Shown: positions 1-64,000 of the stretch, piece after piece
Layout: each line of letters starts with the position of its first letter
Position numbering within the stretch: position 1 is the first letter of the stretch
From: Maribacter sp. MMG018
GTDB taxonomy: Bacteria; Bacteroidota; Bacteroidia; Flavobacteriales; Flavobacteriaceae
Assembly: GCF_018100785.1 (NCBI RefSeq)
Contig: NZ_JAGJEC010000002.1
Span: 1,116,001-1,180,000 of the forward strand
DNA length: 64,000 nucleotides
Direction: 5' to 3'
Translations under genes and position numbers: made by a program
Notes under the pieces: generated by a model
What the model was told of the DNA's origin: nothing
Databases searched by the model: none
The model's input: the letters and a program-made list of their open reading frames with translations, nothing else

Positions 1-811
1 CCAATACCGTTACCAATCTAAAGGCATTTTCTAAAGATTCTTTTGTGACGATATCTAAAGGTTTAAGGTCTTTTTCTAAAAGAAAACGCAAGGCCTCCCC
101 GGCTTTTTTACTTTCTTCTTCCTTAATATTTCCATTACTCACTGCGGGGTTGGATGAATTGAACGGCAACGACATGCCCAAAGCTTCTATAGCAGAAGCC
201 ATGGTATTTGCCGTGTACATACCACCACAGGCTCCTGCTCCCGGGCATGCTTTATGCACAACTTCTTTATATTCCGCTTCATCTATGGTTCCGGCAACCT
301 TTTGTCCATACGCCTCAAAAGCAGAAATTATATCCAATTTTTTACCATTATGGCAACCAGAAGCAATAGTACCTCCATACACCAAGATAGAAGGCCTGTT
401 CAACCTCAACATTGCCATTAGGGCCCCTGGCATATTTTTATCACAACCTACAACGGTAATTAAACCATCATAACTCATGGCTTCCACAACAGTTTCCATA
501 GAATCGGCGATAATATCTCTTGATGGTAAGGAAAAACGCATACCAGGAGTACCATTTGATATACCATCACTGACCCCTATCGTGTTAAAAATCAGTCCGA
601 CCATATTAGCTTTTTCAGCACCTTTTTTTACATGAAGCGCCAAATCGTTTAAGTGCATATTACAAGGATTGCCCTCATAACCCGTACTAGCTATACCGAT
701 CAATGGCTTTTGCAAATCTTCGTCTGTTAAACCAATGGCATGCAACATTGCTTGCGCTGCCGGTAATGTAGGATCTTGGGTTACACTTTTACTGTATTTA
801 TTTAATTCCAT
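1..811 (-). CDS. ilvD: Dihydroxy-acid dehydratase, N-terminal 270 residues (cut by window edge)
   Basis: Dehydrates 2,3-dihydroxy-isovalerate and 2,3-dihydroxy-methylvalerate to the 2-oxo acids of branched-chain amino-acid synthesis, using an Fe-S cluster and Mg2+ in the cytoplasm. The minus-strand reading from ATG at 811 is open to the window edge. It shows the IlvD landmarks: [17 protein letters not shown] with a cluster cysteine, [13 protein letters not shown] with the second cysteine, and [17 protein letters not shown] with the third, in the usual order and spacing. The C-terminal half lies outside the window. A TATCTTTG box at 856-863 (minus) could be the -7 element about 45 bases before the start, but I could not find a matching -33 element. 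The pxp operon terminator separates it from the upstream genes, so it is probably transcribed on its own. Family assignment is secure. Confidence 0.96.
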
Positions 812-1204
812 ATTAATTCTAGTATGCTTATATCAATTTTATAATAGGTCTTAATCAAAGATAAAAGTTTAAAATGCGCCGTTTTTTTATCCATTACGAC
901 AGATCCAAATTCAATTTTGCTAAAATACACCTAAACAACTAACAATCAAGTTATTAGGTATTCTTTTTATATCATATCCAATAAATCAAGATATTGAACA
1001 TTGCACAAAAAAAAACCTGTATCGGAGTTTTCTGATACAGGTTTTTAAATCAATAAAAAATCTATATCATTCCTGTTCAGGAATAATAATGACCACATTG
1101 ATTAATATTTTGTTCATATTCATGAAACAATAGTACATCAAAATTTTGAAAACACCGACACCATATCAATATTAATTTTTAAAATTTTGTTTAAAACATA
1201 ACAA
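812..1204. other. 393-bp intergenic region between pxpC and ilvD
   Basis: AT-rich spacer without a convincing gene on either strand. It holds the terminator hairpin at 1011-1046 and a possible ilvD promoter element at 856-863. I see nothing else in it. Confidence 0.6.
1011..1046 (-). terminator. Rho-independent terminator after the pxp operon
   Basis: A 13-bp perfect stem (AAAAACCTGTATC at 1011-1023 with GATACAGGTTTTT at 1034-1046) closes a 10-base loop. On the minus strand the stem ends in a long T run (complement of the A run before 1011), so it fits termination of the pxpC-end transcript. It sits about 160 bases after the pxpC stop. Confidence 0.8.
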
Positions 1205-2044
1205 TTATATCAGTTTAAAGGATACATTGTTTCCTTCTCTTTTTTGGGCCAAAATGGAGATGGCCTTATCGGACAATTGCAGTATTCTTGGATACCCACC
1301 CGTTGTCTGCCCATCTTTCATAAGCACGATCAATCTACCCGATGGTGTTAATTGCACGGTTCCCGGCAAGGTAGCAGAGGTCAACATACTATACTCCAAC
1401 CCTACTATATTTTCTTTTAATTGATAGGCCATTCTATTGTTCTGTTTAGATATGGAAAAATCTTTAGAGAACAAACTTTCTAGCTGTCTATCGTCTAACA
1501 GATCAAATTCTGGAGCTTTATATACCTCTAAAATTGTTTCCTCTAGAAAACTATCTGTTTTTATCTCAGAGATCTTTGGTGTAAAATCATTGTTTCCATC
1601 ATAAGGTATGTTATCACCGTCTTTCAGCCTATTTACCTGGTTTATAGGAACATAAAACGATCTACTTGATAGCACTGGATCCGTCATGAAACCTCCCTTG
1701 ATGGCCAGATAGGCCCTAAACCCCTTGTTTAACTTACCGTAAGAAAGAATATCGCCTTCATGAACTTCATATATTTTATAGTTACGAACCGGTTCATTGT
1801 TCAACGTTACCGACATAGATGCCCCTGCCAAAACTATAAACGTGCTTTTTTCAAAAATCAATGTAGGTCCGGTCATCGTAATTTCTAGTACGGCATCCGT
1901 ATCTTTATTTTCCAAAAGCGAATTTGCTTTTTTTACCGAAATATGATCCATGACCCCAGACACAGGAACGCCTTTGTTTCTGTAACCAAACCTTCCCAAA
2001 TCTTGAACGCTGGTATAAAAACCCGATTTTAAGACCTTAAGCAT
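1205..2044 (-). CDS. pxpC: 5-oxoprolinase subunit C (biotin-dependent carboxyltransferase-fold, KipA/PxpC family)
   Basis: Third subunit of the prokaryotic ATP-dependent 5-oxoprolinase PxpABC, which opens 5-oxoproline (pyroglutamate) to glutamate in the cytoplasm. The family start is plain: residues 5-35 read as the usual SGFYTSVQDLGRFGYRNKGV stretch followed by SGVMD, and the C-terminal region carries the PSGRLIVLMKDGQTTGGYPR segment of the carboxyltransferase fold. At 279 residues it is a little shorter than many KipA/PxpC proteins (about 300-330). It overlaps the end of pxpB by 8 bases and is the last gene of the operon, followed by a strong terminator. Older literature names the Bacillus homologue KipA, a partner of the kinase inhibitor KipI; the presence of pxpA and pxpB beside it favours the 5-oxoprolinase role. 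Confidence 0.92.
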   Translation of the reverse strand: MLKVLKSGFYTSVQDLGRFGYRNKGVPVSGVMDHISVKKANSLLENKDTDAVLEITMTGPTLIFEKSTFIVLAGASMSVTLNNEPVRNYKIYEVHEGDILSYGKLNKGFRAYLAIKGGFMTDPVLSSRSFYVPINQVNRLKDGDNIPYDGNNDFTPKISEIKTDSFLEETILEVYKAPEFDLLDDRQLESLFSKDFSISKQNNRMAYQLKENIVGLEYSMLTSATLPGTVQLTPSGRLIVLMKDGQTTGGYPRILQLSDKAISILAQKREGNNVSFKLI

Positions 2045-2774
2045 TTAAAACAATTTTTTCTGGTTTATAAATACCTACCTCGGTTTCTATTTTATGCAGG
2101 TTGTACTCCGCCATGGTAATCTGTTGAAATTGAATTTTATCACCCACACTAACAAAACAAGGATGCTCTTTATTAACATCGAAAATGGGAATGGGGCAGC
2201 TTCCTACAATGTTCCAACCTCCGGGAGAGTCTTGGGGATATATTCCTGTTTGTTTGCCCGCTATTCCTACAGCTCCTTTTTTTACCTGTAATCGAGGCTC
2301 TGCCTTTCTAGAAACTTCCAACTCTTTTGGCAGCCCGCCCAAATACATAAAGCCTGGCAAAAAGCCTATACCATATACGGTATATACATGACTCGTATGT
2401 AGCTCTATGATCTCAGGCACTGTTTTTCCCGCTTTTTGTGCCACCTCTTCCAAATCTATTCCAAAATCCAGATCATATGATACCGGTAGCTTCCATAGTA
2501 TTTGTTCTTTTTTATTGCCTATTTCTAAATTAGTGTACCATTCCCCTATTTTCTTTTTATAAGTTATGAAATCTATTCGTTCTAACTGGTTCACCAAAAG
2601 TAAAGAGTTATAGGCCGTTACGGTTTCCCATACCCCATTTGACAAACAGTGGTTTTTTAGGTAATCGTCAAATTGGATAATACTATCAAGAATGGCCTCG
2701 TCTACCTTATCTGGCCACTCTATTAAAATGGCGTGCTCGCCATAGGGTTTAATTTTAATAGGTGCGTGATTCAT
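2037..2774 (-). CDS. pxpB: 5-oxoprolinase subunit B (KipI/PxpB family)
   Basis: Second subunit of the PxpABC 5-oxoprolinase, cytoplasmic. The 245-residue protein shows the complete KipI-family core: GIGFLPGFMYLGGLP, a PRLQVKKGAVGIAGKQ stretch, then TGIYPQDSPGGWNIVG. Length is normal for the family. Its start overlaps the pxpA stop by 4 bases and its end overlaps pxpC by 8 bases, so translation of the three subunits is probably coupled. No key motif is missing. Confidence 0.94.
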   Translation of the reverse strand: MNHAPIKIKPYGEHAILIEWPDKVDEAILDSIIQFDDYLKNHCLSNGVWETVTAYNSLLLVNQLERIDFITYKKKIGEWYTNLEIGNKKEQILWKLPVSYDLDFGIDLEEVAQKAGKTVPEIIELHTSHVYTVYGIGFLPGFMYLGGLPKELEVSRKAEPRLQVKKGAVGIAGKQTGIYPQDSPGGWNIVGSCPIPIFDVNKEHPCFVSVGDKIQFQQITMAEYNLHKIETEVGIYKPEKIVLNA

Positions 2775-3514
2775 TTTTTCAAGAATATATGTTGGCCGGG
2801 CATTTCCTCTGAAAGGTACATCAATATTTGCAATGCTTCAGGAGTATCACCGTGTACACAAAAAGTATCTGCAGAAAGGGTCTTTACATCTTTTGATACA
2901 GTACTAACCTTATGTTCTTTTACAATAAGTCCTATATGCCCCAAGACCTCTTTAGGGTCTCTGATAAGGGCGTTTTCGTTATTTCTTGAAACCAGGCTCA
3001 GATCATTGTTATAATTTCTATCCGCAAAAGCCTCTCTTTTTATCTTAAAACCCTCTGCTTTTGCCAAAGCTTCAATTTTAGAACCATAAGGTACATATAA
3101 AAATAAATGGGACCTATATGGTTCAATAGCCCTTAGAAACACTTCGGCCAAAGATTCATCTTTGGCAATATCGTTGTAGAGTGCGCCATGCGGTTTAATA
3201 TGCCCAAGCCCCACTCCTTTATACATACATATGTCTTGCAACTCCGATATTTGCTCTCGAATACTTGCTACAAGCGCTTTCTCTGAAATGCTCATAGAAA
3301 CCCTGCCAAAATTCAACGGATCGGGGTAAGCAGGGTGGGCCCCTACTTTTACATTGTTGGCTTTTGCCAATGCCACGGTTGCAGCCATAGTCTCTTTATT
3401 ACCTACATGCCCACCACATGCAATACTGCAAGAAGAAATAAAAGGAAAAAGCTTATCCTCATTTTCTACACCTTCGCCCACATCACAGTTTATATCTACA
3501 TAAAATTTATCCAT
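2771..3514 (-). CDS. pxpA: 5-oxoprolinase subunit A (LamB/YcsF family)
   Basis: First subunit of PxpABC, needed for ATP-dependent hydrolysis of 5-oxoproline, a damage product formed spontaneously from glutamine and glutamate. The N-terminus reads DINCDVGEG and IACGGHVGN, and the middle has GHIKPHGALYND, the standard LamB/YcsF signatures. At 247 residues it has the usual length. The stop of the upstream transporter and this start are directly adjacent (3515/3514), and pxpB overlaps by 4 bases, so the four genes form one operon. The neighbourhood matches the Bacillus ycsFG-kip arrangement, in which an NRAMP-like gene (ycsG) also sits beside ycsF. Confidence 0.95.
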   Translation of the reverse strand: MDKFYVDINCDVGEGVENEDKLFPFISSCSIACGGHVGNKETMAATVALAKANNVKVGAHPAYPDPLNFGRVSMSISEKALVASIREQISELQDICMYKGVGLGHIKPHGALYNDIAKDESLAEVFLRAIEPYRSHLFLYVPYGSKIEALAKAEGFKIKREAFADRNYNNDLSLVSRNNENALIRDPKEVLGHIGLIVKEHKVSTVSKDVKTLSADTFCVHGDTPEALQILMYLSEEMPGQHIFLKK

Positions 3515-4708
3515 TTATAATAAATCAAAAACCTTTAAAATACTCTTTACCCCCAATAAGATGGATAAACATACAATAGTCAATCCCAATACATTTTGAA
3601 ATAGACTGTTCTTGTATACCCCCATAACAGCACCTCTGTTCACGACCCATAAAAGAAATATCGCTATTAACGGCAAAAGAATACCATTTGCAACTTGAGC
3701 AAATTTGATTACCTCTATGGGCTTAATCCCAAAAAATAAGAAAAAGACGCCCAATCCCAGTATTGTCATCCAAACCATTCTGAATTTATTGTTCTTAAAT
3801 CCATTCTCCCATCCAAAGCAACTTGCGGCAACATAAGCCGCGGCCAATGGAGCGGTTATTGCCGATGTAACCCCGGCCGCGAACAACCCGACTCCCATAA
3901 AATATTTTGCCCCCGCCCCATATAAAGGCTCCAATCCTTTAGCCATATCCATTACGGTACGTACCTTAACGGCATCTATGGATGCTGCAGATATTATAAT
4001 ACATATAGATACAAAGCCACCTATGGCAATAGACACAAAAGTATCTCTCTTACAAGCTCTCAAATCGCTCTTAGATTTCCATTTCTCACTAACTAGAGAG
4101 GCATGAAGAAATAAATTATATGGAACCACCGTAGTACCCACTAAAGCAATAATGGTAAGTAGGTTCTCACTTGTAACCTTTGGCACAAACAAACCTTTGA
4201 CCACTTCTATAATATTGGGTTTGGTAATAACCGCAGTTAACACGAACGAAAGACTCATGATCAATACCAATACCACAAAAGCCTTTTCCAATACCTTATA
4301 ATTACCCAGGTATAATAACAAGAAAGCAAGCCCACCTATCAAAAATGGGTAATACACTATATAGGTAGCACCAAAAATGGCTTCCAATCCTAAACTACCT
4401 CCTCCTATGTTACCTGCTTCATAGGCCGCGTTGCCAATAACCACCGCTGCCAGAATTATTACAATCACGGTATTTTGGATCCACTTATTTTTAAATTCAC
4501 TTTTTATGACCTCTGCCAACCCCTTTTGAGTAACTATCCCCAACCTGGCCGACATCTCTTGAAGCACCATGGTGGCAATTATAGATAAGAGCATGGCCCA
4601 CAATAAAGAATAACCGAACTCAACCCCCGCTAAGGTACACGCCGTAACCGTACCCGGACCAATAAAAGCCGCCGCGACCAAAACTCCTGGACCAATTTTC
4701 TTGAACAT
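3515..4708 (-). CDS. NRAMP-fold membrane transporter lacking canonical metal-site residues; candidate 5-oxoproline transporter
   Basis: 397-residue integral inner-membrane protein of the NRAMP/LeuT fold with about eleven hydrophobic segments. The first helix aligns well with MntH, but the metal-binding DPGN motif reads GPGT (residues 17-20), and the helix-6 MPH motif reads VPY (residues 195-197). The aspartate, asparagine and methionine that coordinate Mn2+/Fe2+ in true NRAMP proteins are therefore absent. It is the first gene of the operon and is followed without spacing by pxpA. Family knowledge: YcsG of Bacillus occupies an equivalent place. Inference: it imports 5-oxoproline or a related organic solute, not a divalent metal. 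Database labels such as Mn2+ transporter would probably be wrong. Confidence 0.85.
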   Translation of the reverse strand: MFKKIGPGVLVAAAFIGPGTVTACTLAGVEFGYSLLWAMLLSIIATMVLQEMSARLGIVTQKGLAEVIKSEFKNKWIQNTVIVIILAAVVIGNAAYEAGNIGGGSLGLEAIFGATYIVYYPFLIGGLAFLLLYLGNYKVLEKAFVVLVLIMSLSFVLTAVITKPNIIEVVKGLFVPKVTSENLLTIIALVGTTVVPYNLFLHASLVSEKWKSKSDLRACKRDTFVSIAIGGFVSICIIISAASIDAVKVRTVMDMAKGLEPLYGAGAKYFMGVGLFAAGVTSAITAPLAAAYVAASCFGWENGFKNNKFRMVWMTILGLGVFFLFFGIKPIEVIKFAQVANGILLPLIAIFLLWVVNRGAVMGVYKNSLFQNVLGLTIVCLSILLGVKSILKVFDLL

Positions 4709-4926
4709 TTATATAATTTATGGTTGAATGTAAAGATATATGCAAAAAACCAAAAAATTTGCCTTCTCTAAAATGTAATTTCACAACAGATTTAACATTT
4801 TAAAATGCCGTTCATCTAAAAAAAAGTCATTCGTCTAAAACTACGATGTCATACATCGATTTTAAATACTAAACCTGAAATTTTGCGGTTATTAATTACC
4901 CCGAACCAAAAAACTTAACCTACTTA

Positions 4927-5373
4927 ATGACTTGTGTAGAATGTAAAAAAGAACTAGGATATTTGGACCATAAAAATGCGATTGACAGTTTAGGAGTTGA
5001 GCTTTGTTCTCATCATCATGGTCTTATGCTAGAACTGATTAGAAAGAAGAAAACACCATTAGAAGCCATTCAACTATACTATGGACTAAAAGAAGCCGGA
5101 ATACAGGGAATGCTAGAATGGTGGGATGGTAAAAAGTCGATAGATATTGCCATATCCAGAGTAAAACTGAATATAGAAATCGATTCAGAATATGATAAAC
5201 TGACAGAAGACCAAGCTATTAATCAATTAGAAGAAGCTATGCATTCTTTTAAAAATGGTTTTACGACCATTCGAATTCCACATATTTTAATCCGTAATTA
5301 TTTAAACGAAACGGTACAAAATATAATAGGAATAATAGAAGGTTTAAAAGCAAATATTAAAGTTATCAACTAA
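4927..5373 (+). CDS. Hypothetical protein with N-terminal CxxC...CxHHH cluster
   Basis: 148-residue soluble protein that I do not recognise. The first 31 residues contain C3-x2-C6 and C27-x-H29-H30-H31, a pattern compatible with a small zinc-binding module. The rest looks alpha-helical with charged residues, including an LEEAMHSFKNGFTTIRIPHILIRNYLN stretch. No signal peptide or membrane segment is visible, so it is probably cytoplasmic. The next gene follows after 11 bases on the same strand, which suggests co-transcription with the GldL-like membrane protein. It is divergent from the pxp operon, with a 218-base gap between them. Confidence 0.7.
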   Translation: MTCVECKKELGYLDHKNAIDSLGVELCSHHHGLMLELIRKKKTPLEAIQLYYGLKEAGIQGMLEWWDGKKSIDIAISRVKLNIEIDSEYDKLTEDQAINQLEEAMHSFKNGFTTIRIPHILIRNYLNETVQNIIGIIEGLKANIKVIN

Positions 5374-5384
5374 AACGCACTTCT

Positions 5385-5948
5385 ATGGACCGTTCCAATA
5401 AAACGCTTAAAACACCGATTAGATTGGCATTGGCAACTTTGTTGGTAGGCATAGTGATGCGAATATTAGACTGGCCATATGCCAAAATCGTAATATTCAT
5501 ATCGTTTTTGGCTATTGGCGTCCTATATGCCATACGTTTTAGTAAAAAGAAAAACAAGCGACCCGTAGCGTATGTAAAAATGATCTTGGTCTTGTTTTGG
5601 ACCACCAACGGTATGCTCCGCATTCTTGATTTTCCATACACCCTATTTTTTCAGATAGGCACAGCGATTACCTTTATAACATGGTTTGCGATGGAAGGTA
5701 CCGCCTATTTTATGGATGATGACCGAAAACCAAAAAATTCCCTTACAGAAATAGTATGGAATTTCGCTATGGTAATAGGTGTGCTTACTATTATATGTGG
5801 AGGCTTAATGCATCTTTTAGGATGGGAATACGCTATTCCCACACTAACCGTCGGACTTACCTTAGTTACGGCATATATCTTGAAGGATATCTTTAATTCC
5901 TCAAAAAAGGAGAACAGCGACAACAACAATGAAGAATTGTCGCTCTAA
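5385..5948 (+). CDS. GldL-like multi-pass membrane protein with three copies of a G-x-x-x-[IL]-L-x-[WF]-x-Y motif
   Basis: 187-residue inner-membrane protein with about six hydrophobic segments. A motif recurs three times: VGIVMRILDWPY (about 22-32), NGMLRILDFPY (75-85) and GGLMHLLGWEY (139-149). The same kind of motif (GALFKILHWPG-like) marks the membrane part of the gliding-motility/type 9 secretion protein GldL, so I call it GldL-like. It lacks GldL's long C-terminal periplasmic part and no gld genes are nearby. It follows the CxxC protein by 11 bases. The tail is short, acidic and Asn-rich. Function unknown; membership of a wider GldL-related membrane family is an inference from the motif. 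Confidence 0.7.
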   Translation: MDRSNKTLKTPIRLALATLLVGIVMRILDWPYAKIVIFISFLAIGVLYAIRFSKKKNKRPVAYVKMILVLFWTTNGMLRILDFPYTLFFQIGTAITFITWFAMEGTAYFMDDDRKPKNSLTEIVWNFAMVIGVLTIICGGLMHLLGWEYAIPTLTVGLTLVTAYILKDIFNSSKKENSDNNNEELSL

Positions 5949-5953
5949 AACAT

Positions 5954-5993
5954 TATAGCCCGTATAAAGCTATTCGTTAACCCAACCACCCTT
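5954..5993. repeat. 40-bp direct repeat, left copy (duplicated comM 3' end)
   Basis: Matches 6845-6884 at 38 of 40 positions; the only difference is a CG/TA dinucleotide. The right copy includes the last codons and stop of comM (minus strand, ending GWLG-stop) plus about 23 downstream bases. The left copy keeps that short coding end but no gene, so it is a detached duplicate. Together the copies bracket the DUF4468 gene. Confidence 0.9.
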
Positions 5994-6145
5994 TTTTATA
6001 ATTACCTTTTGTCTAACAAGATTAACAAACGGCGCATAATCTTCAAAAGAAATAATAAATTTAATTCCCTAGATCATCAAGTTCAAAATGATTTTTCAAG
6101 TTGTTTTAGATTCATATATTTGAGACAACTAATTAAAAATCAAGC

Positions 6146-6766
6146 ATGAAAAAAGCACTCTTACTTTTTTTACTTCCCTTTTTTACATTCTCACAAATAG
6201 AAGTAGATTCAGTTAATAAAACTATTTTTCTTAAAGAAATCAATAAAGTCAACTTATCTCAAAAAGAAATTAGAGAAAAAGTTTTAGAGTGGGCAGCAAT
6301 GTCCTTTAATAACGTTAATTACGTTACAAGGTTAAATACAGAAGATAAGTTTATAGCTAAAGGTATTTTTCAAGTAGAATCTCAATACAATGGTAATGGG
6401 ATTTCTTCAGCAACCCAAAAACATGATATCGACTACACCTTAGATGTAGCCTTCAAAGAAGGAAAATACAAGGTCGAGATTACTACAGGCGCATTGAATC
6501 AAGCCGAGTTTCCACAAGACCTATTTAGTTATTTCATGAATTTTGAAGATTATCAGAAATACTGGATTAAGTATTATGAAAATTATCAAGGTGCTGGCAA
6601 AAAGATGGCTTTAAAAAGAATGAAAAATACCAAGAGTATGAAAAAAATGTACGACACTCAAAAAAAATCATCTGCAAAAATATTTGACCAAATAAAGCCA
6701 AAGATGTTAAATATTTATTCAAGCCTTGTAACATATATAAATCAAAAGACAGATGATGACTGGTAA
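6146..6766 (+). CDS. Secreted DUF4468-type protein
   Basis: 206-residue protein with a clear signal peptide (MKKALLLFLLPFFTFSQ) and a region at about 30-150 resembling the DUF4468 family of exported Bacteroidota proteins with a TBP-like fold: KEIREKVLEWAAMSFNN, then a stretch ending in KYKVEITTGAL. The C-terminal third is basic and helical, with KKMALKRMKNTKSMKKMYD-type sequence. Function is unknown for the family. A TATATTTG box at 6115-6122 fits a flavobacterial -7 element just before the ATG, so the gene may have its own promoter. It is visibly richer in A/T than its neighbours and is bracketed by 40-bp direct repeats copied from the comM 3' end, both of which suggest later insertion. Confidence 0.75.
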   Translation: MKKALLLFLLPFFTFSQIEVDSVNKTIFLKEINKVNLSQKEIREKVLEWAAMSFNNVNYVTRLNTEDKFIAKGIFQVESQYNGNGISSATQKHDIDYTLDVAFKEGKYKVEITTGALNQAEFPQDLFSYFMNFEDYQKYWIKYYENYQGAGKKMALKRMKNTKSMKKMYDTQKKSSAKIFDQIKPKMLNIYSSLVTYINQKTDDDW

Positions 6767-6844
6767 TCTTATTTATATAAACATTCAAACAAAATTCATA
6801 ATTAAACTTAAAACAATTTAATTGATAGTCACCCTAAAGAGCTT

Positions 6845-6884
6845 TATAGCCCGTATAAAGCTATTTATTAACCCAACCACCCTT
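6845..6884. repeat. 40-bp direct repeat, right copy (native comM 3' end)
   Basis: Partner of 5954-5993, 38/40 identical. It spans the comM stop codon (6868-6870 on the minus strand) and the sequence just after it. Each copy also contains a short inverted repeat (ATAGC...GCTAT) immediately beyond the stop. The intervening segment of about 850 bp carries only the DUF4468 gene and no visible integrase or transposase. Confidence 0.9.
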
Positions 6885-8403
6885 CTCTATCCAGAGATCT
6901 ATATTGTATGGCCTCACTTATATGATTACCATTTAAGTCGGGCTCATCGGCCAGATCGGCAATGGTACGTGAGACTTTTAAAATTCTATCATAGGCCCTT
7001 GCCGAAAGATTCAACCGCTCCATAGCGCTCTTTAACAAGGCCTTCGACTTATCGTCCAACCTACAGAACTCTCTTATCTGTTTGGTATTCATCTGTGCGT
7101 TATAATGGACATTTTCTAGCCCATTAAATCTTTTTGTCTGTATCTCTCTTGCAGCGGTAACCCGCTTTCTGATATCTACACTACCCTCACCTTTCCGGTC
7201 TTCGGATAATTTTTCGAAAGGTACAGGGGTTACCTCTATGTGAATATCTATACGATCTAAAAGTGGTCCCGATATCTTACCCAAATACCGCTGCATTTCT
7301 GCCGGAGAAGAGGTAACCGGAGCATCGGGATCATTAAAGTACCCGCCCGGACTTGGGTTCATACTTGCCACCAACATAAAACTACTTGGATAGGTAACCG
7401 TAAAACGAGCCCTTGAAATGGTAACTTCCCTATCTTCCAGGGGTTGCCTCATAACTTCTAACACTCCACGTTTAAACTCTGGCAATTCGTCTAAAAACAA
7501 AACACCGTTATGTGAAAGTGATATTTCTCCCGGTTGTGGATAGGCACCTCCTCCAACCAGTGCCACATCGGATATGGTATGATGAGGGCTACGAAAAGGT
7601 CTTTGGCTCATAAGGCCCATGTTCTTTATCTTGCCCACTACACTATGAATTTTGGTGGTTTCCAAAGCTTCGTGCAAGGTCATGGGCGGTAATATAGAAG
7701 GAAGTCTTTTTGCCAACATGGTCTTACCGGCCCCTGGCGGACCTATCAATATTATATTGTGTCCACCGGCAGCCGCAATTTCCATACACCGTTTTATACT
7801 CTCTTGCCCCTTTACATCCGAAAAATCAAATTCAGGAAAATCCAGATTTTTATAAAATTCCTCTCGGGTATCTATAATTGTTTGCTCTAGCGGAGTGCCC
7901 TTATCAAAGTATTCCAACACTTGTTTTATATTATCTACCCCGTATACTTTTAGGTCACCGACAATAGCGGCCTCCTTGGCGTTTTGCGTAGGTAGGATAA
8001 AACCGGTAAAACCTTCTTCCTGAGCCTTTATGGCAATGGGCAAAGCTCCTTTTATGGGCTGTAGACTTCCATCTAATGAAAGCTCTCCCATAATAATATA
8101 CTTATCTATATCTTCTGATTGTATTTGACCCGAGGCAGCCAATATGCCCAACGCCAATGTTAAATCGTAGGCAGAACCTTCTTTTCTAAGGTCTGCAGGC
8201 GCCATATTTATAGTAATTTTTTTACCTGGAATCTTGTAGCCATTGTTCTGCAAGGCGGCCGCAATACGATAGTTACTTTCTTTAATGGCGTTGTCGGGCA
8301 GACCTACCAAATGATATCCTATTCCCTTATCTATATTTACCTCAACGGTGATTGTTGTTGCCTCAACACCAAAAACGGCACTACCATAAACTTTTGTGAG
8401 CAT
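6868..8403 (-). CDS. comM: YifB/ComM family Mg-chelatase-like AAA+ ATPase
   Basis: 511-residue cytoplasmic AAA+ protein. Known role of ComM in Gram-negative competent bacteria: hexameric helicase that promotes branch migration during natural transformation and recombination. The start MLTKVYGSAVFGVEA and GLPDNAIKESNYR segment are typical of the N-terminal Lon-like domain (about 1-170). The Walker A motif GPPGAGKT lies at 221-228, a FLDELPEF Walker B follows, and the C-terminal Mg-chelatase-like domain ends in SRTIADLADE...AIQYRSLDRE. Length is normal. It stands alone on the minus strand; its 3' end is duplicated at 5954-5993. It may indicate natural competence, which no other gene here supports. 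Confidence 0.95.
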   Translation of the reverse strand: MLTKVYGSAVFGVEATTITVEVNIDKGIGYHLVGLPDNAIKESNYRIAAALQNNGYKIPGKKITINMAPADLRKEGSAYDLTLALGILAASGQIQSEDIDKYIIMGELSLDGSLQPIKGALPIAIKAQEEGFTGFILPTQNAKEAAIVGDLKVYGVDNIKQVLEYFDKGTPLEQTIIDTREEFYKNLDFPEFDFSDVKGQESIKRCMEIAAAGGHNIILIGPPGAGKTMLAKRLPSILPPMTLHEALETTKIHSVVGKIKNMGLMSQRPFRSPHHTISDVALVGGGAYPQPGEISLSHNGVLFLDELPEFKRGVLEVMRQPLEDREVTISRARFTVTYPSSFMLVASMNPSPGGYFNDPDAPVTSSPAEMQRYLGKISGPLLDRIDIHIEVTPVPFEKLSEDRKGEGSVDIRKRVTAAREIQTKRFNGLENVHYNAQMNTKQIREFCRLDDKSKALLKSAMERLNLSARAYDRILKVSRTIADLADEPDLNGNHISEAIQYRSLDREGWLG

Positions 8404-8458
8404 ATTGGAATTTTCAATCCTAAATGTAACCCTTTTTTATGGAAAGTACTGTGTTACA

Positions 8459-10210
8459 TCAATTTACCACAAACCGTTTGTGTAATGAAACGGGCACTCC
8501 TTGCTGTGTAAAACCTTCCAACGAAATTTCAAACTCGCCCGTAATATCAGAGCTGTAGAATTTTATTTCCTGTTCTCTATTTGTCAATTCGTAATTTGGA
8601 TACCATAACAACTGATACCTAAAATCTGGTAAACGTTCGTATTTTTCTTTTAAAGGACCTTCGTAAGATTGACGATAATAGTTTTTATCCTCATTTGGTT
8701 TAAAGAGCTTCTGTACTTCTAGATCCTCGGTGTAATAATTCTTGTAAAAATCGGCATTGAACGTGGTAATATCCACAACCCCCTGAAAGGTAGTTGTACC
8801 ATAAAAATGCTGGTCTCTAGATATATTTATGGACTTAATCTGATTGGCCGATAAGCCAAGAACACGCTCGTGGTCCAATATCAGAATTCCGTCCACAAAT
8901 ACCAGTGGCAATTTTCCAGATTCTACATAAGGGGCAATGGGCCTTACATGAAATTCGGTTTTACCGTCTCTGTTCTTTTGCAGCCAAACATGTTCTACCA
9001 CCTCAACAAAAGTTTCTTTAATAGTTGGAAACCTAGTATAGTCATCCAATACATACTTGGTGGTACCCGGTCCATAGAAACGATCATTTGGTTTTCCTAT
9101 TAATACGGTATCCGGTTTGGTACTGTAATAGGCATTTTCAATTTGGTTGTGAACACTGCGTTCTTTTATGGTAGACTCCATACTACGATCCAATTGAAAA
9201 GTACTGAAATCTAAATCGGAAAAATTCAACGTTTCCTCCGAAAACACGGTTACATCAGGTATTGTATCGGTCTGCGACAACACTTGTAAATACATGTCCT
9301 CTACATCATAATCTTCATCTACATTTATATAAAAACGGCCATCACGATCGGTAACGGCGATTTTAAACAAATAGTCCTCTCCTGGAAACGATACACCGAT
9401 CGGGGTATTTTCAACTGTTGATGTGGCCATGTTACCCAACACCCCTTGAATAAGTTCTCCCCTTAACTCTGGCAGTATAAGCTTCTCTATTTTTCTTTTT
9501 TCCGGATATCCCTTTTGAAAATCAAAAGATGTATTCCTCTCCTTTGACTCCAGTTCATCCACTTTTCTAACAGAAATTGAATAATTGCCCAAACCTTGCA
9601 ATGTACTAGAGGCTACTTTCATTGATATTGCCCCGCGTTTGGTATAGCTTGTCTTATCCAACTCTAACCGTAATGGCATCTTTCGTTTGTAATCTTGTGA
9701 GCTGCCATTGCCCTCTTTTGAACTTGCCACAACCAAATCTTCATTCTTCTTCTCTCTAAATACCGATTGATTGTTGGTATATGGATTTAATACGGTTACA
9801 TCTAAATCATAAAAGTAATTTCTTCCGTTGTTGAGCATCCATTGGGTATAGGCTACCAATTTGTAATTTCCCGAAGGGATACTAGAAGGTATAAAAAAGT
9901 TACTGTCCCCTCTACCATTGCTCAATTTTATTTTTTGATTTAATATTACCTCTTTATTCTCATTGACAAGTTTTATGTACGCAATCTTACTTACATCACT
10001 TAATAGCCCTGTATTTTCTTTTAAACAATAAATGGTGTAGTACAGATATTCCCCCACAAAAACCAACCTAGAATTAGTATGTACGTATACCTGTTCTTGC
10101 TGTGGCACTTCGGTGTGCCCATTTACTACATTGCTTACGGTTGTCTGAGAATTCATTTGTAGAAAAGAACAATGAATTACGATCAGCAGTATTATATAAT
10201 TTTTTTTCAT
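8459..10210 (-). CDS. Secreted macroglobulin-like protein with C-terminal TonB-plug-like segment, no barrel
   Basis: 583 residues from the ATG at 10210; an upstream in-frame ATG at 10270 lies inside the preceding gene and would hide the signal peptide MKKNYIILLIVIHCSFLQMNSQ. The N-terminal part (VYVHTNSRLVFVGEYLYY...SIPSGNYKLVAYTQWMLN) reads like the MG2/alpha-macroglobulin beta-sandwich domains found in Bacteroidota exported proteins. At about 433-483, PLVFVDGILILD...FYGTTTFQGVVDITT resembles the plug domain of TonB-dependent receptors, yet no 22-strand barrel follows and the protein ends about 100 residues later. It lies 11 bases after the DUF4249 gene and is the last gene of the uptake locus. 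Inference: a periplasmic or surface partner of the receptor. Exact function unknown. Confidence 0.8.
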   Translation of the reverse strand: MKKNYIILLIVIHCSFLQMNSQTTVSNVVNGHTEVPQQEQVYVHTNSRLVFVGEYLYYTIYCLKENTGLLSDVSKIAYIKLVNENKEVILNQKIKLSNGRGDSNFFIPSSIPSGNYKLVAYTQWMLNNGRNYFYDLDVTVLNPYTNNQSVFREKKNEDLVVASSKEGNGSSQDYKRKMPLRLELDKTSYTKRGAISMKVASSTLQGLGNYSISVRKVDELESKERNTSFDFQKGYPEKRKIEKLILPELRGELIQGVLGNMATSTVENTPIGVSFPGEDYLFKIAVTDRDGRFYINVDEDYDVEDMYLQVLSQTDTIPDVTVFSEETLNFSDLDFSTFQLDRSMESTIKERSVHNQIENAYYSTKPDTVLIGKPNDRFYGPGTTKYVLDDYTRFPTIKETFVEVVEHVWLQKNRDGKTEFHVRPIAPYVESGKLPLVFVDGILILDHERVLGLSANQIKSINISRDQHFYGTTTFQGVVDITTFNADFYKNYYTEDLEVQKLFKPNEDKNYYRQSYEGPLKEKYERLPDFRYQLLWYPNYELTNREQEIKFYSSDITGEFEISLEGFTQQGVPVSLHKRFVVN

Positions 10211-10221
10211 ATTCAAATTGT

Positions 10222-11439
10222 TTATTCCACCCAAAAATCCGGAACTACATTCTCGCCCAGTACGGTACAATCGCTACAAACCCTGTACACCATAAAATAA
10301 GGTCCTGGCCCGTCTGTAAACAACAAATCATCTTGTTGAGAATATTCGCTATAATATTTTATTAAATTTTGCTCAATCCCATCTATTAATGGAGAACTGC
10401 CCCCCTCTGTTAAAAGTGCAGGTGCCAATAACGGACAATCGCTTACATAAGAGGGTAAGTCTTCGCCCGGGAAAAAATCTTCGTAATCAAAAAATATACG
10501 CTCCTCAGAAACCGTGCTTACCTGAAAAAAGCCCACAACATCTTCTTCGTCTGTTTGCGACCTAATGTTACCTTCCAAGAACCCGGCCTGTATTTGTGAA
10601 AAGAGACTTTCTGACCCCGATAAGGTCTCCAACGTTTCATAATACGCATATGCCGCCCTACTCTGCACAAATTGTCTTACCAAGATACTATAGCGATGAG
10701 ACAATATATAATTGGCCCTATTAATGAATCTTACGGGAAACTTACTCACCCTATCTTCGCTATACTCAGTAGTATTCTCCATAATAATACCGGTAGACGT
10801 CTCCGTTCTATAACACACTTGCTCCTCCTGTGTTCTGGCCCTAACATCCACTTCCGGATTTGGAAGTGGCGAAACCACATAAGCATCCGCCGAACTCCAA
10901 TATGGGGCTATTATTTTATAGGTTTCCTCATATTCATACCTGTAATATTTTGATTGTCCCGTGGGGTCGTAACTATCTACATAAATGAACATGCCCTCTT
11001 CGGCCCCATTATCTTTAAAATCTCTTTCCGCATATACCCTTTCTATAGGATTAACGGCAGGCACCTCCATTTCATCCGAGATATAGTTATTGCCATCCGA
11101 TTGTATGGACAAGGAATAAGTGAGTCCGGAAACGGCCCCAAACGGATTGCTGGACTCATACACCCCCTCTGATGTTTCTGTGAAGTTATAGACACCACCA
11201 TTGCTATCCGTTACCGCTACTTGTGCCCCACTAACCCCGGACATTAAAACAGTATCTAGAGGAAATGTCCTGGACACCAATACGCGCTGCGTTTCGTTAT
11301 TGTTCGTAATGGTCGCCTCTACCACTAAAGCACTTTTAAATTCTGTAGTTTCAACTTCAAATGGCTCCACACAACTATTCACCACAATGCCAAGGCCAAT
11401 AATCATGACTACAATAATGCTTAATCTTAATTTTTGCAT
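10222..11439 (-). CDS. DUF4249 surface lipoprotein
   Basis: 405-residue lipoprotein: the N-terminus MQKLRLSIIVVMIIGLGIVVNSC ends in a lipobox with the acyl-carrying Cys at 23, followed by VEPFEVE. Beta-rich Ig-like sequence fills about 30-130 (ALVVEATITNNNETQRVLVSRTFPLD is typical for the N-terminal half). The C-terminus has the Cys pair CSDC followed by VVPDFWVE, characteristic of DUF4249 proteins. In Bacteroidota these genes usually follow a TonB-dependent receptor and take the place of a SusD-like lipoprotein, as here: the receptor gene ends 152 bases upstream. Its likely role is substrate capture or lid function at the outer membrane. The substrate is unknown. Confidence 0.9.
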   Translation of the reverse strand: MQKLRLSIIVVMIIGLGIVVNSCVEPFEVETTEFKSALVVEATITNNNETQRVLVSRTFPLDTVLMSGVSGAQVAVTDSNGGVYNFTETSEGVYESSNPFGAVSGLTYSLSIQSDGNNYISDEMEVPAVNPIERVYAERDFKDNGAEEGMFIYVDSYDPTGQSKYYRYEYEETYKIIAPYWSSADAYVVSPLPNPEVDVRARTQEEQVCYRTETSTGIIMENTTEYSEDRVSKFPVRFINRANYILSHRYSILVRQFVQSRAAYAYYETLETLSGSESLFSQIQAGFLEGNIRSQTDEEDVVGFFQVSTVSEERIFFDYEDFFPGEDLPSYVSDCPLLAPALLTEGGSSPLIDGIEQNLIKYYSEYSQQDDLLFTDGPGPYFMVYRVCSDCTVLGENVVPDFWVE

Positions 11440-11512
11440 TTGCCTTTAATTTATTATTAAACTCAGTACAACTTCTTTCTTATACCGAGCATGTTACTTG
11501 TTTACCCTAAAA

Positions 11513-11533
11513 TTGGCAATTGGTTATTGCCAA
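11513..11533. other. Small hairpin between receptor and DUF4249 genes
   Basis: TTGGCAA (11513-11519) and TTGCCAA (11527-11533) form a perfect 7-bp stem with a 7-base loop in the 152-base gap between the receptor stop and the DUF4249 start. There is no T run. It may mark an RNA-processing or attenuation point inside the operon. Confidence 0.4.
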
Positions 11534-11591
11534 AATACTCACTATTGTCTTGCGGTCTCAGTAAAAATGCTATCCCCTCCGTCACATGACA

Positions 11592-14360
11592 TTAAAACTT
11601 GAAATTATAGGTAATCGTAGGTACAGGTATTGAAAATATGGAGCTTTGGTATGCATTTAGCTCCCCGTTTTCCGTCACAAAGAAAACCGAATAAGGGTTG
11701 TTTCTACCCAATACATTATATACCGAAATGTTCCAAAAACTATGTGCTAATTTATTTTTCTTGTGGTTGCCTTCTATATTCAACCCAAGATCTAACCTAT
11801 AATAGTCAGGGATCCTAAACTCATTACGATCGCTATAGACCACATATTCAGAATTATTAAAGTTATACCGAGCTACTGGATAGGTCACCGGCCTACCTGT
11901 TTGATATGCCAAGTTTGCGGACAGGCTAAATCTTTTTGTCAACTTATAATTTAAGACAGCACTAAAATCGTGCGGTTTGTCGTAATTGGTCGGAAAGTAT
12001 TCACCATTGTTAACCCGTTCTTCGGCAAATTCACTGTCTAATTTTAAAAATGACCTAGAATAGGTATACCCCAACCATCCGTTCAGTTTTCCAGAATTTT
12101 TACGGATCAAGAACTCTACACCATACGCATGCCCATCTCCTTGTAATGTTTCGGTCTCGATGGTTTCGTTCAACAAAAGTTCTGAGCCTACTTTAAAATC
12201 CAACAGATTATCGGCTTCCTTATAATATCCTTCCAAACTTATCTCATATTTGTTGCCATCCAGGTTTTTATACAACCCTAGCCCTACTTGCCTACCTTTT
12301 TGTGGTTTTATATTATTGTCGGATAGTTTCCAGGTATCTATTGGGCTAATCGTTGTTGTGTTCGACAACCTATGAATATATTGATATGTGGTATTATAAC
12401 TTGCCTTTACCGACAGGTCCGGCCCTAAGAAATACCTGGCCGAAAGCCTTATTTCAGGTCCGCCATAAGTTTCTACAATTTCATTATTATCATAAGAAAC
12501 AGTCTCTGTCAACGTTTCTTCGTTTTTAGGCATATTGTCCTCATACACCCGGGCATTGGTCGGCCCTAAAGTTGCGAACATAGAATATCGTAGCCCTACA
12601 TCGATGAGCAACTTGTCGTTCACCTCAAAATTATCGGACAGGTATATGGCCGCTTCAAAAGCCTTTTCTTTTGAAATAATCTTAGGTTCAACTATAGAAT
12701 TATTGCCATTTGGCTCCAAATTACCTGGTTGGACGTTATATAATTTTGCCGATAGCCCGTAATCAAATTTATGTGCCTTGCTGTGTAAATAAGAGAATTT
12801 TAATTTAGCTTCGGTCTCGTCTACCACAAAACCTAGATCAAAGTTGTTATCGGAATTACCCTCATATGCGATATTAAATTTATAATTACTGTTGGCTACC
12901 ACCAAGCTGCCCGTATTCTTATCGTTGAACTTGCGATCCCACTGAAAGGAAAGTAGCCTGTTGCTGTAGCCATAAACAGAATCGGAGGTGATACTAAAGG
13001 CATCCCTACTATAATACCCCATTGCCTTTACCGTATTTTTTTCATTGACAACATGGGTATATTTTGCAATGGCATCGTAAAAAGACGCTTCGCTATTACT
13101 TAACGATTCGTCGTCCAATGACCGTAATATCCATCCAGAATATGTTCCCCTGCCGCCAACCAACAAACCAGACTTGCCTTTAACCACAGGTATCTCTAGG
13201 GCCACATTGGAGGTAACGGGGCCAATGGCCGCCTCACCGGAAAATTTTTCATTATTCGCATCTTTAGAGGTGATATCGAAAACAGAGGACAAACGACCGC
13301 CGTATTGGGCCGGTATACCACCTTTTAATATTTTAAGGTCTTTGGTCGTAAATGGGTTCAAAGCCTGAAAAATTCCGAAAAAATGCGAGGGATTATAAAT
13401 AACGGCATTGTCCAACAAAATTAAATTCTGATCGGTACTGCCTCCACGTACGTTAAAGCCCGCAGCACCCTCGCCAGCCGTAGAAATACCCGGAAGGGTC
13501 GTAGCTACCTTTAACACATCTCGTTCCCCCAGTACCAGAGGAATGTTCTTGGTCTCTTCTACCACCAGATCCGTACTGCCCGACAACGCTTCCTCTACAT
13601 TCTTCGCGGCATTGGCCTCTACGATTACCTCGTCTAAAAACTCGACGCTTTCATTTAAATTAAAATTTAACTGTCCGTCGTTAAAAACAATAATCCTGGT
13701 CGTACTAGACTCTATACCCAAAGAGCTCGTTTTTAGAATACTTGTTCCGGCGGGTACTTCCAGTTCATAATAGCCATTATCGTTGGTAGCCGTTCCTGTA
13801 TTCTTTCCGTTCAGTATAATGGATAAATTGGAAATAGGCTGATTTTGTTCTTTTGTTCTTGCATAACCACTTATTTTAAATGTGGTTCTTGGATCGGACA
13901 GATTTTCCTTACCAATTCTTACCGTTCTATCAATGGTATTTTTTTTGGAAGCTTCAATATTCGAAAATACCGGATTACTGGTTATTCTCGTATAATTGGG
14001 ATTTTCTGAAACAGAGTCTTCTTCCCTACCAAAAAAACCTTCGGGCAGGTCTTTGTAAATACTATTATTTTGGGTCAAGATGATTTTATCGTCGGAGTAT
14101 TCAAAAAAGTTCAGGTTTGTTTTGTCAAATACTTTTTCTAGAACCTCACTTAACGGTGCATTACTGAATTTACCCGAAAAGTTTACTCCCAAAAGCCATT
14201 TCCCTTCATAGAAAAATACAACTTCAGATTCTTTTTCTATAGCTGCCAATATATTGGCTAGCGGTTCATTTTCAAATTCAAAATTAAATTTCGATTCATT
14301 TTCCTGACCAAAAATAAGGCTTCCGAAAAACAGCACAAATAGCGGTAATAGTCTTCTCAT
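11592..14360 (-). CDS. TonB-dependent outer-membrane receptor with STN and carboxypeptidase-regulatory-like domains
   Basis: 922-residue outer-membrane receptor for TonB-energised uptake. Visible order: signal peptide (1-19, ending in FGQ); secretin/TonB short N-terminal (STN) domain (about 26-97); carboxypeptidase-D regulatory-like beta-sandwich (about 162-246: SGYARTKEQNQPISNLSIIL); plug (about 265-370: FNVRGGSTDQNLILLDNAVIYNPSHFFG); beta-barrel to the C-terminal PVPTITYNFKF ending in an aromatic residue. STN domains usually signal through FecR-type anti-sigma factors, but no fecR or ECF sigma gene is nearby. The start overlaps the stop of the upstream secreted-protein gene by 4 bases; DUF4249 and plug-like genes follow. 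Not a SusC/SusD pair: there is no SusD here. Substrate unknown. Confidence 0.93.
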   Translation of the reverse strand: MRRLLPLFVLFFGSLIFGQENESKFNFEFENEPLANILAAIEKESEVVFFYEGKWLLGVNFSGKFSNAPLSEVLEKVFDKTNLNFFEYSDDKIILTQNNSIYKDLPEGFFGREEDSVSENPNYTRITSNPVFSNIEASKKNTIDRTVRIGKENLSDPRTTFKISGYARTKEQNQPISNLSIILNGKNTGTATNDNGYYELEVPAGTSILKTSSLGIESSTTRIIVFNDGQLNFNLNESVEFLDEVIVEANAAKNVEEALSGSTDLVVEETKNIPLVLGERDVLKVATTLPGISTAGEGAAGFNVRGGSTDQNLILLDNAVIYNPSHFFGIFQALNPFTTKDLKILKGGIPAQYGGRLSSVFDITSKDANNEKFSGEAAIGPVTSNVALEIPVVKGKSGLLVGGRGTYSGWILRSLDDESLSNSEASFYDAIAKYTHVVNEKNTVKAMGYYSRDAFSITSDSVYGYSNRLLSFQWDRKFNDKNTGSLVVANSNYKFNIAYEGNSDNNFDLGFVVDETEAKLKFSYLHSKAHKFDYGLSAKLYNVQPGNLEPNGNNSIVEPKIISKEKAFEAAIYLSDNFEVNDKLLIDVGLRYSMFATLGPTNARVYEDNMPKNEETLTETVSYDNNEIVETYGGPEIRLSARYFLGPDLSVKASYNTTYQYIHRLSNTTTISPIDTWKLSDNNIKPQKGRQVGLGLYKNLDGNKYEISLEGYYKEADNLLDFKVGSELLLNETIETETLQGDGHAYGVEFLIRKNSGKLNGWLGYTYSRSFLKLDSEFAEERVNNGEYFPTNYDKPHDFSAVLNYKLTKRFSLSANLAYQTGRPVTYPVARYNFNNSEYVVYSDRNEFRIPDYYRLDLGLNIEGNHKKNKLAHSFWNISVYNVLGRNNPYSVFFVTENGELNAYQSSIFSIPVPTITYNFKF

Positions 14361-15097
14361 AAATCTTGTGGCCTATTATTGATTTTGAAAGAATCGGAGA
14401 GTTTGGAAAAAAAGTTTTTCCAAAAAACATCTTCGTTGTTCTTTTTTAATGCTTGGTTATAATTTTCATTGATGAACTCTTTCTTATCTGGCCATATTCT
14501 GACTACATCTTGCTTTCTTTCTATTTTATGGAATGTATCGTTATAACGGATTACGTAGTCGTTTTCAGATATAAATTCATAATATACGGTAGTACCCCTT
14601 ATTCTTTTAAACCTTTTGGTACCGTTCTTTTTTAACACCGTCAAAAAGCTATTTTTCATCAACACTTCGTAGAAACCTTGAATATCGTTTTCACCCGATG
14701 CCTCTTTAATATGAATAAAATCACTTCCCCCTATATGAAAGCTTTCTATCTTAGATTTAAAGAGTATTAACGTAGGATAGGGATAATTGTAACCTACGTT
14801 CAAAAGAAGCTGATCTGTGTCCAGATCATATTTTAAGGGTACTTGGTCATAAAACTGACCATCGTACATTACAGAACCAAGCTGAAATTCACTGCTTTTG
14901 AAGAATTTGTGCTTGTCGTTAATGGTTCTGTACAATTCAACATATTCTACACCGTTAAAAAGACCGGTATTGAATCGTTTAACATGGTCATCGAACCAAT
15001 TGTAATATTTTGGTTCTTTATGCACACTTTGGGCTATTGTTATTTTGGCGGAAACAACAGTCAACAATAGCGCACAAACTATTGTCTTGGTTTTCAT
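14357..15097 (-). CDS. Secreted hypothetical protein preceding the TonB receptor
   Basis: 246 residues from the ATG at 15097, chosen because it gives a clean signal peptide (MKTKTIVCALLLTVVSAKITIAQ) while the upstream in-frame ATG at 15127 adds ten non-signal residues. The mature part is mixed beta/charged sequence (QLGSVMYDGQFYDQVPLKYD, then LLLNVGYNYPYPTLILFKS) that reads like small exported Bacteroidota proteins describing surface-deposited structures. I do not recognise a family. It overlaps the receptor start by 4 bases (ATGA), so it is probably translationally coupled to the receptor and part of the same locus. Function unknown. Confidence 0.75.
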   Translation of the reverse strand: MKTKTIVCALLLTVVSAKITIAQSVHKEPKYYNWFDDHVKRFNTGLFNGVEYVELYRTINDKHKFFKSSEFQLGSVMYDGQFYDQVPLKYDLDTDQLLLNVGYNYPYPTLILFKSKIESFHIGGSDFIHIKEASGENDIQGFYEVLMKNSFLTVLKKNGTKRFKRIRGTTVYYEFISENDYVIRYNDTFHKIERKQDVVRIWPDKKEFINENYNQALKKNNEDVFWKNFFSKLSDSFKINNRPQDL

Positions 15098-15233
15098 ATA
15101 GTTGGTTATTGTTTCTAAAAATAACAAAAAATATGTAACAAGTAGTTTTTTAAAACGCTACTTCAAAAAATTTAAGGAATCCTCGGAAAAATCTTTCTAA
15201 AAAAAGATATGATCAAAAACAGCCTCCTAAATA

Positions 15234-17627
15234 TCATTTAGAACTAAAGACCAATACGGACGAAGCTGTACTTTTAATCTCTTCTTCGTTCATCATCATT
15301 TTTCTAAACTTGCCATTAACGTACATCTCCGCTTGATCGTCGTAATGTTCGCTAAAAGGATTACCGGACTGCCCTGTGGGCAAAATACTTAAACTGTTTT
15401 CTATATCGGAAAAATCGATGACCCTTCTTGTAGATGGCCCCGAGGAGACTTTATACAGCCCGGTACTATCTATCGGAAAAGCCAAATTGTTAATTACCTC
15501 TCTAGTACCGTGAACCGGAAAAGGCCCCACATTAAAAAACGACCTAAGTGCCTTTACTTGGCCAATAGGGTGGCCATGCTCTATTGTATGCACCTTGTTC
15601 CATGTCCAATCTGTAGAATTAGGCCCAAGACTTTCCTTTAATGATCTTATTGCATCCAAAAATGAATGCTGTACAATCACTTCTCTGCTTTCTACCACAT
15701 CTGCCGTAGATACATTGTCCCACCAAATAGATTTTTTATTGGCGACCATGGGGGCTATGGTTCTTTTTATAAGATGGGTAGATAGTAATTGGCCGAACAT
15801 TTCTGTCCCCAATTCATCTTTAAAGGTATTTTTTAATAGGTAATAGACCCATCTTGTATACATGGTAGCCTCCACACTTTGCAAGTTATAGGCACCATCC
15901 CAAGACTGCAACGAATCCAGCAAAGCAACTGCCTCTGCATCTAATTGCGAACGATCTATCAATTCTGTTAAATCTTCTATTATCTCTATATGGACGGGAG
16001 ACGTAACATCCAATATCATCTTAGCAACCGTGTCCGTATCCCAATCGTCTTTTGGCTCTAAAAGCTGTACGATTCGCTTTGCCCTATTTTCTGGCAGATA
16101 ATAACCGGGGTATAGCATCCCCGCTATTGAATCTGGTTGGTTGTTCGCCGAATAAACATAGTGCCATGGAGGATTTACCGCCTGCGGATTTTCAGAAAAA
16201 TCCAAATATTCTTTTTGGTACGGTAATCTTGTATTTTTATCATACACCAATTTGGTATTTACACTGTCGGGTATTCTATAAAGTTTGGCCGTTGCAAACC
16301 ACCCTATATTTCCTTCGGCATCCCCATACATAATATTTAATCCCGGGGCATGTATTTTAGGAAGCGCCTTCTTAAAGGTCTTTAAATTCTCTGCATGGCT
16401 CAACTCATAAAAAGCATCTACCACCGTGTTTTTCTCTTGTGTATATATCCAAGACATAGCAATAGGCCGCTCCCCTACTACTTGATCGGCAATACCATTT
16501 AATATAGGTCCATGAATTGATTTTTTAAACGAAAAGGTAACATCTTCCGCATCTTTTACCTTAATGGTTTTGGTAACCTCTTTGTAAGCTACCCATTTAC
16601 CATCTTTTTTATATTGATTATTGTTAGATGGGTTGTTTTCTTCATAATAAAAATCAACATCATCATTTTCGAACATGGTCATACCGTACGCCACATTTCT
16701 GTTATGTCCCAATACGGGAAAAGGTATGCCGGCCATGTGATAGCCATATTTTGAATAGTTAGGTGTTTCTATATGGGCTTCGTACCACACAGAAGGCTGT
16801 GCAAACCCGATATGGGGATCGTTGGCAAAAATAACTTTGCCGCTCTTGGTTTTTTCAGGGGCAATTACCCAGCTATTGCTACCTTCAAAAAGTGGAAGTT
16901 CCAATTTGTTCAAAGCATTTGTAACCATTGCCGTAACCGAATTTCCTATAGAATCGGATTTATTTTGAGGGTAGTTTTTTATCCACTCGGTGTCGGAACT
17001 GGAATGCATGGGTAAATCCATCAAATATTCCGGACCTAACTTGTCCTTAATATTGGTCAACAAGGGATCTGTCTTATGGCCCATGGCAAAGCTAAATGCC
17101 ATGTATCCCATAGTATTGTACACATCGTTTATGGAAAATTCTTTTTTATCTATCCCGGTCAGGTAATACTCTATGGGCGTGGGACCTTCTGCAATAAATT
17201 GGTTTACCCCATCTAAATATGCCGAAATTATACCAACGGCCTCGGTATTCTTGTCGAGTTCACCAATCGCTTTTTTTGAAGCATCATCTATACCCAATGA
17301 AAGAAAAAACTTGTCGGTAGTAATTAAATCCTCTCCGAATACCTCAGAGAGTCCACCACTACCAATTCTGCGAAGTAGCTCCATTTGCCAAAGCCTATCT
17401 TGTGCATGTACATAACCCAACGCCCTAACAGCATCTTGTTCATCCTCACCATAAATATGGGGAACGCCATATTTATCATAATATACATCGACGTTCTGTT
17501 TTAAACCTACAAGTACTTTTTTACCTGAGTAATCTGGCTTTAAGATCTGAACAAAAATTACGGCGGCAATACCGGCCAGCACTGCGAGTATCAAAAAGAA
17601 TATACCTATCTTTTTTAATGTTTTCAT
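15234..17627 (-). CDS. Penicillin acylase family N-terminal-nucleophile hydrolase
   Basis: 797-residue precursor of the S45 peptidase/penicillin amidase family, which hydrolyses amides such as beta-lactam side chains or acyl-homoserine lactones. Residues 9-29 form a hydrophobic signal or anchor. The alpha-chain part contains DVYYDKYGVPHIYGEDEQDAVRALGYVHAQDRLWQMELLRR, the family's hallmark. Autocatalytic cleavage should occur at LFEG|SNSW, making Ser250 the nucleophile at the start of the beta chain; the downstream FANDPH and a Asn-containing HAPGLNIMYGDAEGNIGW segment are also present. Likely periplasmic. It stands alone, so the natural substrate cannot be inferred; quorum-signal or antibiotic acylase activity is possible but unproven. 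Confidence 0.92.
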   Translation of the reverse strand: MKTLKKIGIFFLILAVLAGIAAVIFVQILKPDYSGKKVLVGLKQNVDVYYDKYGVPHIYGEDEQDAVRALGYVHAQDRLWQMELLRRIGSGGLSEVFGEDLITTDKFFLSLGIDDASKKAIGELDKNTEAVGIISAYLDGVNQFIAEGPTPIEYYLTGIDKKEFSINDVYNTMGYMAFSFAMGHKTDPLLTNIKDKLGPEYLMDLPMHSSSDTEWIKNYPQNKSDSIGNSVTAMVTNALNKLELPLFEGSNSWVIAPEKTKSGKVIFANDPHIGFAQPSVWYEAHIETPNYSKYGYHMAGIPFPVLGHNRNVAYGMTMFENDDVDFYYEENNPSNNNQYKKDGKWVAYKEVTKTIKVKDAEDVTFSFKKSIHGPILNGIADQVVGERPIAMSWIYTQEKNTVVDAFYELSHAENLKTFKKALPKIHAPGLNIMYGDAEGNIGWFATAKLYRIPDSVNTKLVYDKNTRLPYQKEYLDFSENPQAVNPPWHYVYSANNQPDSIAGMLYPGYYLPENRAKRIVQLLEPKDDWDTDTVAKMILDVTSPVHIEIIEDLTELIDRSQLDAEAVALLDSLQSWDGAYNLQSVEATMYTRWVYYLLKNTFKDELGTEMFGQLLSTHLIKRTIAPMVANKKSIWWDNVSTADVVESREVIVQHSFLDAIRSLKESLGPNSTDWTWNKVHTIEHGHPIGQVKALRSFFNVGPFPVHGTREVINNLAFPIDSTGLYKVSSGPSTRRVIDFSDIENSLSILPTGQSGNPFSEHYDDQAEMYVNGKFRKMMMNEEEIKSTASSVLVFSSK

Positions 17628-17846
17628 AGTTGTTTCGTGAGTTTACACCTCAATTTAAAACTATTTTCCACATTATAGGCCTTGCAGTAATGCTTTTATC
17701 ACATTAGATAAGTATATCCATTACCTTTCACCGAACGCTCGCCCGATTGTTTAAATACAGAGAAACAATATTCTTCAAAATACCCTTAAAATCTCTGGGC
17801 AATTCATCCAGAATTAACAAATTTGATTCGTAAAATAAATACCTAA

Positions 17847-20800
17847 TTACGAATTTTCCATAAACTCCATAGAAGAATGCAAGGCATTATTCAACTCTAT
17901 ACCTAAATTGTTATAATAGGTCTTAAAATGTTCAAATTGCTGTAACCATTCTTGATTATCCACCCTACTGGAAATCCAATCTTTGGCCAAGGGGTTTTCA
18001 CAATAATAAATAGACCGCAACGCCTGTTCATTATAACCTTCCCTAAGAAACAAGGCACAAATCGCCTCCAACATCTCTTCTATCTGCTGCTTAGAAAATA
18101 AAAGTGTCGGGTTTATTTTGGCATCATAGCTTTCAGAGAATAATTGTGAAAAAATCACATATCTTACTTGTGGATCGACCCATTTTTCACTTTCGTTTAT
18201 CTTACCAAGCAAATATTTAAATATTGTAGGAAGATGGGCTACGTTTATGAAGAAACATGCCGCTGTCTCCAACGACTTTTTATAGACAAAACTATTTCTA
18301 AATTGATCCTCCCCTAACTCTAACATCGCCTTTGCTATTTCTAGGTTAGAATCATTTTCATCGGTAAGTAAATTAGGAAAGCCACTGTAAGGGCTTTTAG
18401 TTATATCATAGGCCGAATATTCTATAAAAGTAAACAGTTGCAGTATTGTTTCTTTCTTATTAGGTATATTATTGAACCATAAAAACTTAAAACATCTTTT
18501 GGCCAGTTCTTTGTCTTTTACATTTACCACCGTTTCTAAGAGTATTTCCGGCTTTAACTTGCCCAGAATATCATCAATGGCTACAAAGTGCTCAATCTTT
18601 TCCTCTTCTGGTGTCTTAAACCTGTCAAAACCCTTAAAAGAGTCTTCCAATAATTTAAGGGCCTCTATGACTTCTTTTATATGTTCGTTTTTTTCACCTA
18701 AGACCTCTTTAATATCTTGGTAATGTTCACTAATCTCATTTCCTTTAAAATAGTGTTCCGCCGCTTCTTTTAATAGTTTCTTATTGGTTACCAAATCTTT
18801 TACATCCCACAGATATATTTCGGCAAACTTGCGTTTATGGGATTCTTTCCACAGATCTTTATAATCTAGTAATTCTTTAACCAAAGAATTGGCATGCACA
18901 GCTTTATCCTTTGTATTTGGATTGCATGCATGGATATAAGAAAGTAGTGGTATTTTGTATTGTTCTTTTCTTAACAGGGCATCAAAACTACTCCATAAAT
19001 TGAAATTCAGAAGGTTGTTCTTTAACCATCGCATACGTACAATCAAATTTTCTTCAAGATGTGGGTAGACAGTAATGGATTTCCACCACAGATTTAAACG
19101 TTCGGCGCTACTTTTATAGCTCTGCGTTATATATATCAAATAGGCCCTTCTTATTAAAAAGAGATTTTTAAATTCGCCCCCTTTTTTTATTTCCACATCA
19201 TAAAAAGCATCGGTGTGCTCAAAAAACAATAATGCCTTTTTAGTTATTTCCAGTTGCCCTACCTCAATGTTCTCTTTAAGGATCGAAGCAACTTCGTTGT
19301 ATCTGGAATCTAAAGAAAATCCAAAGTGTAGCAACCAATACAACGCTACATAAGGATCATTGGTGAACATAGGTTTTTCATCATTGTACTTTTTTGATAC
19401 TTCTTCCGAATCTTTAAAAACACCAAAAGGGGATACCGTTTTACGATGCGCCCAATCCATGAATAAATTAGAAATCCATTGATATCTATAAGCTAAGGTC
19501 AGGGTATCGGGTACTCTTTCCTCTGCTTTTTCCCTATAATTGACTTTGTGTTTTTTTGCGTTTTTAATTTTTACCGGAACTATGCTTCCATCATCATGTC
19601 TATAACCATAGGTACCGGACTTACACCGCCTGTCTACCAATATCCAATCTCCAGAACTTGGGTATATCTCCCCTTCCTTAACCTCTGTATCCTCATAGAT
19701 ACCCAATTTTTCCAACCCTGCCAAGTCTCCATAATGCTCGCCCCAACTTTTCATATAAGACAAAAACCTTTCTATTTGCAGAGGGGTTTCGTCTACCGGG
19801 GTGCTTGCATTTTTATCAATGATATTCTTCTTAGAGACCAATGCTGAATACAGAGCATCGTAATTGAATTTTAAATAAGTTTTCTCACTACGGTCTATTA
19901 TTTTATCTTCAATTATTGCATTAGTGTATAAAGAATATTCTGAATTATATTTTAAAATAGTACCTATATCTTCTTTATGCCTTTTGGCATGCAGCAAAAT
20001 ATCCGTTTTACTATTTTCCCCAAAATAAATACCCTTATGAGGTAGGTAATCATTTTGGGTAATGTTATTTACTAGCACATCCCCTAAAACTATTAGCTTA
20101 CTGTAAGAAGCAGCTATGATCAGATCGTTTGCAAAGACGTTTCCGGTGATGATAAGCTGACTTCCACTAAAAATTTTTCTGAAATTAGTATTCTTGGCCA
20201 AGTACAGTACTCCGTTCACTTTTAAATTTCCATCTATTATCAACGGTTCATTTCCGGTAAGTACCAAATGGCTTGGTGTTTCCCAATCTTCGTTTATAAA
20301 TTCAAAACTTGTATGCGCAAAAGTAGGATCGTACTTTTCTTGGTCATACACCAATTTCTTTAACTGGGGATATTCTTTTAAAAGAGCACCCTTTCGCTTT
20401 ATATCTTCTTCCCTTTTTCTTTTTTTTGATAAACTCTCTACAACAAGTTTCACCAAATTATCCGAATACTCTTTAGTAAGAAAAATATATTCTTTTTTGT
20501 AGGCCTCTATCAATCTCTGCGATACTTCCTTTCTTTCCTTATAAAAAAGAAAAAACAATGCCCCACATGCCCACACAACAGCGTAATTGTCATATAACTT
20601 TATCAGTATCTCATAATGATACGTTGGATCAAAATATTCGAAACTTAACGATTCACGTTCTTCTTGTTCTTGTAATTTTTTTAATGAAAGACCACTTAAA
20701 ATTTTAGCTATCTCCGAAAGTGGAATAGCGGTAAAGTTGTTTTTTCCTCTTTTAAACTTTTTGATGCGTTCAACATACTCATATTTTCTGATTGTAGTAA

Positions 20801-21278
20801 ACTTTGGTTGACTACTAATTTCATCATTGAAATCTTTAAGAGGAAATACATCTGACAAGTGATAATCACCCTTCTCTAAATCATTGCAAATTAAAAAGCA
20901 GCATGGCCATTCCAGCGCTTCCCCCTTTGTTCTATCTACCCAGAAATAAAATTGTTTTTCTTCTAAAAAAGTATCTGATTTATCCAAATCATCCAACTCT
21001 AGAAGTGATATGGCATCTTTTAAAATTACTTGATCTACAAATGGCAAGTTCCCTTTCTTTCTTGAAGGATTTTCTAAATAACGGTATCCCTTTTCCACCA
21101 TTTTTAAGAGCAGTTTTTGCCCCTTATCATCTGCCGTACCGTATGTTTTATATTTTTTGGTGGTACTTTTTCCTGGTGTACCAACTTCGCCTTCTGTAAT
21201 TGTCAAAGAATAATCGTCCGTAACTATTTCCCAAAACTTATGAACCCCATTACTCTTATACTCTAAGTAATCTCTCAT
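17847..21278 (-). CDS. Giant WGR-domain protein with bactofilin/beta-helix-like middle and long helical C-terminus
   Basis: 1143-residue soluble protein without signal peptide. Residues about 1-68 form a WGR-like domain (YLEYKSNGVHKFWEIVTDDYSLTITEGEVGTPGKS). After a charged helical part, about 325-415 contains short repeated hydrophobic beta turns (HLVLTGNEPLIIDGNLKVNGVLYL, QLIITGNVFANDLIIAASYSKLIVLGDVLV), reminiscent of polymer-forming cytoskeletal or beta-helix proteins. Near 525-570 lies a Trp/Gly-rich segment (YPSSGDWILVDRRCKSGTYGYRHDDGS), and the remaining ~550 residues look like a HEAT/ARM-style helical array. WGR is known from PARPs and from the E. coli MolR/YehI proteins, which are similarly large. 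No other gene is in the unit. Function unknown. Confidence 0.75.
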   Translation of the reverse strand: MRDYLEYKSNGVHKFWEIVTDDYSLTITEGEVGTPGKSTTKKYKTYGTADDKGQKLLLKMVEKGYRYLENPSRKKGNLPFVDQVILKDAISLLELDDLDKSDTFLEEKQFYFWVDRTKGEALEWPCCFLICNDLEKGDYHLSDVFPLKDFNDEISSQPKFTTIRKYEYVERIKKFKRGKNNFTAIPLSEIAKILSGLSLKKLQEQEERESLSFEYFDPTYHYEILIKLYDNYAVVWACGALFFLFYKERKEVSQRLIEAYKKEYIFLTKEYSDNLVKLVVESLSKKRKREEDIKRKGALLKEYPQLKKLVYDQEKYDPTFAHTSFEFINEDWETPSHLVLTGNEPLIIDGNLKVNGVLYLAKNTNFRKIFSGSQLIITGNVFANDLIIAASYSKLIVLGDVLVNNITQNDYLPHKGIYFGENSKTDILLHAKRHKEDIGTILKYNSEYSLYTNAIIEDKIIDRSEKTYLKFNYDALYSALVSKKNIIDKNASTPVDETPLQIERFLSYMKSWGEHYGDLAGLEKLGIYEDTEVKEGEIYPSSGDWILVDRRCKSGTYGYRHDDGSIVPVKIKNAKKHKVNYREKAEERVPDTLTLAYRYQWISNLFMDWAHRKTVSPFGVFKDSEEVSKKYNDEKPMFTNDPYVALYWLLHFGFSLDSRYNEVASILKENIEVGQLEITKKALLFFEHTDAFYDVEIKKGGEFKNLFLIRRAYLIYITQSYKSSAERLNLWWKSITVYPHLEENLIVRMRWLKNNLLNFNLWSSFDALLRKEQYKIPLLSYIHACNPNTKDKAVHANSLVKELLDYKDLWKESHKRKFAEIYLWDVKDLVTNKKLLKEAAEHYFKGNEISEHYQDIKEVLGEKNEHIKEVIEALKLLEDSFKGFDRFKTPEEEKIEHFVAIDDILGKLKPEILLETVVNVKDKELAKRCFKFLWFNNIPNKKETILQLFTFIEYSAYDITKSPYSGFPNLLTDENDSNLEIAKAMLELGEDQFRNSFVYKKSLETAACFFINVAHLPTIFKYLLGKINESEKWVDPQVRYVIFSQLFSESYDAKINPTLLFSKQQIEEMLEAICALFLREGYNEQALRSIYYCENPLAKDWISSRVDNQEWLQQFEHFKTYYNNLGIELNNALHSSMEFMENS

Positions 21279-21496
21279 TAAATACGTAATTTGAATCTAA
21301 AATTACATTACAATTTATGTACGCCATATACACAAATGACAATGTTTAACAAACAATATTTTATTGATAATAATTCCTGTAAAAAAATGATTATTTCGTA
21401 AACGATAAATACACATCATCTATCGGTGTGTTTAATTGGCAGGTAAAGTATAGGTGAATGTTTAAAAAGATATATCTTGTTTAAAAACACCTAGAC

Positions 21497-23461
21497 CTAC
21501 TGTTTAAAACGCCCTAACCCTTCTTTCAGCCAAGTCTCATAGGTTTCGGCATCGGTGTTCTGAATAGAACTATTCAACACTTCCAATTCAGGCGAAAGCA
21601 GTACATAAAAAGGTTGTGAAACCGCATTGAAATTTACATCCTGAAAAGTACCCCATTTTTGGGCTATATTTTGAATACGTTTTATTCTACCGGAATCATA
21701 TTGAAAATCGAATTGCTCGTTCTCCGGAAGTTCTTTTCTATCATCTACATAGAGCGATATAAGCACGTAATCATTTTTAATCATCGAGTATACATCGGGC
21801 TCGCTCCACACGTTTTCTTCCATTTTACGGCAGTTGACACAAGCCCAACCCGTAAAATCTAAAAGAATAGGTTTGTTGTTTTCCTTAGCAAAGGCCAACC
21901 CCTCATCAAAATCCTTAAAACAATCTATACCAAGCGGACAATCGGATTCTTGTTCAAAGACACTGTAAAACTCAGGTGGAGGAAAACCACTCAGTAATTT
22001 AAGGTCGGTCACTTTTGTTAGACCAAGAATCAAATACAAAGTAAACAGGGCACTGATGAGCCCTACCGACTTTCGCCCTACCGATAATTTTGCTTTTGGC
22101 CCATCGTGCGGAAACCTAAATAAACCAAAAAGGTATAAGGTCATCAAAAGTCCTATAAATATCCAAATACCTAGAAAAACCTCTCTTTTTAGTAGTCCCC
22201 AATGGCCCACAAGGTCGGCATTTGATAAGAATTTAAGCGCCAAGGCAATTTCTAAAAAGCCTAGCACTACTTTTACCGTGGTCATCCATCCTCCTGATTT
22301 CGGCAAAGAATTTAACCATGCCGGGAACAAGGCGAACAAGGCAAAAGGAAATGCCAGCGCTACACCAAAACCGGTCATACCTGCTGTTAAATTAGTCGCC
22401 ATATCACCTTCCGCTAACGTGGTTCCTCCCAGCAAGCCCCCCAATATAGGACCCGTACAAGAAAACGATACGATGGCCAGGGTAACGGCCATAAAGAATA
22501 TACCCAACACCCCTCCGATTTTTGAGGAAGCGGCATCCATCTTGTTTGCCCAAGAACTTGGTAATGTAAGTTCATAATAACCAAAGAACGAAAAGGCAAA
22601 GAAAATAAATATGGCGAAGAATGCCAGATTAAGCCATACGTTAGTGGCTATAGTATTTAATATTTGCGAATCTACCGAATCAAATAGATGAAATGGCAGG
22701 CTTAACAGAAAATAAATAAGCACTATAAAAAACCCATATAAAAGTGCATTTGCAATACCTTTTGACTTTTTTTGTGATTGTTTGGTAAAAAACGAAACGG
22801 TAAGAGGTATCATAGGAAACACACAGGGGGTAAGCAATGCGATCAACCCACCTAAAAAGCCGAGGCCGAAAATAATCCATAGATTAGAACCGCTGCCAAT
22901 ATTCTCTTGACCCTTGGTAAGCAACTCTTTGTTCTTTAAGTCTAATTTTAACTTTGAGGTAAGGGCCTTGCTTTTATTGTCTATTGTGGCTACATCAGTA
23001 GCTATTTCAGAACCATCCAAAGAAAAAACAAAGTCTATATCCGCAGGAATACACACCTCTTTACAGACCTGATAGAACAAGTTCACCTTGACCTTTTTTA
23101 CGTCGGGTTTCAATAACTTTATTTTTTGCGTAAAAACGGCCTTCTTTTTAAAGAAGGTTTCCTCTACTTCAAAAATATCGCTGTATTCTTTAAGAGTGGC
23201 GCTTTCTTTTGCTTCACCAACAAGCTCATAATCGGTACCTACCTCATAGAAAGTAAACTCACTGGGCAAAGACCCGCCTTCGTCGGTATATTGCGAATAC
23301 ACATGCCACCCTTCGTGAATATCCCCCTTTACAATAAGCTCGTACTCAGTATCGGAAAGCTGGTTCACCTCATGACTCCAAATTACGGGGTTATCGTCGT
23401 CTTGCGAAAAAATTGCAACCTGACTTAAAAACAGAAAAAAAACTAAAATAATACCTCTCAT
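21497..23461 (-). CDS. dsbD: Thiol:disulfide interchange protein DsbD
   Basis: 654-residue membrane protein passing electrons from cytoplasmic thioredoxin to the periplasm. Order: signal peptide (1-19), N-terminal DsbD-alpha domain with the redox pair in FYQVCKEVCIPADIDF (about 130-145), a central membrane part of about eight helices with its two cysteines in TPCVFPMIPLTV and SFSCTGPILGGLLGG, and a C-terminal thioredoxin-like domain with WACVNCRKMEENVW. All three cysteine pairs are intact. The start codon overlaps the stop of tilS by 4 bases, so it is in the pabB-tilS-dsbD unit. Likely roles are cytochrome c maturation and oxidative protein repair. Confidence 0.94.
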   Translation of the reverse strand: MRGIILVFFLFLSQVAIFSQDDDNPVIWSHEVNQLSDTEYELIVKGDIHEGWHVYSQYTDEGGSLPSEFTFYEVGTDYELVGEAKESATLKEYSDIFEVEETFFKKKAVFTQKIKLLKPDVKKVKVNLFYQVCKEVCIPADIDFVFSLDGSEIATDVATIDNKSKALTSKLKLDLKNKELLTKGQENIGSGSNLWIIFGLGFLGGLIALLTPCVFPMIPLTVSFFTKQSQKKSKGIANALLYGFFIVLIYFLLSLPFHLFDSVDSQILNTIATNVWLNLAFFAIFIFFAFSFFGYYELTLPSSWANKMDAASSKIGGVLGIFFMAVTLAIVSFSCTGPILGGLLGGTTLAEGDMATNLTAGMTGFGVALAFPFALFALFPAWLNSLPKSGGWMTTVKVVLGFLEIALALKFLSNADLVGHWGLLKREVFLGIWIFIGLLMTLYLFGLFRFPHDGPKAKLSVGRKSVGLISALFTLYLILGLTKVTDLKLLSGFPPPEFYSVFEQESDCPLGIDCFKDFDEGLAFAKENNKPILLDFTGWACVNCRKMEENVWSEPDVYSMIKNDYVLISLYVDDRKELPENEQFDFQYDSGRIKRIQNIAQKWGTFQDVNFNAVSQPFYVLLSPELEVLNSSIQNTDAETYETWLKEGLGRFKQ

Positions 23462-24765
23462 ATTTTTAATGCTACCCTTAATATTTTTGTCGTAGAATCC
23501 TTTATTTTAAAACGATCGTCAGCTCGCCTGCCTATTACCCAGACTATTTCATCATTGGAACACAATAGCCATTGCGCATCTTTGGCAAGAAGATCCATTT
23601 TTTCGTCCTTAAAGTATTTCGACAACTTTTTTTTGCCATGAAATCCCAATGGATAAAAATAGTCGCCCTTTTTCCATTTTCTTAACTTCAATGGATACTT
23701 TAACGTGTTTTTATCTAAAAAAATTACATTTTTAACATTCTCTTTGTTTTCTTCAACTACTGAAAACTCTAGTTTAATAGGAGATTGTATGTTGCTTGCC
23801 CCCTCCTCTATGGTATATTCTATATTTTCATTGTCCAAAGTACCAAACAACATCAAATATTCCCTATCCTTTAGAAGCGTAAAATTCTCGGAACACACCT
23901 GTTTCCCGCTCATGGAATCCAGCAGCTCCATAACATTGTTCCATTCGGTAAAACCATAGTCGCTCAGCAAACCATAAAGATAGGCCTCTAAGGGCTTTAA
24001 CTTTTTCAACTCATTAACGGGTATCTTAATGATTCCGTTTTCTTCTACAAACAATCTACCCTTAATGTTCTCCAGTTCATTTTTTGCTATCGCCTGGGTC
24101 TGGTTCAAATACTTTTGGTTATTGTTGAAGTTGTGAAGAAAAGTAGGGTGCAACTCTTTTAGTTTTGGAATAATGTTCAACCTAATCTTGTTTCGCAAGT
24201 ATTTGGTATCCTTATTACTCTCGTCCTCTCGCCACTGAACACCATTTTTTTGTGCGTATTCTAAAATTTGCTCTCTAGAATATTTGAGCAAAGGCCTATA
24301 AACATTGTTCGATTTAACCGGTATACCCGTTAACCCATCTATACCGGCACCCCTTGACAAATTAATAAGGAATGTTTCTAGATTGTCGTCGGCATGGTGT
24401 GCGGTTACCAAAATACCCAAACCATGTTCAGACATTATCTCTTTAAACCAGGCATACCTTAACTCACGTGCTGCCACCTGAACGGAAACCTTGTTTTTTT
24501 GAACATAGCCAGTGGTATTAAAATGAGTTACATATAAGGGTCTATTTAGCTTCTCAGCCAATTCTTTAACAAAAAGCTCATCACCATCGCTGGCATCTCC
24601 CCTTAAATTAAAGTTACAATGCGCCAGAGAAAAATCCATGTTCAATGAATGGCATAAATGGGCCAAAACCACACTATCTATACCACCGCTACAAGCCAGT
24701 AAAAATGGACCTTTTAATAGTTCCGGAAAATCATTGGAAACATGTGTCTTAAAATCATCTAGCAT
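23458..24765 (-). CDS. tilS: tRNA(Ile)-lysidine synthase
   Basis: Attaches lysine to C34 of the AUA-reading tRNA-Ile, an essential cytoplasmic modification. The PP-loop SGGIDS lies at 26-31, followed by FSLAHCNFNLRGDASDGDELFV and VTAHHADDNLETFLINLSRGAGIDGLTGIP, typical of TilS. The C-terminal substrate-binding domain (about 350-435, with PLKLRKWKKGDYFYPLGFHGKKKLSKYFKDEK) is complete. Length 435 is normal. It starts 40 bases after pabB and overlaps dsbD by 4 bases. Confidence 0.96.
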   Translation of the reverse strand: MLDDFKTHVSNDFPELLKGPFLLACSGGIDSVVLAHLCHSLNMDFSLAHCNFNLRGDASDGDELFVKELAEKLNRPLYVTHFNTTGYVQKNKVSVQVAARELRYAWFKEIMSEHGLGILVTAHHADDNLETFLINLSRGAGIDGLTGIPVKSNNVYRPLLKYSREQILEYAQKNGVQWREDESNKDTKYLRNKIRLNIIPKLKELHPTFLHNFNNNQKYLNQTQAIAKNELENIKGRLFVEENGIIKIPVNELKKLKPLEAYLYGLLSDYGFTEWNNVMELLDSMSGKQVCSENFTLLKDREYLMLFGTLDNENIEYTIEEGASNIQSPIKLEFSVVEENKENVKNVIFLDKNTLKYPLKLRKWKKGDYFYPLGFHGKKKLSKYFKDEKMDLLAKDAQWLLCSNDEIVWVIGRRADDRFKIKDSTTKILRVALKI

Positions 24766-24805
24766 AATGCAAAGTTAACCATTTAGCGATGTAAGCGCAT
24801 ATGCA

Positions 24806-26101
24806 TTATTCTAAAACTTGCCGCATTGCCTTGGCCTTCAGCAAACATTCCTCATATTCTTTTTCGGGTACAGATTTGGCGGTGATGGCACTGCCCACGG
24901 CATAAGAAAGATACTTTTTTGTCTCGTTATATAAAATACCTCTAATAACGACATTAAAATCAAAATCGCCATTGGGGGCAAAATATCCGACCGCTCCGCT
25001 ATAAAGTCCTCTTTTAAAAGATTCCATCTTTTCTATAATTTGCATGGCCGAAATCTTCGGGGCGCCTGTCATGCTTCCCATCGGAAAAGTATTTTTAATA
25101 ATATCCACAGGGTTCTCCGCAGATGCCACCTCACAGGTAATGGTAGATATCATCTGGTGTACCTGCTCAAAAGAATACACCTTGCACAACTCTTCTACAA
25201 CAACACTGCCCTTAAGGGCGTTCTTAGAGAGATCGTTCCTCACCAAGTCTACGATCATAATATTTTCTGAACGTTCTTTGGTGTCCGATGCCAGTTTGTC
25301 TTTTAGCTCTTGATCCTTTTTCAACGAGGATGATCTTGCCGCGGTACCTTTTATGGGTTGGGATACAATTTTATTTCCAGATTTTTTAAGATATCGTTCC
25401 GGACTGGCACACAGTAAAAATTTATCGAATAATTTTAAATAGGCCGCAAAGGGAGCCTTAGAAATAGTATTCAGTTTTGTATAGGTACCCAGAGGGTCTA
25501 TAGAAACATTTTCGGCATAAAATTCTTGACAAAAATTAGCTTCATAGATATCACCTTTATGTATAGCGCTCAATATTTCTTTAAGACGCTTAAAATATTC
25601 GTCCTTAAAGATTCTCATCTTTATCTTAATATCTCCTTTTTCTTTTCTCCCCTCTTCAGGTAGGGCATTAATATCGAGTATTTCCTTTAAATCCGAATCA
25701 ATTTCATCCGAAACCATATTTAGGTAACAAAACTCTACTTTGTCGCCTTTTATCTTTATTATTTTTTTAGGTTGAAAAAAATAAAGTTCGGGAAACTCCA
25801 AGCCATCGTAGTTATCGGAAACCAGTTTTTCGGTATCATTTTTAAGATCATAGGACAAATACCCAAAAATCCAATCGTTGGTCTGGTGTTGATATTCTTT
25901 AAGATCATCGAATGCCTCGTATGAATCGGTAGATATACCGGTAAGACCGTCTACAGCCAAAATGGCGTCATACGAATTATAGGTATCGGTATACTGATTA
26001 CTATCGAGCAAAACAGCCTCATCGAATTGTTGGGCCCACACCAACATCGATGTCTTAAAAGCTTCAATATCCGTAACGCTATGCGAAAATGTTTGCCTCA
26101 A
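24806..26101 (-). CDS. pabB: Aminodeoxychorismate synthase component I
   Basis: Converts chorismate and ammonia to 4-amino-4-deoxychorismate in folate synthesis, cytoplasmic. The 431-residue protein has the chorismate-binding domain at about 165-430: FKRLKEILSAIHKGDIYEANFCQEF, SQPIKGTAARSS, then NIMIVDLVRNDLSKNA, and FPMGSMTGAPKISAMQIIEKMESFKRGLYSGAVGYF. The PIKGT threonine (PabB/anthranilate-synthase-type) and the GAPK motif are present. Distinction from anthranilate synthase component I rests on length and the neighbours being unrelated to trp genes. The start directly abuts the stop of the upstream flavin reductase (26101/26102). Confidence 0.92.
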   Translation of the reverse strand: MRQTFSHSVTDIEAFKTSMLVWAQQFDEAVLLDSNQYTDTYNSYDAILAVDGLTGISTDSYEAFDDLKEYQHQTNDWIFGYLSYDLKNDTEKLVSDNYDGLEFPELYFFQPKKIIKIKGDKVEFCYLNMVSDEIDSDLKEILDINALPEEGRKEKGDIKIKMRIFKDEYFKRLKEILSAIHKGDIYEANFCQEFYAENVSIDPLGTYTKLNTISKAPFAAYLKLFDKFLLCASPERYLKKSGNKIVSQPIKGTAARSSSLKKDQELKDKLASDTKERSENIMIVDLVRNDLSKNALKGSVVVEELCKVYSFEQVHQMISTITCEVASAENPVDIIKNTFPMGSMTGAPKISAMQIIEKMESFKRGLYSGAVGYFAPNGDFDFNVVIRGILYNETKKYLSYAVGSAITAKSVPEKEYEECLLKAKAMRQVLE

Positions 26102-26641
26102 CTAGTAAGAAGTTGCTTCTAAAAATTCTTTTAAGACCGTGCCGTGCGCTTTTGCCAAGTCTGCATCCACGATACCCTTGTCCTTATCAAAATTCTCATA
26201 ATAACTTGGCAATGAAAATGTTCCTGTGACTATAGCGCCAAAACGGGCCAGCAATTTTTCACAAACCTCCAAAGAACCGATAGCTCCGCGCTTACCGCCA
26301 GAGGTTGCCATGAGCATTACCTTTTTATCCTTAATAAATTCCCTATCCAATCTAGACAGCCAATCTATAAGATTTTTAAAATATGCCGATGGATTGCTGT
26401 TATGTTCATTTACGGAAATGAGTATACCGCTTGCAGCTTGAATATCGTTCTTGAACTCTACCAAAGAATTGGAGAAGCCATTTTCTCTTTCATAATCTTC
26501 ACTATACATAGGAAAAGGACAATTGTACATGTTCATTAAACGCACCTCTCTATCCTCGATCAGGCTAGCGGTATAATTAACCAATTGATAGTTAATGGAT
26601 GTAGATGAATTACTGCCTGCAAAACCAAAAATATACGCCAT
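26102..26641 (-). CDS. NAD(P)H-dependent FMN reductase, flavodoxin-like
   Basis: 179-residue cytoplasmic flavoprotein of the NADPH-dependent FMN reductase family (quinone or azo-type reduction). FMN-phosphate loop: GFAGSNSSTSINYQL at the N-terminus; a SVNEHNSNPSAYFKNLIDWLSR segment follows, and the isoalloxazine-side loop ATSGGKRGAIGS near 113-124 is typical. It heads the pabB-tilS-dsbD unit with no spacing to pabB. The physiological electron acceptor is not evident. Confidence 0.88.
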   Translation of the reverse strand: MAYIFGFAGSNSSTSINYQLVNYTASLIEDREVRLMNMYNCPFPMYSEDYERENGFSNSLVEFKNDIQAASGILISVNEHNSNPSAYFKNLIDWLSRLDREFIKDKKVMLMATSGGKRGAIGSLEVCEKLLARFGAIVTGTFSLPSYYENFDKDKGIVDADLAKAHGTVLKEFLEATSY

Positions 26642-26685
26642 AAAATTTTGAAAATAAGTATGGTACGAAAATAAGCCAAAACCTA

Positions 26686-26714
26686 TTGAGTTGCCAGTAT
26701 TTTATATAATTTTG
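26686..26714 (+). promoter_or_regulatory. Predicted flavobacterial promoter for the 26771 gene
   Basis: TTG (26686-26688), an 18-base spacer and TAATTTTG (26707-26714) match the Bacteroidota pattern TTG-N17-23-TAnnTTTG. Transcription would start near 26721, about 50 bases before the ATG. It lies in the 129-base divergent gap. Confidence 0.5.
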
Positions 26715-26770
26715 CCGTTTTAACATCTAAGCATACTGTAAATTAAGTATATAGGATACCAAAAGATAAA

Positions 26771-27955
26771 ATGAACGATCACCAAAAAAGGTTATATTTT
26801 ATTGATGCCATTAGGGCATGGGCCATATTAATGATGCTCCAAGGGCACTTTATAGATGGCCTTCTGGACAATGCCTTTCGTGACAATTCGAATATACTAT
26901 TTAGTACATGGAAATATTTTAGGGGAATTACAGCCCCCGTTTTCTTTACCGTTTCAGGGTTTATATTTACTTATCTTCTTATTAAGGTTCCACAAGTCGG
27001 ATGGAACAATCCCAGGGTAAAAAAAGGAATCAAACGAGGTTTTGAGCTTTTGATCATAGGGTATTTATTGCGCCTTAATCTATTTGGTCTTTTAAAGGGC
27101 GAGATCTATAGTTCTTTTTATCTGGTAGATGTACTGCACTGTATAGGGCTGTCCATTTTAGGTATTATCTTAATTTATTTAAGTAGCGCTAAAGCAAAAA
27201 AATGGGTTTTCGCCAGTATATTACTATCGGTCACCATTATCCTCTTTATTTTAGAACCCGCCTACAAAACTCTAAATTTCAACGTTTTGCCACAATGGCT
27301 AGCCAACTATTTTACCAAAACAAATGGTTCTGTCTTTACTATTTTTCCTTGGTTCGGCTATACCACTTTTGGTAGTTTTATGTCCGTACTATTTACCAAA
27401 TACAAAAACAGTAAATTTCTTTACCCTACGGCAATTTCATTGTCCGTAATCGTTGGTTTGGCCCTTATTCTATACTCTTCCAATTTCTTTTTAAGTATAT
27501 CGAATATAACGGGCATTCAGGTTTTTAGTGACATCTATTTTAACAACTACCTGTTTATTCGTTTGGGTGACGTTTTGATCGTTTTCTCCATTTTTATGTT
27601 GTTTAGACAATTTTTGACCAATAAGACGGGGTTACGATTAGGGCAAAGTACCCTTTCTATCTATGTAATTCATTTCATTATTTTATATGGAAGTTTCACC
27701 GGATTGGGATTGTATGGTTTTTTTCACCATACCCTTACCCCATGGGTGGTTGTACCCGGTGCCATTTCATTTATGATCGTATGTTCTTATTTGGCCTTGC
27801 GTTACGAGGACAAAAAAACAGAAATCAAAGAAAGCCTAAAAAAGGTCTTCACTATTATTAGACTTCAGACAGAAAAGTTTATCGTCATCCTTTTAGGGCA
27901 CACCAGAACCTTTATATCCAAACTTGTAAAGTTATTCGGTTTTATAAAAAGTTAG
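26771..27955 (+). CDS. DUF1624/heparan-alpha-glucosaminide acetyltransferase-like membrane protein
   Basis: 394-residue inner-membrane protein with about ten to eleven hydrophobic segments. The start KRLYFIDAIRAWAILMMLQGHFIDGLL, with a His in the first helix, and FRGITAPVFFTVSGFIFTYLL belong to the DUF1624 / YeiB-type acyltransferase family, which is thought to move acetyl or acyl groups across the membrane to sugars. The C-terminus is basic and cytoplasmic. Transcribed alone with its own predicted promoter and ended by the bidirectional terminator at 28001-28031. The acceptor is unknown. Confidence 0.8.
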   Translation: MNDHQKRLYFIDAIRAWAILMMLQGHFIDGLLDNAFRDNSNILFSTWKYFRGITAPVFFTVSGFIFTYLLIKVPQVGWNNPRVKKGIKRGFELLIIGYLLRLNLFGLLKGEIYSSFYLVDVLHCIGLSILGIILIYLSSAKAKKWVFASILLSVTIILFILEPAYKTLNFNVLPQWLANYFTKTNGSVFTIFPWFGYTTFGSFMSVLFTKYKNSKFLYPTAISLSVIVGLALILYSSNFFLSISNITGIQVFSDIYFNNYLFIRLGDVLIVFSIFMLFRQFLTNKTGLRLGQSTLSIYVIHFIILYGSFTGLGLYGFFHHTLTPWVVVPGAISFMIVCSYLALRYEDKKTEIKESLKKVFTIIRLQTEKFIVILLGHTRTFISKLVKLFGFIKS

Positions 27956-28000
27956 TTCTTTTCGCTACCAACTATAAAGAAACAGCTACTTGTTAAAACA

Positions 28001-28031
28001 AAAAAAAGCAGCCATAAAGGCTGCTTTTTTT
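28001..28031. terminator. Bidirectional rho-independent terminator between the acyltransferase and lpd genes
   Basis: A perfect 13-bp stem (28001-28013 with 28019-28031, core AGCAGCC/GGCTGCT) with a 5-base loop and A/T tracts on both sides sits between convergent genes, so it can serve both. Confidence 0.92.
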
Positions 28032-28057
28032 TATCCTAAATAAATTGTAATTCTCTA

Positions 28058-29464
28058 TTACACATGCAACGCACGGTCTTCGGTAGCCGCTAGGGCAGCT
28101 TCTTTTACCGCTTCGGCATACGTTGGGTGCGCATGGCTCATACGGGCTATATCTTCCGCAGATGCCCTAAACTCCATTGCAGTTACCCCTTCGGTAATCA
28201 AATCTGCACATCGGGCACCGATCATATGCACGCCCAGAACTTCATCCGTAGTTTCATCGGCCAATATTTTCACAAATCCGTCAATATCCATACTAGCCCT
28301 TGCACGCCCTAGAGCACGCATCGGAAACTGGCCTACTTTATATGCTATACCTGCCTCTTTAAGCTCTTCCTCAGTTTTTCCAACCGCGGCTACTTCTGGC
28401 CATGTATATACAACTCCCGGAATTAAATTATAATCAATATGAGGTTTTTGACCTGCCAACTGTTCGGCCACAAAAGAACCTTCTTCTTCGGCTTTGTGCG
28501 CCAACATGGCCCCTTTTATAACATCACCTATCGCATAGATGTTATCTACATTGGTCTTTAAATGGTCATCTACGGCTATCTTGCCCCTCTCATCTACTTT
28601 TACACCTGCAGCCTCAAGGTTAAGCCCGTCGGTATAAGGTCTTCTTCCAACCGATACCAAGCAGTAATCCCCTTCGAATACCACTTCTTTTCCTTTTTTG
28701 TCATCTGCCTTTACCGTAACCTTGTCTCCTTTTCGTTCAACGGATTTAACTTTATGCGAAAGTGCAAATTTCATTTTTTGCTTCTTTAGCACTTTCGTCA
28801 ATTCTTTTGAAAGAGCGCCGTCCATACCTGGTATAATACGATCCATGTACTCTACCACGGTTACCTCTGCACCCAATCTTTTGTATACTTGACCCAATTC
28901 CAATCCAATGACACCTCCACCGATTACAATTAAATGTTTTGGAACCTCTTTTAATTTTAATGCTTCGGTAGACGTAATAACACGCTCTTTATCTATTTTG
29001 ATAAATGGCAAGGTAGAAGGTTTTGAACCCGTAGCTATGATAATGTTTTTTGCTTCGATGGTTTCGGTCTTACCATCGTTTTTCTTGATATTTACATGGG
29101 TGGCATCTTTAAAACTACCTACCCCCTCAAACACCTCGATCTTATTCTTATCCATTAAAAATTGAACGCCTTTGGTCGTTTGATCAACAACACCTTGCTT
29201 TCTAGCGATCATTTGCTCAAGGTTCACTTTTATCTCACCAGGAATATCGATGCCGTGTTCCTCAAAATGTTTAACGGCGTCTTCATAATGATGCGAAGAA
29301 TCCAATAATGCTTTTGACGGAATACATCCTACATTAAGACAAGTACCTCCTAATGTGGAGTATTTTTCGATTATTGCAGTTTTCATTCCTAATTGCGCAC
29401 AACGTATTGCCGCAACATATCCTCCAGGACCAGAGCCAATAATGGCCACATCATATTGATTCAT
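28058..29464 (-). CDS. lpdA: Dihydrolipoyl dehydrogenase
   Basis: E3 flavoenzyme of 2-oxo-acid dehydrogenase complexes, reoxidising dihydrolipoamide with NAD+. FAD-binding GSGPGG at 10-15, redox disulfide GGTCLNVGC (Cys42 and Cys47), NAD-binding GGGVIGLE, second FAD-binding segment NIYAIGDVIKGAMLAHKAEEEG, and the C-terminal dimer His in HAHPTYAEAVKEAA are all seen. 468 residues, full length. The Lrp-type gene lies 45 bases upstream on the same strand. The partner E1/E2 genes are not in the window. Confidence 0.97.
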   Translation of the reverse strand: MNQYDVAIIGSGPGGYVAAIRCAQLGMKTAIIEKYSTLGGTCLNVGCIPSKALLDSSHHYEDAVKHFEEHGIDIPGEIKVNLEQMIARKQGVVDQTTKGVQFLMDKNKIEVFEGVGSFKDATHVNIKKNDGKTETIEAKNIIIATGSKPSTLPFIKIDKERVITSTEALKLKEVPKHLIVIGGGVIGLELGQVYKRLGAEVTVVEYMDRIIPGMDGALSKELTKVLKKQKMKFALSHKVKSVERKGDKVTVKADDKKGKEVVFEGDYCLVSVGRRPYTDGLNLEAAGVKVDERGKIAVDDHLKTNVDNIYAIGDVIKGAMLAHKAEEEGSFVAEQLAGQKPHIDYNLIPGVVYTWPEVAAVGKTEEELKEAGIAYKVGQFPMRALGRARASMDIDGFVKILADETTDEVLGVHMIGARCADLITEGVTAMEFRASAEDIARMSHAHPTYAEAVKEAALAATEDRALHV

Positions 29465-29509
29465 AAATTTATTTTTTTTGCTATTGTAAAATTAATGCTT
29501 TTTTAATTT

Positions 29510-29968
29510 TTAGAGGGGTATTGCAGTGGAATGCTTTACTTCTTTTATCGTAAAAGAGCTTTGCGTACTCCCAATATGCGGCATAGCTGTTAATTTTGAC
29601 ACCATAAACTCCCTGTAATCCTCCATGTCCCTAACATGAATTTTTAACAAGTAGTCAAAATCACCACTTAAATGGTGGCACTCCACCACTTCTTCCAGCT
29701 TTAAGATTGCATTTTCAAAATGACGAATGTTCTCTTGTGTATGCTGCACTAATTTTACATGGCAAAAAGCCGTAAAACTTTTTTCTACCTTGTTCTTATT
29801 TATTAGGGCCACATACGATTTAATCGTATCGTTTCTTTCCAACCTTTTGATCCGTTCGTAAACAGCCGTTGCGGAAAGCCCCAACGTATTCGCATACTCC
29901 TTTGTAGTCTTTTTACAGTCGGACTGTAACAGCCCCAATAACTTTATATCAATTTTGTCGAATTTCAT
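29510..29968 (-). CDS. Lrp/AsnC family transcriptional regulator
   Basis: 152-residue feast/famine regulator. DNA-binding N-terminus: FDKIDIKLLGLLQSDCKKTTKEYANTLGLSATAVYERIKRLE, a winged helix-turn-helix; the C-terminal RAM ligand-binding domain has VVECHHLSGDFDYLLKIHVRDMEDYREFM. It is divergent from the methionine-gamma-lyase-like gene, sharing a 152-base intergenic region, so it probably controls that gene and itself in response to an amino acid (perhaps methionine or a branched-chain amino acid). Confidence 0.93.
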   Translation of the reverse strand: MKFDKIDIKLLGLLQSDCKKTTKEYANTLGLSATAVYERIKRLERNDTIKSYVALINKNKVEKSFTAFCHVKLVQHTQENIRHFENAILKLEEVVECHHLSGDFDYLLKIHVRDMEDYREFMVSKLTAMPHIGSTQSSFTIKEVKHSTAIPL

Positions 29969-30071
29969 AATGAATAATTTTCTGATTTTAGTGCCACCTA
30001 TGCATCACGATAGATGAAATATCCAAATAAATCTTATAATTAGATAAATTTACTATATATAATCACATCTA

Positions 30072-30102
30072 TTGACAATATATCTGCATTACTGTATTTT
30101 TA
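30072..30102 (+). promoter_or_regulatory. Predicted promoter of the methionine-gamma-lyase-like gene
   Basis: TTG (30072-30074), a 20-base spacer and TATTTTTA (30095-30102), a near match to TAnnTTTG. The transcript would then start near 30108, which favours the ATG at 30121 over the one at 30103. The region is the likely target of the divergent Lrp regulator. Confidence 0.4.
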
Positions 30103-30120
30103 ATGACAAACATTTTAATT

Positions 30121-31341
30121 ATGAGTCATAAAGAAGCCAACGATTTACAGGATTTACAATATTTCGGAGAATACGGAGGTGTTAATCCTTCCATATCAGA
30201 TTCTTCCACCTATACATTTCTATCTGCAAAAACCATGTTCGATACCTTTGAGGGCAACACCGAAGGCTGCTACCTGTACAGTAGGCACTCCTCCCCTTCC
30301 AATCTATATCTAGGGGAAGCATTGGCCGCTTTGGAAGGTACCGAAACGGCAAACGTTACCGCCAGTGGCATGGGTGCCATTACCGCGGTAATATTACAGT
30401 TATGTAATGCCGGAGACCATATAATTAGTAGTAGAACCATTTATGGTGGCACTTATGCCTTTATGAAAAACTTTCTAAAGAAATTTGATATTACCACCTC
30501 TTTTATCGACATCACCGATCTAGAGGCCATAAGAAAAGCTATTAGGCCCAATACAAAAATGATCTATTGTGAGAGTGTCAGCAACCCTTTATTGGAAGTA
30601 GCCGATATCTCTGCGCTATCTCGCATATCAAAGGAAAACGATATTCCCTTGGTCGTAGACAATACGTTCTCTCCATTGACCATTACACCTGCAAAATTAG
30701 GCGCGGATATCGTTATCCACAGTCTCACTAAATTCATTAACGGTACCAGTGATGCCGTTGCCGGTGTTGTCTGTGGCACCAAAGAATTCTGTTTAAGTTT
30801 AAAAGATGTAAACAACGGTGCCGGAATGTTGTTGGGCAGTACTTTGGACAGTCTTAGAAGTGCCTCCATCCTTAAAAACATGCGGACATTGCACATACGT
30901 ATTAAAAAGCACAGTGAAAATGCCCACTTTTTAGCGGAAAAATTTGAAAAAGACGGGCTAAAAGTAATTTACCCCGGACTACCATCACATAGCGGCCATT
31001 TGATCATGGAAGACCAAATGAATCCCCAATACGGCTATGGAGGCCTATTGACCATGGATGTAGGGTCTTTGGAAAAAGCAAATACCCTTATGGAAATGAT
31101 GCAAGAACAAAAACTGGGTTATTTGGCCGTAAGCCTTGGTTTTTATAAGACCCTGTTTAGCGCACCAGGTTCTTCGACATCTTCTGAAATACCTATGGAG
31201 GAACAGATTTCTATGGGATTGGGAGAAGGACTCATTCGATTTTCAATAGGTTTGGATGATGACATTCAACGTACTTACGAATTAATGAAAAAATGTATGA
31301 TAGACTTAGAAATACTACAACCGGACACCAGTAATGTCTAG
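30121..31341 (+). CDS. Cys/Met-metabolism PLP enzyme, methionine-gamma-lyase-like
   Basis: About 406 residues from the ATG at 30121 (an in-frame ATG at 30103 would lie upstream of the probable transcription start). It is a fold-type I PLP enzyme of the Cys/Met metabolism family: CYLYSRHSSPSNLYLGEALAALEG, the TASGMGAI loop, VDNTFSPLTITPAKLGADIVIHS, then the PLP lysine in HSLTKFINGTSDAVAG, and a C-terminal GLIRFSIGLDD. These proteins cleave or exchange the gamma substituent of methionine, homocysteine or O-acyl-homoserine; the GTSD following the lysine resembles methionine gamma-lyase, but activity cannot be fixed from sequence alone. Divergent Lrp gene upstream; nhaC follows after 67 bases. 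Confidence 0.85.
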   Translation: MSHKEANDLQDLQYFGEYGGVNPSISDSSTYTFLSAKTMFDTFEGNTEGCYLYSRHSSPSNLYLGEALAALEGTETANVTASGMGAITAVILQLCNAGDHIISSRTIYGGTYAFMKNFLKKFDITTSFIDITDLEAIRKAIRPNTKMIYCESVSNPLLEVADISALSRISKENDIPLVVDNTFSPLTITPAKLGADIVIHSLTKFINGTSDAVAGVVCGTKEFCLSLKDVNNGAGMLLGSTLDSLRSASILKNMRTLHIRIKKHSENAHFLAEKFEKDGLKVIYPGLPSHSGHLIMEDQMNPQYGYGGLLTMDVGSLEKANTLMEMMQEQKLGYLAVSLGFYKTLFSAPGSSTSSEIPMEEQISMGLGEGLIRFSIGLDDDIQRTYELMKKCMIDLEILQPDTSNV

Positions 31342-31408
31342 CATAGCCCACTTCTAGTTGCACATCTTTTTCATAAATCGTAATATTACAGGATAACCAA
31401 AAACCGAG

Positions 31409-32905
31409 TTGATGATAGATCAAAATTCCGACGAACATAGGGAAAACGAACATATCGTAGAAAATAGAGAACTTAATATTTTTGAAGCTTTGATTCCCGT
31501 TGTAGCCCTCGTAGGAATGTTGGCCTATAATGTATTTGTTTTTGGCGATGATGCCTTAAGCGGATCCAACCAGTTTATTTTACTAATGGGTGGGGCCGTG
31601 GCCGCTATCGTAGGTTTTTTGAACAAAGTATCTTATAAACAAATGGTAGCCGAAGTGGCCGAGAACGTAAAATCTACCACGGGCGCCTTACTTATATTGT
31701 TAATGGTGGGGGCCTTGGCGGGCACTTGGCTGATAAGCGGTATCATTCCTGCCATGATATATTACGGATTGCAAATTTTGAACCCTACGATCTTCCTGGC
31801 GGCCTGTGTCATTATCTGTTCTATTATTTCGGTAGCGACGGGCAGCAGCTGGACCACCTCTGCCACCGTGGGTATCGCTTTGATAGGTATTGGAGAGGCT
31901 CTTGGCATCTCATTGGGGATGACTGCCGGAGCAGTGCTTTCTGGCGCATACTTTGGCGATAAACTTTCTCCCTTGAGCGACACTACGAACCTGGCACCCG
32001 CTATGGCCGGAGGAGAACTTTTTAGTCATATCAAATATATGACCCTGACCACAGTACCAACCATCCTTACAACATTATTGGTTTTTGTTATTATCGGTTT
32101 TAATTTAGATACCTCTGGAAACGCTCCGGACATAGAAGGAATACTTCACTCTATCGATAACACTTTTACGATTAATGGCTGGCTCTTTATCGTACCGATA
32201 ATCGTAATATTTTTGATCGTAAAAAAAACACCACCATTGGCCGCTTTATTGATAGGAACACTTCTTGGGGGAGTGTTTGCCCTTATATTTCAACCTACTA
32301 TTGTAGCGGGCCTTACCAATTCGTCGGAACTAACGTTTGAGTCAGGTTACAAGGGTATCATGAACGCCATAACCGTAAACACCTCGATACCTACCGATAA
32401 CGAAGCGTTAAACGATTTGTTTTCAGCAAAGGGAATGGCAGGCATGATGGGCACTATTTGGCTGATAATATGTGCAATGGTGTTTGGTGGTATTATGGAC
32501 GGTATTGGCGCACTTTCTAGAATAAGCAGTGCTTTGTTAAGCATGGCAAAATCTGTTTTCGGGCTTTTTGCCAGTACGGTCGCTAGTTGTTTGGCACTGA
32601 ACGTAACCGCATCAGACCAATACCTTGCTATAGTTGTTCCCGGTAAAATGTTTTCAAAGGCCTATGCCGATAAAGGTCTGGCCCCTGAAAACCTAAGTAG
32701 AACCTTAGAGGATTCGGGTACCGTAACTTCCGTATTAGTACCATGGAACACCTGCGGAGCATACCACAGCGGTGTATTGGGAGTTGGCGTAGCGGAATAC
32801 TTTGCCTTCGCAATTTTCAACTGGCTGAGCCCTATAATGACCTTGATCTTTGCCGCTTTCAATATCAAAATAAAGCAGTTGGCTTCCAAAATCAACCAGG
32901 GATAA
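31409..32905 (+). CDS. nhaC: NhaC-type Na+/H+ antiporter family protein
   Basis: 498-residue inner-membrane transporter with about twelve hydrophobic segments. Recognised features of the NhaC family: SGSSWTTSATVGIALIGIGEALG-like helix with the GSS(W)TT serines, YFGDKLSPLSDTTNLAP, and near the end NVTASDQYLAIVVPGKMF and LEDSGTVTSVLVPWNTCGAY. Usually exchanges Na+ for H+; some family members exchange amino-acid-derived anions (malate/lactate). Its place after a methionine-gamma-lyase-like gene under a likely Lrp promoter makes an organic-acid or amino-acid role possible. ATG at 31409 or 31412. Confidence 0.9.
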   Translation: MMIDQNSDEHRENEHIVENRELNIFEALIPVVALVGMLAYNVFVFGDDALSGSNQFILLMGGAVAAIVGFLNKVSYKQMVAEVAENVKSTTGALLILLMVGALAGTWLISGIIPAMIYYGLQILNPTIFLAACVIICSIISVATGSSWTTSATVGIALIGIGEALGISLGMTAGAVLSGAYFGDKLSPLSDTTNLAPAMAGGELFSHIKYMTLTTVPTILTTLLVFVIIGFNLDTSGNAPDIEGILHSIDNTFTINGWLFIVPIIVIFLIVKKTPPLAALLIGTLLGGVFALIFQPTIVAGLTNSSELTFESGYKGIMNAITVNTSIPTDNEALNDLFSAKGMAGMMGTIWLIICAMVFGGIMDGIGALSRISSALLSMAKSVFGLFASTVASCLALNVTASDQYLAIVVPGKMFSKAYADKGLAPENLSRTLEDSGTVTSVLVPWNTCGAYHSGVLGVGVAEYFAFAIFNWLSPIMTLIFAAFNIKIKQLASKINQG

Positions 32906-33145
32906 ATTCTTTACAAAAATTTAACAAAAAGTCTAATTATGCATTCGTTATTTTTAGGCAGGTTTTATTGTCGATAACTCAAAAATCATCCTGTTATATT
33001 TTAACATTAACACTAATCCACCTACCTATATTCACTTATTTGAAAAAATTATTATTGTATTGATTTTTCTTATTTCGGATTATACGAACAGACCTATATT
33101 GATTATAAATTTGCTTCAAAATGAATCAAATAAATAATTATAAAA
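32906..33145. other. 240-bp intergenic region upstream of the peroxiredoxin gene
   Basis: AT-rich, no gene seen. A TAAATTTG box at 33106-33113 could be the -7 element of the peroxiredoxin promoter, about 33 bases before the ATG; the -33 partner is unclear. Confidence 0.4.
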
Positions 33146-33790
33146 ATGGCTTACGTAGGTAAAAAATTTCCAGATTTAACAGTTAACGCAATGAATGATT
33201 TGGGCGACACATTCCAAATAAACGTTTTGGAAGAAGCTCAAAAAAACAACAAAAAAGTAGTATTGTTCTGGTATCCAAAGGATTTTACTTTTGTATGCCC
33301 AACGGAACTACACGCCTTTCAAGAAGCGGCAAAAGAATTTGAAAAAAGAAACACCATCGTAATCGGTGCATCTTGTGACACGGCAGAAGTTCATTTTGCT
33401 TGGTTGAACACTTCTAAGGACAATGGTGGTATTGAAGGTGTTACCTATCCTATTTTAGCGGATAGCAATAGAAACCTAGCTTCAACATTAGGTATCTTGG
33501 ACATTACCAATGAAACCTATGACGAAAACACTGGTTTGGTAATGGTAGAAGGTGACAACGTAACATACCGTGCCACTTATTTAATAGATGAAGAAGGTAC
33601 TGTCTTTCACGAAAGCATCAACCATATGCCCTTAGGTAGAAATGTAAACGAATACCTTCGTTTGATCGATGCCTATACACACGTACAAAAGAATGGCGAA
33701 GTATGCCCAGCTAACTGGGAAGAAGGCAAAGAAGCCATGACTGCCAATAGGGATGGTGTTGCCAACTATTTGGCTGCACACGCCAACTAA
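33146..33790 (+). CDS. Typical 2-Cys peroxiredoxin (AhpC/TSA family)
   Basis: 214-residue cytoplasmic peroxidase reducing H2O2 and organic hydroperoxides. Peroxidatic Cys51 in FTFVCPTEL, resolving Cys187 in GEVCPANW, and the GVTYPILADSNRNLA segment are all present, so it belongs to the typical 2-Cys class with an inter-subunit disulfide. A thioredoxin gene follows after a 76-base gap containing a strong hairpin, which suggests that the thioredoxin is its reductant; no ahpF is present. Start ATG fits the conserved N-terminus (YVGKKFPDL). Confidence 0.95.
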   Translation: MAYVGKKFPDLTVNAMNDLGDTFQINVLEEAQKNNKKVVLFWYPKDFTFVCPTELHAFQEAAKEFEKRNTIVIGASCDTAEVHFAWLNTSKDNGGIEGVTYPILADSNRNLASTLGILDITNETYDENTGLVMVEGDNVTYRATYLIDEEGTVFHESINHMPLGRNVNEYLRLIDAYTHVQKNGEVCPANWEEGKEAMTANRDGVANYLAAHAN

Positions 33791-33807
33791 AATTAACCAT
33801 TCATAAA

Positions 33808-33846
33808 ACACGTTACACCAAACGCATTTGCATTGGTGTAACGTGT
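33808..33846 (+). other. Strong hairpin between peroxiredoxin and thioredoxin genes
   Basis: A perfect 13-bp stem (ACACGTTACACCA at 33808-33820, TGGTGTAACGTGT at 33834-33846) encloses 13 bases. No T tract follows on the plus strand, so it may be a partial terminator or an mRNA-stabilising 3' structure that uncouples peroxiredoxin levels from the downstream genes. Confidence 0.75.
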
Positions 33847-33866
33847 AAACATAAAATAAGATCAAA

Positions 33867-34181
33867 ATGGTATTAGAATTAGAAAAAGACAATTTACAGG
33901 AGATTATTGCCGAGAACAAAAATGTTGTCGTGCAATATTCTGCGGGCTGGTGCGGTAATTGTAGAATAATGAAGCCTAAATTTAAAAAAGAGGCTACCAC
34001 CCATGAGGACATTACTTTTGTAATTGCCGATGCCGAGAAATTCCCTGAAAGCAGAAAATTGGCCACGGTAGACAACCTACCAACTTTTGCGGCATTCTCT
34101 GATGGAGAGTTCAAAAGTCAGGTTCAGACCAATAAATATGATGTTCTAAAAGAGTTGATCAATGAAGTTGCCAGTAATTAA
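33867..34181 (+). CDS. Thioredoxin-family protein (WCGNC)
   Basis: 104-residue cytoplasmic thioredoxin-like protein. Active site WCGNC with Cys29 and Cys32, instead of the standard WCGPC; the cis-proline loop is in DNLPTFAAF. Short and without signal peptide. Placed between the 2-Cys peroxiredoxin and thiol peroxidase genes, it is likely their electron donor. The last 20 bases overlap the start of the next gene. Confidence 0.92.
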   Translation: MVLELEKDNLQEIIAENKNVVVQYSAGWCGNCRIMKPKFKKEATTHEDITFVIADAEKFPESRKLATVDNLPTFAAFSDGEFKSQVQTNKYDVLKELINEVASN

Positions 34182-34419
34182 ACATTTGACCAATTTTATT
34201 GAAAAGAACGATGAGGACTACCTGATCGAGACTATAGAAACCTTAGAGGACCTAACGGAAGTTTCTTCATTAAAAGACGAAGAACTGGATGTTATCGGCG
34301 AATTGATCTCTAACATGTACGGTGCTTTAGAGGTTAACAAAGCCATCAAGGAAGGGGTGCCCAAAAAAGAGGCCTTGAACAGTTTTATGTCCAGGGTCAT
34401 GGGATCTATAGACTCTTAG
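34162..34419 (+). CDS. Small acidic protein (DUF6952-like), overlapping thioredoxin
   Basis: 85-residue acidic helical protein (ETIETLEDLTEVSSLKDEELDVIGELISNMYGALEVNKAIKEG). I recall it as a small family of unknown function (DUF6952) found beside peroxiredoxin and thioredoxin genes in flavobacteria; the family number is from memory. Its ATG lies 20 bases before the thioredoxin stop, in another frame, so translation is probably coupled. No Cys residues, so it cannot be a redox carrier itself. It is followed by the terminator at 34441-34470. Confidence 0.75.
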   Translation: MKLPVIKHLTNFIEKNDEDYLIETIETLEDLTEVSSLKDEELDVIGELISNMYGALEVNKAIKEGVPKKEALNSFMSRVMGSIDS

Positions 34420-34440
34420 TACAGGTTTAACATTTTATTT

Positions 34441-34470
34441 AAACGGCCACTCATAAAAGAGTGGCCGTTT
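34441..34470 (+). terminator. Rho-independent terminator after the peroxiredoxin-thioredoxin group
   Basis: AAACGGCCACTC (34441-34452) pairs perfectly with GAGTGGCCGTTT (34459-34470) around a 6-base loop, followed by ATTTTTAT. Strong GC-rich stem. Confidence 0.92.
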
Positions 34471-34540
34471 ATTTTTATATTCACTTACATATCCTCTTAA
34501 TATTTTATAATTTCACACTTTAAACGTAAAAACACTGATT

Positions 34541-35047
34541 ATGGCTACTGTAACCCTAAAGGGAAATGAAATACACACACTAGGAAACTTACCGGAAAAA
34601 GGCAGTAAAGCTCCTGATTTTGAATTGACAAAAAACGATTTATCTACCGTGAAGCTTTCAGACTATCTTGGATCTAAATTGGTATTGAACATATTTCCAA
34701 GTGTAGATACAGGCACTTGCGCGCAATCTGTAAGACAATTTAACCAAGAAGCCGCTGAATTGGACAACACGATCGTTCTTTGCATATCTAAAGATCTACC
34801 ATTTGCACAAGCCAGGTTTTGTGGAGCGGAAGGTATAGAGAACGTTGAGATGTTATCCGACTTTAGGGACGGCAACTTCGGAAAAGGCTATAATCTAGAT
34901 TTTACCGATGGTCCCTTGGCTCCATTGCATTCTAGGGCTGTCGTGGTATTAGATGAAAACGGCAACATACTTTATACCGAACAAGTATCAGAAATTGTTG
35001 ATGAACCCAATTATAAAGCAGCTCTTGAAGCTTTGATGGATTCATAA
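34541..35047 (+). CDS. tpx: Thiol peroxidase, atypical 2-Cys peroxiredoxin
   Basis: 168-residue peroxidase of the Tpx family. Peroxidatic Cys60 in SVDTGTCAQSVRQFN and resolving Cys94 in RFCGAEGIENV form the intramolecular disulfide pair. The C-terminal region DGPLAPLHSRAVVVLDENG is typical. Starts anew 71 bases after the terminator, so it may have a separate promoter; functionally it completes the peroxide-defence group. dgkA follows after 15 bases. Confidence 0.96.
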   Translation: MATVTLKGNEIHTLGNLPEKGSKAPDFELTKNDLSTVKLSDYLGSKLVLNIFPSVDTGTCAQSVRQFNQEAAELDNTIVLCISKDLPFAQARFCGAEGIENVEMLSDFRDGNFGKGYNLDFTDGPLAPLHSRAVVVLDENGNILYTEQVSEIVDEPNYKAALEALMDS

Positions 35048-35062
35048 TATCCAAAAACGAAC

Positions 35063-35428
35063 ATGTCCAAAGAATCTTTTTTGGTAAATCGCATTAAGAG
35101 CGTGGGCTTTGCCCTACGCGGTGCCCTATTATTGATCAGGACCGAGGCGAGTATAAAAATCCAAATATTCATTGCGATCGTAATGACGGCCGCAGGGTTT
35201 TACTTCGAAATCTCCAATACCGAATGGATCTTACAAATATTTGCGATCGCTATGGTATTGGGTATTGAAGGCATGAATACCGCCGTTGAAAAAATATCCG
35301 ATTATGTACAACCAGATTTTGACACAAAAATCGGGTTCATAAAAGATATTTCTGCAGGTGCGGTTATGCTCGTATCCATTGCATCGAGCATTATCGGCTG
35401 TATTATTTATTTTCCGAAAATTTTTTAA
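35063..35428 (+). CDS. dgkA: Diacylglycerol kinase family membrane protein
   Basis: 121-residue inner-membrane kinase, usual DgkA/UndpK length. Visible: N-terminal amphipathic part (IKSVGFALRGALLLIRTEASIKIQ), three membrane helices, the active-site EGMNTAVEKISDY, and KIGFIKDISAGAVMLVS with the conserved Lys-Asp and Ala-Gly. It phosphorylates diacylglycerol or undecaprenol. Co-oriented 15 bases after tpx, 61 bases before ftsK. Confidence 0.93.
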   Translation: MSKESFLVNRIKSVGFALRGALLLIRTEASIKIQIFIAIVMTAAGFYFEISNTEWILQIFAIAMVLGIEGMNTAVEKISDYVQPDFDTKIGFIKDISAGAVMLVSIASSIIGCIIYFPKIF

Positions 35429-35489
35429 AAATTATAGTCTGATGGCTTAGGGGGTAAATTTGTATTTTTGCCCCCAGAATAAAGATTTC

Positions 35490-37874
35490 ATGGCAAAGAA
35501 GGCAACCAAAACAAAGCCCAAGGCAAAATCGGCAAAGAAAGGTAACCCCTTTAAACTATCTAAACAGAATAAAATTATTTTGGGTAGTTTATTGATACTT
35601 TTCAGCATTGCCTTGTTTTTCTCTTTTGTTTCTTTCTATTTTACTTGGCAAGACGACCAAAGCATTCTTTCTGAGTTTAAGAACCGTAACGAAGAGGCCA
35701 AAAACCTTTTGAACAAGTTTGGCGCTAGCATCAGTCATCTCTTTGTCTACAAGGGATTTGGAATCGCGTCGCTTATTTTCCCCTTTCTTTTATGCCTCTC
35801 GGGCATCTATATGTTTTTGGGCCTTGATAAAAAAGGGTTATGGAAAAAATGGATCTGGGGATTTATTTTCCTGATCTGGTTTTCTATCGCTTTCGGATTT
35901 TTTGCGGTAAAAAGTCCTTTGTTAGGTGGGCTTGTAGGATATGAAATGAATGATTTTCTACAGGATTACACCGGCAAAATAGGCGTTCTTTTACTATTGG
36001 TATTTGGTTTGGTATTTATTTTGGTGCGTTTGTTCAATGTAACACCAGAGGATGTAGCCTCTTTCTTTAAGTCTAAAAAACAGGCCTTATCATCAGAATT
36101 CAAAAATCAAAAAGAAACAAAAACCGAAGAAGAGCCTTCTATTGTAAGTACCGAAGAGGAAACCCCTGTCGTAATCGACACTTACACCCACAAAGAAGAG
36201 ATTCCCCACTTAAAAAAGGAAACAAAAACAGAAAAGAAAGATTTGGAAATCGCTTTCCCCGAAGAGCCGGAGCCAGAAGAGCAGTTGGCCATGGAAGTGG
36301 AACAAATCGTAGAAGAGCCCGAAGAAGTAGATGTACTTGCAAGTAAACTGGTAGACGATTTTGGCGAGTTTGACCCTACCTTGGAACTTGGCAATTATAA
36401 ATTTCCTACGATAGACCTTTTAGATCCACATGGGGTTACCGGTGGCATCACTATAAACCAAGAGGAGCTTGAAGAAAATAAGGACAAGATCGTAGAAACC
36501 CTTAAAAACTACAAAATAGGAATTGCCCAAATAAAGGCTACCATTGGCCCTACGGTCACTTTATATGAAATAGTCCCCGAGGCTGGTGTCAGAATTTCCA
36601 AGATCAAAAACTTGGAAGATGATATAGCCCTATCGTTGGCAGCATTGGGCATTCGTATTATCGCCCCTATTCCCGGTAAGGGAACCATAGGTATAGAGGT
36701 GCCTAACAAAAATGCGACTATAGTTTCTATGCGTTCGGTAATTGCATCGAGCAAATTTCAAAAGGCGGAAATGGAACTTCCCATTGCCTTTGGTAAGACC
36801 ATTAGCAACGAAACTTTTGTGGTGGACCTTGCCAAAATGCCCCACTTATTAATGGCAGGTGCTACGGGCCAAGGTAAATCTGTAGGTTTAAATGCCGTAC
36901 TTACCTCTTTACTGTACAAAAAGCATCCGGCTGAAGTTAAGTTTATCTTGGTAGATCCCAAAAAAGTGGAACTTACCTTGTACAATAAAATTGAGCGCCA
37001 TTTTCTGGCAAAATTACCAGATTCAGAAGAAGCCATCATTACTGACAATACCAAGGTAATAAACACCTTGAATTCGCTCTGTATTGAAATGGACAACCGT
37101 TATGAGCTTCTAAAGCTGGCCATGGTACGAAACCTTAAAGAGTACAACACAAAATTTAAGGCCCGAAAACTAAACCCCAACGACGGGCATAAGTTCTTAC
37201 CGTATATAGTATTGGTCATAGATGAGTTTGCTGATTTGATCATGACAGCGGGCAAAGAAGTTGAAACGCCGATCGCAAGACTGGCACAATTGGCAAGGGC
37301 CATTGGTATACATTTGATCGTAGCGACCCAAAGGCCATCGGTAAACGTAATTACCGGTATTATAAAAGCCAACTTTCCGGCACGGATCGCCTTTAGGGTA
37401 ACATCGAAGATAGATTCCAGAACTATTTTAGATGCACAGGGCGCCGACCAACTTATAGGTCGTGGAGACATGCTATACACTCAAGGTAATGACGTAACCC
37501 GAATTCAGTGTGCTTTTGTGGATACGCCCGAGGTTGCCAAGATTACAGAATATATAGGTTCTCAGCGAGCATACCCAGAAGCTCATGAGCTGCCAGAATA
37601 TGTAGGAGAAGATTCTGGCACGAGTGTTGATTATGATATTGCCGATAGGGATAAAATGTTCCGTGAAGCGGCCGAGGTAATAGTAATTGCCCAACAGGGA
37701 TCAGCCTCGTTGATTCAGCGAAAACTCAAATTGGGATATAACCGCGCAGGTAGGATCATTGATCAATTGGAGGCCGCAGGAATCGTTGGCCCTTTTGAAG
37801 GCAGCAAAGCAAGACAGGTGCTTGTACCGGATATGGCATCCCTGCAACAATTATTGGATAACGAAATAAAATAA
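35490..37874 (+). CDS. ftsK: DNA translocase FtsK
   Basis: 794 residues from the ATG at 35490 (MAKKATKTKPKAK); an in-frame ATG at 35460 would add ten unlikely residues and overlaps a TATTTTTG promoter-like box. Chromosome-dimer resolution and DNA pumping at the septum. Order: basic N-terminus, four membrane helices (about 30-190), acidic Pro/Glu-rich linker (about 200-310), RecA-like motor with Walker A GATGQGKSVGLN, DEFADL Walker B and ATQRPSVNVITG, and C-terminal gamma winged helix (MFREAAEVIVIAQQGSASLIQRKLKLGYNRAGR) that reads KOPS-type sites. The linker is short compared with E. coli FtsK. Two bases separate it from lolA. Confidence 0.96.
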   Translation: MAKKATKTKPKAKSAKKGNPFKLSKQNKIILGSLLILFSIALFFSFVSFYFTWQDDQSILSEFKNRNEEAKNLLNKFGASISHLFVYKGFGIASLIFPFLLCLSGIYMFLGLDKKGLWKKWIWGFIFLIWFSIAFGFFAVKSPLLGGLVGYEMNDFLQDYTGKIGVLLLLVFGLVFILVRLFNVTPEDVASFFKSKKQALSSEFKNQKETKTEEEPSIVSTEEETPVVIDTYTHKEEIPHLKKETKTEKKDLEIAFPEEPEPEEQLAMEVEQIVEEPEEVDVLASKLVDDFGEFDPTLELGNYKFPTIDLLDPHGVTGGITINQEELEENKDKIVETLKNYKIGIAQIKATIGPTVTLYEIVPEAGVRISKIKNLEDDIALSLAALGIRIIAPIPGKGTIGIEVPNKNATIVSMRSVIASSKFQKAEMELPIAFGKTISNETFVVDLAKMPHLLMAGATGQGKSVGLNAVLTSLLYKKHPAEVKFILVDPKKVELTLYNKIERHFLAKLPDSEEAIITDNTKVINTLNSLCIEMDNRYELLKLAMVRNLKEYNTKFKARKLNPNDGHKFLPYIVLVIDEFADLIMTAGKEVETPIARLAQLARAIGIHLIVATQRPSVNVITGIIKANFPARIAFRVTSKIDSRTILDAQGADQLIGRGDMLYTQGNDVTRIQCAFVDTPEVAKITEYIGSQRAYPEAHELPEYVGEDSGTSVDYDIADRDKMFREAAEVIVIAQQGSASLIQRKLKLGYNRAGRIIDQLEAAGIVGPFEGSKARQVLVPDMASLQQLLDNEIK

Positions 37875-37876
37875 AA

Positions 37877-38521
37877 ATGAAAAAAGTATTACTTGTATTA
37901 ACCATTGTGCTTTCAGCCAATTTTTTAAGTGCCCAAAACTCTGAAAAAGCAAAAGCTTTATTGGACGAGGTGTACAAAAAAGTAAAGAGCTACGACAACA
38001 TTTTTGTGGACTTTAGATTTGACCTAAGAAATGCGGAAGCGGGCATAAATCAAGAAACCAGAGGAGACGTCACCTTGGCAGGAGAAAAATATGTTTTCAA
38101 TTACCTAGGATCCAAACAACTTTATGACGGAAACAAAGTATACACTATAGTACCAGAAAACGAGGAAGTTACCATAGAGGACCTTTCAGAGGACGAAGAT
38201 GCCATGACGCCTTCTAAAATGCTTACATTTTACCAAGAAGGCCATAATTATCAATGGGACATTCTACAGAATGTACAAGGCAGAAAAATACAGTACATAA
38301 AATTAACCCCTATTGATTCTGAAACAGAAATCAAATCTAGATTGTTAGGTATAGACATGGGTACCAAACACATCTACAGATTAATTGAAACAGGTAAGAA
38401 CGGTACCAAAACCACGATTACTGTTAATTCTTTTAAAACAAACCAACCACTGTCATCTACCTTATTTACTTTTGACGAGGCTAAATATAAAGATGAAGGG
38501 TACTACATCTTAAGAAATTAG
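37877..38521 (+). CDS. lolA: Outer-membrane lipoprotein carrier LolA
   Basis: 214-residue periplasmic chaperone that ferries lipoproteins from LolCDE to the outer membrane. Signal peptide MKKVLLVLTIVLSANFLSAQ, then the LolA beta-barrel-like domain: SYDNIFVDFRFDLRNAE, GDVTLAGEKYVFNYLGSKQLYDGNKVYTIVPENEEV, and YIKLTPIDSETEIKSRLLGID. It begins two bases after ftsK, an arrangement I associate with flavobacteria. The lptF/G gene follows after 5 bases. Confidence 0.93.
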   Translation: MKKVLLVLTIVLSANFLSAQNSEKAKALLDEVYKKVKSYDNIFVDFRFDLRNAEAGINQETRGDVTLAGEKYVFNYLGSKQLYDGNKVYTIVPENEEVTIEDLSEDEDAMTPSKMLTFYQEGHNYQWDILQNVQGRKIQYIKLTPIDSETEIKSRLLGIDMGTKHIYRLIETGKNGTKTTITVNSFKTNQPLSSTLFTFDEAKYKDEGYYILRN

Positions 38522-38526
38522 GTAAT

Positions 38527-40038
38527 TTGAGAATTCTAGACCGGTATATATTATCAAGGTTCGTATTTAATTTTGTCAGTTCGTTTGTAATATTGATGTT
38601 TATCTTCATATTTCAAACGATTTGGCTTTTTATTGATGACCTTGCCGGTAAAGGCCTGGATATTATCATTATCGGAAAATTTCTTTTCTACCTAATGCCA
38701 GACCTTACAGAGAAAGTATTACCACTGACCGTACTACTTTCGTCTATCCTTACTTTCGGTTCTTTTGCCGAAAGTTATGAATTTGCGGCCATGAAAGCTT
38801 CGGGTATATCCCTTCAAAGGTCTATGTTGAGCCTTATTGTATTTGTGGTCTTATTGGGCGGTGTCACTTTCTTTTTTGCAAATACGGTCATCCCCTTATC
38901 CCAACGAAAAATCTACAACCTAAGAAAGAATATAGCAAAGGTAAAACCCGCAGCCGTAGTCGCCGAAGGTGTATTTAGCGATTTTGAGGGAATGAATATT
39001 AAGGTGGACGAAAAACATGGTGAAAACGACCGATATCTAAAAAATGTCATCATTCACATTAAAAATAAGGGCAATGTTAACAGCACGGTCATTAAGTCTG
39101 AAAAAGGAGAACTTATCAGTAGCGAAGAGTCGGACATAATACAATTGGTCTTGACCAATGGTCATTATTACGAGGATGTAGATTCTAAAAAGAACAAACT
39201 AAAATATCCACATGCAAAGGCGTCATTTGACACCTATACGATGAATATTGAAGTGCCCGAACTGGACAAAGAGGATTTGGAGGCCGAACGTGATATCAGC
39301 ACCGATAAAATGAAAAATATTTCTCGGTTAAGAAAAGATATAGATTCTTTAAAACAAGACAATTATAGGATCGTAAGAGCCTTTTCCAAAAACATGGAAA
39401 GTCGTATGGGCGTCTTCGCCCCGCTCGACCCCAAAGACACCTTGAAAACAAAAACAGCGCTACAAAAGAAGCAAGATTCTATCAGACAGATAAAATTGAA
39501 ACTTTATAGAGCCAATAAAGCAAAGCAAGATTCTGTAAAGGAGAGTGTTTTATACCTATTTCCAGATTGGCAGCAAATACAGGTTTTAAGTGCCGCCAAA
39601 AACAATACCACCAATATATTGAACTCCGTACGGGGAAAAAAAGAAGAGATGCAAAAACGATATAAGATATACAACATGCATATACTGTCGTTACACAATA
39701 AATTTGCATTGGCCTTTTCTTGTATCATCCTATTTTTTGTAGGCGCTCCCCTAGGGGCCATTATTAGAAAAGGAGGATTGGGCCTACCCATGGTTATCGC
39801 AATTATCTTATTTTTAATCTATTATTTTATTGGCGTTTTTGCCGGTAATTATGCCAAAGAGGGAAATATACACCCCATGTTGGGCGCATGGCTCTCTACC
39901 CTTATAATGTTGCCTTTGGGCGTATTTTTGACCAAAAGGGCCACTGAGGATAAGGGAATGGTTAATTTTGGGGTAGTTACAGATTTCTTTAAAAACTTAT
40001 TTAAGAAAAAAGACAAAAGTGGATCAGATGACAACTAG
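38527..40038 (+). CDS. LptF/LptG family permease (TTG start)
   Basis: 503-residue inner-membrane subunit of the LPS export ABC transporter LptB2FG. N-terminus MRILDRYILSRFVFNFVSSFVILMFIFIFQTIW is standard for LptF/G; no ATG precedes it, and the reading requires the TTG at 38527. Three N-terminal helices (with VLPLTVLLSSILTFGSFAESYEFAAMKASGIS, the coupling helix that docks on LptB), a long periplasmic beta-jellyroll part (about 140-380) that holds an unusually charged, coiled-coil-like insert (about 255-375), and three C-terminal helices. F and G cannot be told apart here. It overlaps ribB by 11 bases. Confidence 0.93.
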   Translation: MRILDRYILSRFVFNFVSSFVILMFIFIFQTIWLFIDDLAGKGLDIIIIGKFLFYLMPDLTEKVLPLTVLLSSILTFGSFAESYEFAAMKASGISLQRSMLSLIVFVVLLGGVTFFFANTVIPLSQRKIYNLRKNIAKVKPAAVVAEGVFSDFEGMNIKVDEKHGENDRYLKNVIIHIKNKGNVNSTVIKSEKGELISSEESDIIQLVLTNGHYYEDVDSKKNKLKYPHAKASFDTYTMNIEVPELDKEDLEAERDISTDKMKNISRLRKDIDSLKQDNYRIVRAFSKNMESRMGVFAPLDPKDTLKTKTALQKKQDSIRQIKLKLYRANKAKQDSVKESVLYLFPDWQQIQVLSAAKNNTTNILNSVRGKKEEMQKRYKIYNMHILSLHNKFALAFSCIILFFVGAPLGAIIRKGGLGLPMVIAIILFLIYYFIGVFAGNYAKEGNIHPMLGAWLSTLIMLPLGVFLTKRATEDKGMVNFGVVTDFFKNLFKKKDKSGSDDN

Positions 40039-41170
40039 TGCACCGGATAAAATACAACTTAATACCATAGCCGAAGCTATTGAAGATATTCGCAATGGAA
40101 AGGTTATTATAGTGGTAGATGATGAAAACAGGGAAAATGAAGGTGATTTTCTAGCCGCTGCCGAATTGGCGACTCCAGAAACCGTAAATTTTATGGCAAC
40201 CCATGGTAGAGGTCTTATTTGTGCACCATTGACAGAAGGAAGGTGTAAAGAATTGGGCTTGCACATGATGGTAAGCAACAACACCGATCCTATGGAAACT
40301 GCATTTACCGTTTCTGTAGACCTTAGGGGCAATGGCGTTACAACAGGTATTTCTGCCGGCGATAGATGTAAAACGGTATGTGCACTGACCGATGAAGCTA
40401 CCAAACCACACGATTTGGCAAGACCTGGGCACATTTTTCCCTTGGTAGCCAAAGAAGGTGGGGTACTACGTAGAACAGGGCACACAGAGGCCGCTATAGA
40501 TTTTGCCAGACTTGCAGGTCTAAAACCCGCAGGTATCATTGTAGAGATAATGAACGAAGATGGCAGTATGGCGAGGTTACCGCAACTTATTGAAGTTGCC
40601 AAAAAGTTTGATCTTAAAATCGTTTCCATCGAGGACTTGGTTGCTTACCGTATGGAGCACGATAGTTTAATAAACAAAGAAATAGATTTCGATATTACCA
40701 CAAGGTTCGGGGAGTATAGATTGCGTGCTTACAAGCAAACTACCAATAACCATATCCACTTGGCTTTAACAAAAGGGGTATGGAACTCAGAAGAGCATGT
40801 ACTAACACGTATCAATTCTACCCTTATAAACAACGATATATTAGGAACATTGACCAACAGTCCCGATAAAAAATTGGAAGATATGTTCAATGCCATCAAT
40901 AAAGAGGGAAAAGGAGCCATTGTTTTTATAAACCAAGATTATGAATCGCTAAACCTCCTATCAAGACTATCGGAACTGAAAGAACTACAAAAACAAGGTA
41001 TTCATAAAGCACCTAAAATAGATATGGATGCCAAAGATTTTGGTATCGGTGCTCAAATACTTCATGATCTCGGTATATCAAAAATGAGGTTATTGACCAA
41101 TAGTCCCCAAGCCAAAAGAGTGGGAATTGTCGGTTACGGTCTAGAAATAGTAGAGTACGTTTCTTACTAA
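40028..41170 (+). CDS. ribB: 3,4-dihydroxy-2-butanone 4-phosphate synthase fused to a degenerate GTP-cyclohydrolase-II-like domain
   Basis: 380 residues from the ATG at 40028; an in-frame GTG at 40019 is possible. The N-terminal RibB domain (about 1-205) makes dihydroxybutanone phosphate for riboflavin and is intact: VVDDENRENEGDF, GLICAPLTEGRC, TGISAGDRCKTVCAL, RPGHIFPLVAKEGGVLRRTGHTEAAID. The C-terminal domain keeps the RibA fold end (DFGIGAQILHDLGISKMRLLTNSPQ) but lacks the zinc cysteines (expected SECLTGD...LRCDCG; here INSTLINND...TNSPDKK) and the EGRGIGL catalytic loop (here NQDYESLNL). GTP cyclohydrolase activity is therefore unlikely. This recalls the RibBX proteins. A separate ribA must exist elsewhere in the genome. 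Confidence 0.93.
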   Translation: MTTSAPDKIQLNTIAEAIEDIRNGKVIIVVDDENRENEGDFLAAAELATPETVNFMATHGRGLICAPLTEGRCKELGLHMMVSNNTDPMETAFTVSVDLRGNGVTTGISAGDRCKTVCALTDEATKPHDLARPGHIFPLVAKEGGVLRRTGHTEAAIDFARLAGLKPAGIIVEIMNEDGSMARLPQLIEVAKKFDLKIVSIEDLVAYRMEHDSLINKEIDFDITTRFGEYRLRAYKQTTNNHIHLALTKGVWNSEEHVLTRINSTLINNDILGTLTNSPDKKLEDMFNAINKEGKGAIVFINQDYESLNLLSRLSELKELQKQGIHKAPKIDMDAKDFGIGAQILHDLGISKMRLLTNSPQAKRVGIVGYGLEIVEYVSY

Positions 41171-41184
41171 CGATATGGACAACT

Positions 41185-41225
41185 AAAAGAGATAGGCCGG
41201 TGTTTTACACTGGCCTATCTCTTTT
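41185..41225. terminator. Bidirectional terminator after ribB
   Basis: About 19 paired bases (AAAAGAGATAGGCC... with ...GGCCTATCTCTTTT), one G-T wobble, a 3-base loop, and a T run to 41227. It lies between the convergent ribB and the large lipoprotein gene. Confidence 0.92.
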
Positions 41226-41254
41226 TTACGCTCCCACTATTTTATATTATTAGA

Positions 41255-43759
41255 TCACTCACAACTAAGCAACCCTTCACTGGCGCTAAATTCCAATTCG
41301 AATGGGAATTCCGTTTCCGTAACGGTATTCCTTAAAATTCCAGTGATACTACCTTCTATGTGCCCATTTTCTCTTGTAATGGTAACTTCATAAATTCCAA
41401 TAGGACCTACTACCGTATCCGGAAAATGCAGGCCTGTAATAGTCATAAGATTATTTGCAAGGTTATCATCGTTTAAGCCGCCAGTAGTCATGGTCTCTCC
41501 TATTTCCGGTAAAAATGATATATCCATATTTACGATCATTTCCTCATCCCCAACATTGTAAAAATCATTATGCAAATTCATCTGCAGCGTACCATTGGTC
41601 ATATCTCCATTAATGTTATACCATGCCTGTTCGTAGTTGTGTTCAAAGCCCCCGCCAGAAAATTCCCAAGAGCAGGTACATTTCTTCACCTCTATCTCTA
41701 AGGTATGGGTAACTTCAGAATTCTCTTCGGCCGTAGCGGTAATATAATATTTTCCTAATTTCTGTGGAGCGGTAAACCCTCCAGTACTACTAATGTTTGC
41801 AGGGCTATTATCCTCGTGTTTAGCACTCCAAACAACTTTGATATCCTCATCTGAAAGATTAACGTCAAATTGCCTGTAATCACCTGGGGCAAGACAGTCG
41901 TCCTCTAAGGTATAGACTTCTATATACCACGGCACGTCAGCATTGATTATTATACTTGTTTTAACGGGTTCGGCATCCTCATTACCACGCAAACATTCCT
42001 GCGAATCAAACACTGCCGTCACGGTAAAAGGATATTTATCTATTTCTTCCAACGATGGTGTAAACAACCTATATTGCTGTCTTCCCCCAAAAGCGACCCC
42101 GTCATCCGCAAAACCAACATATTGTATGGCCCCCTCAGGAGTGGTAACCGTTAATTCTTTATTTAAGGCATTTTGTAACTGTACCTCCAAATCAATACTT
42201 TCGCCAGGTGTCACCTTGATTACTTCTACATTGGGCACCCAATTTAAGCTTACCGGTTTTATTACCAATTCTTTCTTCGCACTTATGGTAACCCCTCCAA
42301 ATGCCTCTAACTCTAAACCAACTTCAAGCTCAGAAGTTCCAGCTTTTAATGGATATACCCTCGTATTTTCCTCATCGAGTTTAAAAGATTCCCCACTAAT
42401 TTTTGCGTAAAAATATTCGCTTTTGACAATATTAATAGGTCCACAGGCAATAGAATCTATCTTCACTCTATCACCATCCAAATACCCTTGTTTTTTCAGA
42501 TTATTCAACTGTTCTCCAGTAAACAGACTAGCCGCTCCCAAAACGGTAGACGTTGCGTCATCTACCGATATAAAAGAAAGTCCCAAACTTCCTATTTGAA
42601 ATAAGGATTCAAAAAGATCTTTATCCATTTCCCAACCTTTCGTGGAAGCCCAAACCTTTATGTTTCCATAAGTGACAGGGTCACATGCCGATTCTTCTAT
42701 AAAATCGGTAGGATCAATGGTAAATTCTAACTTATTTAACTGGGACAATCTGGTATTTTGATATCCCTCCGCTAATTTTTGAAATGCAAAAATGGCAAAC
42801 CCCGCAAGCGCTCCTGCCTTAGATATTTTTGGTACGATACTTAATGCACTTGCCCCTAATGCAAGTTTATCTATTTTTTCCTTTTCCTCTAAGCTAAAAT
42901 TAAAAGTATCCCAAATCTGGTTCATCTGCATGGCCAAATCATCCTCATCTATATTTTCGCAGTCTATGGGATCAATTGAAGTTAAAGTTTCATTTTTGGC
43001 CGTCACAGCTTGTTCAAAAGCATCGACCTTACCATTTATCAAATCAAGAAGGTCATACTTTTTAAGAATACGATCAGACAGGTCTATTACCGTTTCTTTA
43101 TCTACACTATTGGAATCCAAGGCATCCGTATTCTCTATAAAAGGCAATAAGGCAAAATCAGTAGACTCGTTATGTAATAAATTGTAGATCATTGCAAAGG
43201 GAAAATAAGATGCGTTTAAATTTTCCAGATCTCCGGCAAACAAAGCTTTGTCTATCCCTAAATAATCTGTACTCTGGGTTAAAAGCACATCTAGGGCCAA
43301 AGCTACTTCTTTAGTATACCCGTTCGCTTTTGGCAATTCATTTATCGTAAAAGATATAGGATCGCACACAAGAGATCCCTCTCCATTTTTAAACACCACC
43401 TGCAACTCCCCTCCTTCTAAAGGCAATATGGGATGAATGGGAGCAATAATAAAAGATTCCCCATTTTCGTCTTCCGCCACGTTCATTGCGAGATCGGTAA
43501 ACTCGCCCTTATACCAAAACTCGGCAGTAATATCATTCTTTAAATCATCCGAGATTCCCTTGACCGTGATTTTATCTATTGGAAATAGGCTCTGTTCTAC
43601 AATACTAATATTTAAACAGATATTTAAATTCTCTATTTCCGGATCTTTGGTTTCCTCTTTTGGATCCCCTCCTTTTGTTTCATCTTTGCTACATGCCATA
43701 AGCACTAACAAAACACCTACAAAAAGAATGTATAAAACTCTGAATTTCTTGTTTTCCAT
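41255..43759 (-). CDS. Large surface lipoprotein, beta-rich, function unknown
   Basis: 834 residues from the ATG at 43759, which directly gives a lipoprotein signal MENKKFRVLYILFVGVLLVLMAC with the acyl-Cys in LMAC; an in-frame ATG at 43789 adds ten residues without sense. After the Cys comes a KDETKGGDPKEETKDPE linker, then an alpha-helical region (about 150-350) with a hydrophobic Ala/Gly stretch (LGASALSIVPKISKAGALAGFAIFAF), followed by Ig-like beta domains in the C-terminal half (SISTTGGFTAPQKLGKYYITATAEENS-type Big domain sequence). I do not recognise the family. No partner gene is adjacent. Probably exported to the outer membrane. Confidence 0.75.
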   Translation of the reverse strand: MENKKFRVLYILFVGVLLVLMACSKDETKGGDPKEETKDPEIENLNICLNISIVEQSLFPIDKITVKGISDDLKNDITAEFWYKGEFTDLAMNVAEDENGESFIIAPIHPILPLEGGELQVVFKNGEGSLVCDPISFTINELPKANGYTKEVALALDVLLTQSTDYLGIDKALFAGDLENLNASYFPFAMIYNLLHNESTDFALLPFIENTDALDSNSVDKETVIDLSDRILKKYDLLDLINGKVDAFEQAVTAKNETLTSIDPIDCENIDEDDLAMQMNQIWDTFNFSLEEKEKIDKLALGASALSIVPKISKAGALAGFAIFAFQKLAEGYQNTRLSQLNKLEFTIDPTDFIEESACDPVTYGNIKVWASTKGWEMDKDLFESLFQIGSLGLSFISVDDATSTVLGAASLFTGEQLNNLKKQGYLDGDRVKIDSIACGPINIVKSEYFYAKISGESFKLDEENTRVYPLKAGTSELEVGLELEAFGGVTISAKKELVIKPVSLNWVPNVEVIKVTPGESIDLEVQLQNALNKELTVTTPEGAIQYVGFADDGVAFGGRQQYRLFTPSLEEIDKYPFTVTAVFDSQECLRGNEDAEPVKTSIIINADVPWYIEVYTLEDDCLAPGDYRQFDVNLSDEDIKVVWSAKHEDNSPANISSTGGFTAPQKLGKYYITATAEENSEVTHTLEIEVKKCTCSWEFSGGGFEHNYEQAWYNINGDMTNGTLQMNLHNDFYNVGDEEMIVNMDISFLPEIGETMTTGGLNDDNLANNLMTITGLHFPDTVVGPIGIYEVTITRENGHIEGSITGILRNTVTETEFPFELEFSASEGLLSCE

Positions 43760-43965
43760 AATTGTGATTATATCTTTATTAGCTGGCAATCAGCTCACTA
43801 ACAAGAGTATTACAATTATAAAACAAGAAGTACCACATATGTAGCAAAAGATGCAACATATGTTAGTCTCAAATAAATAGAGAGGTTAATTCACATTAAA
43901 GCAACAAAGAAACCGACAAAGGTGCCTCGATTATTTATTGAGTGAAATAATTTTATCTTCAACAC

Positions 43966-45159
43966 CTACAACAGGCCGCTAATGATCTCTTTCATTTTTA
44001 GCGCTCGGGCCTTCACCTCTTCTTCTGTCCAACTCAGCTTTATCAAACAAGAGATTGTTCTTTCTATCCATTGATCTGATCGTGAAAAATCGCTTGTACT
44101 ATAATCCGGTAGTCGGTTTTTTACTTCTTCGGGTAATTTTCCCAAGGATTTTAAATTGGTAAGGTGTTCCCATTTTTTGTAGTAATGCCAATTATTATCA
44201 AACCAATAAAAACAGGCATCTACTCCCCCGTCAACCAATGAAGCATGGGTTTTTCTAGCAAGATCGCCCGTAGGTAAAAAGAAACTGAGGAAAGAATAAT
44301 TCTCTACACCATTGTCGGGTACGCGTCTAAAGGTTACCCCTTCAATTTCTTCCAAACTGTTTCTAAGAATATCGTAATGTCTTTTCTGGATATCCAAAAA
44401 CTCGTCCAATCGTTGGATCTGGGCGCAACCTACAGCTGCGTTCAATTCCGATATTCTATAGTTGTACCCTAAAAATGGATGGGACTCCGCTCCCCTATTA
44501 TTTCCTACATGATCATGCCCATGATCCGAATAATGGTCCGCATTGGTATAATATTTTTCATTATTGGTAATCATGGCCCCACCTTCACCACAGGTAATAG
44601 TCTTTACATAATCAAAGGAAAAACAACCTATATCCCCATAACTACCCAAGGGTTTGCCTTCATAGCTGCCCCCTATTGCTTGGCACGCATCTTCTAGCAG
44701 CAATAAATTATGATTGTCGCAAATTGCCTTTAAACGGTTTAGATCGGCCATAGACCCACACATATGTACAGGCATAACAACCTTGGTTTTATCGGTAATC
44801 GCTTTTTCTACCGCGGCAGGGTCCAACGTCAAAGTATCATCTATATCTACCAAAACAGGTACCGCACCAATGGCCAACACAGCCTCAAAACTGGCCACAA
44901 AAGTAAACGTAGGCATAATCACCTCATCACCTGCCCCGACCCCTGCACTTACCAATGCGACCGTTAACGCAGCGGTACCGCTACTTACAACGTGTGCATA
45001 TTTAGATTGCATTCTTGTGGTCAATGCTTTTTCCAACTCCTTGGTCTTCCAATGTCCTTGGCGTGCTCCATCAAACCCATAACGCATTAATACGCCCGAG
45101 TTCAATACATCGTTTACACTTTCTCTTTCTTTTTTTCCAAAAAGTTCAAATCCTGGCAT
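43966..45159 (-). CDS. DegT/DnrJ/EryC1/StrS family PLP aminotransferase
   Basis: 397-residue sugar (or cyclitol) aminotransferase-family enzyme that acts on nucleotide-linked keto sugars. PLP features: SSGTAALTVALVSAGVGAGDEVIMPTFTF, VMPVHMCGS, LLLEDACQAIGGSYEGKPLGSYGD, and the Schiff-base lysine in CFSFDYVKTITCGEGGA. The active-site lysine is present, so it is not one of the regulatory members. No polysaccharide-synthesis genes are nearby, which is unusual for the family. It is followed 26 bases upstream on the same strand by the 119-aa gene. The insert HDHVGNNRGAESHPFLGYNYR is normal for the substrate loop. Confidence 0.9.
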   Translation of the reverse strand: MPGFELFGKKERESVNDVLNSGVLMRYGFDGARQGHWKTKELEKALTTRMQSKYAHVVSSGTAALTVALVSAGVGAGDEVIMPTFTFVASFEAVLAIGAVPVLVDIDDTLTLDPAAVEKAITDKTKVVMPVHMCGSMADLNRLKAICDNHNLLLLEDACQAIGGSYEGKPLGSYGDIGCFSFDYVKTITCGEGGAMITNNEKYYTNADHYSDHGHDHVGNNRGAESHPFLGYNYRISELNAAVGCAQIQRLDEFLDIQKRHYDILRNSLEEIEGVTFRRVPDNGVENYSFLSFFLPTGDLARKTHASLVDGGVDACFYWFDNNWHYYKKWEHLTNLKSLGKLPEEVKNRLPDYSTSDFSRSDQWIERTISCLIKLSWTEEEVKARALKMKEIISGLL

Positions 45160-45185
45160 AGCTATAATTTAAAATTAAAAATAAG

Positions 45186-45536
45186 TCAATTTTCCATGGA
45201 TTTAAAGAATCTATAGATTTTCAATTTGTCCTCAATGGTAAACTCTTTATTCTCAAACCAATCGTGGGCCGCAATCTTCTGATTTTCAATCTGTGCCTTT
45301 CTGATGGCGTTCAACGAAACTATATGCCAGTGGACTCCTTTTTGTCGTGAAACCGAGTACCCTACATCTTCTGTTATATAGGACGCCTTTGGTTGGTTTA
45401 TTAACCTGACCCCGTTCTTTAACACAGCCAAGGTCTTGGTAAGCCGAACAACTTCTGAAAACGAATACCTCACAAAATCATCAAACCCATTTTGTTTGGT
45501 ATTATAAACTTTATCGCCAACTTCTAATTTCTTCAT
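45186..45536 (-). CDS. Hypothetical protein, 116 residues
   Basis: Unrecognised small soluble protein. The ATG at 45536 (MKKLEVGDKVYNTKQNG) is preferred over the in-frame ATG at 45545 because of the KOW/Tudor-like LEVGDKVYN opening. It has a beta-rich first half (EVVRLTKTLAVLKNGVRLINQP) and a helical second half ending in FTIEDKLKIYRFFKSMEN. Same strand as the DegT aminotransferase, 26 bases apart, so possibly co-transcribed. No motif suggests a function. Confidence 0.65.
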   Translation of the reverse strand: MKKLEVGDKVYNTKQNGFDDFVRYSFSEVVRLTKTLAVLKNGVRLINQPKASYITEDVGYSVSRQKGVHWHIVSLNAIRKAQIENQKIAAHDWFENKEFTIEDKLKIYRFFKSMEN

Positions 45537-45682
45537 AAGGTTCAAAAGTCTGCAAAAGTAAATGTTGAATAGGATCCTCGATTCAATTTCACCAAGAAAT
45601 TATTAACATCTACACCGCTACTTTTCCAACATAATTTAAGTATTCTTCTAAAATCCATCACTTTTTTCATAACTTCGTGCTA

Positions 45683-46081
45683 ATGAGCAAAGTAATTTCC
45701 ATATCAATTTCGTTTTTAATTCTACTACAGAGTTTTGGACTGCATACGGATGATATTGCCCAGATAGACGAGTTTATAGAGCACGCACAGTTTCATTATA
45801 AAGAATATGGAGACAATGTTCTGGTTTTTATATCAAAACATTACGGTAATCTTAAATTAGAGCACGAACGGGAACACCAAGAAGAAAAAAATGATCACGA
45901 TCAGTTGCCTTTTCAGCACCAGTGCCATTTGACCCCTCTGGTTGTTTTTACACCAAATTTATGCACTCAAGAATTGAGTTCTCTTGTAGTATTCGAATCT
46001 AACAGTACCAATTTCCATTATCAGGCCCCATCCTCTTCATTACACGCCATGGGGTTGTTGCAGCCACCTCGGCAGTCATAA
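45683..46081 (+). CDS. His-rich exported protein of the heavy-metal efflux locus
   Basis: 132 residues from the ATG at 45683 (MSKVISISISFLILLQSFGLHTDD); an ATG at 45677 is also in frame. An N-terminal signal segment is followed by a His/Glu/Asp-rich stretch (about 60-85: KLEHEREHQEEKNDHDQLPFQHQCH) suited to binding divalent metals. It comes 73 bases before the czcA-like gene on the same strand. Small His-rich open frames of this kind often precede Cus/Czc operons in Bacteroidota. Inference: periplasmic metal scavenger or sensor. No metalloregulator gene (ArsR, MerR) is seen nearby. Confidence 0.75.
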   Translation: MSKVISISISFLILLQSFGLHTDDIAQIDEFIEHAQFHYKEYGDNVLVFISKHYGNLKLEHEREHQEEKNDHDQLPFQHQCHLTPLVVFTPNLCTQELSSLVVFESNSTNFHYQAPSSSLHAMGLLQPPRQS

Positions 46082-46154
46082 TCAACCGTTTCTTTTTTTA
46101 GTAGCCCCTGGAAATTTCACAGGGTATTTTTCAACGTTGATTATTTTATGACAA

Positions 46155-49100
46155 ATGCTATCATATATCATTAATTTCAGTATTAAGAACAAATTTATTG
46201 TTCTACTATTCACATGCTTTATTATAGGTTTTGGGCTTTATTCCCTATCAAAAATACCTATAGGTGCCGTACCCGATGTTACCAATAACCAGGTACAGGT
46301 AATCACCACATCCCGTAACCTATCTACCCAAGATATAGAACAGTTCATTACCTATCCGGTAGAATTGGAAATGGCCAATCTACCAGGTGTTCTAGAGATA
46401 CGTTCGGTATCAAAGTTCGGTCTTTCGGTAGTTACCATTGTATTTGAAGAAGACATGGGCTCTTTTTTACCGCGGCAACTTATAGCCGAAAAAATCAAAT
46501 CTGCCTCGGAAAAGATTCCCGAAGGTTTTGGCTCACCCGAAATGGGGCCAATTACGACGGGGCTCGGCGAAATATATCAGTACATTCTAGATGTTGAACC
46601 AAAGTACAAAGACCAGTACACCCCCGAAGACTTACGAACCATTCAAGATTGGATCGTTAAAAGACAGCTTTCGGGTATCCCGGGGGTCGTAGAGGTAAAT
46701 ACTTGGGGCGGTTTTCTAAAACAATATGAAGTCGCCATCAGTACAGATAAGCTTAATGCCATGAATATTAGTGCCCGTGATGTGTATACCGCTTTGGAAA
46801 CCAATAACAGTGTTGCCGGCGGGGGATACATAGAAAAGGTAAACCAAGCTTTTTTTATTCGTGGCGAGGGACTAATATCATCCTTAGAGGATATAGAGAA
46901 TATCGTAGTAAAGAACGATAATGGCATACCCATTTATATTAAAGATGTTGCTAAGGTAGGTTTTGGAAACGCCATTCGTTTTGGGGCCATAACAGGAAAT
47001 GGAGAGGGGGAAAAAGTGCTCGGCCAAATAATGATGCTAAAGGATGCCAACTCAAAAAAGGTAATCGATGCCGTAAAAGAAAGAGTCGCGGATATCTCTA
47101 AATCATTACCACAGGGTGTTTATATAAACCCTTTTTTGGATCGGAGCGACCTTATTGCCAAGACAACCTTCACCGTGACCGAAAACCTTGTTCTAGGCTG
47201 CTTGATAGTGATCTTCGTTGTTGTATTGTTACTGGGCAATTTTCGTTCGGGACTCGTGGTTGCCTCGGTAATTCCTTTGTGCCTACTCTTCGCACTGTCC
47301 ATGATGTATATTTTTGGAGTAGACGCCAATTTAATGAGCCTAGGTGCCATTGATTTTGGAATTATCATAGATGGTGCGGTGATCATTGTCGAATTCATAG
47401 CCTTTCAAATAAAGAAAGAACACGACAAAATAAACTCTCTGTCCGTAAAGGAACAACAGGCATTAAAGGATGATATTACTTTTAAGGGAGCCTCAAAAAT
47501 GATGAACTCCGCCATTTTCGGACAACTTATTATTTTAATAGTCTTCATTCCCATTTTATCATTGAGCGGTGTAGAGGGTAAAATGTTCAAACCAATGGCA
47601 CTTACCTTCAGCTTTGCATTGATCGGGGCCATGCTTTTATGCTTTACTTATGTTCCTGTAGTTACCTCTGTTTTCTTAAAGCCATCCAAAGAAGACACCC
47701 AAAATATCTCTGCACGTTTAATGGCATGGTTAAGAGCTAAATACGACCCTGTTATAGATTGGGCATTGAGAAGTAAAAAGATTGTTTTGGGCACGGCGGT
47801 GGTTCTCTTGGCCGCAGCTACCTATTTATATATATCAATGGGCAGTGAGTTTGTACCTACTTTGGACGAAGGGGATTTTGTCATCCAACCGGTTTTAAAA
47901 ACCGGAACGTCTTTGAGCAATACTGTGGAGACCACTACTGAAATTGAAAATATTTTATTGCAAAAATTTCCAGAAGTAGATCAGATAATTACCAGAATAG
48001 GCGCGGCCGAAGTACCTACCGACCCAATGTCTATGGAAGAAAGCGATGTAATTATATCGTTAAAACCGAAAAGTGAATGGACCTCTGCCTCTTCTAAAGA
48101 CGAACTGGCCGATAAGTTTAAAGAAGCATTGAGCATTATTCCTGGCATGGAAGTAGAATTTACACAACCTATCGAAATGCGTTTTAACGAACTTATTACC
48201 GGGGTAAGAGCAGATATAGCCATTAAAATCTTTGGTGAAAGTTTAGATGTTCTTGCTCAAAAGGGCAAAGAAATAGGAGACCTTATAAAAGACGTAGATG
48301 GGGCCGCGGATATTTCTGTCGAAAAAATTGCCGGGCTACCCGAGATGAACGTAAAATACGATCGATCCAAGATAGCTCGTTACGGATTAAACATACAAGA
48401 GCTCAACGACATGGTGGCTATGGGCTTTGCCGGAAAAACGGTAGGTAGTGTTTTTGAAGGCGAAAAAAAGTTCGATCTTGTTGTAAGATTGGATGCCGAC
48501 AAAAGAAACGATATCGACAATCTTAAAAATCTTTATGTAGATATACCTTCGGGAGAAAAAATACCTTTGAGCGAACTGGCCGAAATCTCCTATAAAAAAG
48601 GAGCTGCCAAAATATCTAGGGATGACACCAAAAGAAGGATCGTTGTAGGTATTAATGTTAGAAACAGAGATCTACAATCGGTAGTCGACGATATACAACA
48701 ATTAGTGAACGACCATATCTCGTTACCCTCGGGTTACTCTATTTCCTATGGCGGACAATTCGAAAATTTACAAAGTGCCAAAGCAAGACTCTTAATTGCC
48801 GTACCTATAGCTTTGGTTCTTATATTCATTCTTCTCTATTTCGCTTTTAAATCGGTAAAAGATGCCTTAATGATCTATTCCGCCATACCATTGGCGGCAG
48901 TTGGCGGGGTGTTTCTTTTATGGCTTAGAGACCTGCCTTTTAGTATTTCTGCGGGGGTCGGGTTTATTGCCCTTTTTGGAATAGCCGTGTTAAACGGAAT
49001 TGTTTTGATCGAGCATTTTAAAGAATTACAAAACGAAGGATTCGATGATATGAACGCATTGATCAAACAAGGGGCCAAAGATAGGTTACGGGCCGTTTTA

Positions 49101-50483
49101 CTTACGGCATCTGCCGCTGCCCTTGGTTTTTTGCCAATGGCCATTTCCACCAACGCAGGTGCCGAGGTACAACGACCTTTGGCTACCGTTGTTATTGGTG
49201 GTTTAATAACCGCTACGTTACTAACGTTGGTGGTCTTACCTGTTCTATATTCTTACATACACCGTTCAGAAAAGCACCAAAAGAACAAGTCAAACGGCAC
49301 TATAGGCGTAATCGGCACAATTCTATTATTGTGCTCCACATCTTTACATGCACAGAGCAAAAAGACCTTAAAGGACCTATTGCCTATTGCCGTTGAAAAC
49401 AATGCCGGTCTAAACGCCTACAAACTTCAAATGCACCAATCCGATGCCTTGGTCAATAGCGCTTACGATTTTGAGAAAACAAATATCTACTATCAATTTG
49501 ACCAGAACAATATAGCGATCAACAACGAACCTTTGCAGGTTTTTGGGGTACAACAGAATTTTAAATTTCCAACGATTTATTTTTCCGAGAAAAAAGTAAA
49601 CAAGGCCAAATACCATCTTTCGGAAAGTGCGTACCACATTCAGAAAAAAAGATTGGAAAAAGAGGTGACAACTCAATATTACGAGTACCAAGTAGCCCAT
49701 GAGATGGCCAATGTGTATTCTATATTGGACAGTCTCTATAACAATTTCGCCAATATTGCCGAACGTCGTTTTGAACTTGGAGAAACCAATTATCTAGAAA
49801 AAATAACGGCCGCTTCCAAACAAAAACAAATACAACTAAAATATTTGGATGCTCAAAAGAACATGGCCATTACCCTTCAAAACCTACTTAAAACAGTACA
49901 GTCTAAAGACAGCTTTGAGATAGCGATAGAACCTGTTATTAAAGTATCGTTGAATGAAATGGATATTGAAACGAGTCCTGAGATAACCTATCATAAAAAC
50001 CAAATAGATATAAGCAGGGCCCAGAGCAATCTTGAAAGTCAGCAATTACTTCCCGACATTGGCGTCAGCTATTTTCAAGGAAGCAATGCTGGTATAGACG
50101 AAAATCTGCATGGCTACCAATTGGGATTAAAAATACCCTTGTTCTTTACGGGGCAATCTTCAAGAATCAAGGCTGCCCGGATAGATAGGTTACGTGCAGA
50201 ATCTGAATACAGGGAATATGAAATTCAACTGAACACCAAACTTTCAACATTAAAAAGGAAGCTCGTCACATTACAAGAGACATTGACCTACTACGAAAAT
50301 GAAGGAAGTATGCTATCGGATGAGATCCTAAAAACCGCCAATGGCAGTTTCAAAAATGGCGAAATAGATTTTTACCAGTACATACAAAGTCTTGAAAGTG
50401 TCTACGAGGTAAAAATAGACTACCTAAACAAACTAAAAGAGTATAACCAAACAGTTATTACCATTAATTACCTAACACTTTAA
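46155..50483 (+). CDS. czcA: CzcA-type heavy-metal RND permease fused to a TolC-type outer-membrane efflux protein
   Basis: 1442-residue chain. Residues 1 to about 1045 are a complete HME-RND permease: the TM4 signature DFGIIIDGAVIIVE places D400, D406 and E413 as in CzcA (Zn/Co/Cd/Ni type) rather than CusA. Then follow a second hydrophobic segment, GTIGVIGTILLLCSTSLHAQ (about 1049-1067), which reads like a signal peptide with cleavage after Ala1066, and about 375 residues of TolC-like outer-membrane factor (KDLLPIAVENNAGLNAYKLQMHQ; helical NLESQQLLPDIGVSYFQG). Signal peptidase could split the chain into separate inner- and outer-membrane parts. The adaptor gene follows after 10 bases; together they would form a full tripartite pump. 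Annotation as CusA/CzcA is usual. Confidence 0.93.
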   Translation: MLSYIINFSIKNKFIVLLFTCFIIGFGLYSLSKIPIGAVPDVTNNQVQVITTSRNLSTQDIEQFITYPVELEMANLPGVLEIRSVSKFGLSVVTIVFEEDMGSFLPRQLIAEKIKSASEKIPEGFGSPEMGPITTGLGEIYQYILDVEPKYKDQYTPEDLRTIQDWIVKRQLSGIPGVVEVNTWGGFLKQYEVAISTDKLNAMNISARDVYTALETNNSVAGGGYIEKVNQAFFIRGEGLISSLEDIENIVVKNDNGIPIYIKDVAKVGFGNAIRFGAITGNGEGEKVLGQIMMLKDANSKKVIDAVKERVADISKSLPQGVYINPFLDRSDLIAKTTFTVTENLVLGCLIVIFVVVLLLGNFRSGLVVASVIPLCLLFALSMMYIFGVDANLMSLGAIDFGIIIDGAVIIVEFIAFQIKKEHDKINSLSVKEQQALKDDITFKGASKMMNSAIFGQLIILIVFIPILSLSGVEGKMFKPMALTFSFALIGAMLLCFTYVPVVTSVFLKPSKEDTQNISARLMAWLRAKYDPVIDWALRSKKIVLGTAVVLLAAATYLYISMGSEFVPTLDEGDFVIQPVLKTGTSLSNTVETTTEIENILLQKFPEVDQIITRIGAAEVPTDPMSMEESDVIISLKPKSEWTSASSKDELADKFKEALSIIPGMEVEFTQPIEMRFNELITGVRADIAIKIFGESLDVLAQKGKEIGDLIKDVDGAADISVEKIAGLPEMNVKYDRSKIARYGLNIQELNDMVAMGFAGKTVGSVFEGEKKFDLVVRLDADKRNDIDNLKNLYVDIPSGEKIPLSELAEISYKKGAAKISRDDTKRRIVVGINVRNRDLQSVVDDIQQLVNDHISLPSGYSISYGGQFENLQSAKARLLIAVPIALVLIFILLYFAFKSVKDALMIYSAIPLAAVGGVFLLWLRDLPFSISAGVGFIALFGIAVLNGIVLIEHFKELQNEGFDDMNALIKQGAKDRLRAVLLTASAAALGFLPMAISTNAGAEVQRPLATVVIGGLITATLLTLVVLPVLYSYIHRSEKHQKNKSNGTIGVIGTILLLCSTSLHAQSKKTLKDLLPIAVENNAGLNAYKLQMHQSDALVNSAYDFEKTNIYYQFDQNNIAINNEPLQVFGVQQNFKFPTIYFSEKKVNKAKYHLSESAYHIQKKRLEKEVTTQYYEYQVAHEMANVYSILDSLYNNFANIAERRFELGETNYLEKITAASKQKQIQLKYLDAQKNMAITLQNLLKTVQSKDSFEIAIEPVIKVSLNEMDIETSPEITYHKNQIDISRAQSNLESQQLLPDIGVSYFQGSNAGIDENLHGYQLGLKIPLFFTGQSSRIKAARIDRLRAESEYREYEIQLNTKLSTLKRKLVTLQETLTYYENEGSMLSDEILKTANGSFKNGEIDFYQYIQSLESVYEVKIDYLNKLKEYNQTVITINYLTL

Positions 50484-50493
50484 AACAAATACC

Positions 50494-51639
50494 ATGAAAT
50501 CATATATATATAAAATACTATTGCTGGCCGCAATTTATACGGCGGCAAGTTGTGGCGAAAAAAACCAAACGGCCGCTAAAAGCGAAGACCCCATAAATAC
50601 CGGCAATTCATTTATAAAAGTTACCCAAGGTCAGTTTGACCAGTTAGGCATGCAATTGGGATCTTTTGAAAAAAAGTCGTTCCCCGTACTAATTAGTGCC
50701 AATGGTATGATCGATGTTCCACCCGAAAACAGAGCGGTGGTAAACGCCACCATGGGCGGTTATATAAAAACGACCCCATTTTTAATAGGAGATAAAGTTG
50801 TGAAAGGGCAAACATTGGTGACCATCGAGAATCCTGAATTTATAAGCCTTCAACAACAATACATGGAAGTAAACGAACAACTAGGATATTTAAAGGCCGA
50901 GTATGAACGAAATAAGATCATGCAGGCAGAAAATATCACCTCGCAAAAGAACTTTTTAAAAGCGGAAAGCGAGTACAAATCCGCAGTGGCAAAACATACG
51001 GGATTAGAAAAACAATTAAAAATGCTCAATATTTCGCCAACGCAAGTAAAAGCGGGCGAGATTGTTTCTTCCGTACGGATAACAGCACCTATTTCCGGTA
51101 GCATTACCAGTGTAAACGTCACCAAGGGCACTTATGTTTCCCCGGCCTCTCCAATTATGGAAATAATAGATAATAGCCATGTACACCTAGAGCTCAATGT
51201 ATTTGAAAAAGATATTATGAACGTGAAGAAAGAACAGAAAATAATCTTTACCATTCCCGAGGCCTCAAAAAACAGTTATAACGCAGAAGTACATTTAGTA
51301 GGTACCGCCATTGAAAAAAACAGGACCATTAAAGTGCACGGCCACTTAGAGGATGAGGACGAAGAAAACTTTTTAACGGGTATGTTCGTAGAAGCCAATA
51401 TAATTACCGACGAAACCACGTTAAACGCATTGCCCGGTACGGCAGTAACAAAAACGAATGACCAGAATACCGTACTGGTATTGGATAAAAAAGAAGGTGA
51501 TACATATTATTTTACGCAAAACATAGTTAAAGTAAGTAACGATGGGTACAATGGTTATATCCCCATCGACAATAGCAGTGACTTTCAACCGGACACTCAG
51601 TTTTTAACAGTGGGGTCCTATAATCTGATCGCTGAATAA
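50494..51639 (+). CDS. czcB: RND efflux periplasmic adaptor (CzcB/CusB-like)
   Basis: 381-residue membrane-fusion protein anchored by a lipid: MKSYIYKILLLAAIYTAASC has the acyl-Cys at 20. Standard parts: barrel-sandwich half (SANGMIDVPPENRAVVNATMGGYIKTTPFLIGDKVVKGQTLVTIENPEF), helical hairpin (QLGYLKAEYERNKIMQAENITSQKNFLKAESEYKSAVAK), second lipoyl half (VRITAPISGSITSVNVTKGTYVSPASPIMEI) and beta-barrel. It lies 10 bases after the czcA-tolC fusion gene. The first residues before the hairpin lack the Met-rich CusB N-terminus, in line with a Zn/Co/Ni-type pump. Some His/Asp-rich sites exist (HGHLEDEDEENF). Confidence 0.92.
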   Translation: MKSYIYKILLLAAIYTAASCGEKNQTAAKSEDPINTGNSFIKVTQGQFDQLGMQLGSFEKKSFPVLISANGMIDVPPENRAVVNATMGGYIKTTPFLIGDKVVKGQTLVTIENPEFISLQQQYMEVNEQLGYLKAEYERNKIMQAENITSQKNFLKAESEYKSAVAKHTGLEKQLKMLNISPTQVKAGEIVSSVRITAPISGSITSVNVTKGTYVSPASPIMEIIDNSHVHLELNVFEKDIMNVKKEQKIIFTIPEASKNSYNAEVHLVGTAIEKNRTIKVHGHLEDEDEENFLTGMFVEANIITDETTLNALPGTAVTKTNDQNTVLVLDKKEGDTYYFTQNIVKVSNDGYNGYIPIDNSSDFQPDTQFLTVGSYNLIAE

Positions 51640-51720
51640 CAATTCTTATAAAATTAGGTATTGTACCGCGAAAGGTTTTGACATACTTATAGACTAAAAC
51701 ATTATTAAATAAAAAATAAA

Positions 51721-52164
51721 GTGAACAGAAATATAAAATTGATCATGGTGCTTTTTCTTACCGGGCTTACAACGCTATGTGCACAAGACTGGAAGCATAG
51801 TTTTGAAGAGGCCAAAGAAATTGCCTCTAAAGAGGACAAACCTATTATTCTTGTTTTTCAAGGGTCCGATTGGTGTGCTCCGTGTATAAAACTAGATAGG
51901 GAGGTTTGGAGTACCAACGAGTTTCAATCGTATGCAAGGGAACATTATGTAATGCTACAGGCCGATTTTCCCAGAAGAAAGAAAAATAAATTGCCAGAAG
52001 CGCAACTGAATGCCAATAAAAAGTTGGCCGAGCAGTACAATCGAATGGGCGTGTTTCCTTTGGTAGTGGTGTTGGACAAAAACGGAAACGTTTTGGGCGA
52101 AACGAGTTATCAAAAAATGGGTCCGAAAAAATACATCGCCTTACTGAACAATTTTATAAAATAA
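51721..52164 (+). CDS. Exported thioredoxin-family protein (GTG start)
   Basis: 147 residues from the GTG at 51721, which gives a clear signal peptide (MNRNIKLIMVLFLTGLTTLCAQ). Thioredoxin-like domain (about 23-147) with active site WCAPC (Cys52, Cys55) and the cis-proline in MGVFPLVVVLDKNG. Periplasmic. It is the first gene of a four-gene cluster with apbE, DUF4266 and DUF3570 genes; apbE starts 2 bases after its stop. Role within the system is presumably thiol reduction of a cysteine partner such as the Cys-rich DUF4266 lipoprotein. Confidence 0.9.
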   Translation: MNRNIKLIMVLFLTGLTTLCAQDWKHSFEEAKEIASKEDKPIILVFQGSDWCAPCIKLDREVWSTNEFQSYAREHYVMLQADFPRRKKNKLPEAQLNANKKLAEQYNRMGVFPLVVVLDKNGNVLGETSYQKMGPKKYIALLNNFIK

Positions 52165-52165
52165 T

Positions 52166-53146
52166 TTGAGAAAGCTTTTATTCATAACGTTTATCTTTTG
52201 CTGTAACCTTGCTATAGGGCAACAGAATTATCTGAGAACCCTAAAGTTAATGGGAAGTCGTTTTGATATTACCGTTGTGGCCAACGACTCTGTAACCGCC
52301 AATGGTTATATAGACGATGCAGTAGCAGAAATAAAAAGAATAGAAAAGCTTATTTCTTCTTGGGACAAAGATTCGCAAACCTCCGAAATCAACAAAAACG
52401 CCGGTATAAAACCCGTAAAAGTTGCCCCTGAACTCTATGCTTTGATAAAAAGGGCCATCAATATATCAAAACTTACAGATGGTGCCTTTGATATCAGTTA
52501 TGCCTCTATGGACCGTATCTGGAAATTTGATGGTAGCATAACCGTTATGCCTTCGGAAGAGGAAATAAAATCTTCGGTGGCCAAAGTAGGGTTTCAGAAT
52601 ATTGTCTTAAATGACGAACAGCGATCTGTTTTTCTAAAACTACCGGGAATGAAAATTGGTTTTGGTGCCATCGGAAAGGGCTATGCCGCCGATATGGCCA
52701 AAAAATTGTTGATGGACAAAGGGGTTGTTGCCGGCATCATCAATGCTTCCGGCGACATGAATACTTGGGGAAAACAACCCAACGGGGATGACTGGAAAGT
52801 GGCCATTACCAACCCCTTGAACAAGAACAAGGTGTTTGCATTATTGCCTATTACCAACGGGGCGGTAGTCACCTCTGGCAATTATGAAAAGTATGTAAAC
52901 TTTAACGGTAAAAGATATAGTCACATTATAGACCCCAGAAGCGGATACCCGTCCAGTGGAATTATCAGTGTTACCGTTTTTGCACCCAAAGCAGAATTGG
53001 CCGATGCACTAGCCACTTCCGTTTTTGTTATGGGCAAAGAGATCGGTCTCGACAGAATAGACCAACTGCCAAAAATTGAATGTATTATCATTGATGATAA
53101 AGGCAATATTTCAAAATCGAAGAATATAGAAATAGAAAAATTATGA
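52166..53146 (+). CDS. apbE: FAD:protein FMN transferase, exported (TTG start)
   Basis: 326 residues from the TTG at 52166 (MRKLLFITFIFCCNLAIGQQ), chosen because it is the only start giving a signal peptide. ApbE moves FMN from FAD to Thr/Ser side chains of exported proteins. Visible hallmarks: LMGSRFDITV, GFGAIGKGYAADMAKKLL, NASGDMNTWG, SGNYEKYVNFNGKRYSHIIDPRSGYP and the Mg-binding DALATSVFVMG. Full length. Its stop overlaps the DUF4266 start by 4 bases. The covalent flavin acceptor is not obvious in the window: SGAS in the DUF3570 protein and SGAN in the DUF4266 lipoprotein are the only motif-like candidates. Confidence 0.94.
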   Translation: MRKLLFITFIFCCNLAIGQQNYLRTLKLMGSRFDITVVANDSVTANGYIDDAVAEIKRIEKLISSWDKDSQTSEINKNAGIKPVKVAPELYALIKRAINISKLTDGAFDISYASMDRIWKFDGSITVMPSEEEIKSSVAKVGFQNIVLNDEQRSVFLKLPGMKIGFGAIGKGYAADMAKKLLMDKGVVAGIINASGDMNTWGKQPNGDDWKVAITNPLNKNKVFALLPITNGAVVTSGNYEKYVNFNGKRYSHIIDPRSGYPSSGIISVTVFAPKAELADALATSVFVMGKEIGLDRIDQLPKIECIIIDDKGNISKSKNIEIEKL

Positions 53147-53355
53147 TAAAAAAAGCGCTAATATTCGTCGTTGTACTAAGTTCTTTTAGCAGCTGTGTCG
53201 TGGTAAAGGAGTATGACAAAGTAAACATTAATGACCCCGATATGATACTGGCCGACAAAAATTGCGACCGTAACGTGTCTACCATGCATTCGTACCGCGA
53301 AGCGGCCTCTGGTGCCAATGGAGGTAAAACTGGAGGAGGCTGCGGCTGTAATTAA
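53143..53355 (+). CDS. DUF4266 Cys-rich mini-lipoprotein
   Basis: 70-residue lipoprotein: signal MIKKALIFVVVLSSFSSC with the acyl-Cys at 18, then a short mature part ending in REAASGANGGKTGGGCGCN. Other cysteines are Cys41, Cys67 and Cys69 (CGC near the C-terminus). The family is annotated only as a domain of unknown function and, in my knowledge, occurs beside DUF3570 proteins. SGAN at 56-59 is close to the ApbE-type flavinylation motif but lacks the final Thr/Ser. Overlaps apbE by 4 bases, so expression is coupled. Cys pair may be the substrate of the operon's thioredoxin. Confidence 0.85.
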   Translation: MIKKALIFVVVLSSFSSCVVVKEYDKVNINDPDMILADKNCDRNVSTMHSYREAASGANGGKTGGGCGCN

Positions 53356-53379
53356 TAACCTAGCAACGGTAAACAAGCT

Positions 53380-54690
53380 ATGAAACAATTAAAATATTAT
53401 TTATTCATATTATCGGCATTAACATCCCTATCGCTTCTTTCGCAAGAAAGCGGAGACGCCTCATCTTACAAAAAACGTGTCTTGGAAAGTACCGAAGTAG
53501 ACTTCTTAACCAGCTATTACTCGCAAGACGGTGATAATGCCGCTGTCAGCGGTGGTATTGGTACAGAAGAGCTAACGGACGTTACCGGAACATTTGTTGT
53601 TTCGATACCGCTGAACGACGATGATGTCTTAACCATAGATGCAGGGGTATCTGCCTATACTTCGGCTTCCTCTAGTAACGTAAACCCTTTTGACGGTTCG
53701 GAAGCCGCCGACCCTTTTGTGGCCAGTTCCGGTGCCTCTCGATCAGATACTTGGGTGAATTTTACAGGTTCTTACAGTCATAGTTCCGACGATAGAAACG
53801 ATATATGGTCGGCCAAACTGTCCGTTTCTTCCGAGTATGATTATTTCTCGTTCGGTTTTGGTGGCGGATACACCAAACTTTTCAATGAAAAAAATACCGA
53901 ACTGAGTGTCAACGGAAATATCTACCTAGATTCTTGGAAAACCATATACCCCTTTGAACTGAGACCTTTTGGAAACGATGGCATAGGCTTTTTTAGACCT
54001 ACCGAAATAACGGGAAATACCGCATACAATCCCAATTTTTCTGAATTTGACAAAGAGAACAGAAACTCGTACTCCTTAGGTTTTGGCTTTTCACAAATTC
54101 TGCATAAAAACGTACAAGGTTCGCTTTCCTTGGATTTTGTAAAACAGGAAGGACTATTGTCCACTCCCTTTCAACGTGTGTATTTTAGTGATGTAGCCGA
54201 CAGTTTTATCGAAGACTTTCATTTGGCCGATGACGTAGAACGCCTACCCGACAGTCGATTTAAAATTGCAATGGGCGGTAGATTGCATTGGTACGTAAAC
54301 GAAATAGTAACGGTACGTACTTTTTATCGCTATTATTTTGATGATTGGGGCATTAACTCGCACACAGCAAGTATAGAAATACCTGTAAAGATTACAGATA
54401 AATTTACCCTATACCCCTCTTATAGGTTTTACAACCAGACAATGGCAGATTACTTTGCCCCTTACGAAACCCATTTATCGACACAAGAGTTTTATACCTC
54501 TGACTATGACCTTTCCGAATATGCCGCCAACCAATTTGGTTTTGGTATCTCGTATACCGATATTTTTACCAAAACACATATTTGGCGACTTGGTTTAAAA
54601 AGTATCGATCTAAAATATTACAGATATGATAGGGACACTACTTTTTCCTCTGGTATCGTTACCGCAGGCTTTAAGTTTGTAGTGGACTAA
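53380..54690 (+). CDS. DUF3570 outer-membrane-like beta-rich protein
   Basis: 436-residue exported protein: signal peptide MKQLKYYLFILSALTSLSLLSQ, then a beta-rich domain with the family's opening SYYSQDGDNAAVSGGIGTEELTDVTGTFVVSIPL (about 45-78) and many alternating aromatic strands (YKLG-like, RFKIAMGGRLHWYVNEIVTVRTFYRYYFDDWGINSH) to the C-terminal TAGFKFVVD. It looks like an outer-membrane beta-barrel of about 14-16 strands, though this is inference. SGAS at 117-120 lies in an extracellular-loop-like, Ser-rich stretch and could be an ApbE target. Last gene of the thioredoxin-ApbE-DUF4266-DUF3570 unit, 24 bases after the lipoprotein. Confidence 0.88.
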   Translation: MKQLKYYLFILSALTSLSLLSQESGDASSYKKRVLESTEVDFLTSYYSQDGDNAAVSGGIGTEELTDVTGTFVVSIPLNDDDVLTIDAGVSAYTSASSSNVNPFDGSEAADPFVASSGASRSDTWVNFTGSYSHSSDDRNDIWSAKLSVSSEYDYFSFGFGGGYTKLFNEKNTELSVNGNIYLDSWKTIYPFELRPFGNDGIGFFRPTEITGNTAYNPNFSEFDKENRNSYSLGFGFSQILHKNVQGSLSLDFVKQEGLLSTPFQRVYFSDVADSFIEDFHLADDVERLPDSRFKIAMGGRLHWYVNEIVTVRTFYRYYFDDWGINSHTASIEIPVKITDKFTLYPSYRFYNQTMADYFAPYETHLSTQEFYTSDYDLSEYAANQFGFGISYTDIFTKTHIWRLGLKSIDLKYYRYDRDTTFSSGIVTAGFKFVVD

Positions 54691-54718
54691 TAAATCCTAT
54701 AGAAAGCATCGTTTCTGA

Positions 54719-56032
54719 TTAAACCGATAAATTCCCGGCTAGCTGTTTTAAAACAATTTCAGATACTTTAGCCTGGAACTTGGCATTACTAAAACGTACC
54801 TTGGCATTGATGTAGTTTAATTGGGCCGTTCTAAACTCTATGGTGGGTATAATACCTATTCTATATTTCTCTACGGTAATGTCTAGGTTTTCTTTTGCAA
54901 TGGCCTCATTATTGCCTTCGAGCTCTATTAGGCTGATATTTGTAAGGTATGTTTGGTAGGTAGAACCCAAAAGAGCCAAAAGCTCTTGTTTTTGTTGGGC
55001 AATTTCTATCTCTGTGTTCTCTATATCCAATTTTCCGATCTTCTCGTTCCTATTTTGGTTAAAACCGTCGAACAGGTTCAGGGTCGCCCCAAAACCATAA
55101 CTGAATCCCCTAGATTTTGAGCTGGTATTAAAACCAAGACTAGATTCCGATTTGCCAAAATTGTATCCCGTAGTAGCGTATATGTTTGGGTATCTTGCCG
55201 CTTTAATCTGCTTTAATTCCAGCTCGGCTATCCTCTTATTTATTTCCATGGCCAATAACTGCGGATTCTCATTCACCACCATAGTCTCTAGATCCGGTAG
55301 CAGTAATGTTTCGTCCACAAAAATTTCGGGAGCAACTTTAAAATCCGTATCCAAATCCCGCGCCAGCTGTTGGTTCAATTTGATCTTGGTATTCGCATAC
55401 AGTTCTTTTTGTCGTTTCATCAAGGTTAAATCCGTATTTAGGTCCACTTGGGCATTCAATACCTCTAATTTAGAGGCCTTACCAATGGTAAACCTATTTT
55501 GTGCCAACTCTACCCTTTGTTTCGATATTTGAATGGTACTGTCCAATGCCGTTAGCTGTTGCTGCTGCTGTACCAAATCGTAATACGTAACCATCACATC
55601 ACCTACGGTAGATAAGATTACCTGTTTTAACTCAGCATCGCCAAGTTTTTTATTTTCCTTTAACTGCTCATAATTTGCGAACATTCCAAAACCATCGAAC
55701 AAGGTCCAATCCAAGGCGACCCCATAATTTAAACTGTTGTTTTTGGCATTGTCCTGCTCTGCTACCGTCCCGTCCAATCTTGTCTGCGAAAGATTTTGAA
55801 TGCTATTGTTATCTGAAATAGAGGCTTCTACAGAAGGTAGCATACCCGCCAAACCAGGACTAACCCCATATTCATCGATCTTTAAATCGTTAGAGGCGAT
55901 AATAATCTCATAATTATTCTTCAATGCCAACTTTACCGTCTCCTCAACGGTAAGTATCTCTTGGGAAAAACCCAGGGCAATACAACTAAATACAACAAAT
56001 ACAGATAAAAGACTACGATTACGGTATGGCAT
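54719..56032 (-). CDS. tolC: TolC-family outer-membrane efflux protein
   Basis: 437-residue outer-membrane channel of the drug-efflux operon. Signal peptide (1-23, ending in LGFSQ), then two helical-hairpin halves with the TolC repeats: TVEETVKLALKNNYEIIIASNDLKIDEYGVSPGLAGMLPSVEASISDN, and RAELELKQIKAARYPNIYATTGYN. Glu/Ser/Thr-rich helices and strands alternate as usual. It is the last gene of the unit: the RND permease stop precedes its start by 1 base. It converges on the DUF3570 gene with a gap of 28 bases. Confidence 0.94.
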   Translation of the reverse strand: MPYRNRSLLSVFVVFSCIALGFSQEILTVEETVKLALKNNYEIIIASNDLKIDEYGVSPGLAGMLPSVEASISDNNSIQNLSQTRLDGTVAEQDNAKNNSLNYGVALDWTLFDGFGMFANYEQLKENKKLGDAELKQVILSTVGDVMVTYYDLVQQQQQLTALDSTIQISKQRVELAQNRFTIGKASKLEVLNAQVDLNTDLTLMKRQKELYANTKIKLNQQLARDLDTDFKVAPEIFVDETLLLPDLETMVVNENPQLLAMEINKRIAELELKQIKAARYPNIYATTGYNFGKSESSLGFNTSSKSRGFSYGFGATLNLFDGFNQNRNEKIGKLDIENTEIEIAQQKQELLALLGSTYQTYLTNISLIELEGNNEAIAKENLDITVEKYRIGIIPTIEFRTAQLNYINAKVRFSNAKFQAKVSEIVLKQLAGNLSV

Positions 56033-56033
56033 T

Positions 56034-59000
56034 TTAATTACTTTCTAATACTTTAAACTCCGGTCTTTCTACCCTATCTCTTGACCATAAATAGTACAGG
56101 GCAGGTATTACGAACAAGGTCAGCACCAAAGAAAACATGGTACCTCCGATAATAACGACCCCCATACCAATTCTACTGGTAGATGCCGCACCCAAAGAAA
56201 GTGCTATCGGCAATGCACCCAATGCGATGGTTAAACTGGTCATTAAAATGGGCCTTAACCTAGATTCCGAAGCTTTTAAAATAGCTTCGCTTTTAGGCAT
56301 GCCCTGCTCTCTAAGCTGATTTGCGAACTCTACGATCAAGATTCCGTTTTTGGTCACCAGACCTATCAGCATAATGGTTCCTATCTGGCTAAAAATGTTC
56401 CAAGACTGACCAAACAACCATAACGAGAACATGGCCCCGGCCACGGCCATTGGCACCGTTAGTATAATAATAAACGGATCCACAAAGCTTTCGAACTGGG
56501 CGGCCAAGATCAAGAATATTAACAACAACGCCAATCCGAAGGCGAACAAAGTGTTGGAACTACTCTCCACAAAATCTCTAGATTCCCCACCCAAGTCCGT
56601 GGTAAAAGAATCGTCCAAGACCCTTTCCCTAATGGCCTCCATAGCCTCTATACCATCATTTATGGTCTTGCCCGGGGCAAGGTTGGCAGATACGGTCGCC
56701 GACATATATCTGTTATTGTGATACAATTGAGGCGGACTACTATGCTCTTTAGTTTCTACCAGATTATCCAATTGAATAAGAAGTCCGTCTTTATTCTTCA
56801 CAAAAATAGAGGTTAGATCCACAGGGGCATCCCTATCCTTTTTATCAAACTGGCCTATTACCTGATACTGTTTTCCGTTCATCAAGAAATAACCGAAACG
56901 CTGACCACTAAGAGACAACTGTAAGGTCTGTGCAACATCCAATACAGAAACGCCCAGACTTTCGGCCTTCTCCCTATTTATGTTCACATATATTTCAGGT
57001 TTATCAAATTTAAGGTTCACATCTACAAAAGAGAATGTTTCGTCTTGCTCCGCCTCTTTCATAAACTCAGGAATCTTTTCCTTTAGCTTTTCAAAGTTCT
57101 GGGCCTGTATAATAAACTGGATCGGTGGCCCTCCCCTTCTGTTTACAGATATGGTCGGCTTTTCCGATACATTTGATTTACCCCCTACATAAGCTTTGGC
57201 CCAACGCCCGAGATCGGTCGCAATTTCATGTTGCGTGCGATCGCGCTCACTTGGATCTACCAAAGCTATATTGGCCCTACCGCTGTTTACCGAAGAAGTA
57301 CCAAAACCAGGGGATGTAAGTACGAGACTTACCTTTTTTTCCGGAATGGAATCGTTTATCAAATTGGTAATATCGGTCATTAAACGATCCATATATTCAT
57401 AAGAAGAACCTTCAGGTGCGGTTACGCTCAACCTTACAAAACTACGGTCGTCATAAGGTGCCGTTTCTTTCGGAAGTAAAATATAGAACAGTGCAATTAA
57501 GCCCAAACAAGCGAATAAAATAGGAAAGCTAAGCCACTTTCTTTTCATAAAAACCCGTAGCGATCCCGCATAAGATTCATTCATTTTAAGAAAGTACTTT
57601 TCGGTAAAATGATAAAATTTAGATTGTTTTTGTTTACCTGGCTTTATCAGGTACGCGTTCAGCATCGGTGTTAACGAAAGAGAAACAAAAGCTGAAACCA
57701 GCACGGCGGCGCCAAGCACTACCCCAAATTCCCTAAACAACCTACCCACAAAGCCCTCTAAAAATATTACAGGTAGAAAAACGGCCGCCAAGGTTACAGA
57801 AATAGAAATAACGGCAAAGAATATCTCATTAGACCCTTTAATGGCAGCTTCTATGGGGCTCATGCCCTCCTCTACCTTTTTATATATATTCTCGGTGACC
57901 ACAATACCATCATCTACCACCAAGCCCGTAGCAAGTACAATGGCCAACAATGTCAGTACATTGATAGAGAAACCAAAAAGCCACATAATAAAGAACGTGG
58001 CGATCAAAGACACGGGAATATCTATTAAAGGACGCAAGGCCATAGACCAGTTTCTAAAGAACAGGTAAATGACCAGTATAACCAGCACAATAGATATTAT
58101 AAGGGTTTCCACCACCTCTGTAACGGCACGCCTTACAAAAACGGTATCATCTATAACCACATTGAGCTTAAAACCTTCGGGAAGGTCTTTTTTTAATTTT
58201 TCATACTCCTCATAAAAGGCATCGGCAATTTCCAAATAATTGGTGCCCGGTTGTGGAATTACCGCCGTTGCTACCATTGGCTGACCAGAATCGCTCATCT
58301 TGGTCTCCATATTCTCTCCCTCTAAAGAAGCCTTTCCAATATCACTAAGGCGCACGAGCTTCTCGCCATCTGCCATAATAATAATGTTGTTAAACTGCTC
58401 TTCGGTCTGTAGGTTTCCAATGGTCTTAACGGCCAACTCGGTATTTGTACCCGTAAGTTTACCCGACGGCAGCTCTACATTCTGGGCCAACAGGGCATTA
58501 CGTACATCGGCAACGGTAAGTCCGTAGGAAGCAAGTTTCAAAGGATCTATCCACAACCTCATGGCATATCTGCGTTGACCCCAAATTTGAACACTACTTA
58601 CCCCAGGTATGGTTTCGATCCGTTGTGCTATTACATTTTCGGCATAATCCGATAATTCTAAAATGTTCTTGTCATCACTCTGTACGGTCATCGACAGAAT
58701 ACGTTGGGCATCTGCATCCGATTTAGACACTACCGGAGGCGAATCTAGATCATCTGGCAGGCTTCTAACGGCCTGCGACACCTTATCCCTTACATCATTA
58801 GCGGCATCTTCCAGGTTCTTGTCCAAATCGAACTCTATACTGATAGAACTCGCCCCCTGCACACTAGAGGAGGTAATATTCCGAATACCATCTATAGAAT
58901 TAATGGCCTTCTCCAAAGGTTCTGTAATCTGTGATTCTATAATATCGGCATTGGCACCCGAATAGCTGGTTCTAACGGATACTTGTGCGGGATCTATGGA

Positions 59001-59114
59001 CGGAAACTCACGTATACCCAAATAGGTGTACCCGATAAGGCCAAACAGCACAATGGCAATGTTCATTACAATAGCTAGTACCGGACGCTTAATACTTAAG
59101 GTAGATAAATTCAT
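56034..59114 (-). CDS. AcrB-type RND efflux permease (HAE family)
   Basis: 1026-residue inner-membrane proton-driven multidrug pump with 12 predicted helices. N-terminus MNLSTLSIKRPVLAIVMNIAIVLFGLIGYTYLGIREFPSIDPAQVSVRTSYSGANADIIESQITEPLEKAIN is standard; TM4 carries GLVVDDGIVVTENIYKKV with the proton-relay aspartates. Compared with HME pumps the DFG-DGA pattern is absent, so a drug, dye or lipid substrate is likelier than a metal. Two periplasmic porter halves (about 35-330 and 550-860) are complete. Overlaps the adaptor stop by one base (TAATG) and precedes tolC by 1 base. Confidence 0.95.
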   Translation of the reverse strand: MNLSTLSIKRPVLAIVMNIAIVLFGLIGYTYLGIREFPSIDPAQVSVRTSYSGANADIIESQITEPLEKAINSIDGIRNITSSSVQGASSISIEFDLDKNLEDAANDVRDKVSQAVRSLPDDLDSPPVVSKSDADAQRILSMTVQSDDKNILELSDYAENVIAQRIETIPGVSSVQIWGQRRYAMRLWIDPLKLASYGLTVADVRNALLAQNVELPSGKLTGTNTELAVKTIGNLQTEEQFNNIIIMADGEKLVRLSDIGKASLEGENMETKMSDSGQPMVATAVIPQPGTNYLEIADAFYEEYEKLKKDLPEGFKLNVVIDDTVFVRRAVTEVVETLIISIVLVILVIYLFFRNWSMALRPLIDIPVSLIATFFIMWLFGFSINVLTLLAIVLATGLVVDDGIVVTENIYKKVEEGMSPIEAAIKGSNEIFFAVISISVTLAAVFLPVIFLEGFVGRLFREFGVVLGAAVLVSAFVSLSLTPMLNAYLIKPGKQKQSKFYHFTEKYFLKMNESYAGSLRVFMKRKWLSFPILFACLGLIALFYILLPKETAPYDDRSFVRLSVTAPEGSSYEYMDRLMTDITNLINDSIPEKKVSLVLTSPGFGTSSVNSGRANIALVDPSERDRTQHEIATDLGRWAKAYVGGKSNVSEKPTISVNRRGGPPIQFIIQAQNFEKLKEKIPEFMKEAEQDETFSFVDVNLKFDKPEIYVNINREKAESLGVSVLDVAQTLQLSLSGQRFGYFLMNGKQYQVIGQFDKKDRDAPVDLTSIFVKNKDGLLIQLDNLVETKEHSSPPQLYHNNRYMSATVSANLAPGKTINDGIEAMEAIRERVLDDSFTTDLGGESRDFVESSSNTLFAFGLALLLIFLILAAQFESFVDPFIIILTVPMAVAGAMFSLWLFGQSWNIFSQIGTIMLIGLVTKNGILIVEFANQLREQGMPKSEAILKASESRLRPILMTSLTIALGALPIALSLGAASTSRIGMGVVIIGGTMFSLVLTLFVIPALYYLWSRDRVERPEFKVLESN

Positions 59115-60193
59115 TATTCGGCGGGCATTAATTGAGGTTCATCCAATTCTACTTCTACTGGCGCTCCGTTTTTAAGCGCCATTACACCATAGGTGAGAAC
59201 CGTATCGCCCGCATGCAAACCGGACAATACCCTAACGGAAGAGCCCGTTCTTGCCCCTATTTCAACATCGATCTCTTTCGCCATACCATTTTCGACGATG
59301 AATATTTTTTTACCGTTTTGAACCGGAATCAATGCCTCGGAAGGCACCAACAATGCATCTTCGATGGTTTCCAATGGCAGAACCACGTTCGCATAGGCCC
59401 CTGGGTACAGATGCCCGTCCGCATTATCGGCCACTGCACGCATTTTCAAAGTTCTGGTCGCTATCTCCACTTCGGGCTCTACCGCATAAATGGTAGCCTT
59501 ATACTCTTCGGCCGAATCGGAGGTGGTAAAGATAAAATCTGAGTTTATATTTATTTTGGATGCGTACTTTTCTGGAATGGAGAACGTTAATTTCAACTTA
59601 CTCGTATTCACCAATTTTGCAACGGGCGTCTCGGGGGTCACATACGTTCCCTTTGAAATGGACCTTAACCCGATCGTCCCCGAAAAGGGAGCCCTTATTA
59701 CGGTTTTTGACAATTGTGCCGCTATTAACGAAGCTTCGGCACTGGCCGATTGAAAATCGGCACTTGCAATATCGTATTCCTCTTGGCTAATGGCCTGCTT
59801 GTCCAATAATAACTTGGCGCGCCTTTCGTTCTCCGCGGCCAATTTTTGGGCCGTTTTCACTTTTGACAGTTGTGCCTGCAACTCTATATCATCTACGGTA
59901 AAAAGCACTTGCCCTTGGGCTACCTTACTACCTTCCTTAAAATTGATACTTTGAACAATACCCGAAATTTCGCTTCTGATCTCTATCTGTTCATTGGCCT
60001 CCAATGTACCCGACAATGATATATTATCGTCAAACTTCTGGGGCTTTAATACAATCCCTTTTACGGTAGTCGCCTTTTGTGTCGGCGCTTCGTTTTTGGG
60101 AGCTCCGATCTTTGAGTTTGCGTTAATACGATATATTATCATCCCTCCCAATCCTACAATTAAAAGGGTATAAATAATGTATTTTAGTTTCAT
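59114..60193 (-). CDS. RND periplasmic adaptor (membrane fusion protein)
   Basis: 359-residue adaptor with an uncleaved N-terminal anchor (MKLKYIIYTLLIVGLGGMIIYRINA). Lipoyl halves: SGTLEANEQIEIRSEISGIVQSINFKEGSKVAQGQVLFTVDDIELQAQL and VIRAPFSGTIGLRSISKGTYVTPETPVAKLV; coiled-coil hairpin between them (AQKLAAENERRAKLLLDKQAISQEEYDIASADFQSASAE). First gene of the adaptor-permease-TolC operon. No tetR or marR regulator gene is adjacent; the 523-base region upstream holds a 10-bp inverted repeat (60387-60434) that could be an operator. Confidence 0.93.
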   Translation of the reverse strand: MKLKYIIYTLLIVGLGGMIIYRINANSKIGAPKNEAPTQKATTVKGIVLKPQKFDDNISLSGTLEANEQIEIRSEISGIVQSINFKEGSKVAQGQVLFTVDDIELQAQLSKVKTAQKLAAENERRAKLLLDKQAISQEEYDIASADFQSASAEASLIAAQLSKTVIRAPFSGTIGLRSISKGTYVTPETPVAKLVNTSKLKLTFSIPEKYASKININSDFIFTTSDSAEEYKATIYAVEPEVEIATRTLKMRAVADNADGHLYPGAYANVVLPLETIEDALLVPSEALIPVQNGKKIFIVENGMAKEIDVEIGARTGSSVRVLSGLHAGDTVLTYGVMALKNGAPVEVELDEPQLMPAE

Positions 60194-60716
60194 AAGTTTG
60201 CGTTGGTAGTTTGTGATTTCTGGTATAACAAAACTAGCCTTAAAACACTTTTTTATAAAAAAGTTATGCTTTATTTAACAAGCTTTAACATAATCAGCAA
60301 ATTTTAAGAGATAAACGACACTTTTGGCAATACCAACGACATGAACAAAAATTATTTTTTTGAAAACGGTGAAATTCCTGAACATTTTTCACACAAACAC
60401 CTCTGGTAACGACCTTCTATTTTCTTGTGTGAAATGGTTTAAAAATATGAGGTTGTAGAGAAAGAGGGTTATAGAAAAAAATAGTGTTTTAGAATTAACG
60501 GGCCTAGAATAGCATGGTCTTAAATCAAGGAAGGGTTTGTTTCTTTTTTACCTCTGTTCTTTGTTGGGCACAAGAACCTACAGTTTAATTTTTTTTCTTG
60601 CAATAGTTAGAAATTCTTGGTTCACCATTACACGGCCGCAAAAACTAAATATAGAATATAGCCTGTAGTAACGACTATAACGATTCTTGTATAATTCACA
60701 TGGCCAGAATTATATA
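60194..60716. other. 523-bp region without a gene
   Basis: AT-rich stretch between the efflux operon start and the TPR/TonB_C gene. It contains the inverted repeat at 60387-60434 and a 24-codon open frame at 60514-60588 resembling a severed signal peptide (MVLNQGRVCFFFTSVLCWAQEPTV), which is probably chance or a remnant. No convincing gene. Confidence 0.5.
60387..60434. promoter_or_regulatory. 10-bp inverted repeat upstream of the RND operon
   Basis: TTTCACACAA (60387-60396) and TTGTGTGAAA (60425-60434) are perfect inverse copies separated by 28 bases. It could be a regulator site or an RNA stem. No T run, so not a terminator. Confidence 0.4.
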
Positions 60717-61685
60717 TTATCCAAATTTAAAATCAATTGCAATTGTTTTTCTCTCTTCAACAAATTCATCATTCTTTTTAGCAGGTATCCATTTTGGACT
60801 CATATTCATTACTCGAATGACTTCTTCTTTAAAATAACTAGCTCCTTCTGAAATTTCTATAGCTGATATATTACCGTCTTTTAAAACTGTAAACGATACA
60901 TGTACCGTTCCTTCTACACCCATTTGACGAGCTTTAAGAGGATAAATTATATAATGAGATAACCATTTGTAGAAATTAGCACTACCTCCCCTAAACGAAG
61001 CTTCTCTGTTCTCGGCTAGAGGCAAATCATCTTTAACATCCAGTATGTCTATTAAGTCCTGGGTTTTTTCAGAGAAATATGAATTTGGAAAATTCTCTTT
61101 ATACGCTTTAAGTACTACTGGGTCTATGCTTTTTTTTGCTTTTAAAAATAGTCTCCTCTCCAGGTTTTCTTTTTTTGTTTTTAAGTCTTCTTGTTTGTCG
61201 TTATCTTTTTGTCGTTGTTTTTTTTCATTACCGATAGCCACATTTTCAACCTCCTTTTGCTTATCGATTTTTTGTTGTTGGTATTTTCTTTCTAGTTCGT
61301 TAAAAGCACTATCTATTAACGCTCCCGTTTTTTTATAACTTTCAAATAGTTCAGAACTTTGTTTTTGGGGCGGTGTTACCTTAAGAAAGGTCTCATATGC
61401 AATTTTAGCCTTAACTATGTCTCCATTTTTATAATAGGCTTGCATTAGTAGAGATTCTATTTTAGGGTTTGTTCTTCCTAATAAATTCTTGGCTTTATTG
61501 GCATATATAATACTATTATCATAATTACCGGACTCAAACGCTGTTTCTGCCTCTTTATAATACTCCTTAGAATCTTGTGCAACTATTGGTTCCATTGATT
61601 GAGAACCAAAAATATTAAATAAGCAAAAGGCTATAAAAATTAGTACCTTACTTATATTAAAATTGGATAGATGTAGATATTTCAT
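60717..61685 (-). CDS. Exported TPR/coiled-coil protein with C-terminal TonB domain
   Basis: 322 residues from the ATG at 61685 (MKYLHLSNFNISKVLIFIAFCLFNIFGSQS); the in-frame ATG at 61733 overlaps the upstream gene and hides this signal. TPR-like repeats at about 40-110 (EYYKEAETAFESGNYDNSIIYANKAKNLLG, AYYKNGDIVKAKIAYETFLKVTP), a Lys/Glu-rich coiled coil at about 125-195, and a TonB C-terminal-type domain (about 235-322: YPLKARQMGVEGTVHVSFTVLKDGNISAIEISEGASYFKEEVIRVM). No proline-rich spanner or permanent membrane anchor, so it is not a classical TonB. Downstream of a secreted hypothetical gene by 19 bases. Possibly a periplasmic partner of outer-membrane machinery. Confidence 0.82.
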   Translation of the reverse strand: MKYLHLSNFNISKVLIFIAFCLFNIFGSQSMEPIVAQDSKEYYKEAETAFESGNYDNSIIYANKAKNLLGRTNPKIESLLMQAYYKNGDIVKAKIAYETFLKVTPPQKQSSELFESYKKTGALIDSAFNELERKYQQQKIDKQKEVENVAIGNEKKQRQKDNDKQEDLKTKKENLERRLFLKAKKSIDPVVLKAYKENFPNSYFSEKTQDLIDILDVKDDLPLAENREASFRGGSANFYKWLSHYIIYPLKARQMGVEGTVHVSFTVLKDGNISAIEISEGASYFKEEVIRVMNMSPKWIPAKKNDEFVEERKTIAIDFKFG

Positions 61686-61704
61686 ATAATTGATTTGAAG
61701 AGCA

Positions 61705-62958
61705 TTAATCATAAGTTCTATAGTAAGTTTCAATTAAATTTAGATTTTCATCGTATATTCTAATTTCAGAATCCCCTACCCAACTATTATTGCGATCCAT
61801 AGCCATATCCTTATCTATCTCAATCTCATATTCAACTACTTTCGGATTTCTCTTAATCCACCCATTATTTGTAAGCACAGAATATTCTTCTAGATGTACC
61901 ATGTGACGCCAGAAAATTTCCGTTGATTTATTACCATTTCTAGCTACGATTTGATATTCATTCATTCTATATTCCCTAAAACTTAGTCTAAGCCTTACAA
62001 AAAAGTATTGGTTATCTATTTTTTTAGCCGTATCAAGTTCTATTTCCTCAATATGCCTATAATCATCAGGTGAAAGAATTACTTTATTTTCTCCTTTTGT
62101 TTTAACTCCATAATTACCTGATTCATTTTTAAACATTTCCAATTCAGGATTTTTCTTAGGAGTAATATCACCCCAAAAATCATCTTTTGTATAAGTAGTT
62201 TCTTTAGCAATCGTTTTTTCAGCAGCCTTTAATTCTTCAAATGGTGAAGGTTTTTCTTCTCCTTTTTCATAGCTTAAGAAAGTATCATATATACTTTCAA
62301 TTTCATATTTAGGCCATTCCAATTTATCTATATGGGCTTTTAGATAAATTGTTTTACAGTTGTCGAACTTTGTCTTTAGTTTACCAAGAAGCTCGTTTTT
62401 CTGTGTACTTGAGAGGTTTTTAAATTCAGATTTCGGTATATTATGTTCTTGAGAATTCGTAAGTCCCCAATTCCATTGCCAAAAATCATTCCAAGTTTCA
62501 GGACTTCCAGGAGACAAGTTTTTCGATTGTACCCCTGCTTTCGAATATAGTATCTGCCAATCGGATAATTTATAGGTAAAGTCGGAATCAACTCTATTAT
62601 CTTTATTTCCAGAAATAACCACACTTATTTTTGATGGTTGAATATTGTCAAACCTTTTTAATAGGTCTGGATACTTTTCTAAATCTTTTCGGTTTAATAT
62701 TTTACCGGTACCAAGTATAATTGAACCGGATGCCTCCCATTTAAACGAGTAAAACTCCAAAGGTTCACCTAAAAAATCCCACCACTGGATGCCTAATGTA
62801 AAACTATCCATTAAACCTTTAGGTTCTACTTCATTAGAAATCGCACTGCTGGTAATAGATCCAATAAATCTATTTTCTGTATCTCTATTAAATTCTGTCT
62901 GCGAAAAACTACGTGTAAACATTAGTACACCAAATAACAGTAGTAATAGTTTATTCAT
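61705..62958 (-). CDS. Exported hypothetical protein, 417 residues
   Basis: Signal peptide MNKLLLLLFGVLMFTRSFSQ, then unrecognised sequence. The middle contains Trp-rich stretches (PETWNDFWQWNWGLTNSQEHN; LEWPKYEIESIYDTFLSYEKGEE) and the C-terminal part is beta-rich (VKTKGENKVILSPDDYRHIEEIELDTAKKIDNQYFFVRLRLSFREYRMNEYQIVARNGNKS). One of the ends bears a KPKV-like VVEYEIEIDKDMAMDRN segment. It is co-oriented with the TPR/TonB_C gene 19 bases downstream. Upstream lies a palindromic spacer element (63007-63139). Function unknown; localisation periplasmic or surface. Confidence 0.7.
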   Translation of the reverse strand: MNKLLLLLFGVLMFTRSFSQTEFNRDTENRFIGSITSSAISNEVEPKGLMDSFTLGIQWWDFLGEPLEFYSFKWEASGSIILGTGKILNRKDLEKYPDLLKRFDNIQPSKISVVISGNKDNRVDSDFTYKLSDWQILYSKAGVQSKNLSPGSPETWNDFWQWNWGLTNSQEHNIPKSEFKNLSSTQKNELLGKLKTKFDNCKTIYLKAHIDKLEWPKYEIESIYDTFLSYEKGEEKPSPFEELKAAEKTIAKETTYTKDDFWGDITPKKNPELEMFKNESGNYGVKTKGENKVILSPDDYRHIEEIELDTAKKIDNQYFFVRLRLSFREYRMNEYQIVARNGNKSTEIFWRHMVHLEEYSVLTNNGWIKRNPKVVEYEIEIDKDMAMDRNNSWVGDSEIRIYDENLNLIETYYRTYD

Positions 62959-63006
62959 GTTTGGAGGAGGGGTTAACTTATAGCGTGTAAATTGTTTTTA
63001 AGCTTA

Positions 63007-63139
63007 TACAACGTGTTTGTATGTAGTTTGTTGCACGTGGGGGTGGCACTTAACTTAGCTAATACACACCAAACTTAAAATCCGCGAGGATTTTTAGAAG
63101 TAGGCGGGAACAAGCAATTACTTATAGCCATTGTTGGCA
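63007..63139. repeat. Palindromic spacer element A (cassette-like)
   Basis: Spacer of about 133 bases with TACAACG (63007-63013) at one end and TTGTTGGCA at the other, plus AAAATCCGCGAGGATTTTT as an internal inverted repeat (63078-63096). Its minus-strand reading GCTTGTTCCCGCCTACTT followed by the TCCTCGCGGATTTT hairpin is a sequence I have a recollection of seeing between genes in other flavobacteria. It separates the 417-aa and 151-aa genes. Confidence 0.55.
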
Positions 63140-63149
63140 TTAGTTATTT

Positions 63150-63605
63150 TTAAATTCCGAATGTTTTGGTTATTAGCACTTTGTATTTTTCCGAATCTTT
63201 TTTAAATTTTCTAGCTGCCGTAATCCAAATAATTATTCCGAAAGCAATAACTAGTCCACCAAAAATATAAGTTAGAGGTTGATTGTTTGTCGTTAGGAAT
63301 AGTCCAAGAATAAGTCCCAATCCAAGAATAAGATGAGTTATTATTATTAATATTATTAAAAAGTGCTGTTTGAATGAAATTTTAACTTCTGTTATATTTT
63401 CAATATTATTTTCTACTAATTCACCATTAACAACAGTCCAATTTTGGAATGCATAATACCAAGGATACAAAATCCTCTTACGGAAACTAAAAGTATTAGT
63501 GTTTTTGTTATCAAATGAAAATCCTCCAATAGAGTTAAGTTCAGATGTTAGTTTTTCAATAACTTCTTTCGGTCGATTTTTTAACTTAAAATTCCAATTT
63601 TTCAT
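63150..63605 (-). CDS. Small membrane protein, unknown function, between palindromic elements
   Basis: 151 residues. N-terminal soluble part (FKLKNRPKEVIEKLTSELNSIGGFSFDNKNTNTFSFRKRILYPWYYAFQNWTVVNGELVENN), then two hydrophobic helices at about 83-105 and 112-130, and a basic tail (ITAARKFKKDSEKYKV). No known family. It begins 26 bases after one palindromic element and ends 10 bases before another, both with TGCCAA/TTGGCA tips, an arrangement resembling an exchangeable gene cassette. AT-rich and probably acquired. Confidence 0.7.
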   Translation of the reverse strand: MKNWNFKLKNRPKEVIEKLTSELNSIGGFSFDNKNTNTFSFRKRILYPWYYAFQNWTVVNGELVENNIENITEVKISFKQHFLIILIIITHLILGLGLILGLFLTTNNQPLTYIFGGLVIAFGIIIWITAARKFKKDSEKYKVLITKTFGI

Positions 63606-63630
63606 ATTTTTCGCTATTGTTTTTAATGTT

Positions 63631-63703
63631 TGCCAACGTTTTAGCTATGAACAGTTCGGGGCACGCCGTCTGCCACAGTAGCGGGCGTGTTGGCGTGTTG
63701 GCA
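63631..63703. repeat. Palindromic spacer element B (cassette-like)
   Basis: Starts with TGCCAACG (63631-63638) and ends with GTTGGCA (63697-63703), a perfect 7-bp terminal inverted repeat; GTGTTGGC is tandemly repeated at 63687-63702. Higher GC than its surroundings. It lies upstream of the 151-aa gene and its tips match one end of element A. Confidence 0.6.
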
Positions 63704-63889
63704 TTGCTTTCCGCCACGCACATAGCGAAATCTTTTGGTTTTGTTTTTCTTTTTTTGTTCGAAAGCAAAAATTGAATATTTCGCTGACGCGTAATTTTCA
63801 ATTTTGCGACATCATAAATATACGCAGACCATTCTATTTAGCCCAAAAGCCCTATGTTTTCTTATATATTGTTATAAATAAGTTTTCCA

Positions 63890-64000
63890 TTAATGAATTT
63901 TTGTCTCTACTAATCTTTCATCATCTGGCACATAAATGATTTCATCCCACTGGTCATATATGTTACCAGTTATTTTCTTAACTTTCTCACCACTCGAACC
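63890..64000 (-). CDS. C-terminal end of an unknown protein (cut by window edge)
   Basis: The minus strand is open from the window edge to a TAA at 63890-63892, giving 36 residues: GSSGEKVKKITGNIYDQWDE followed by IIYVPDDERLVETKIH. Codon use and composition look coding. Nothing can be said about function. The same strand as the preceding (downstream) cassette-like genes. Confidence 0.6.
   Translation of the reverse strand, partial: GSSGEKVKKITGNIYDQWDEIIYVPDDERLVETKIH

Follow-up and report, generated by a model that had tools for sequence, protein, structure and literature searches.

A Maribacter operon of the ApbE/DUF3570/thioredoxin/DUF4266 type as a candidate thiol-to-flavin electron relay at the outer membrane

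Gene clusters that combine the FMN transferase ApbE with DUF3570, a thioredoxin and DUF4266 were described by Meheust et al. (eLife 2021, 10:e66878, PMC8238504), both with the thiol:disulfide interchange protein DsbD ('DsbD systems') and in 316 clusters that lack it. In that study the DUF3570 protein of Chlorobium (C. luteolum) is flavinylated at two [S/T]GA[S/T] sites by its cognate ApbE, the evidence being UV-fluorescent DUF3570 bands and site mutants, and assimilatory Fe(III) reduction was suggested from the VIT1 neighbours present in 25 clusters. The words 'Rieske', 'efflux', 'copper', 'heavy metal', 'barrel' and 'porin' are absent from its main text. Since that description in 2021 the DUF3570 system has been a flavin carrier whose function is uncertain. 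In the literature searched, which lay outside most subscription journals and all preprints, a single paper names DUF3570 or DUF4266, and no electron transfer in any DUF3570 system was found.

The operon considered here occupies positions 51721-54690 of a 64,000-nucleotide stretch of Maribacter sp. MMG018 (the window), and consists of four genes:

51721..52164, + strand: exported thioredoxin-like protein (Thioredoxin_7, PF13899, E 4.9e-16), WCAPC at residues 51-55
52166..53146, + strand: exported ApbE FAD:protein FMN transferase, TTG start (PF02424, E 3.9e-86; motifs; ApbE tree)
53143..53355, + strand: DUF4266 lipoprotein of 70 aa with a flexible GGGCGCN C-terminus (PF14086, E 2.7e-17)
53380..54690, + strand: DUF3570, predicted 16-stranded outer-membrane β-barrel and presumed ApbE substrate (PF12094, E 7.1e-42; AlphaFold2; Foldseek; VIA)

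A sequence-only reading had taken these genes for a tightly packed operon encoding a candidate exported flavin/thiol redox system. The packing (intergenic distances of 1, -4 and 24 bases), the four Pfam identities and the WCAPC of the thioredoxin are all confirmed, and the export signals are visible by eye as hydrophobic N-termini, an FSSC lipobox in DUF4266 and N-terminal helices in both structure models. ApbE scores 289.3 bits against a cut-off of 25.6 and carries the conserved motifs that had been claimed for it (GAIGKGYAAD, INASGD, HIIDPRSG and ADALATS); DUF4266 scores 63.9 bits against a cut-off of 27 and has the expected C-terminal CxC, here Cys-Gly-Cys. Its description as Cys-rich was too strong, as only three Cys are conserved (the lipid Cys 18, plus 67 and 69), and the view that both DUF families are uncharacterised fails, the flavinylation of a DUF3570 being already experimental (PMC8238504). 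Novelty of the four-gene set is rejected on the same ground. As judged from sequence, the operon is a member of the published ApbE/DUF3570/Trx/DUF4266 system; the idea holds, its novelty does not. It shares with that system all four families, an ApbE with a DUF3570 substrate, two flavin sites and the CxC tail of DUF4266. Unlike the 'DsbD systems' it has no adjoining DsbD, and so represents the DsbD-less form, with a CusA/CzcA pump adjoining instead.

The same families recur together. One strand carries them in the order thioredoxin, ApbE, DUF4266, DUF3570 at 136 of 172 non-redundant loci, a co-occurrence that supports the flavin/thiol reading. These loci comprise the window, 80 named loci selected by likeness to its DUF3570, 66 phylum-wide, 23 same-genus and two same-order loci; the phylum-wide set consists of all 58 DUF4266 matches outside family f32 and the window's own genome, plus eight from 48 f32 genomes, long stretches of the matching genomes G008, G009, G031 and G034 being left out of the sample. 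Neighbour families were assigned with profiles each built from one seed, samples only being checked with Pfam or NCBIfam. Of 392 genomes of the phylum, 103 carry DUF4266 and 106 carry DUF3570, and all 103 fall among the 106 (two listings compared by eye), an association far beyond chance. A mobile plasmid trait is rejected, as 72,556 records show no general plasmid link, DUF3570 matching two Hymenobacter plasmids and three large Vibrio records (the latter over 24% of the query). The feared alternative that this ApbE labels NqrC alone is judged unlikely, since the genome's one FMN_bind protein belongs to an operon, identified by eye as nqr-like, in which the next gene encodes another ApbE.

The AlphaFold2 model of DUF3570 (pLDDT 86.4, pTM 0.80) has 16 strands, with long loops (29, 40, 33 and 27 aa) all following odd strands and turns of 2-10 aa following even strands. 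The 50 Foldseek rows listed are all outer-membrane barrels by title, and VIA gives Z 21.1 both to 4y25, which we take to be the polysaccharide-export barrel PgaA, and to a BamA model. In every one of the 16 strands conservation is higher on the face of lower hydrophobicity (mean 3.13 vs 2.38 bits, a comparison without shuffled control). Even strand number, loop/turn asymmetry and PDB barrel matches point, in prediction, to an outer-membrane 16-stranded barrel. The barrels of 4y25, PelBC and BcsC share the model's fold (Z 21.1, 20.1 and 18.7, respectively), but at 9-13% identity the resemblance is at fold level and implies no function; to our knowledge none of the three carries a flavin. Many barrel families appear among the matches listed, again at fold level only, and families beyond the list are possible.

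Three features of the DUF3570 gene concern its flavins:

53659..53745, + strand: loop of 29 residues joining strands 3 and 4 (94-122, from the model strand list), holding both candidate sites
53659..53670, + strand: putative flavinylation site 1, TSAS, residues 94-97, at the aligned position
53728..53739, + strand: putative flavinylation site 2, SGAS, residues 117-120

Covalent FMN is experimental for the C. luteolum protein and presumed, by prediction, for that of the window. Site 2 is canonical, while site 1 is an [S/T]SA[S/T] variant that aligns with the TGAS/SGAS of more distant DUF3570 members; this departure counts against our best explanation. The pattern [ST][GS]A[ST] is found in 159/171 relatives at site 1, with Ala-Ser at the last two places in 169/171, and in 160/171 at site 2, the figures for the phylum-wide set being 53/65 and 55/65. 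Four DUF3570 proteins pair ASAS with SSPS or STPS, and in 5/171 the pattern [ST][GS]A[ST] is absent from residues 61-200. Standard barrel topology would make the residue 94-122 loop extracellular. It is also the lowest-confidence part of the barrel (pLDDT below 50 at 117-120), and the flavins could be either exposed outside or folded into the lumen.

On the thiol side two further features are relevant:

53341..53349, + strand: Cys-Gly-Cys codons, DUF4266 residues 67-69, invariant in alignment A3 (33 sequences)
21497..23461, - strand: DsbD, a thiol:disulfide interchange protein that may supply electrons from the inner membrane (PF02683, E 3.6e-24, with DsbD_N)

Cys-Gly-Cys stands at the C-terminus of 171/171 DUF4266 proteins, a loose lipobox pattern being found in 144. 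The GGGCGCN tail is near-invariant and unstructured in the model (pLDDT below 50 at residues 56-70), and appears suited to the role of a thiol shuttle. A potential of -167 mV is quoted for the CGC tripeptide in PMC3173608, which describes CxC motifs as having PDI-like potentials. The thioredoxin, presumed to be a periplasmic dithiol donor, has CxxC at 148/148 loci whose run includes a recognised thioredoxin. Against the DsbH model NF043050 it gives E 8.6e-27 and 94.2 bits, below the cut-off of 190, and by this comparison it is related to DsbH, a chlamydial disulfide reductase, but is not filed as DsbH. The DsbD nearest to the operon lies about 28 kb away on the opposite strand and is one of two above-cut-off DsbD_TM matches in the genome; in a Maribacter ulvicola copy DsbD is directly 3' of DUF3570.

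Our best explanation is an operon-encoded relay that carries electrons from thiols to flavins and ends at the outer membrane, with a metal role in some clades, a joint reading that we advance tentatively and place just short of an even chance. ApbE would place FMN on two serines of DUF3570, both flavins would lie on one outward-side barrel loop, exposed or in the lumen, and the exported thioredoxin would probably be kept reduced by DsbD. Two electrons would then pass from thioredoxin to the Cys-Gly-Cys of the flexible DUF4266 tail and on to the DUF3570 flavins, which would hand them to an acceptor in the periplasm or outside the cell, in all likelihood oxygen or a redox-active metal ion such as Fe(III). 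The direction of this relay we infer. A Cys-Gly-Cys disulfide near -167 mV is no strong reductant for FMN, so electron flow could run the opposite way.

The metal component of this explanation derives from gene order. In the window three genes lie upstream of the operon:

45677..46081, + strand: small His-rich protein, exported by eye, 5' of the RND genes (gene order)
46155..50483, + strand: heavy-metal RND pump of CusA/CzcA type with 1442 aa, of which residues 1-1045 match TIGR00914 at 1177.7 bits (cut-off 701.45)
50494..51639, + strand: RND periplasmic adaptor of CzcB/CusB type (PF16576, E 7e-32; TIGR01730 above cut-off)

The adaptor gene ends 81 bases 5' of the thioredoxin gene. A promoter-like site (51678-51705) lies directly 5' of the latter, which makes co-transcription of pump and operon only a possibility, and the scan totals themselves are near chance (promoters 29 vs 25.7 expected, terminators 12 vs 9.7). 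The pump, a conserved neighbour in Maribacter, has a TolC-like C-terminal part (by eye), and the His-rich protein, with no Pfam or NCBIfam match, belongs to a family present in 37/172 cluster runs. DFGxxxDGA, presumably a mark of divalent-metal pumps, is found in 35 of the 38 pump genes of more than 600 aa within cluster loci; as the window's pump carries it, Cu(I) pumping is less likely. Elsewhere a ferritin gene lies upstream of an Aquimarina copy and a Crp-type regulator adjoins one copy examined (L184). An old site keeps Rieske and ApbE genes, without thioredoxin, in 21 of 22 Maribacter genomes checked; its ApbE is diverged (His253 changed in seven and Tyr240 in 20 of 20 copies), and the proposal that it is a dead enzyme is rejected on an alignment that keeps 29-33 of 35 conserved residues.

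Same-strand runs at the 172 loci include heavy-metal RND 38 times, VIT1 22 times, Rieske 16 times and multidrug RND once, and at the 66 phylum-wide loci heavy-metal RND 10, VIT1 20 and multidrug RND once. The heavy-metal RND and Rieske neighbours are additions to those named in the main text of PMC8238504. In clades with a divalent-metal RND or VIT1 in the run, this gene order suggests that metal homeostasis or metal stress is served, a role we hold with some reserve and rate a little below even. It may instead be that pump and operon adjoin through shared descent or gene traffic and have no joint function, which we think unlikely. Consistent with such a history, 25 of the 38 pump loci belong to Maribacter, the window's genus, and so amount to few independent events, and 43/66 phylum-wide runs contain neither pump nor VIT1. 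The multidrug RND control is also weaker once strand is ignored, with 11 multidrug against 41 heavy-metal RND loci of 172 within nine genes (ten of the 11 in Maribacter), and seven Maribacter genomes hold about equal numbers of the two (at least 21 multidrug, each of at least 456 bits, vs at least 17 heavy-metal). These equal numbers and the strand-blind count weigh against the metal role and the joint reading, and in favour of an absence of joint function. Against such an absence stand the one-to-38 ratio of multidrug to heavy-metal RND in same-strand runs and the several different pump arrangements, i.e. upstream, downstream after a two-component system, with VIT1 between, and divergent.

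Two other explanations keep the redox chemistry and change its purpose. As an assimilatory reductase, the relay would reduce external or periplasmic Fe(III) for Fe(II) uptake. The published VIT1 clusters, VIT1 at 22/172 of our loci (20/66 phylum-wide) and the Aquimarina ferritin gene agree with this, but CusA/CzcA-like efflux pumps are a frequent partner, pump and VIT1 are co-present at eight loci, and MbfA, a bacterial VIT1 relative, is treated under iron efflux in PMC7762939; we consider iron assimilation improbable. We regard as equally improbable a protective thiol oxidase or reductase acting on envelope thiols under metal or oxidative stress, in which the flavin would hand thiol electrons on to oxygen or quinone, much as in sulfhydryl oxidases that bear a CGC shuttle tail. 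The PDI-like CxC potentials, the sub-cut-off resemblance of the thioredoxin to DsbH, the DsbD link (in PMC8238504 and the M. ulvicola copy) and the Crp-type regulator are in keeping with it, yet an outer-membrane barrel carrier with sites on an outward loop would be left unexplained. Weakest, and very improbable, is DUF4266 as a metal-binding thiolate lipoprotein, a trap or sensor whose cysteines thioredoxin merely keeps reduced: a free C-terminus bearing two closely spaced Cys and the metal-efflux neighbours of some clades would suit it, but the tail is conserved and DUF3570-linked also at the 35/66 phylum-wide loci whose runs lack heavy-metal RND, VIT1 and Rieske.

The thiol-to-flavin relay can be extended to a more specific proposal, one we think unlikely in its full form, that DUF3570 and DUF4266 form a haem-free outer-membrane conduit, used by about a quarter of the phylum's sampled genomes, in which a thiol tail would supply two covalently bound flavins inside a single-chain barrel or at its mouth and electrons would travel from periplasmic thiols to the surface, setting in some clades the redox state of metals exported by RND or VIT1. 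If the barrel and its outward flavins are as predicted, there would be a haem-free electron route over the outer membrane in 106/392 sampled phylum genomes. Together with the Rieske and metal-efflux neighbours, the barrel model and the invariant Cys-Gly-Cys tail make function directly testable, as some copies adjoin metal-export, iron-transport or iron-sulphur genes.

MtrCAB-type conduits and Erv2-type sulfhydryl oxidases offer the nearest parallels. The former have a barrel in the outer membrane, redox cofactors and a supply of electrons from the periplasm, as DUF3570 would if its model is right; the four operon products match no cytochrome family in Pfam, and flavins and thiols would replace haems, with one chain serving as both barrel and cofactor carrier, so that the likeness is one of analogy only. 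In Erv2-type enzymes a flexible CGC shuttle tail feeds a flavin, as we suppose for DUF4266. The Pfam search of the four products gives no Erv match, and the Maribacter arrangement would differ from Erv2 in having its FMN covalently bound on a barrel and its Cys-Gly-Cys tail on a separate lipoprotein.

The four genes of the flavin operon lie on the forward strand at intergenic distances of 1, -4 and 24 bases, and translation and Pfam bear out the positions proposed in the sequence-only reading:

51721-52164, +, thioredoxin (Thioredoxin_7, TRX)
52166-53146, +, ApbE
53143-53355, +, DUF4266
53380-54690, +, DUF3570

The thioredoxin carries WCAPC, ApbE has the usual motifs of its family, DUF4266 has an FSSC lipobox and the C-terminal end GGGCGCN, and the DUF3570 sequence of the window contains no cysteine. 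DUF4266 occurs in 103 and DUF3570 in 106 of 392 genomes drawn over the phylum, all 103 falling among the 106 when the listings are compared by eye. Removal of loci sharing the last 150 residues of DUF3570 from a sample of 100 stretches no longer than 20 kb, 80 named loci and the window left 172 loci; 66 of these form a phylum-wide set that is not dominated by near relatives. The order TRX, ApbE, DUF4266, DUF3570, whose co-occurrence the sequence-only reading had put forward for checking, was found within a run (same strand, gaps of at most 350 bases) in 136/172 loci, and two more keep it apart from a split or doubled ApbE. Variants among the remainder include DUF4266-DUF3570-ApbE (nine loci) and loci with no recognised thioredoxin (ten).

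DUF3570 is almost certainly an outer-membrane barrel, judging from its predicted structure. The AlphaFold2 model (60 sequences, pLDDT 86.4, pTM 0.80) has 16 strands, and each of the 50 Foldseek rows listed is an outer-membrane barrel by title. VIA-align matches it to 4y25, a polysaccharide secretin that we take to be PgaA, with Z 21.1 over 255 residues (rmsd 3.5), and to a BamA model (Z 21.1), PelBC (20.1) and BcsC (18.7). Taking the less hydrophobic face of each strand as the lumen side, this face is the better conserved in 16/16 strands (mean 3.13 vs 2.38 bits, without a shuffled control). By the model strand list the odd-strand loops are 5, 29, 2, 40, 33, 4, 27 and 4 residues long and the even-strand turns 4, 5, 4, 2, 4, 8 and 10. 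As both termini of known barrels are periplasmic, the odd loops would face outward. The 29-residue odd-strand loop, 94-122, contains both flavinylation motifs in the model (site 1, residues 94-97; site 2, 117-120), which are thus predicted, with good confidence, to lie on the outward side. The loop is modelled with low confidence, and the flavins may therefore be either exposed or folded into the lumen.

Among 171 aligned DUF3570 sequences site 1 reads TSAS in 128, SSAS in 23, SGAS in 5, ASAS in 4, SAAS in 4, TGAS in 3, TAAS in 2 and TVPA in 2, serine thus replacing glycine in most, and site 2 matches [ST][GS]A[ST] in 160. In the phylum-wide set this motif is present at site 1 in 53/65 and at site 2 in 55/65. 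Conservation of TSAS at site 1 suggests that ApbE accepts it as a substrate motif, and we consider it very probable that ApbE acts on the DUF3570 of the window. The window's own genome (4.13 Mb, 17 contigs) encodes one DUF3570, three ApbE proteins, two DsbD_TM matches above cut-off and a single FMN_bind protein; by-eye naming of its neighbours places the last in an nqr-like operon, directly followed by another ApbE gene. Four loci (L096, L097, L101, L113) have ASAS and SSPS/STPS at the two sites with ApbE still adjoining, and would serve as test cases for the flavinylation motif rule.

A C-terminal CGC is present in 171/171 DUF4266 sequences (CGCN 165, CGCG 4, CGCAK 2), and 144/171 match a loose lipobox pattern. 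The low confidence of the model (mean pLDDT 56, residues 56-70 below 50) indicates that DUF4266 is likely a lipid-anchored flexible arm. In the thiol oxidase Erv2 a CGC tail acts as the shuttle to its flavin. The reduction potential of the CGC tripeptide is quoted as -167 mV in the available text of PMC3173608. Electrons would pass from thioredoxin to DUF4266 to flavin, flowing outward, with metal perhaps the acceptor or the reason for the system. Flavinylation of a homologue rests on the work of others (the available text of PMC8238504), while site conservation, the barrel with the position of its loop, the invariance of the tail and the neighbours rest on sequence or prediction; on balance we lean slightly towards the thiol-to-flavin relay, and propose the metal role only tentatively.

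In the window a CusA/CzcA-type heavy-metal RND pump gene (46155-50483) and an RND adaptor gene precede TRX. Over the 172 loci, same-strand runs include such a pump in 38, VIT1 in 22, a sensor kinase and response regulator in 17, a Rieske-type protein in 16 (15 with CxH...CxxH), a long DsbD-like protein in 8 and a multidrug RND in one; on either strand within nine genes, heavy-metal RND genes are found in 41/172 and multidrug RND genes in 11/172, the window among the 11. Of the 38 loci with a pump in the run, 25 come from the window's genus: the window itself, 17 coded loci and 7 named ones. The phylum-wide 66 include the pump in 10, VIT1 in 20, Rieske in 14, the kinase in 10, DsbD in 5 and a multidrug RND in one, and 31 of them have one or more of the first three. 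Ten pump loci in 66 gives P = 3e-5 if the chance is taken as 3% at each locus, but as the ten represent only four genus codes, seven loci in one, the weight of the pump link rests on the variety of arrangements. These are pump-adaptor-TRX (window, genus mates, L107); pump-adaptor-Rieske-like-TRX (L096, its Rieske-like protein without CxH...CxxH); pump-adaptor-VIT1-232-residue protein-TRX (L077); DUF3570-two-component-pump-adaptor-VIT1 (L066, L067, L078, L081, L086); a pump downstream of DUF3570 (L207); and a divergent pump (L204). In Maribacter ulvicola (L191) a Rieske gene lies within the cluster and DsbD directly follows DUF3570. Pfam/NCBIfam searches of samples confirmed the pump (window, L066, L107), VIT1 (L066, its gene cut by the stretch end, L077, L093, L107, L113), the response regulator (L067) and Rieske (L069, L098, L105). 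Since the available text of PMC7762939 handles bacterial VIT1 relatives (MbfA) under iron efflux, the setting leans to export or stress rather than to assimilation, the role put forward by Meheust et al. in 2021. An ApbE gene of Desulfovibrio alaskensis showed the strongest up-regulation of all genes at 15 uM Cu(II) (available text of PMC8836040).

Several neighbouring features deserve record. The heavy-metal RND match of the pump stops at residue 1045 of 1442, the remainder being TolC-like by eye, and pumps beside other cluster copies are of similar length. The small His-rich protein at 45677-46081, without any family match, is a possible metal-binding accessory; its family occurs in 37/172 runs, standing before a pump, VIT1 or thioredoxin gene. 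A multidrug-type RND operon (54719-60193, reverse strand: TolC-like gene by eye, pump, adaptor) lies tail to tail with the flavin operon, likewise in several genus mates. Elsewhere, L116, L117, L120 and L121 encode an exported 218-234-residue protein with a Tat-like start between DUF3570 and ApbE (the L117 copy matches NusG_II, and Rieske below cut-off), and a ferritin gene (by Pfam at L209:7222-7725, by eye in L223) is encoded in the same direction as the cluster, some 560 bases upstream of its thioredoxin gene.

The third ApbE gene of the own genome directly follows a Rieske gene (by Pfam), the pair flanked by genes that by eye resemble purM and prfA. This neighbourhood carries the whole cluster in L069, L089 and L091 and in the genus mates L140 (G012) and L159 (G032). 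A search of 37 genomes, G032 lying outside it, found the site in 22 of the genus: ApbE follows Rieske without an intervening thioredoxin in 21, G012 having one there, and prfA comes next in 20 of the 21, the other (L271) having ApbE in pieces on a stretch that ends before prfA. In the ApbE tree the left-over copy groups with ApbE of the full cluster at the Rieske site (support 97/86 with L140, 100/99 with L069 added), and the window operon ApbE falls apart from this group. This distribution and grouping suggest that the window operon, next to the pump, represents a second lineage, and that of an earlier cluster lineage only ApbE and Rieske seem to survive. The left-over site (L249:4484-6078, contig C1) encodes a Rieske lipoprotein and a diverged ApbE (His253 to Asp) that no known substrate gene adjoins.

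Clusters of ApbE, DUF3570, thioredoxin and DUF4266 were reported by Meheust et al. (eLife 2021, PMC8238504), and the operon flagged by the sequence-only reading is thus an already known system. The available text of that paper describes 285 DsbD clusters, typically with ApbE, DUF3570 (227), PF13899 thioredoxin (183) and DUF4266 (221), 316 more clusters of the four families without DsbD, and VIT1 in 25 clusters, and grades the system's function as uncertain. It was the only source in the literature searched to name DUF3570 or DUF4266; DUF3570 is unnamed in the available text of two later ApbE papers (PMC11334425, PMC12052999), and the words 'barrel' and 'porin' are absent from the available main text of PMC8238504. 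There, the DUF3570 of Chlorobium luteolum is flavinylated by its cognate ApbE, abolished only when both sites are changed, and the bulk of the protein expressed in E. coli was found in the cell pellet, as would also be expected of a barrel.
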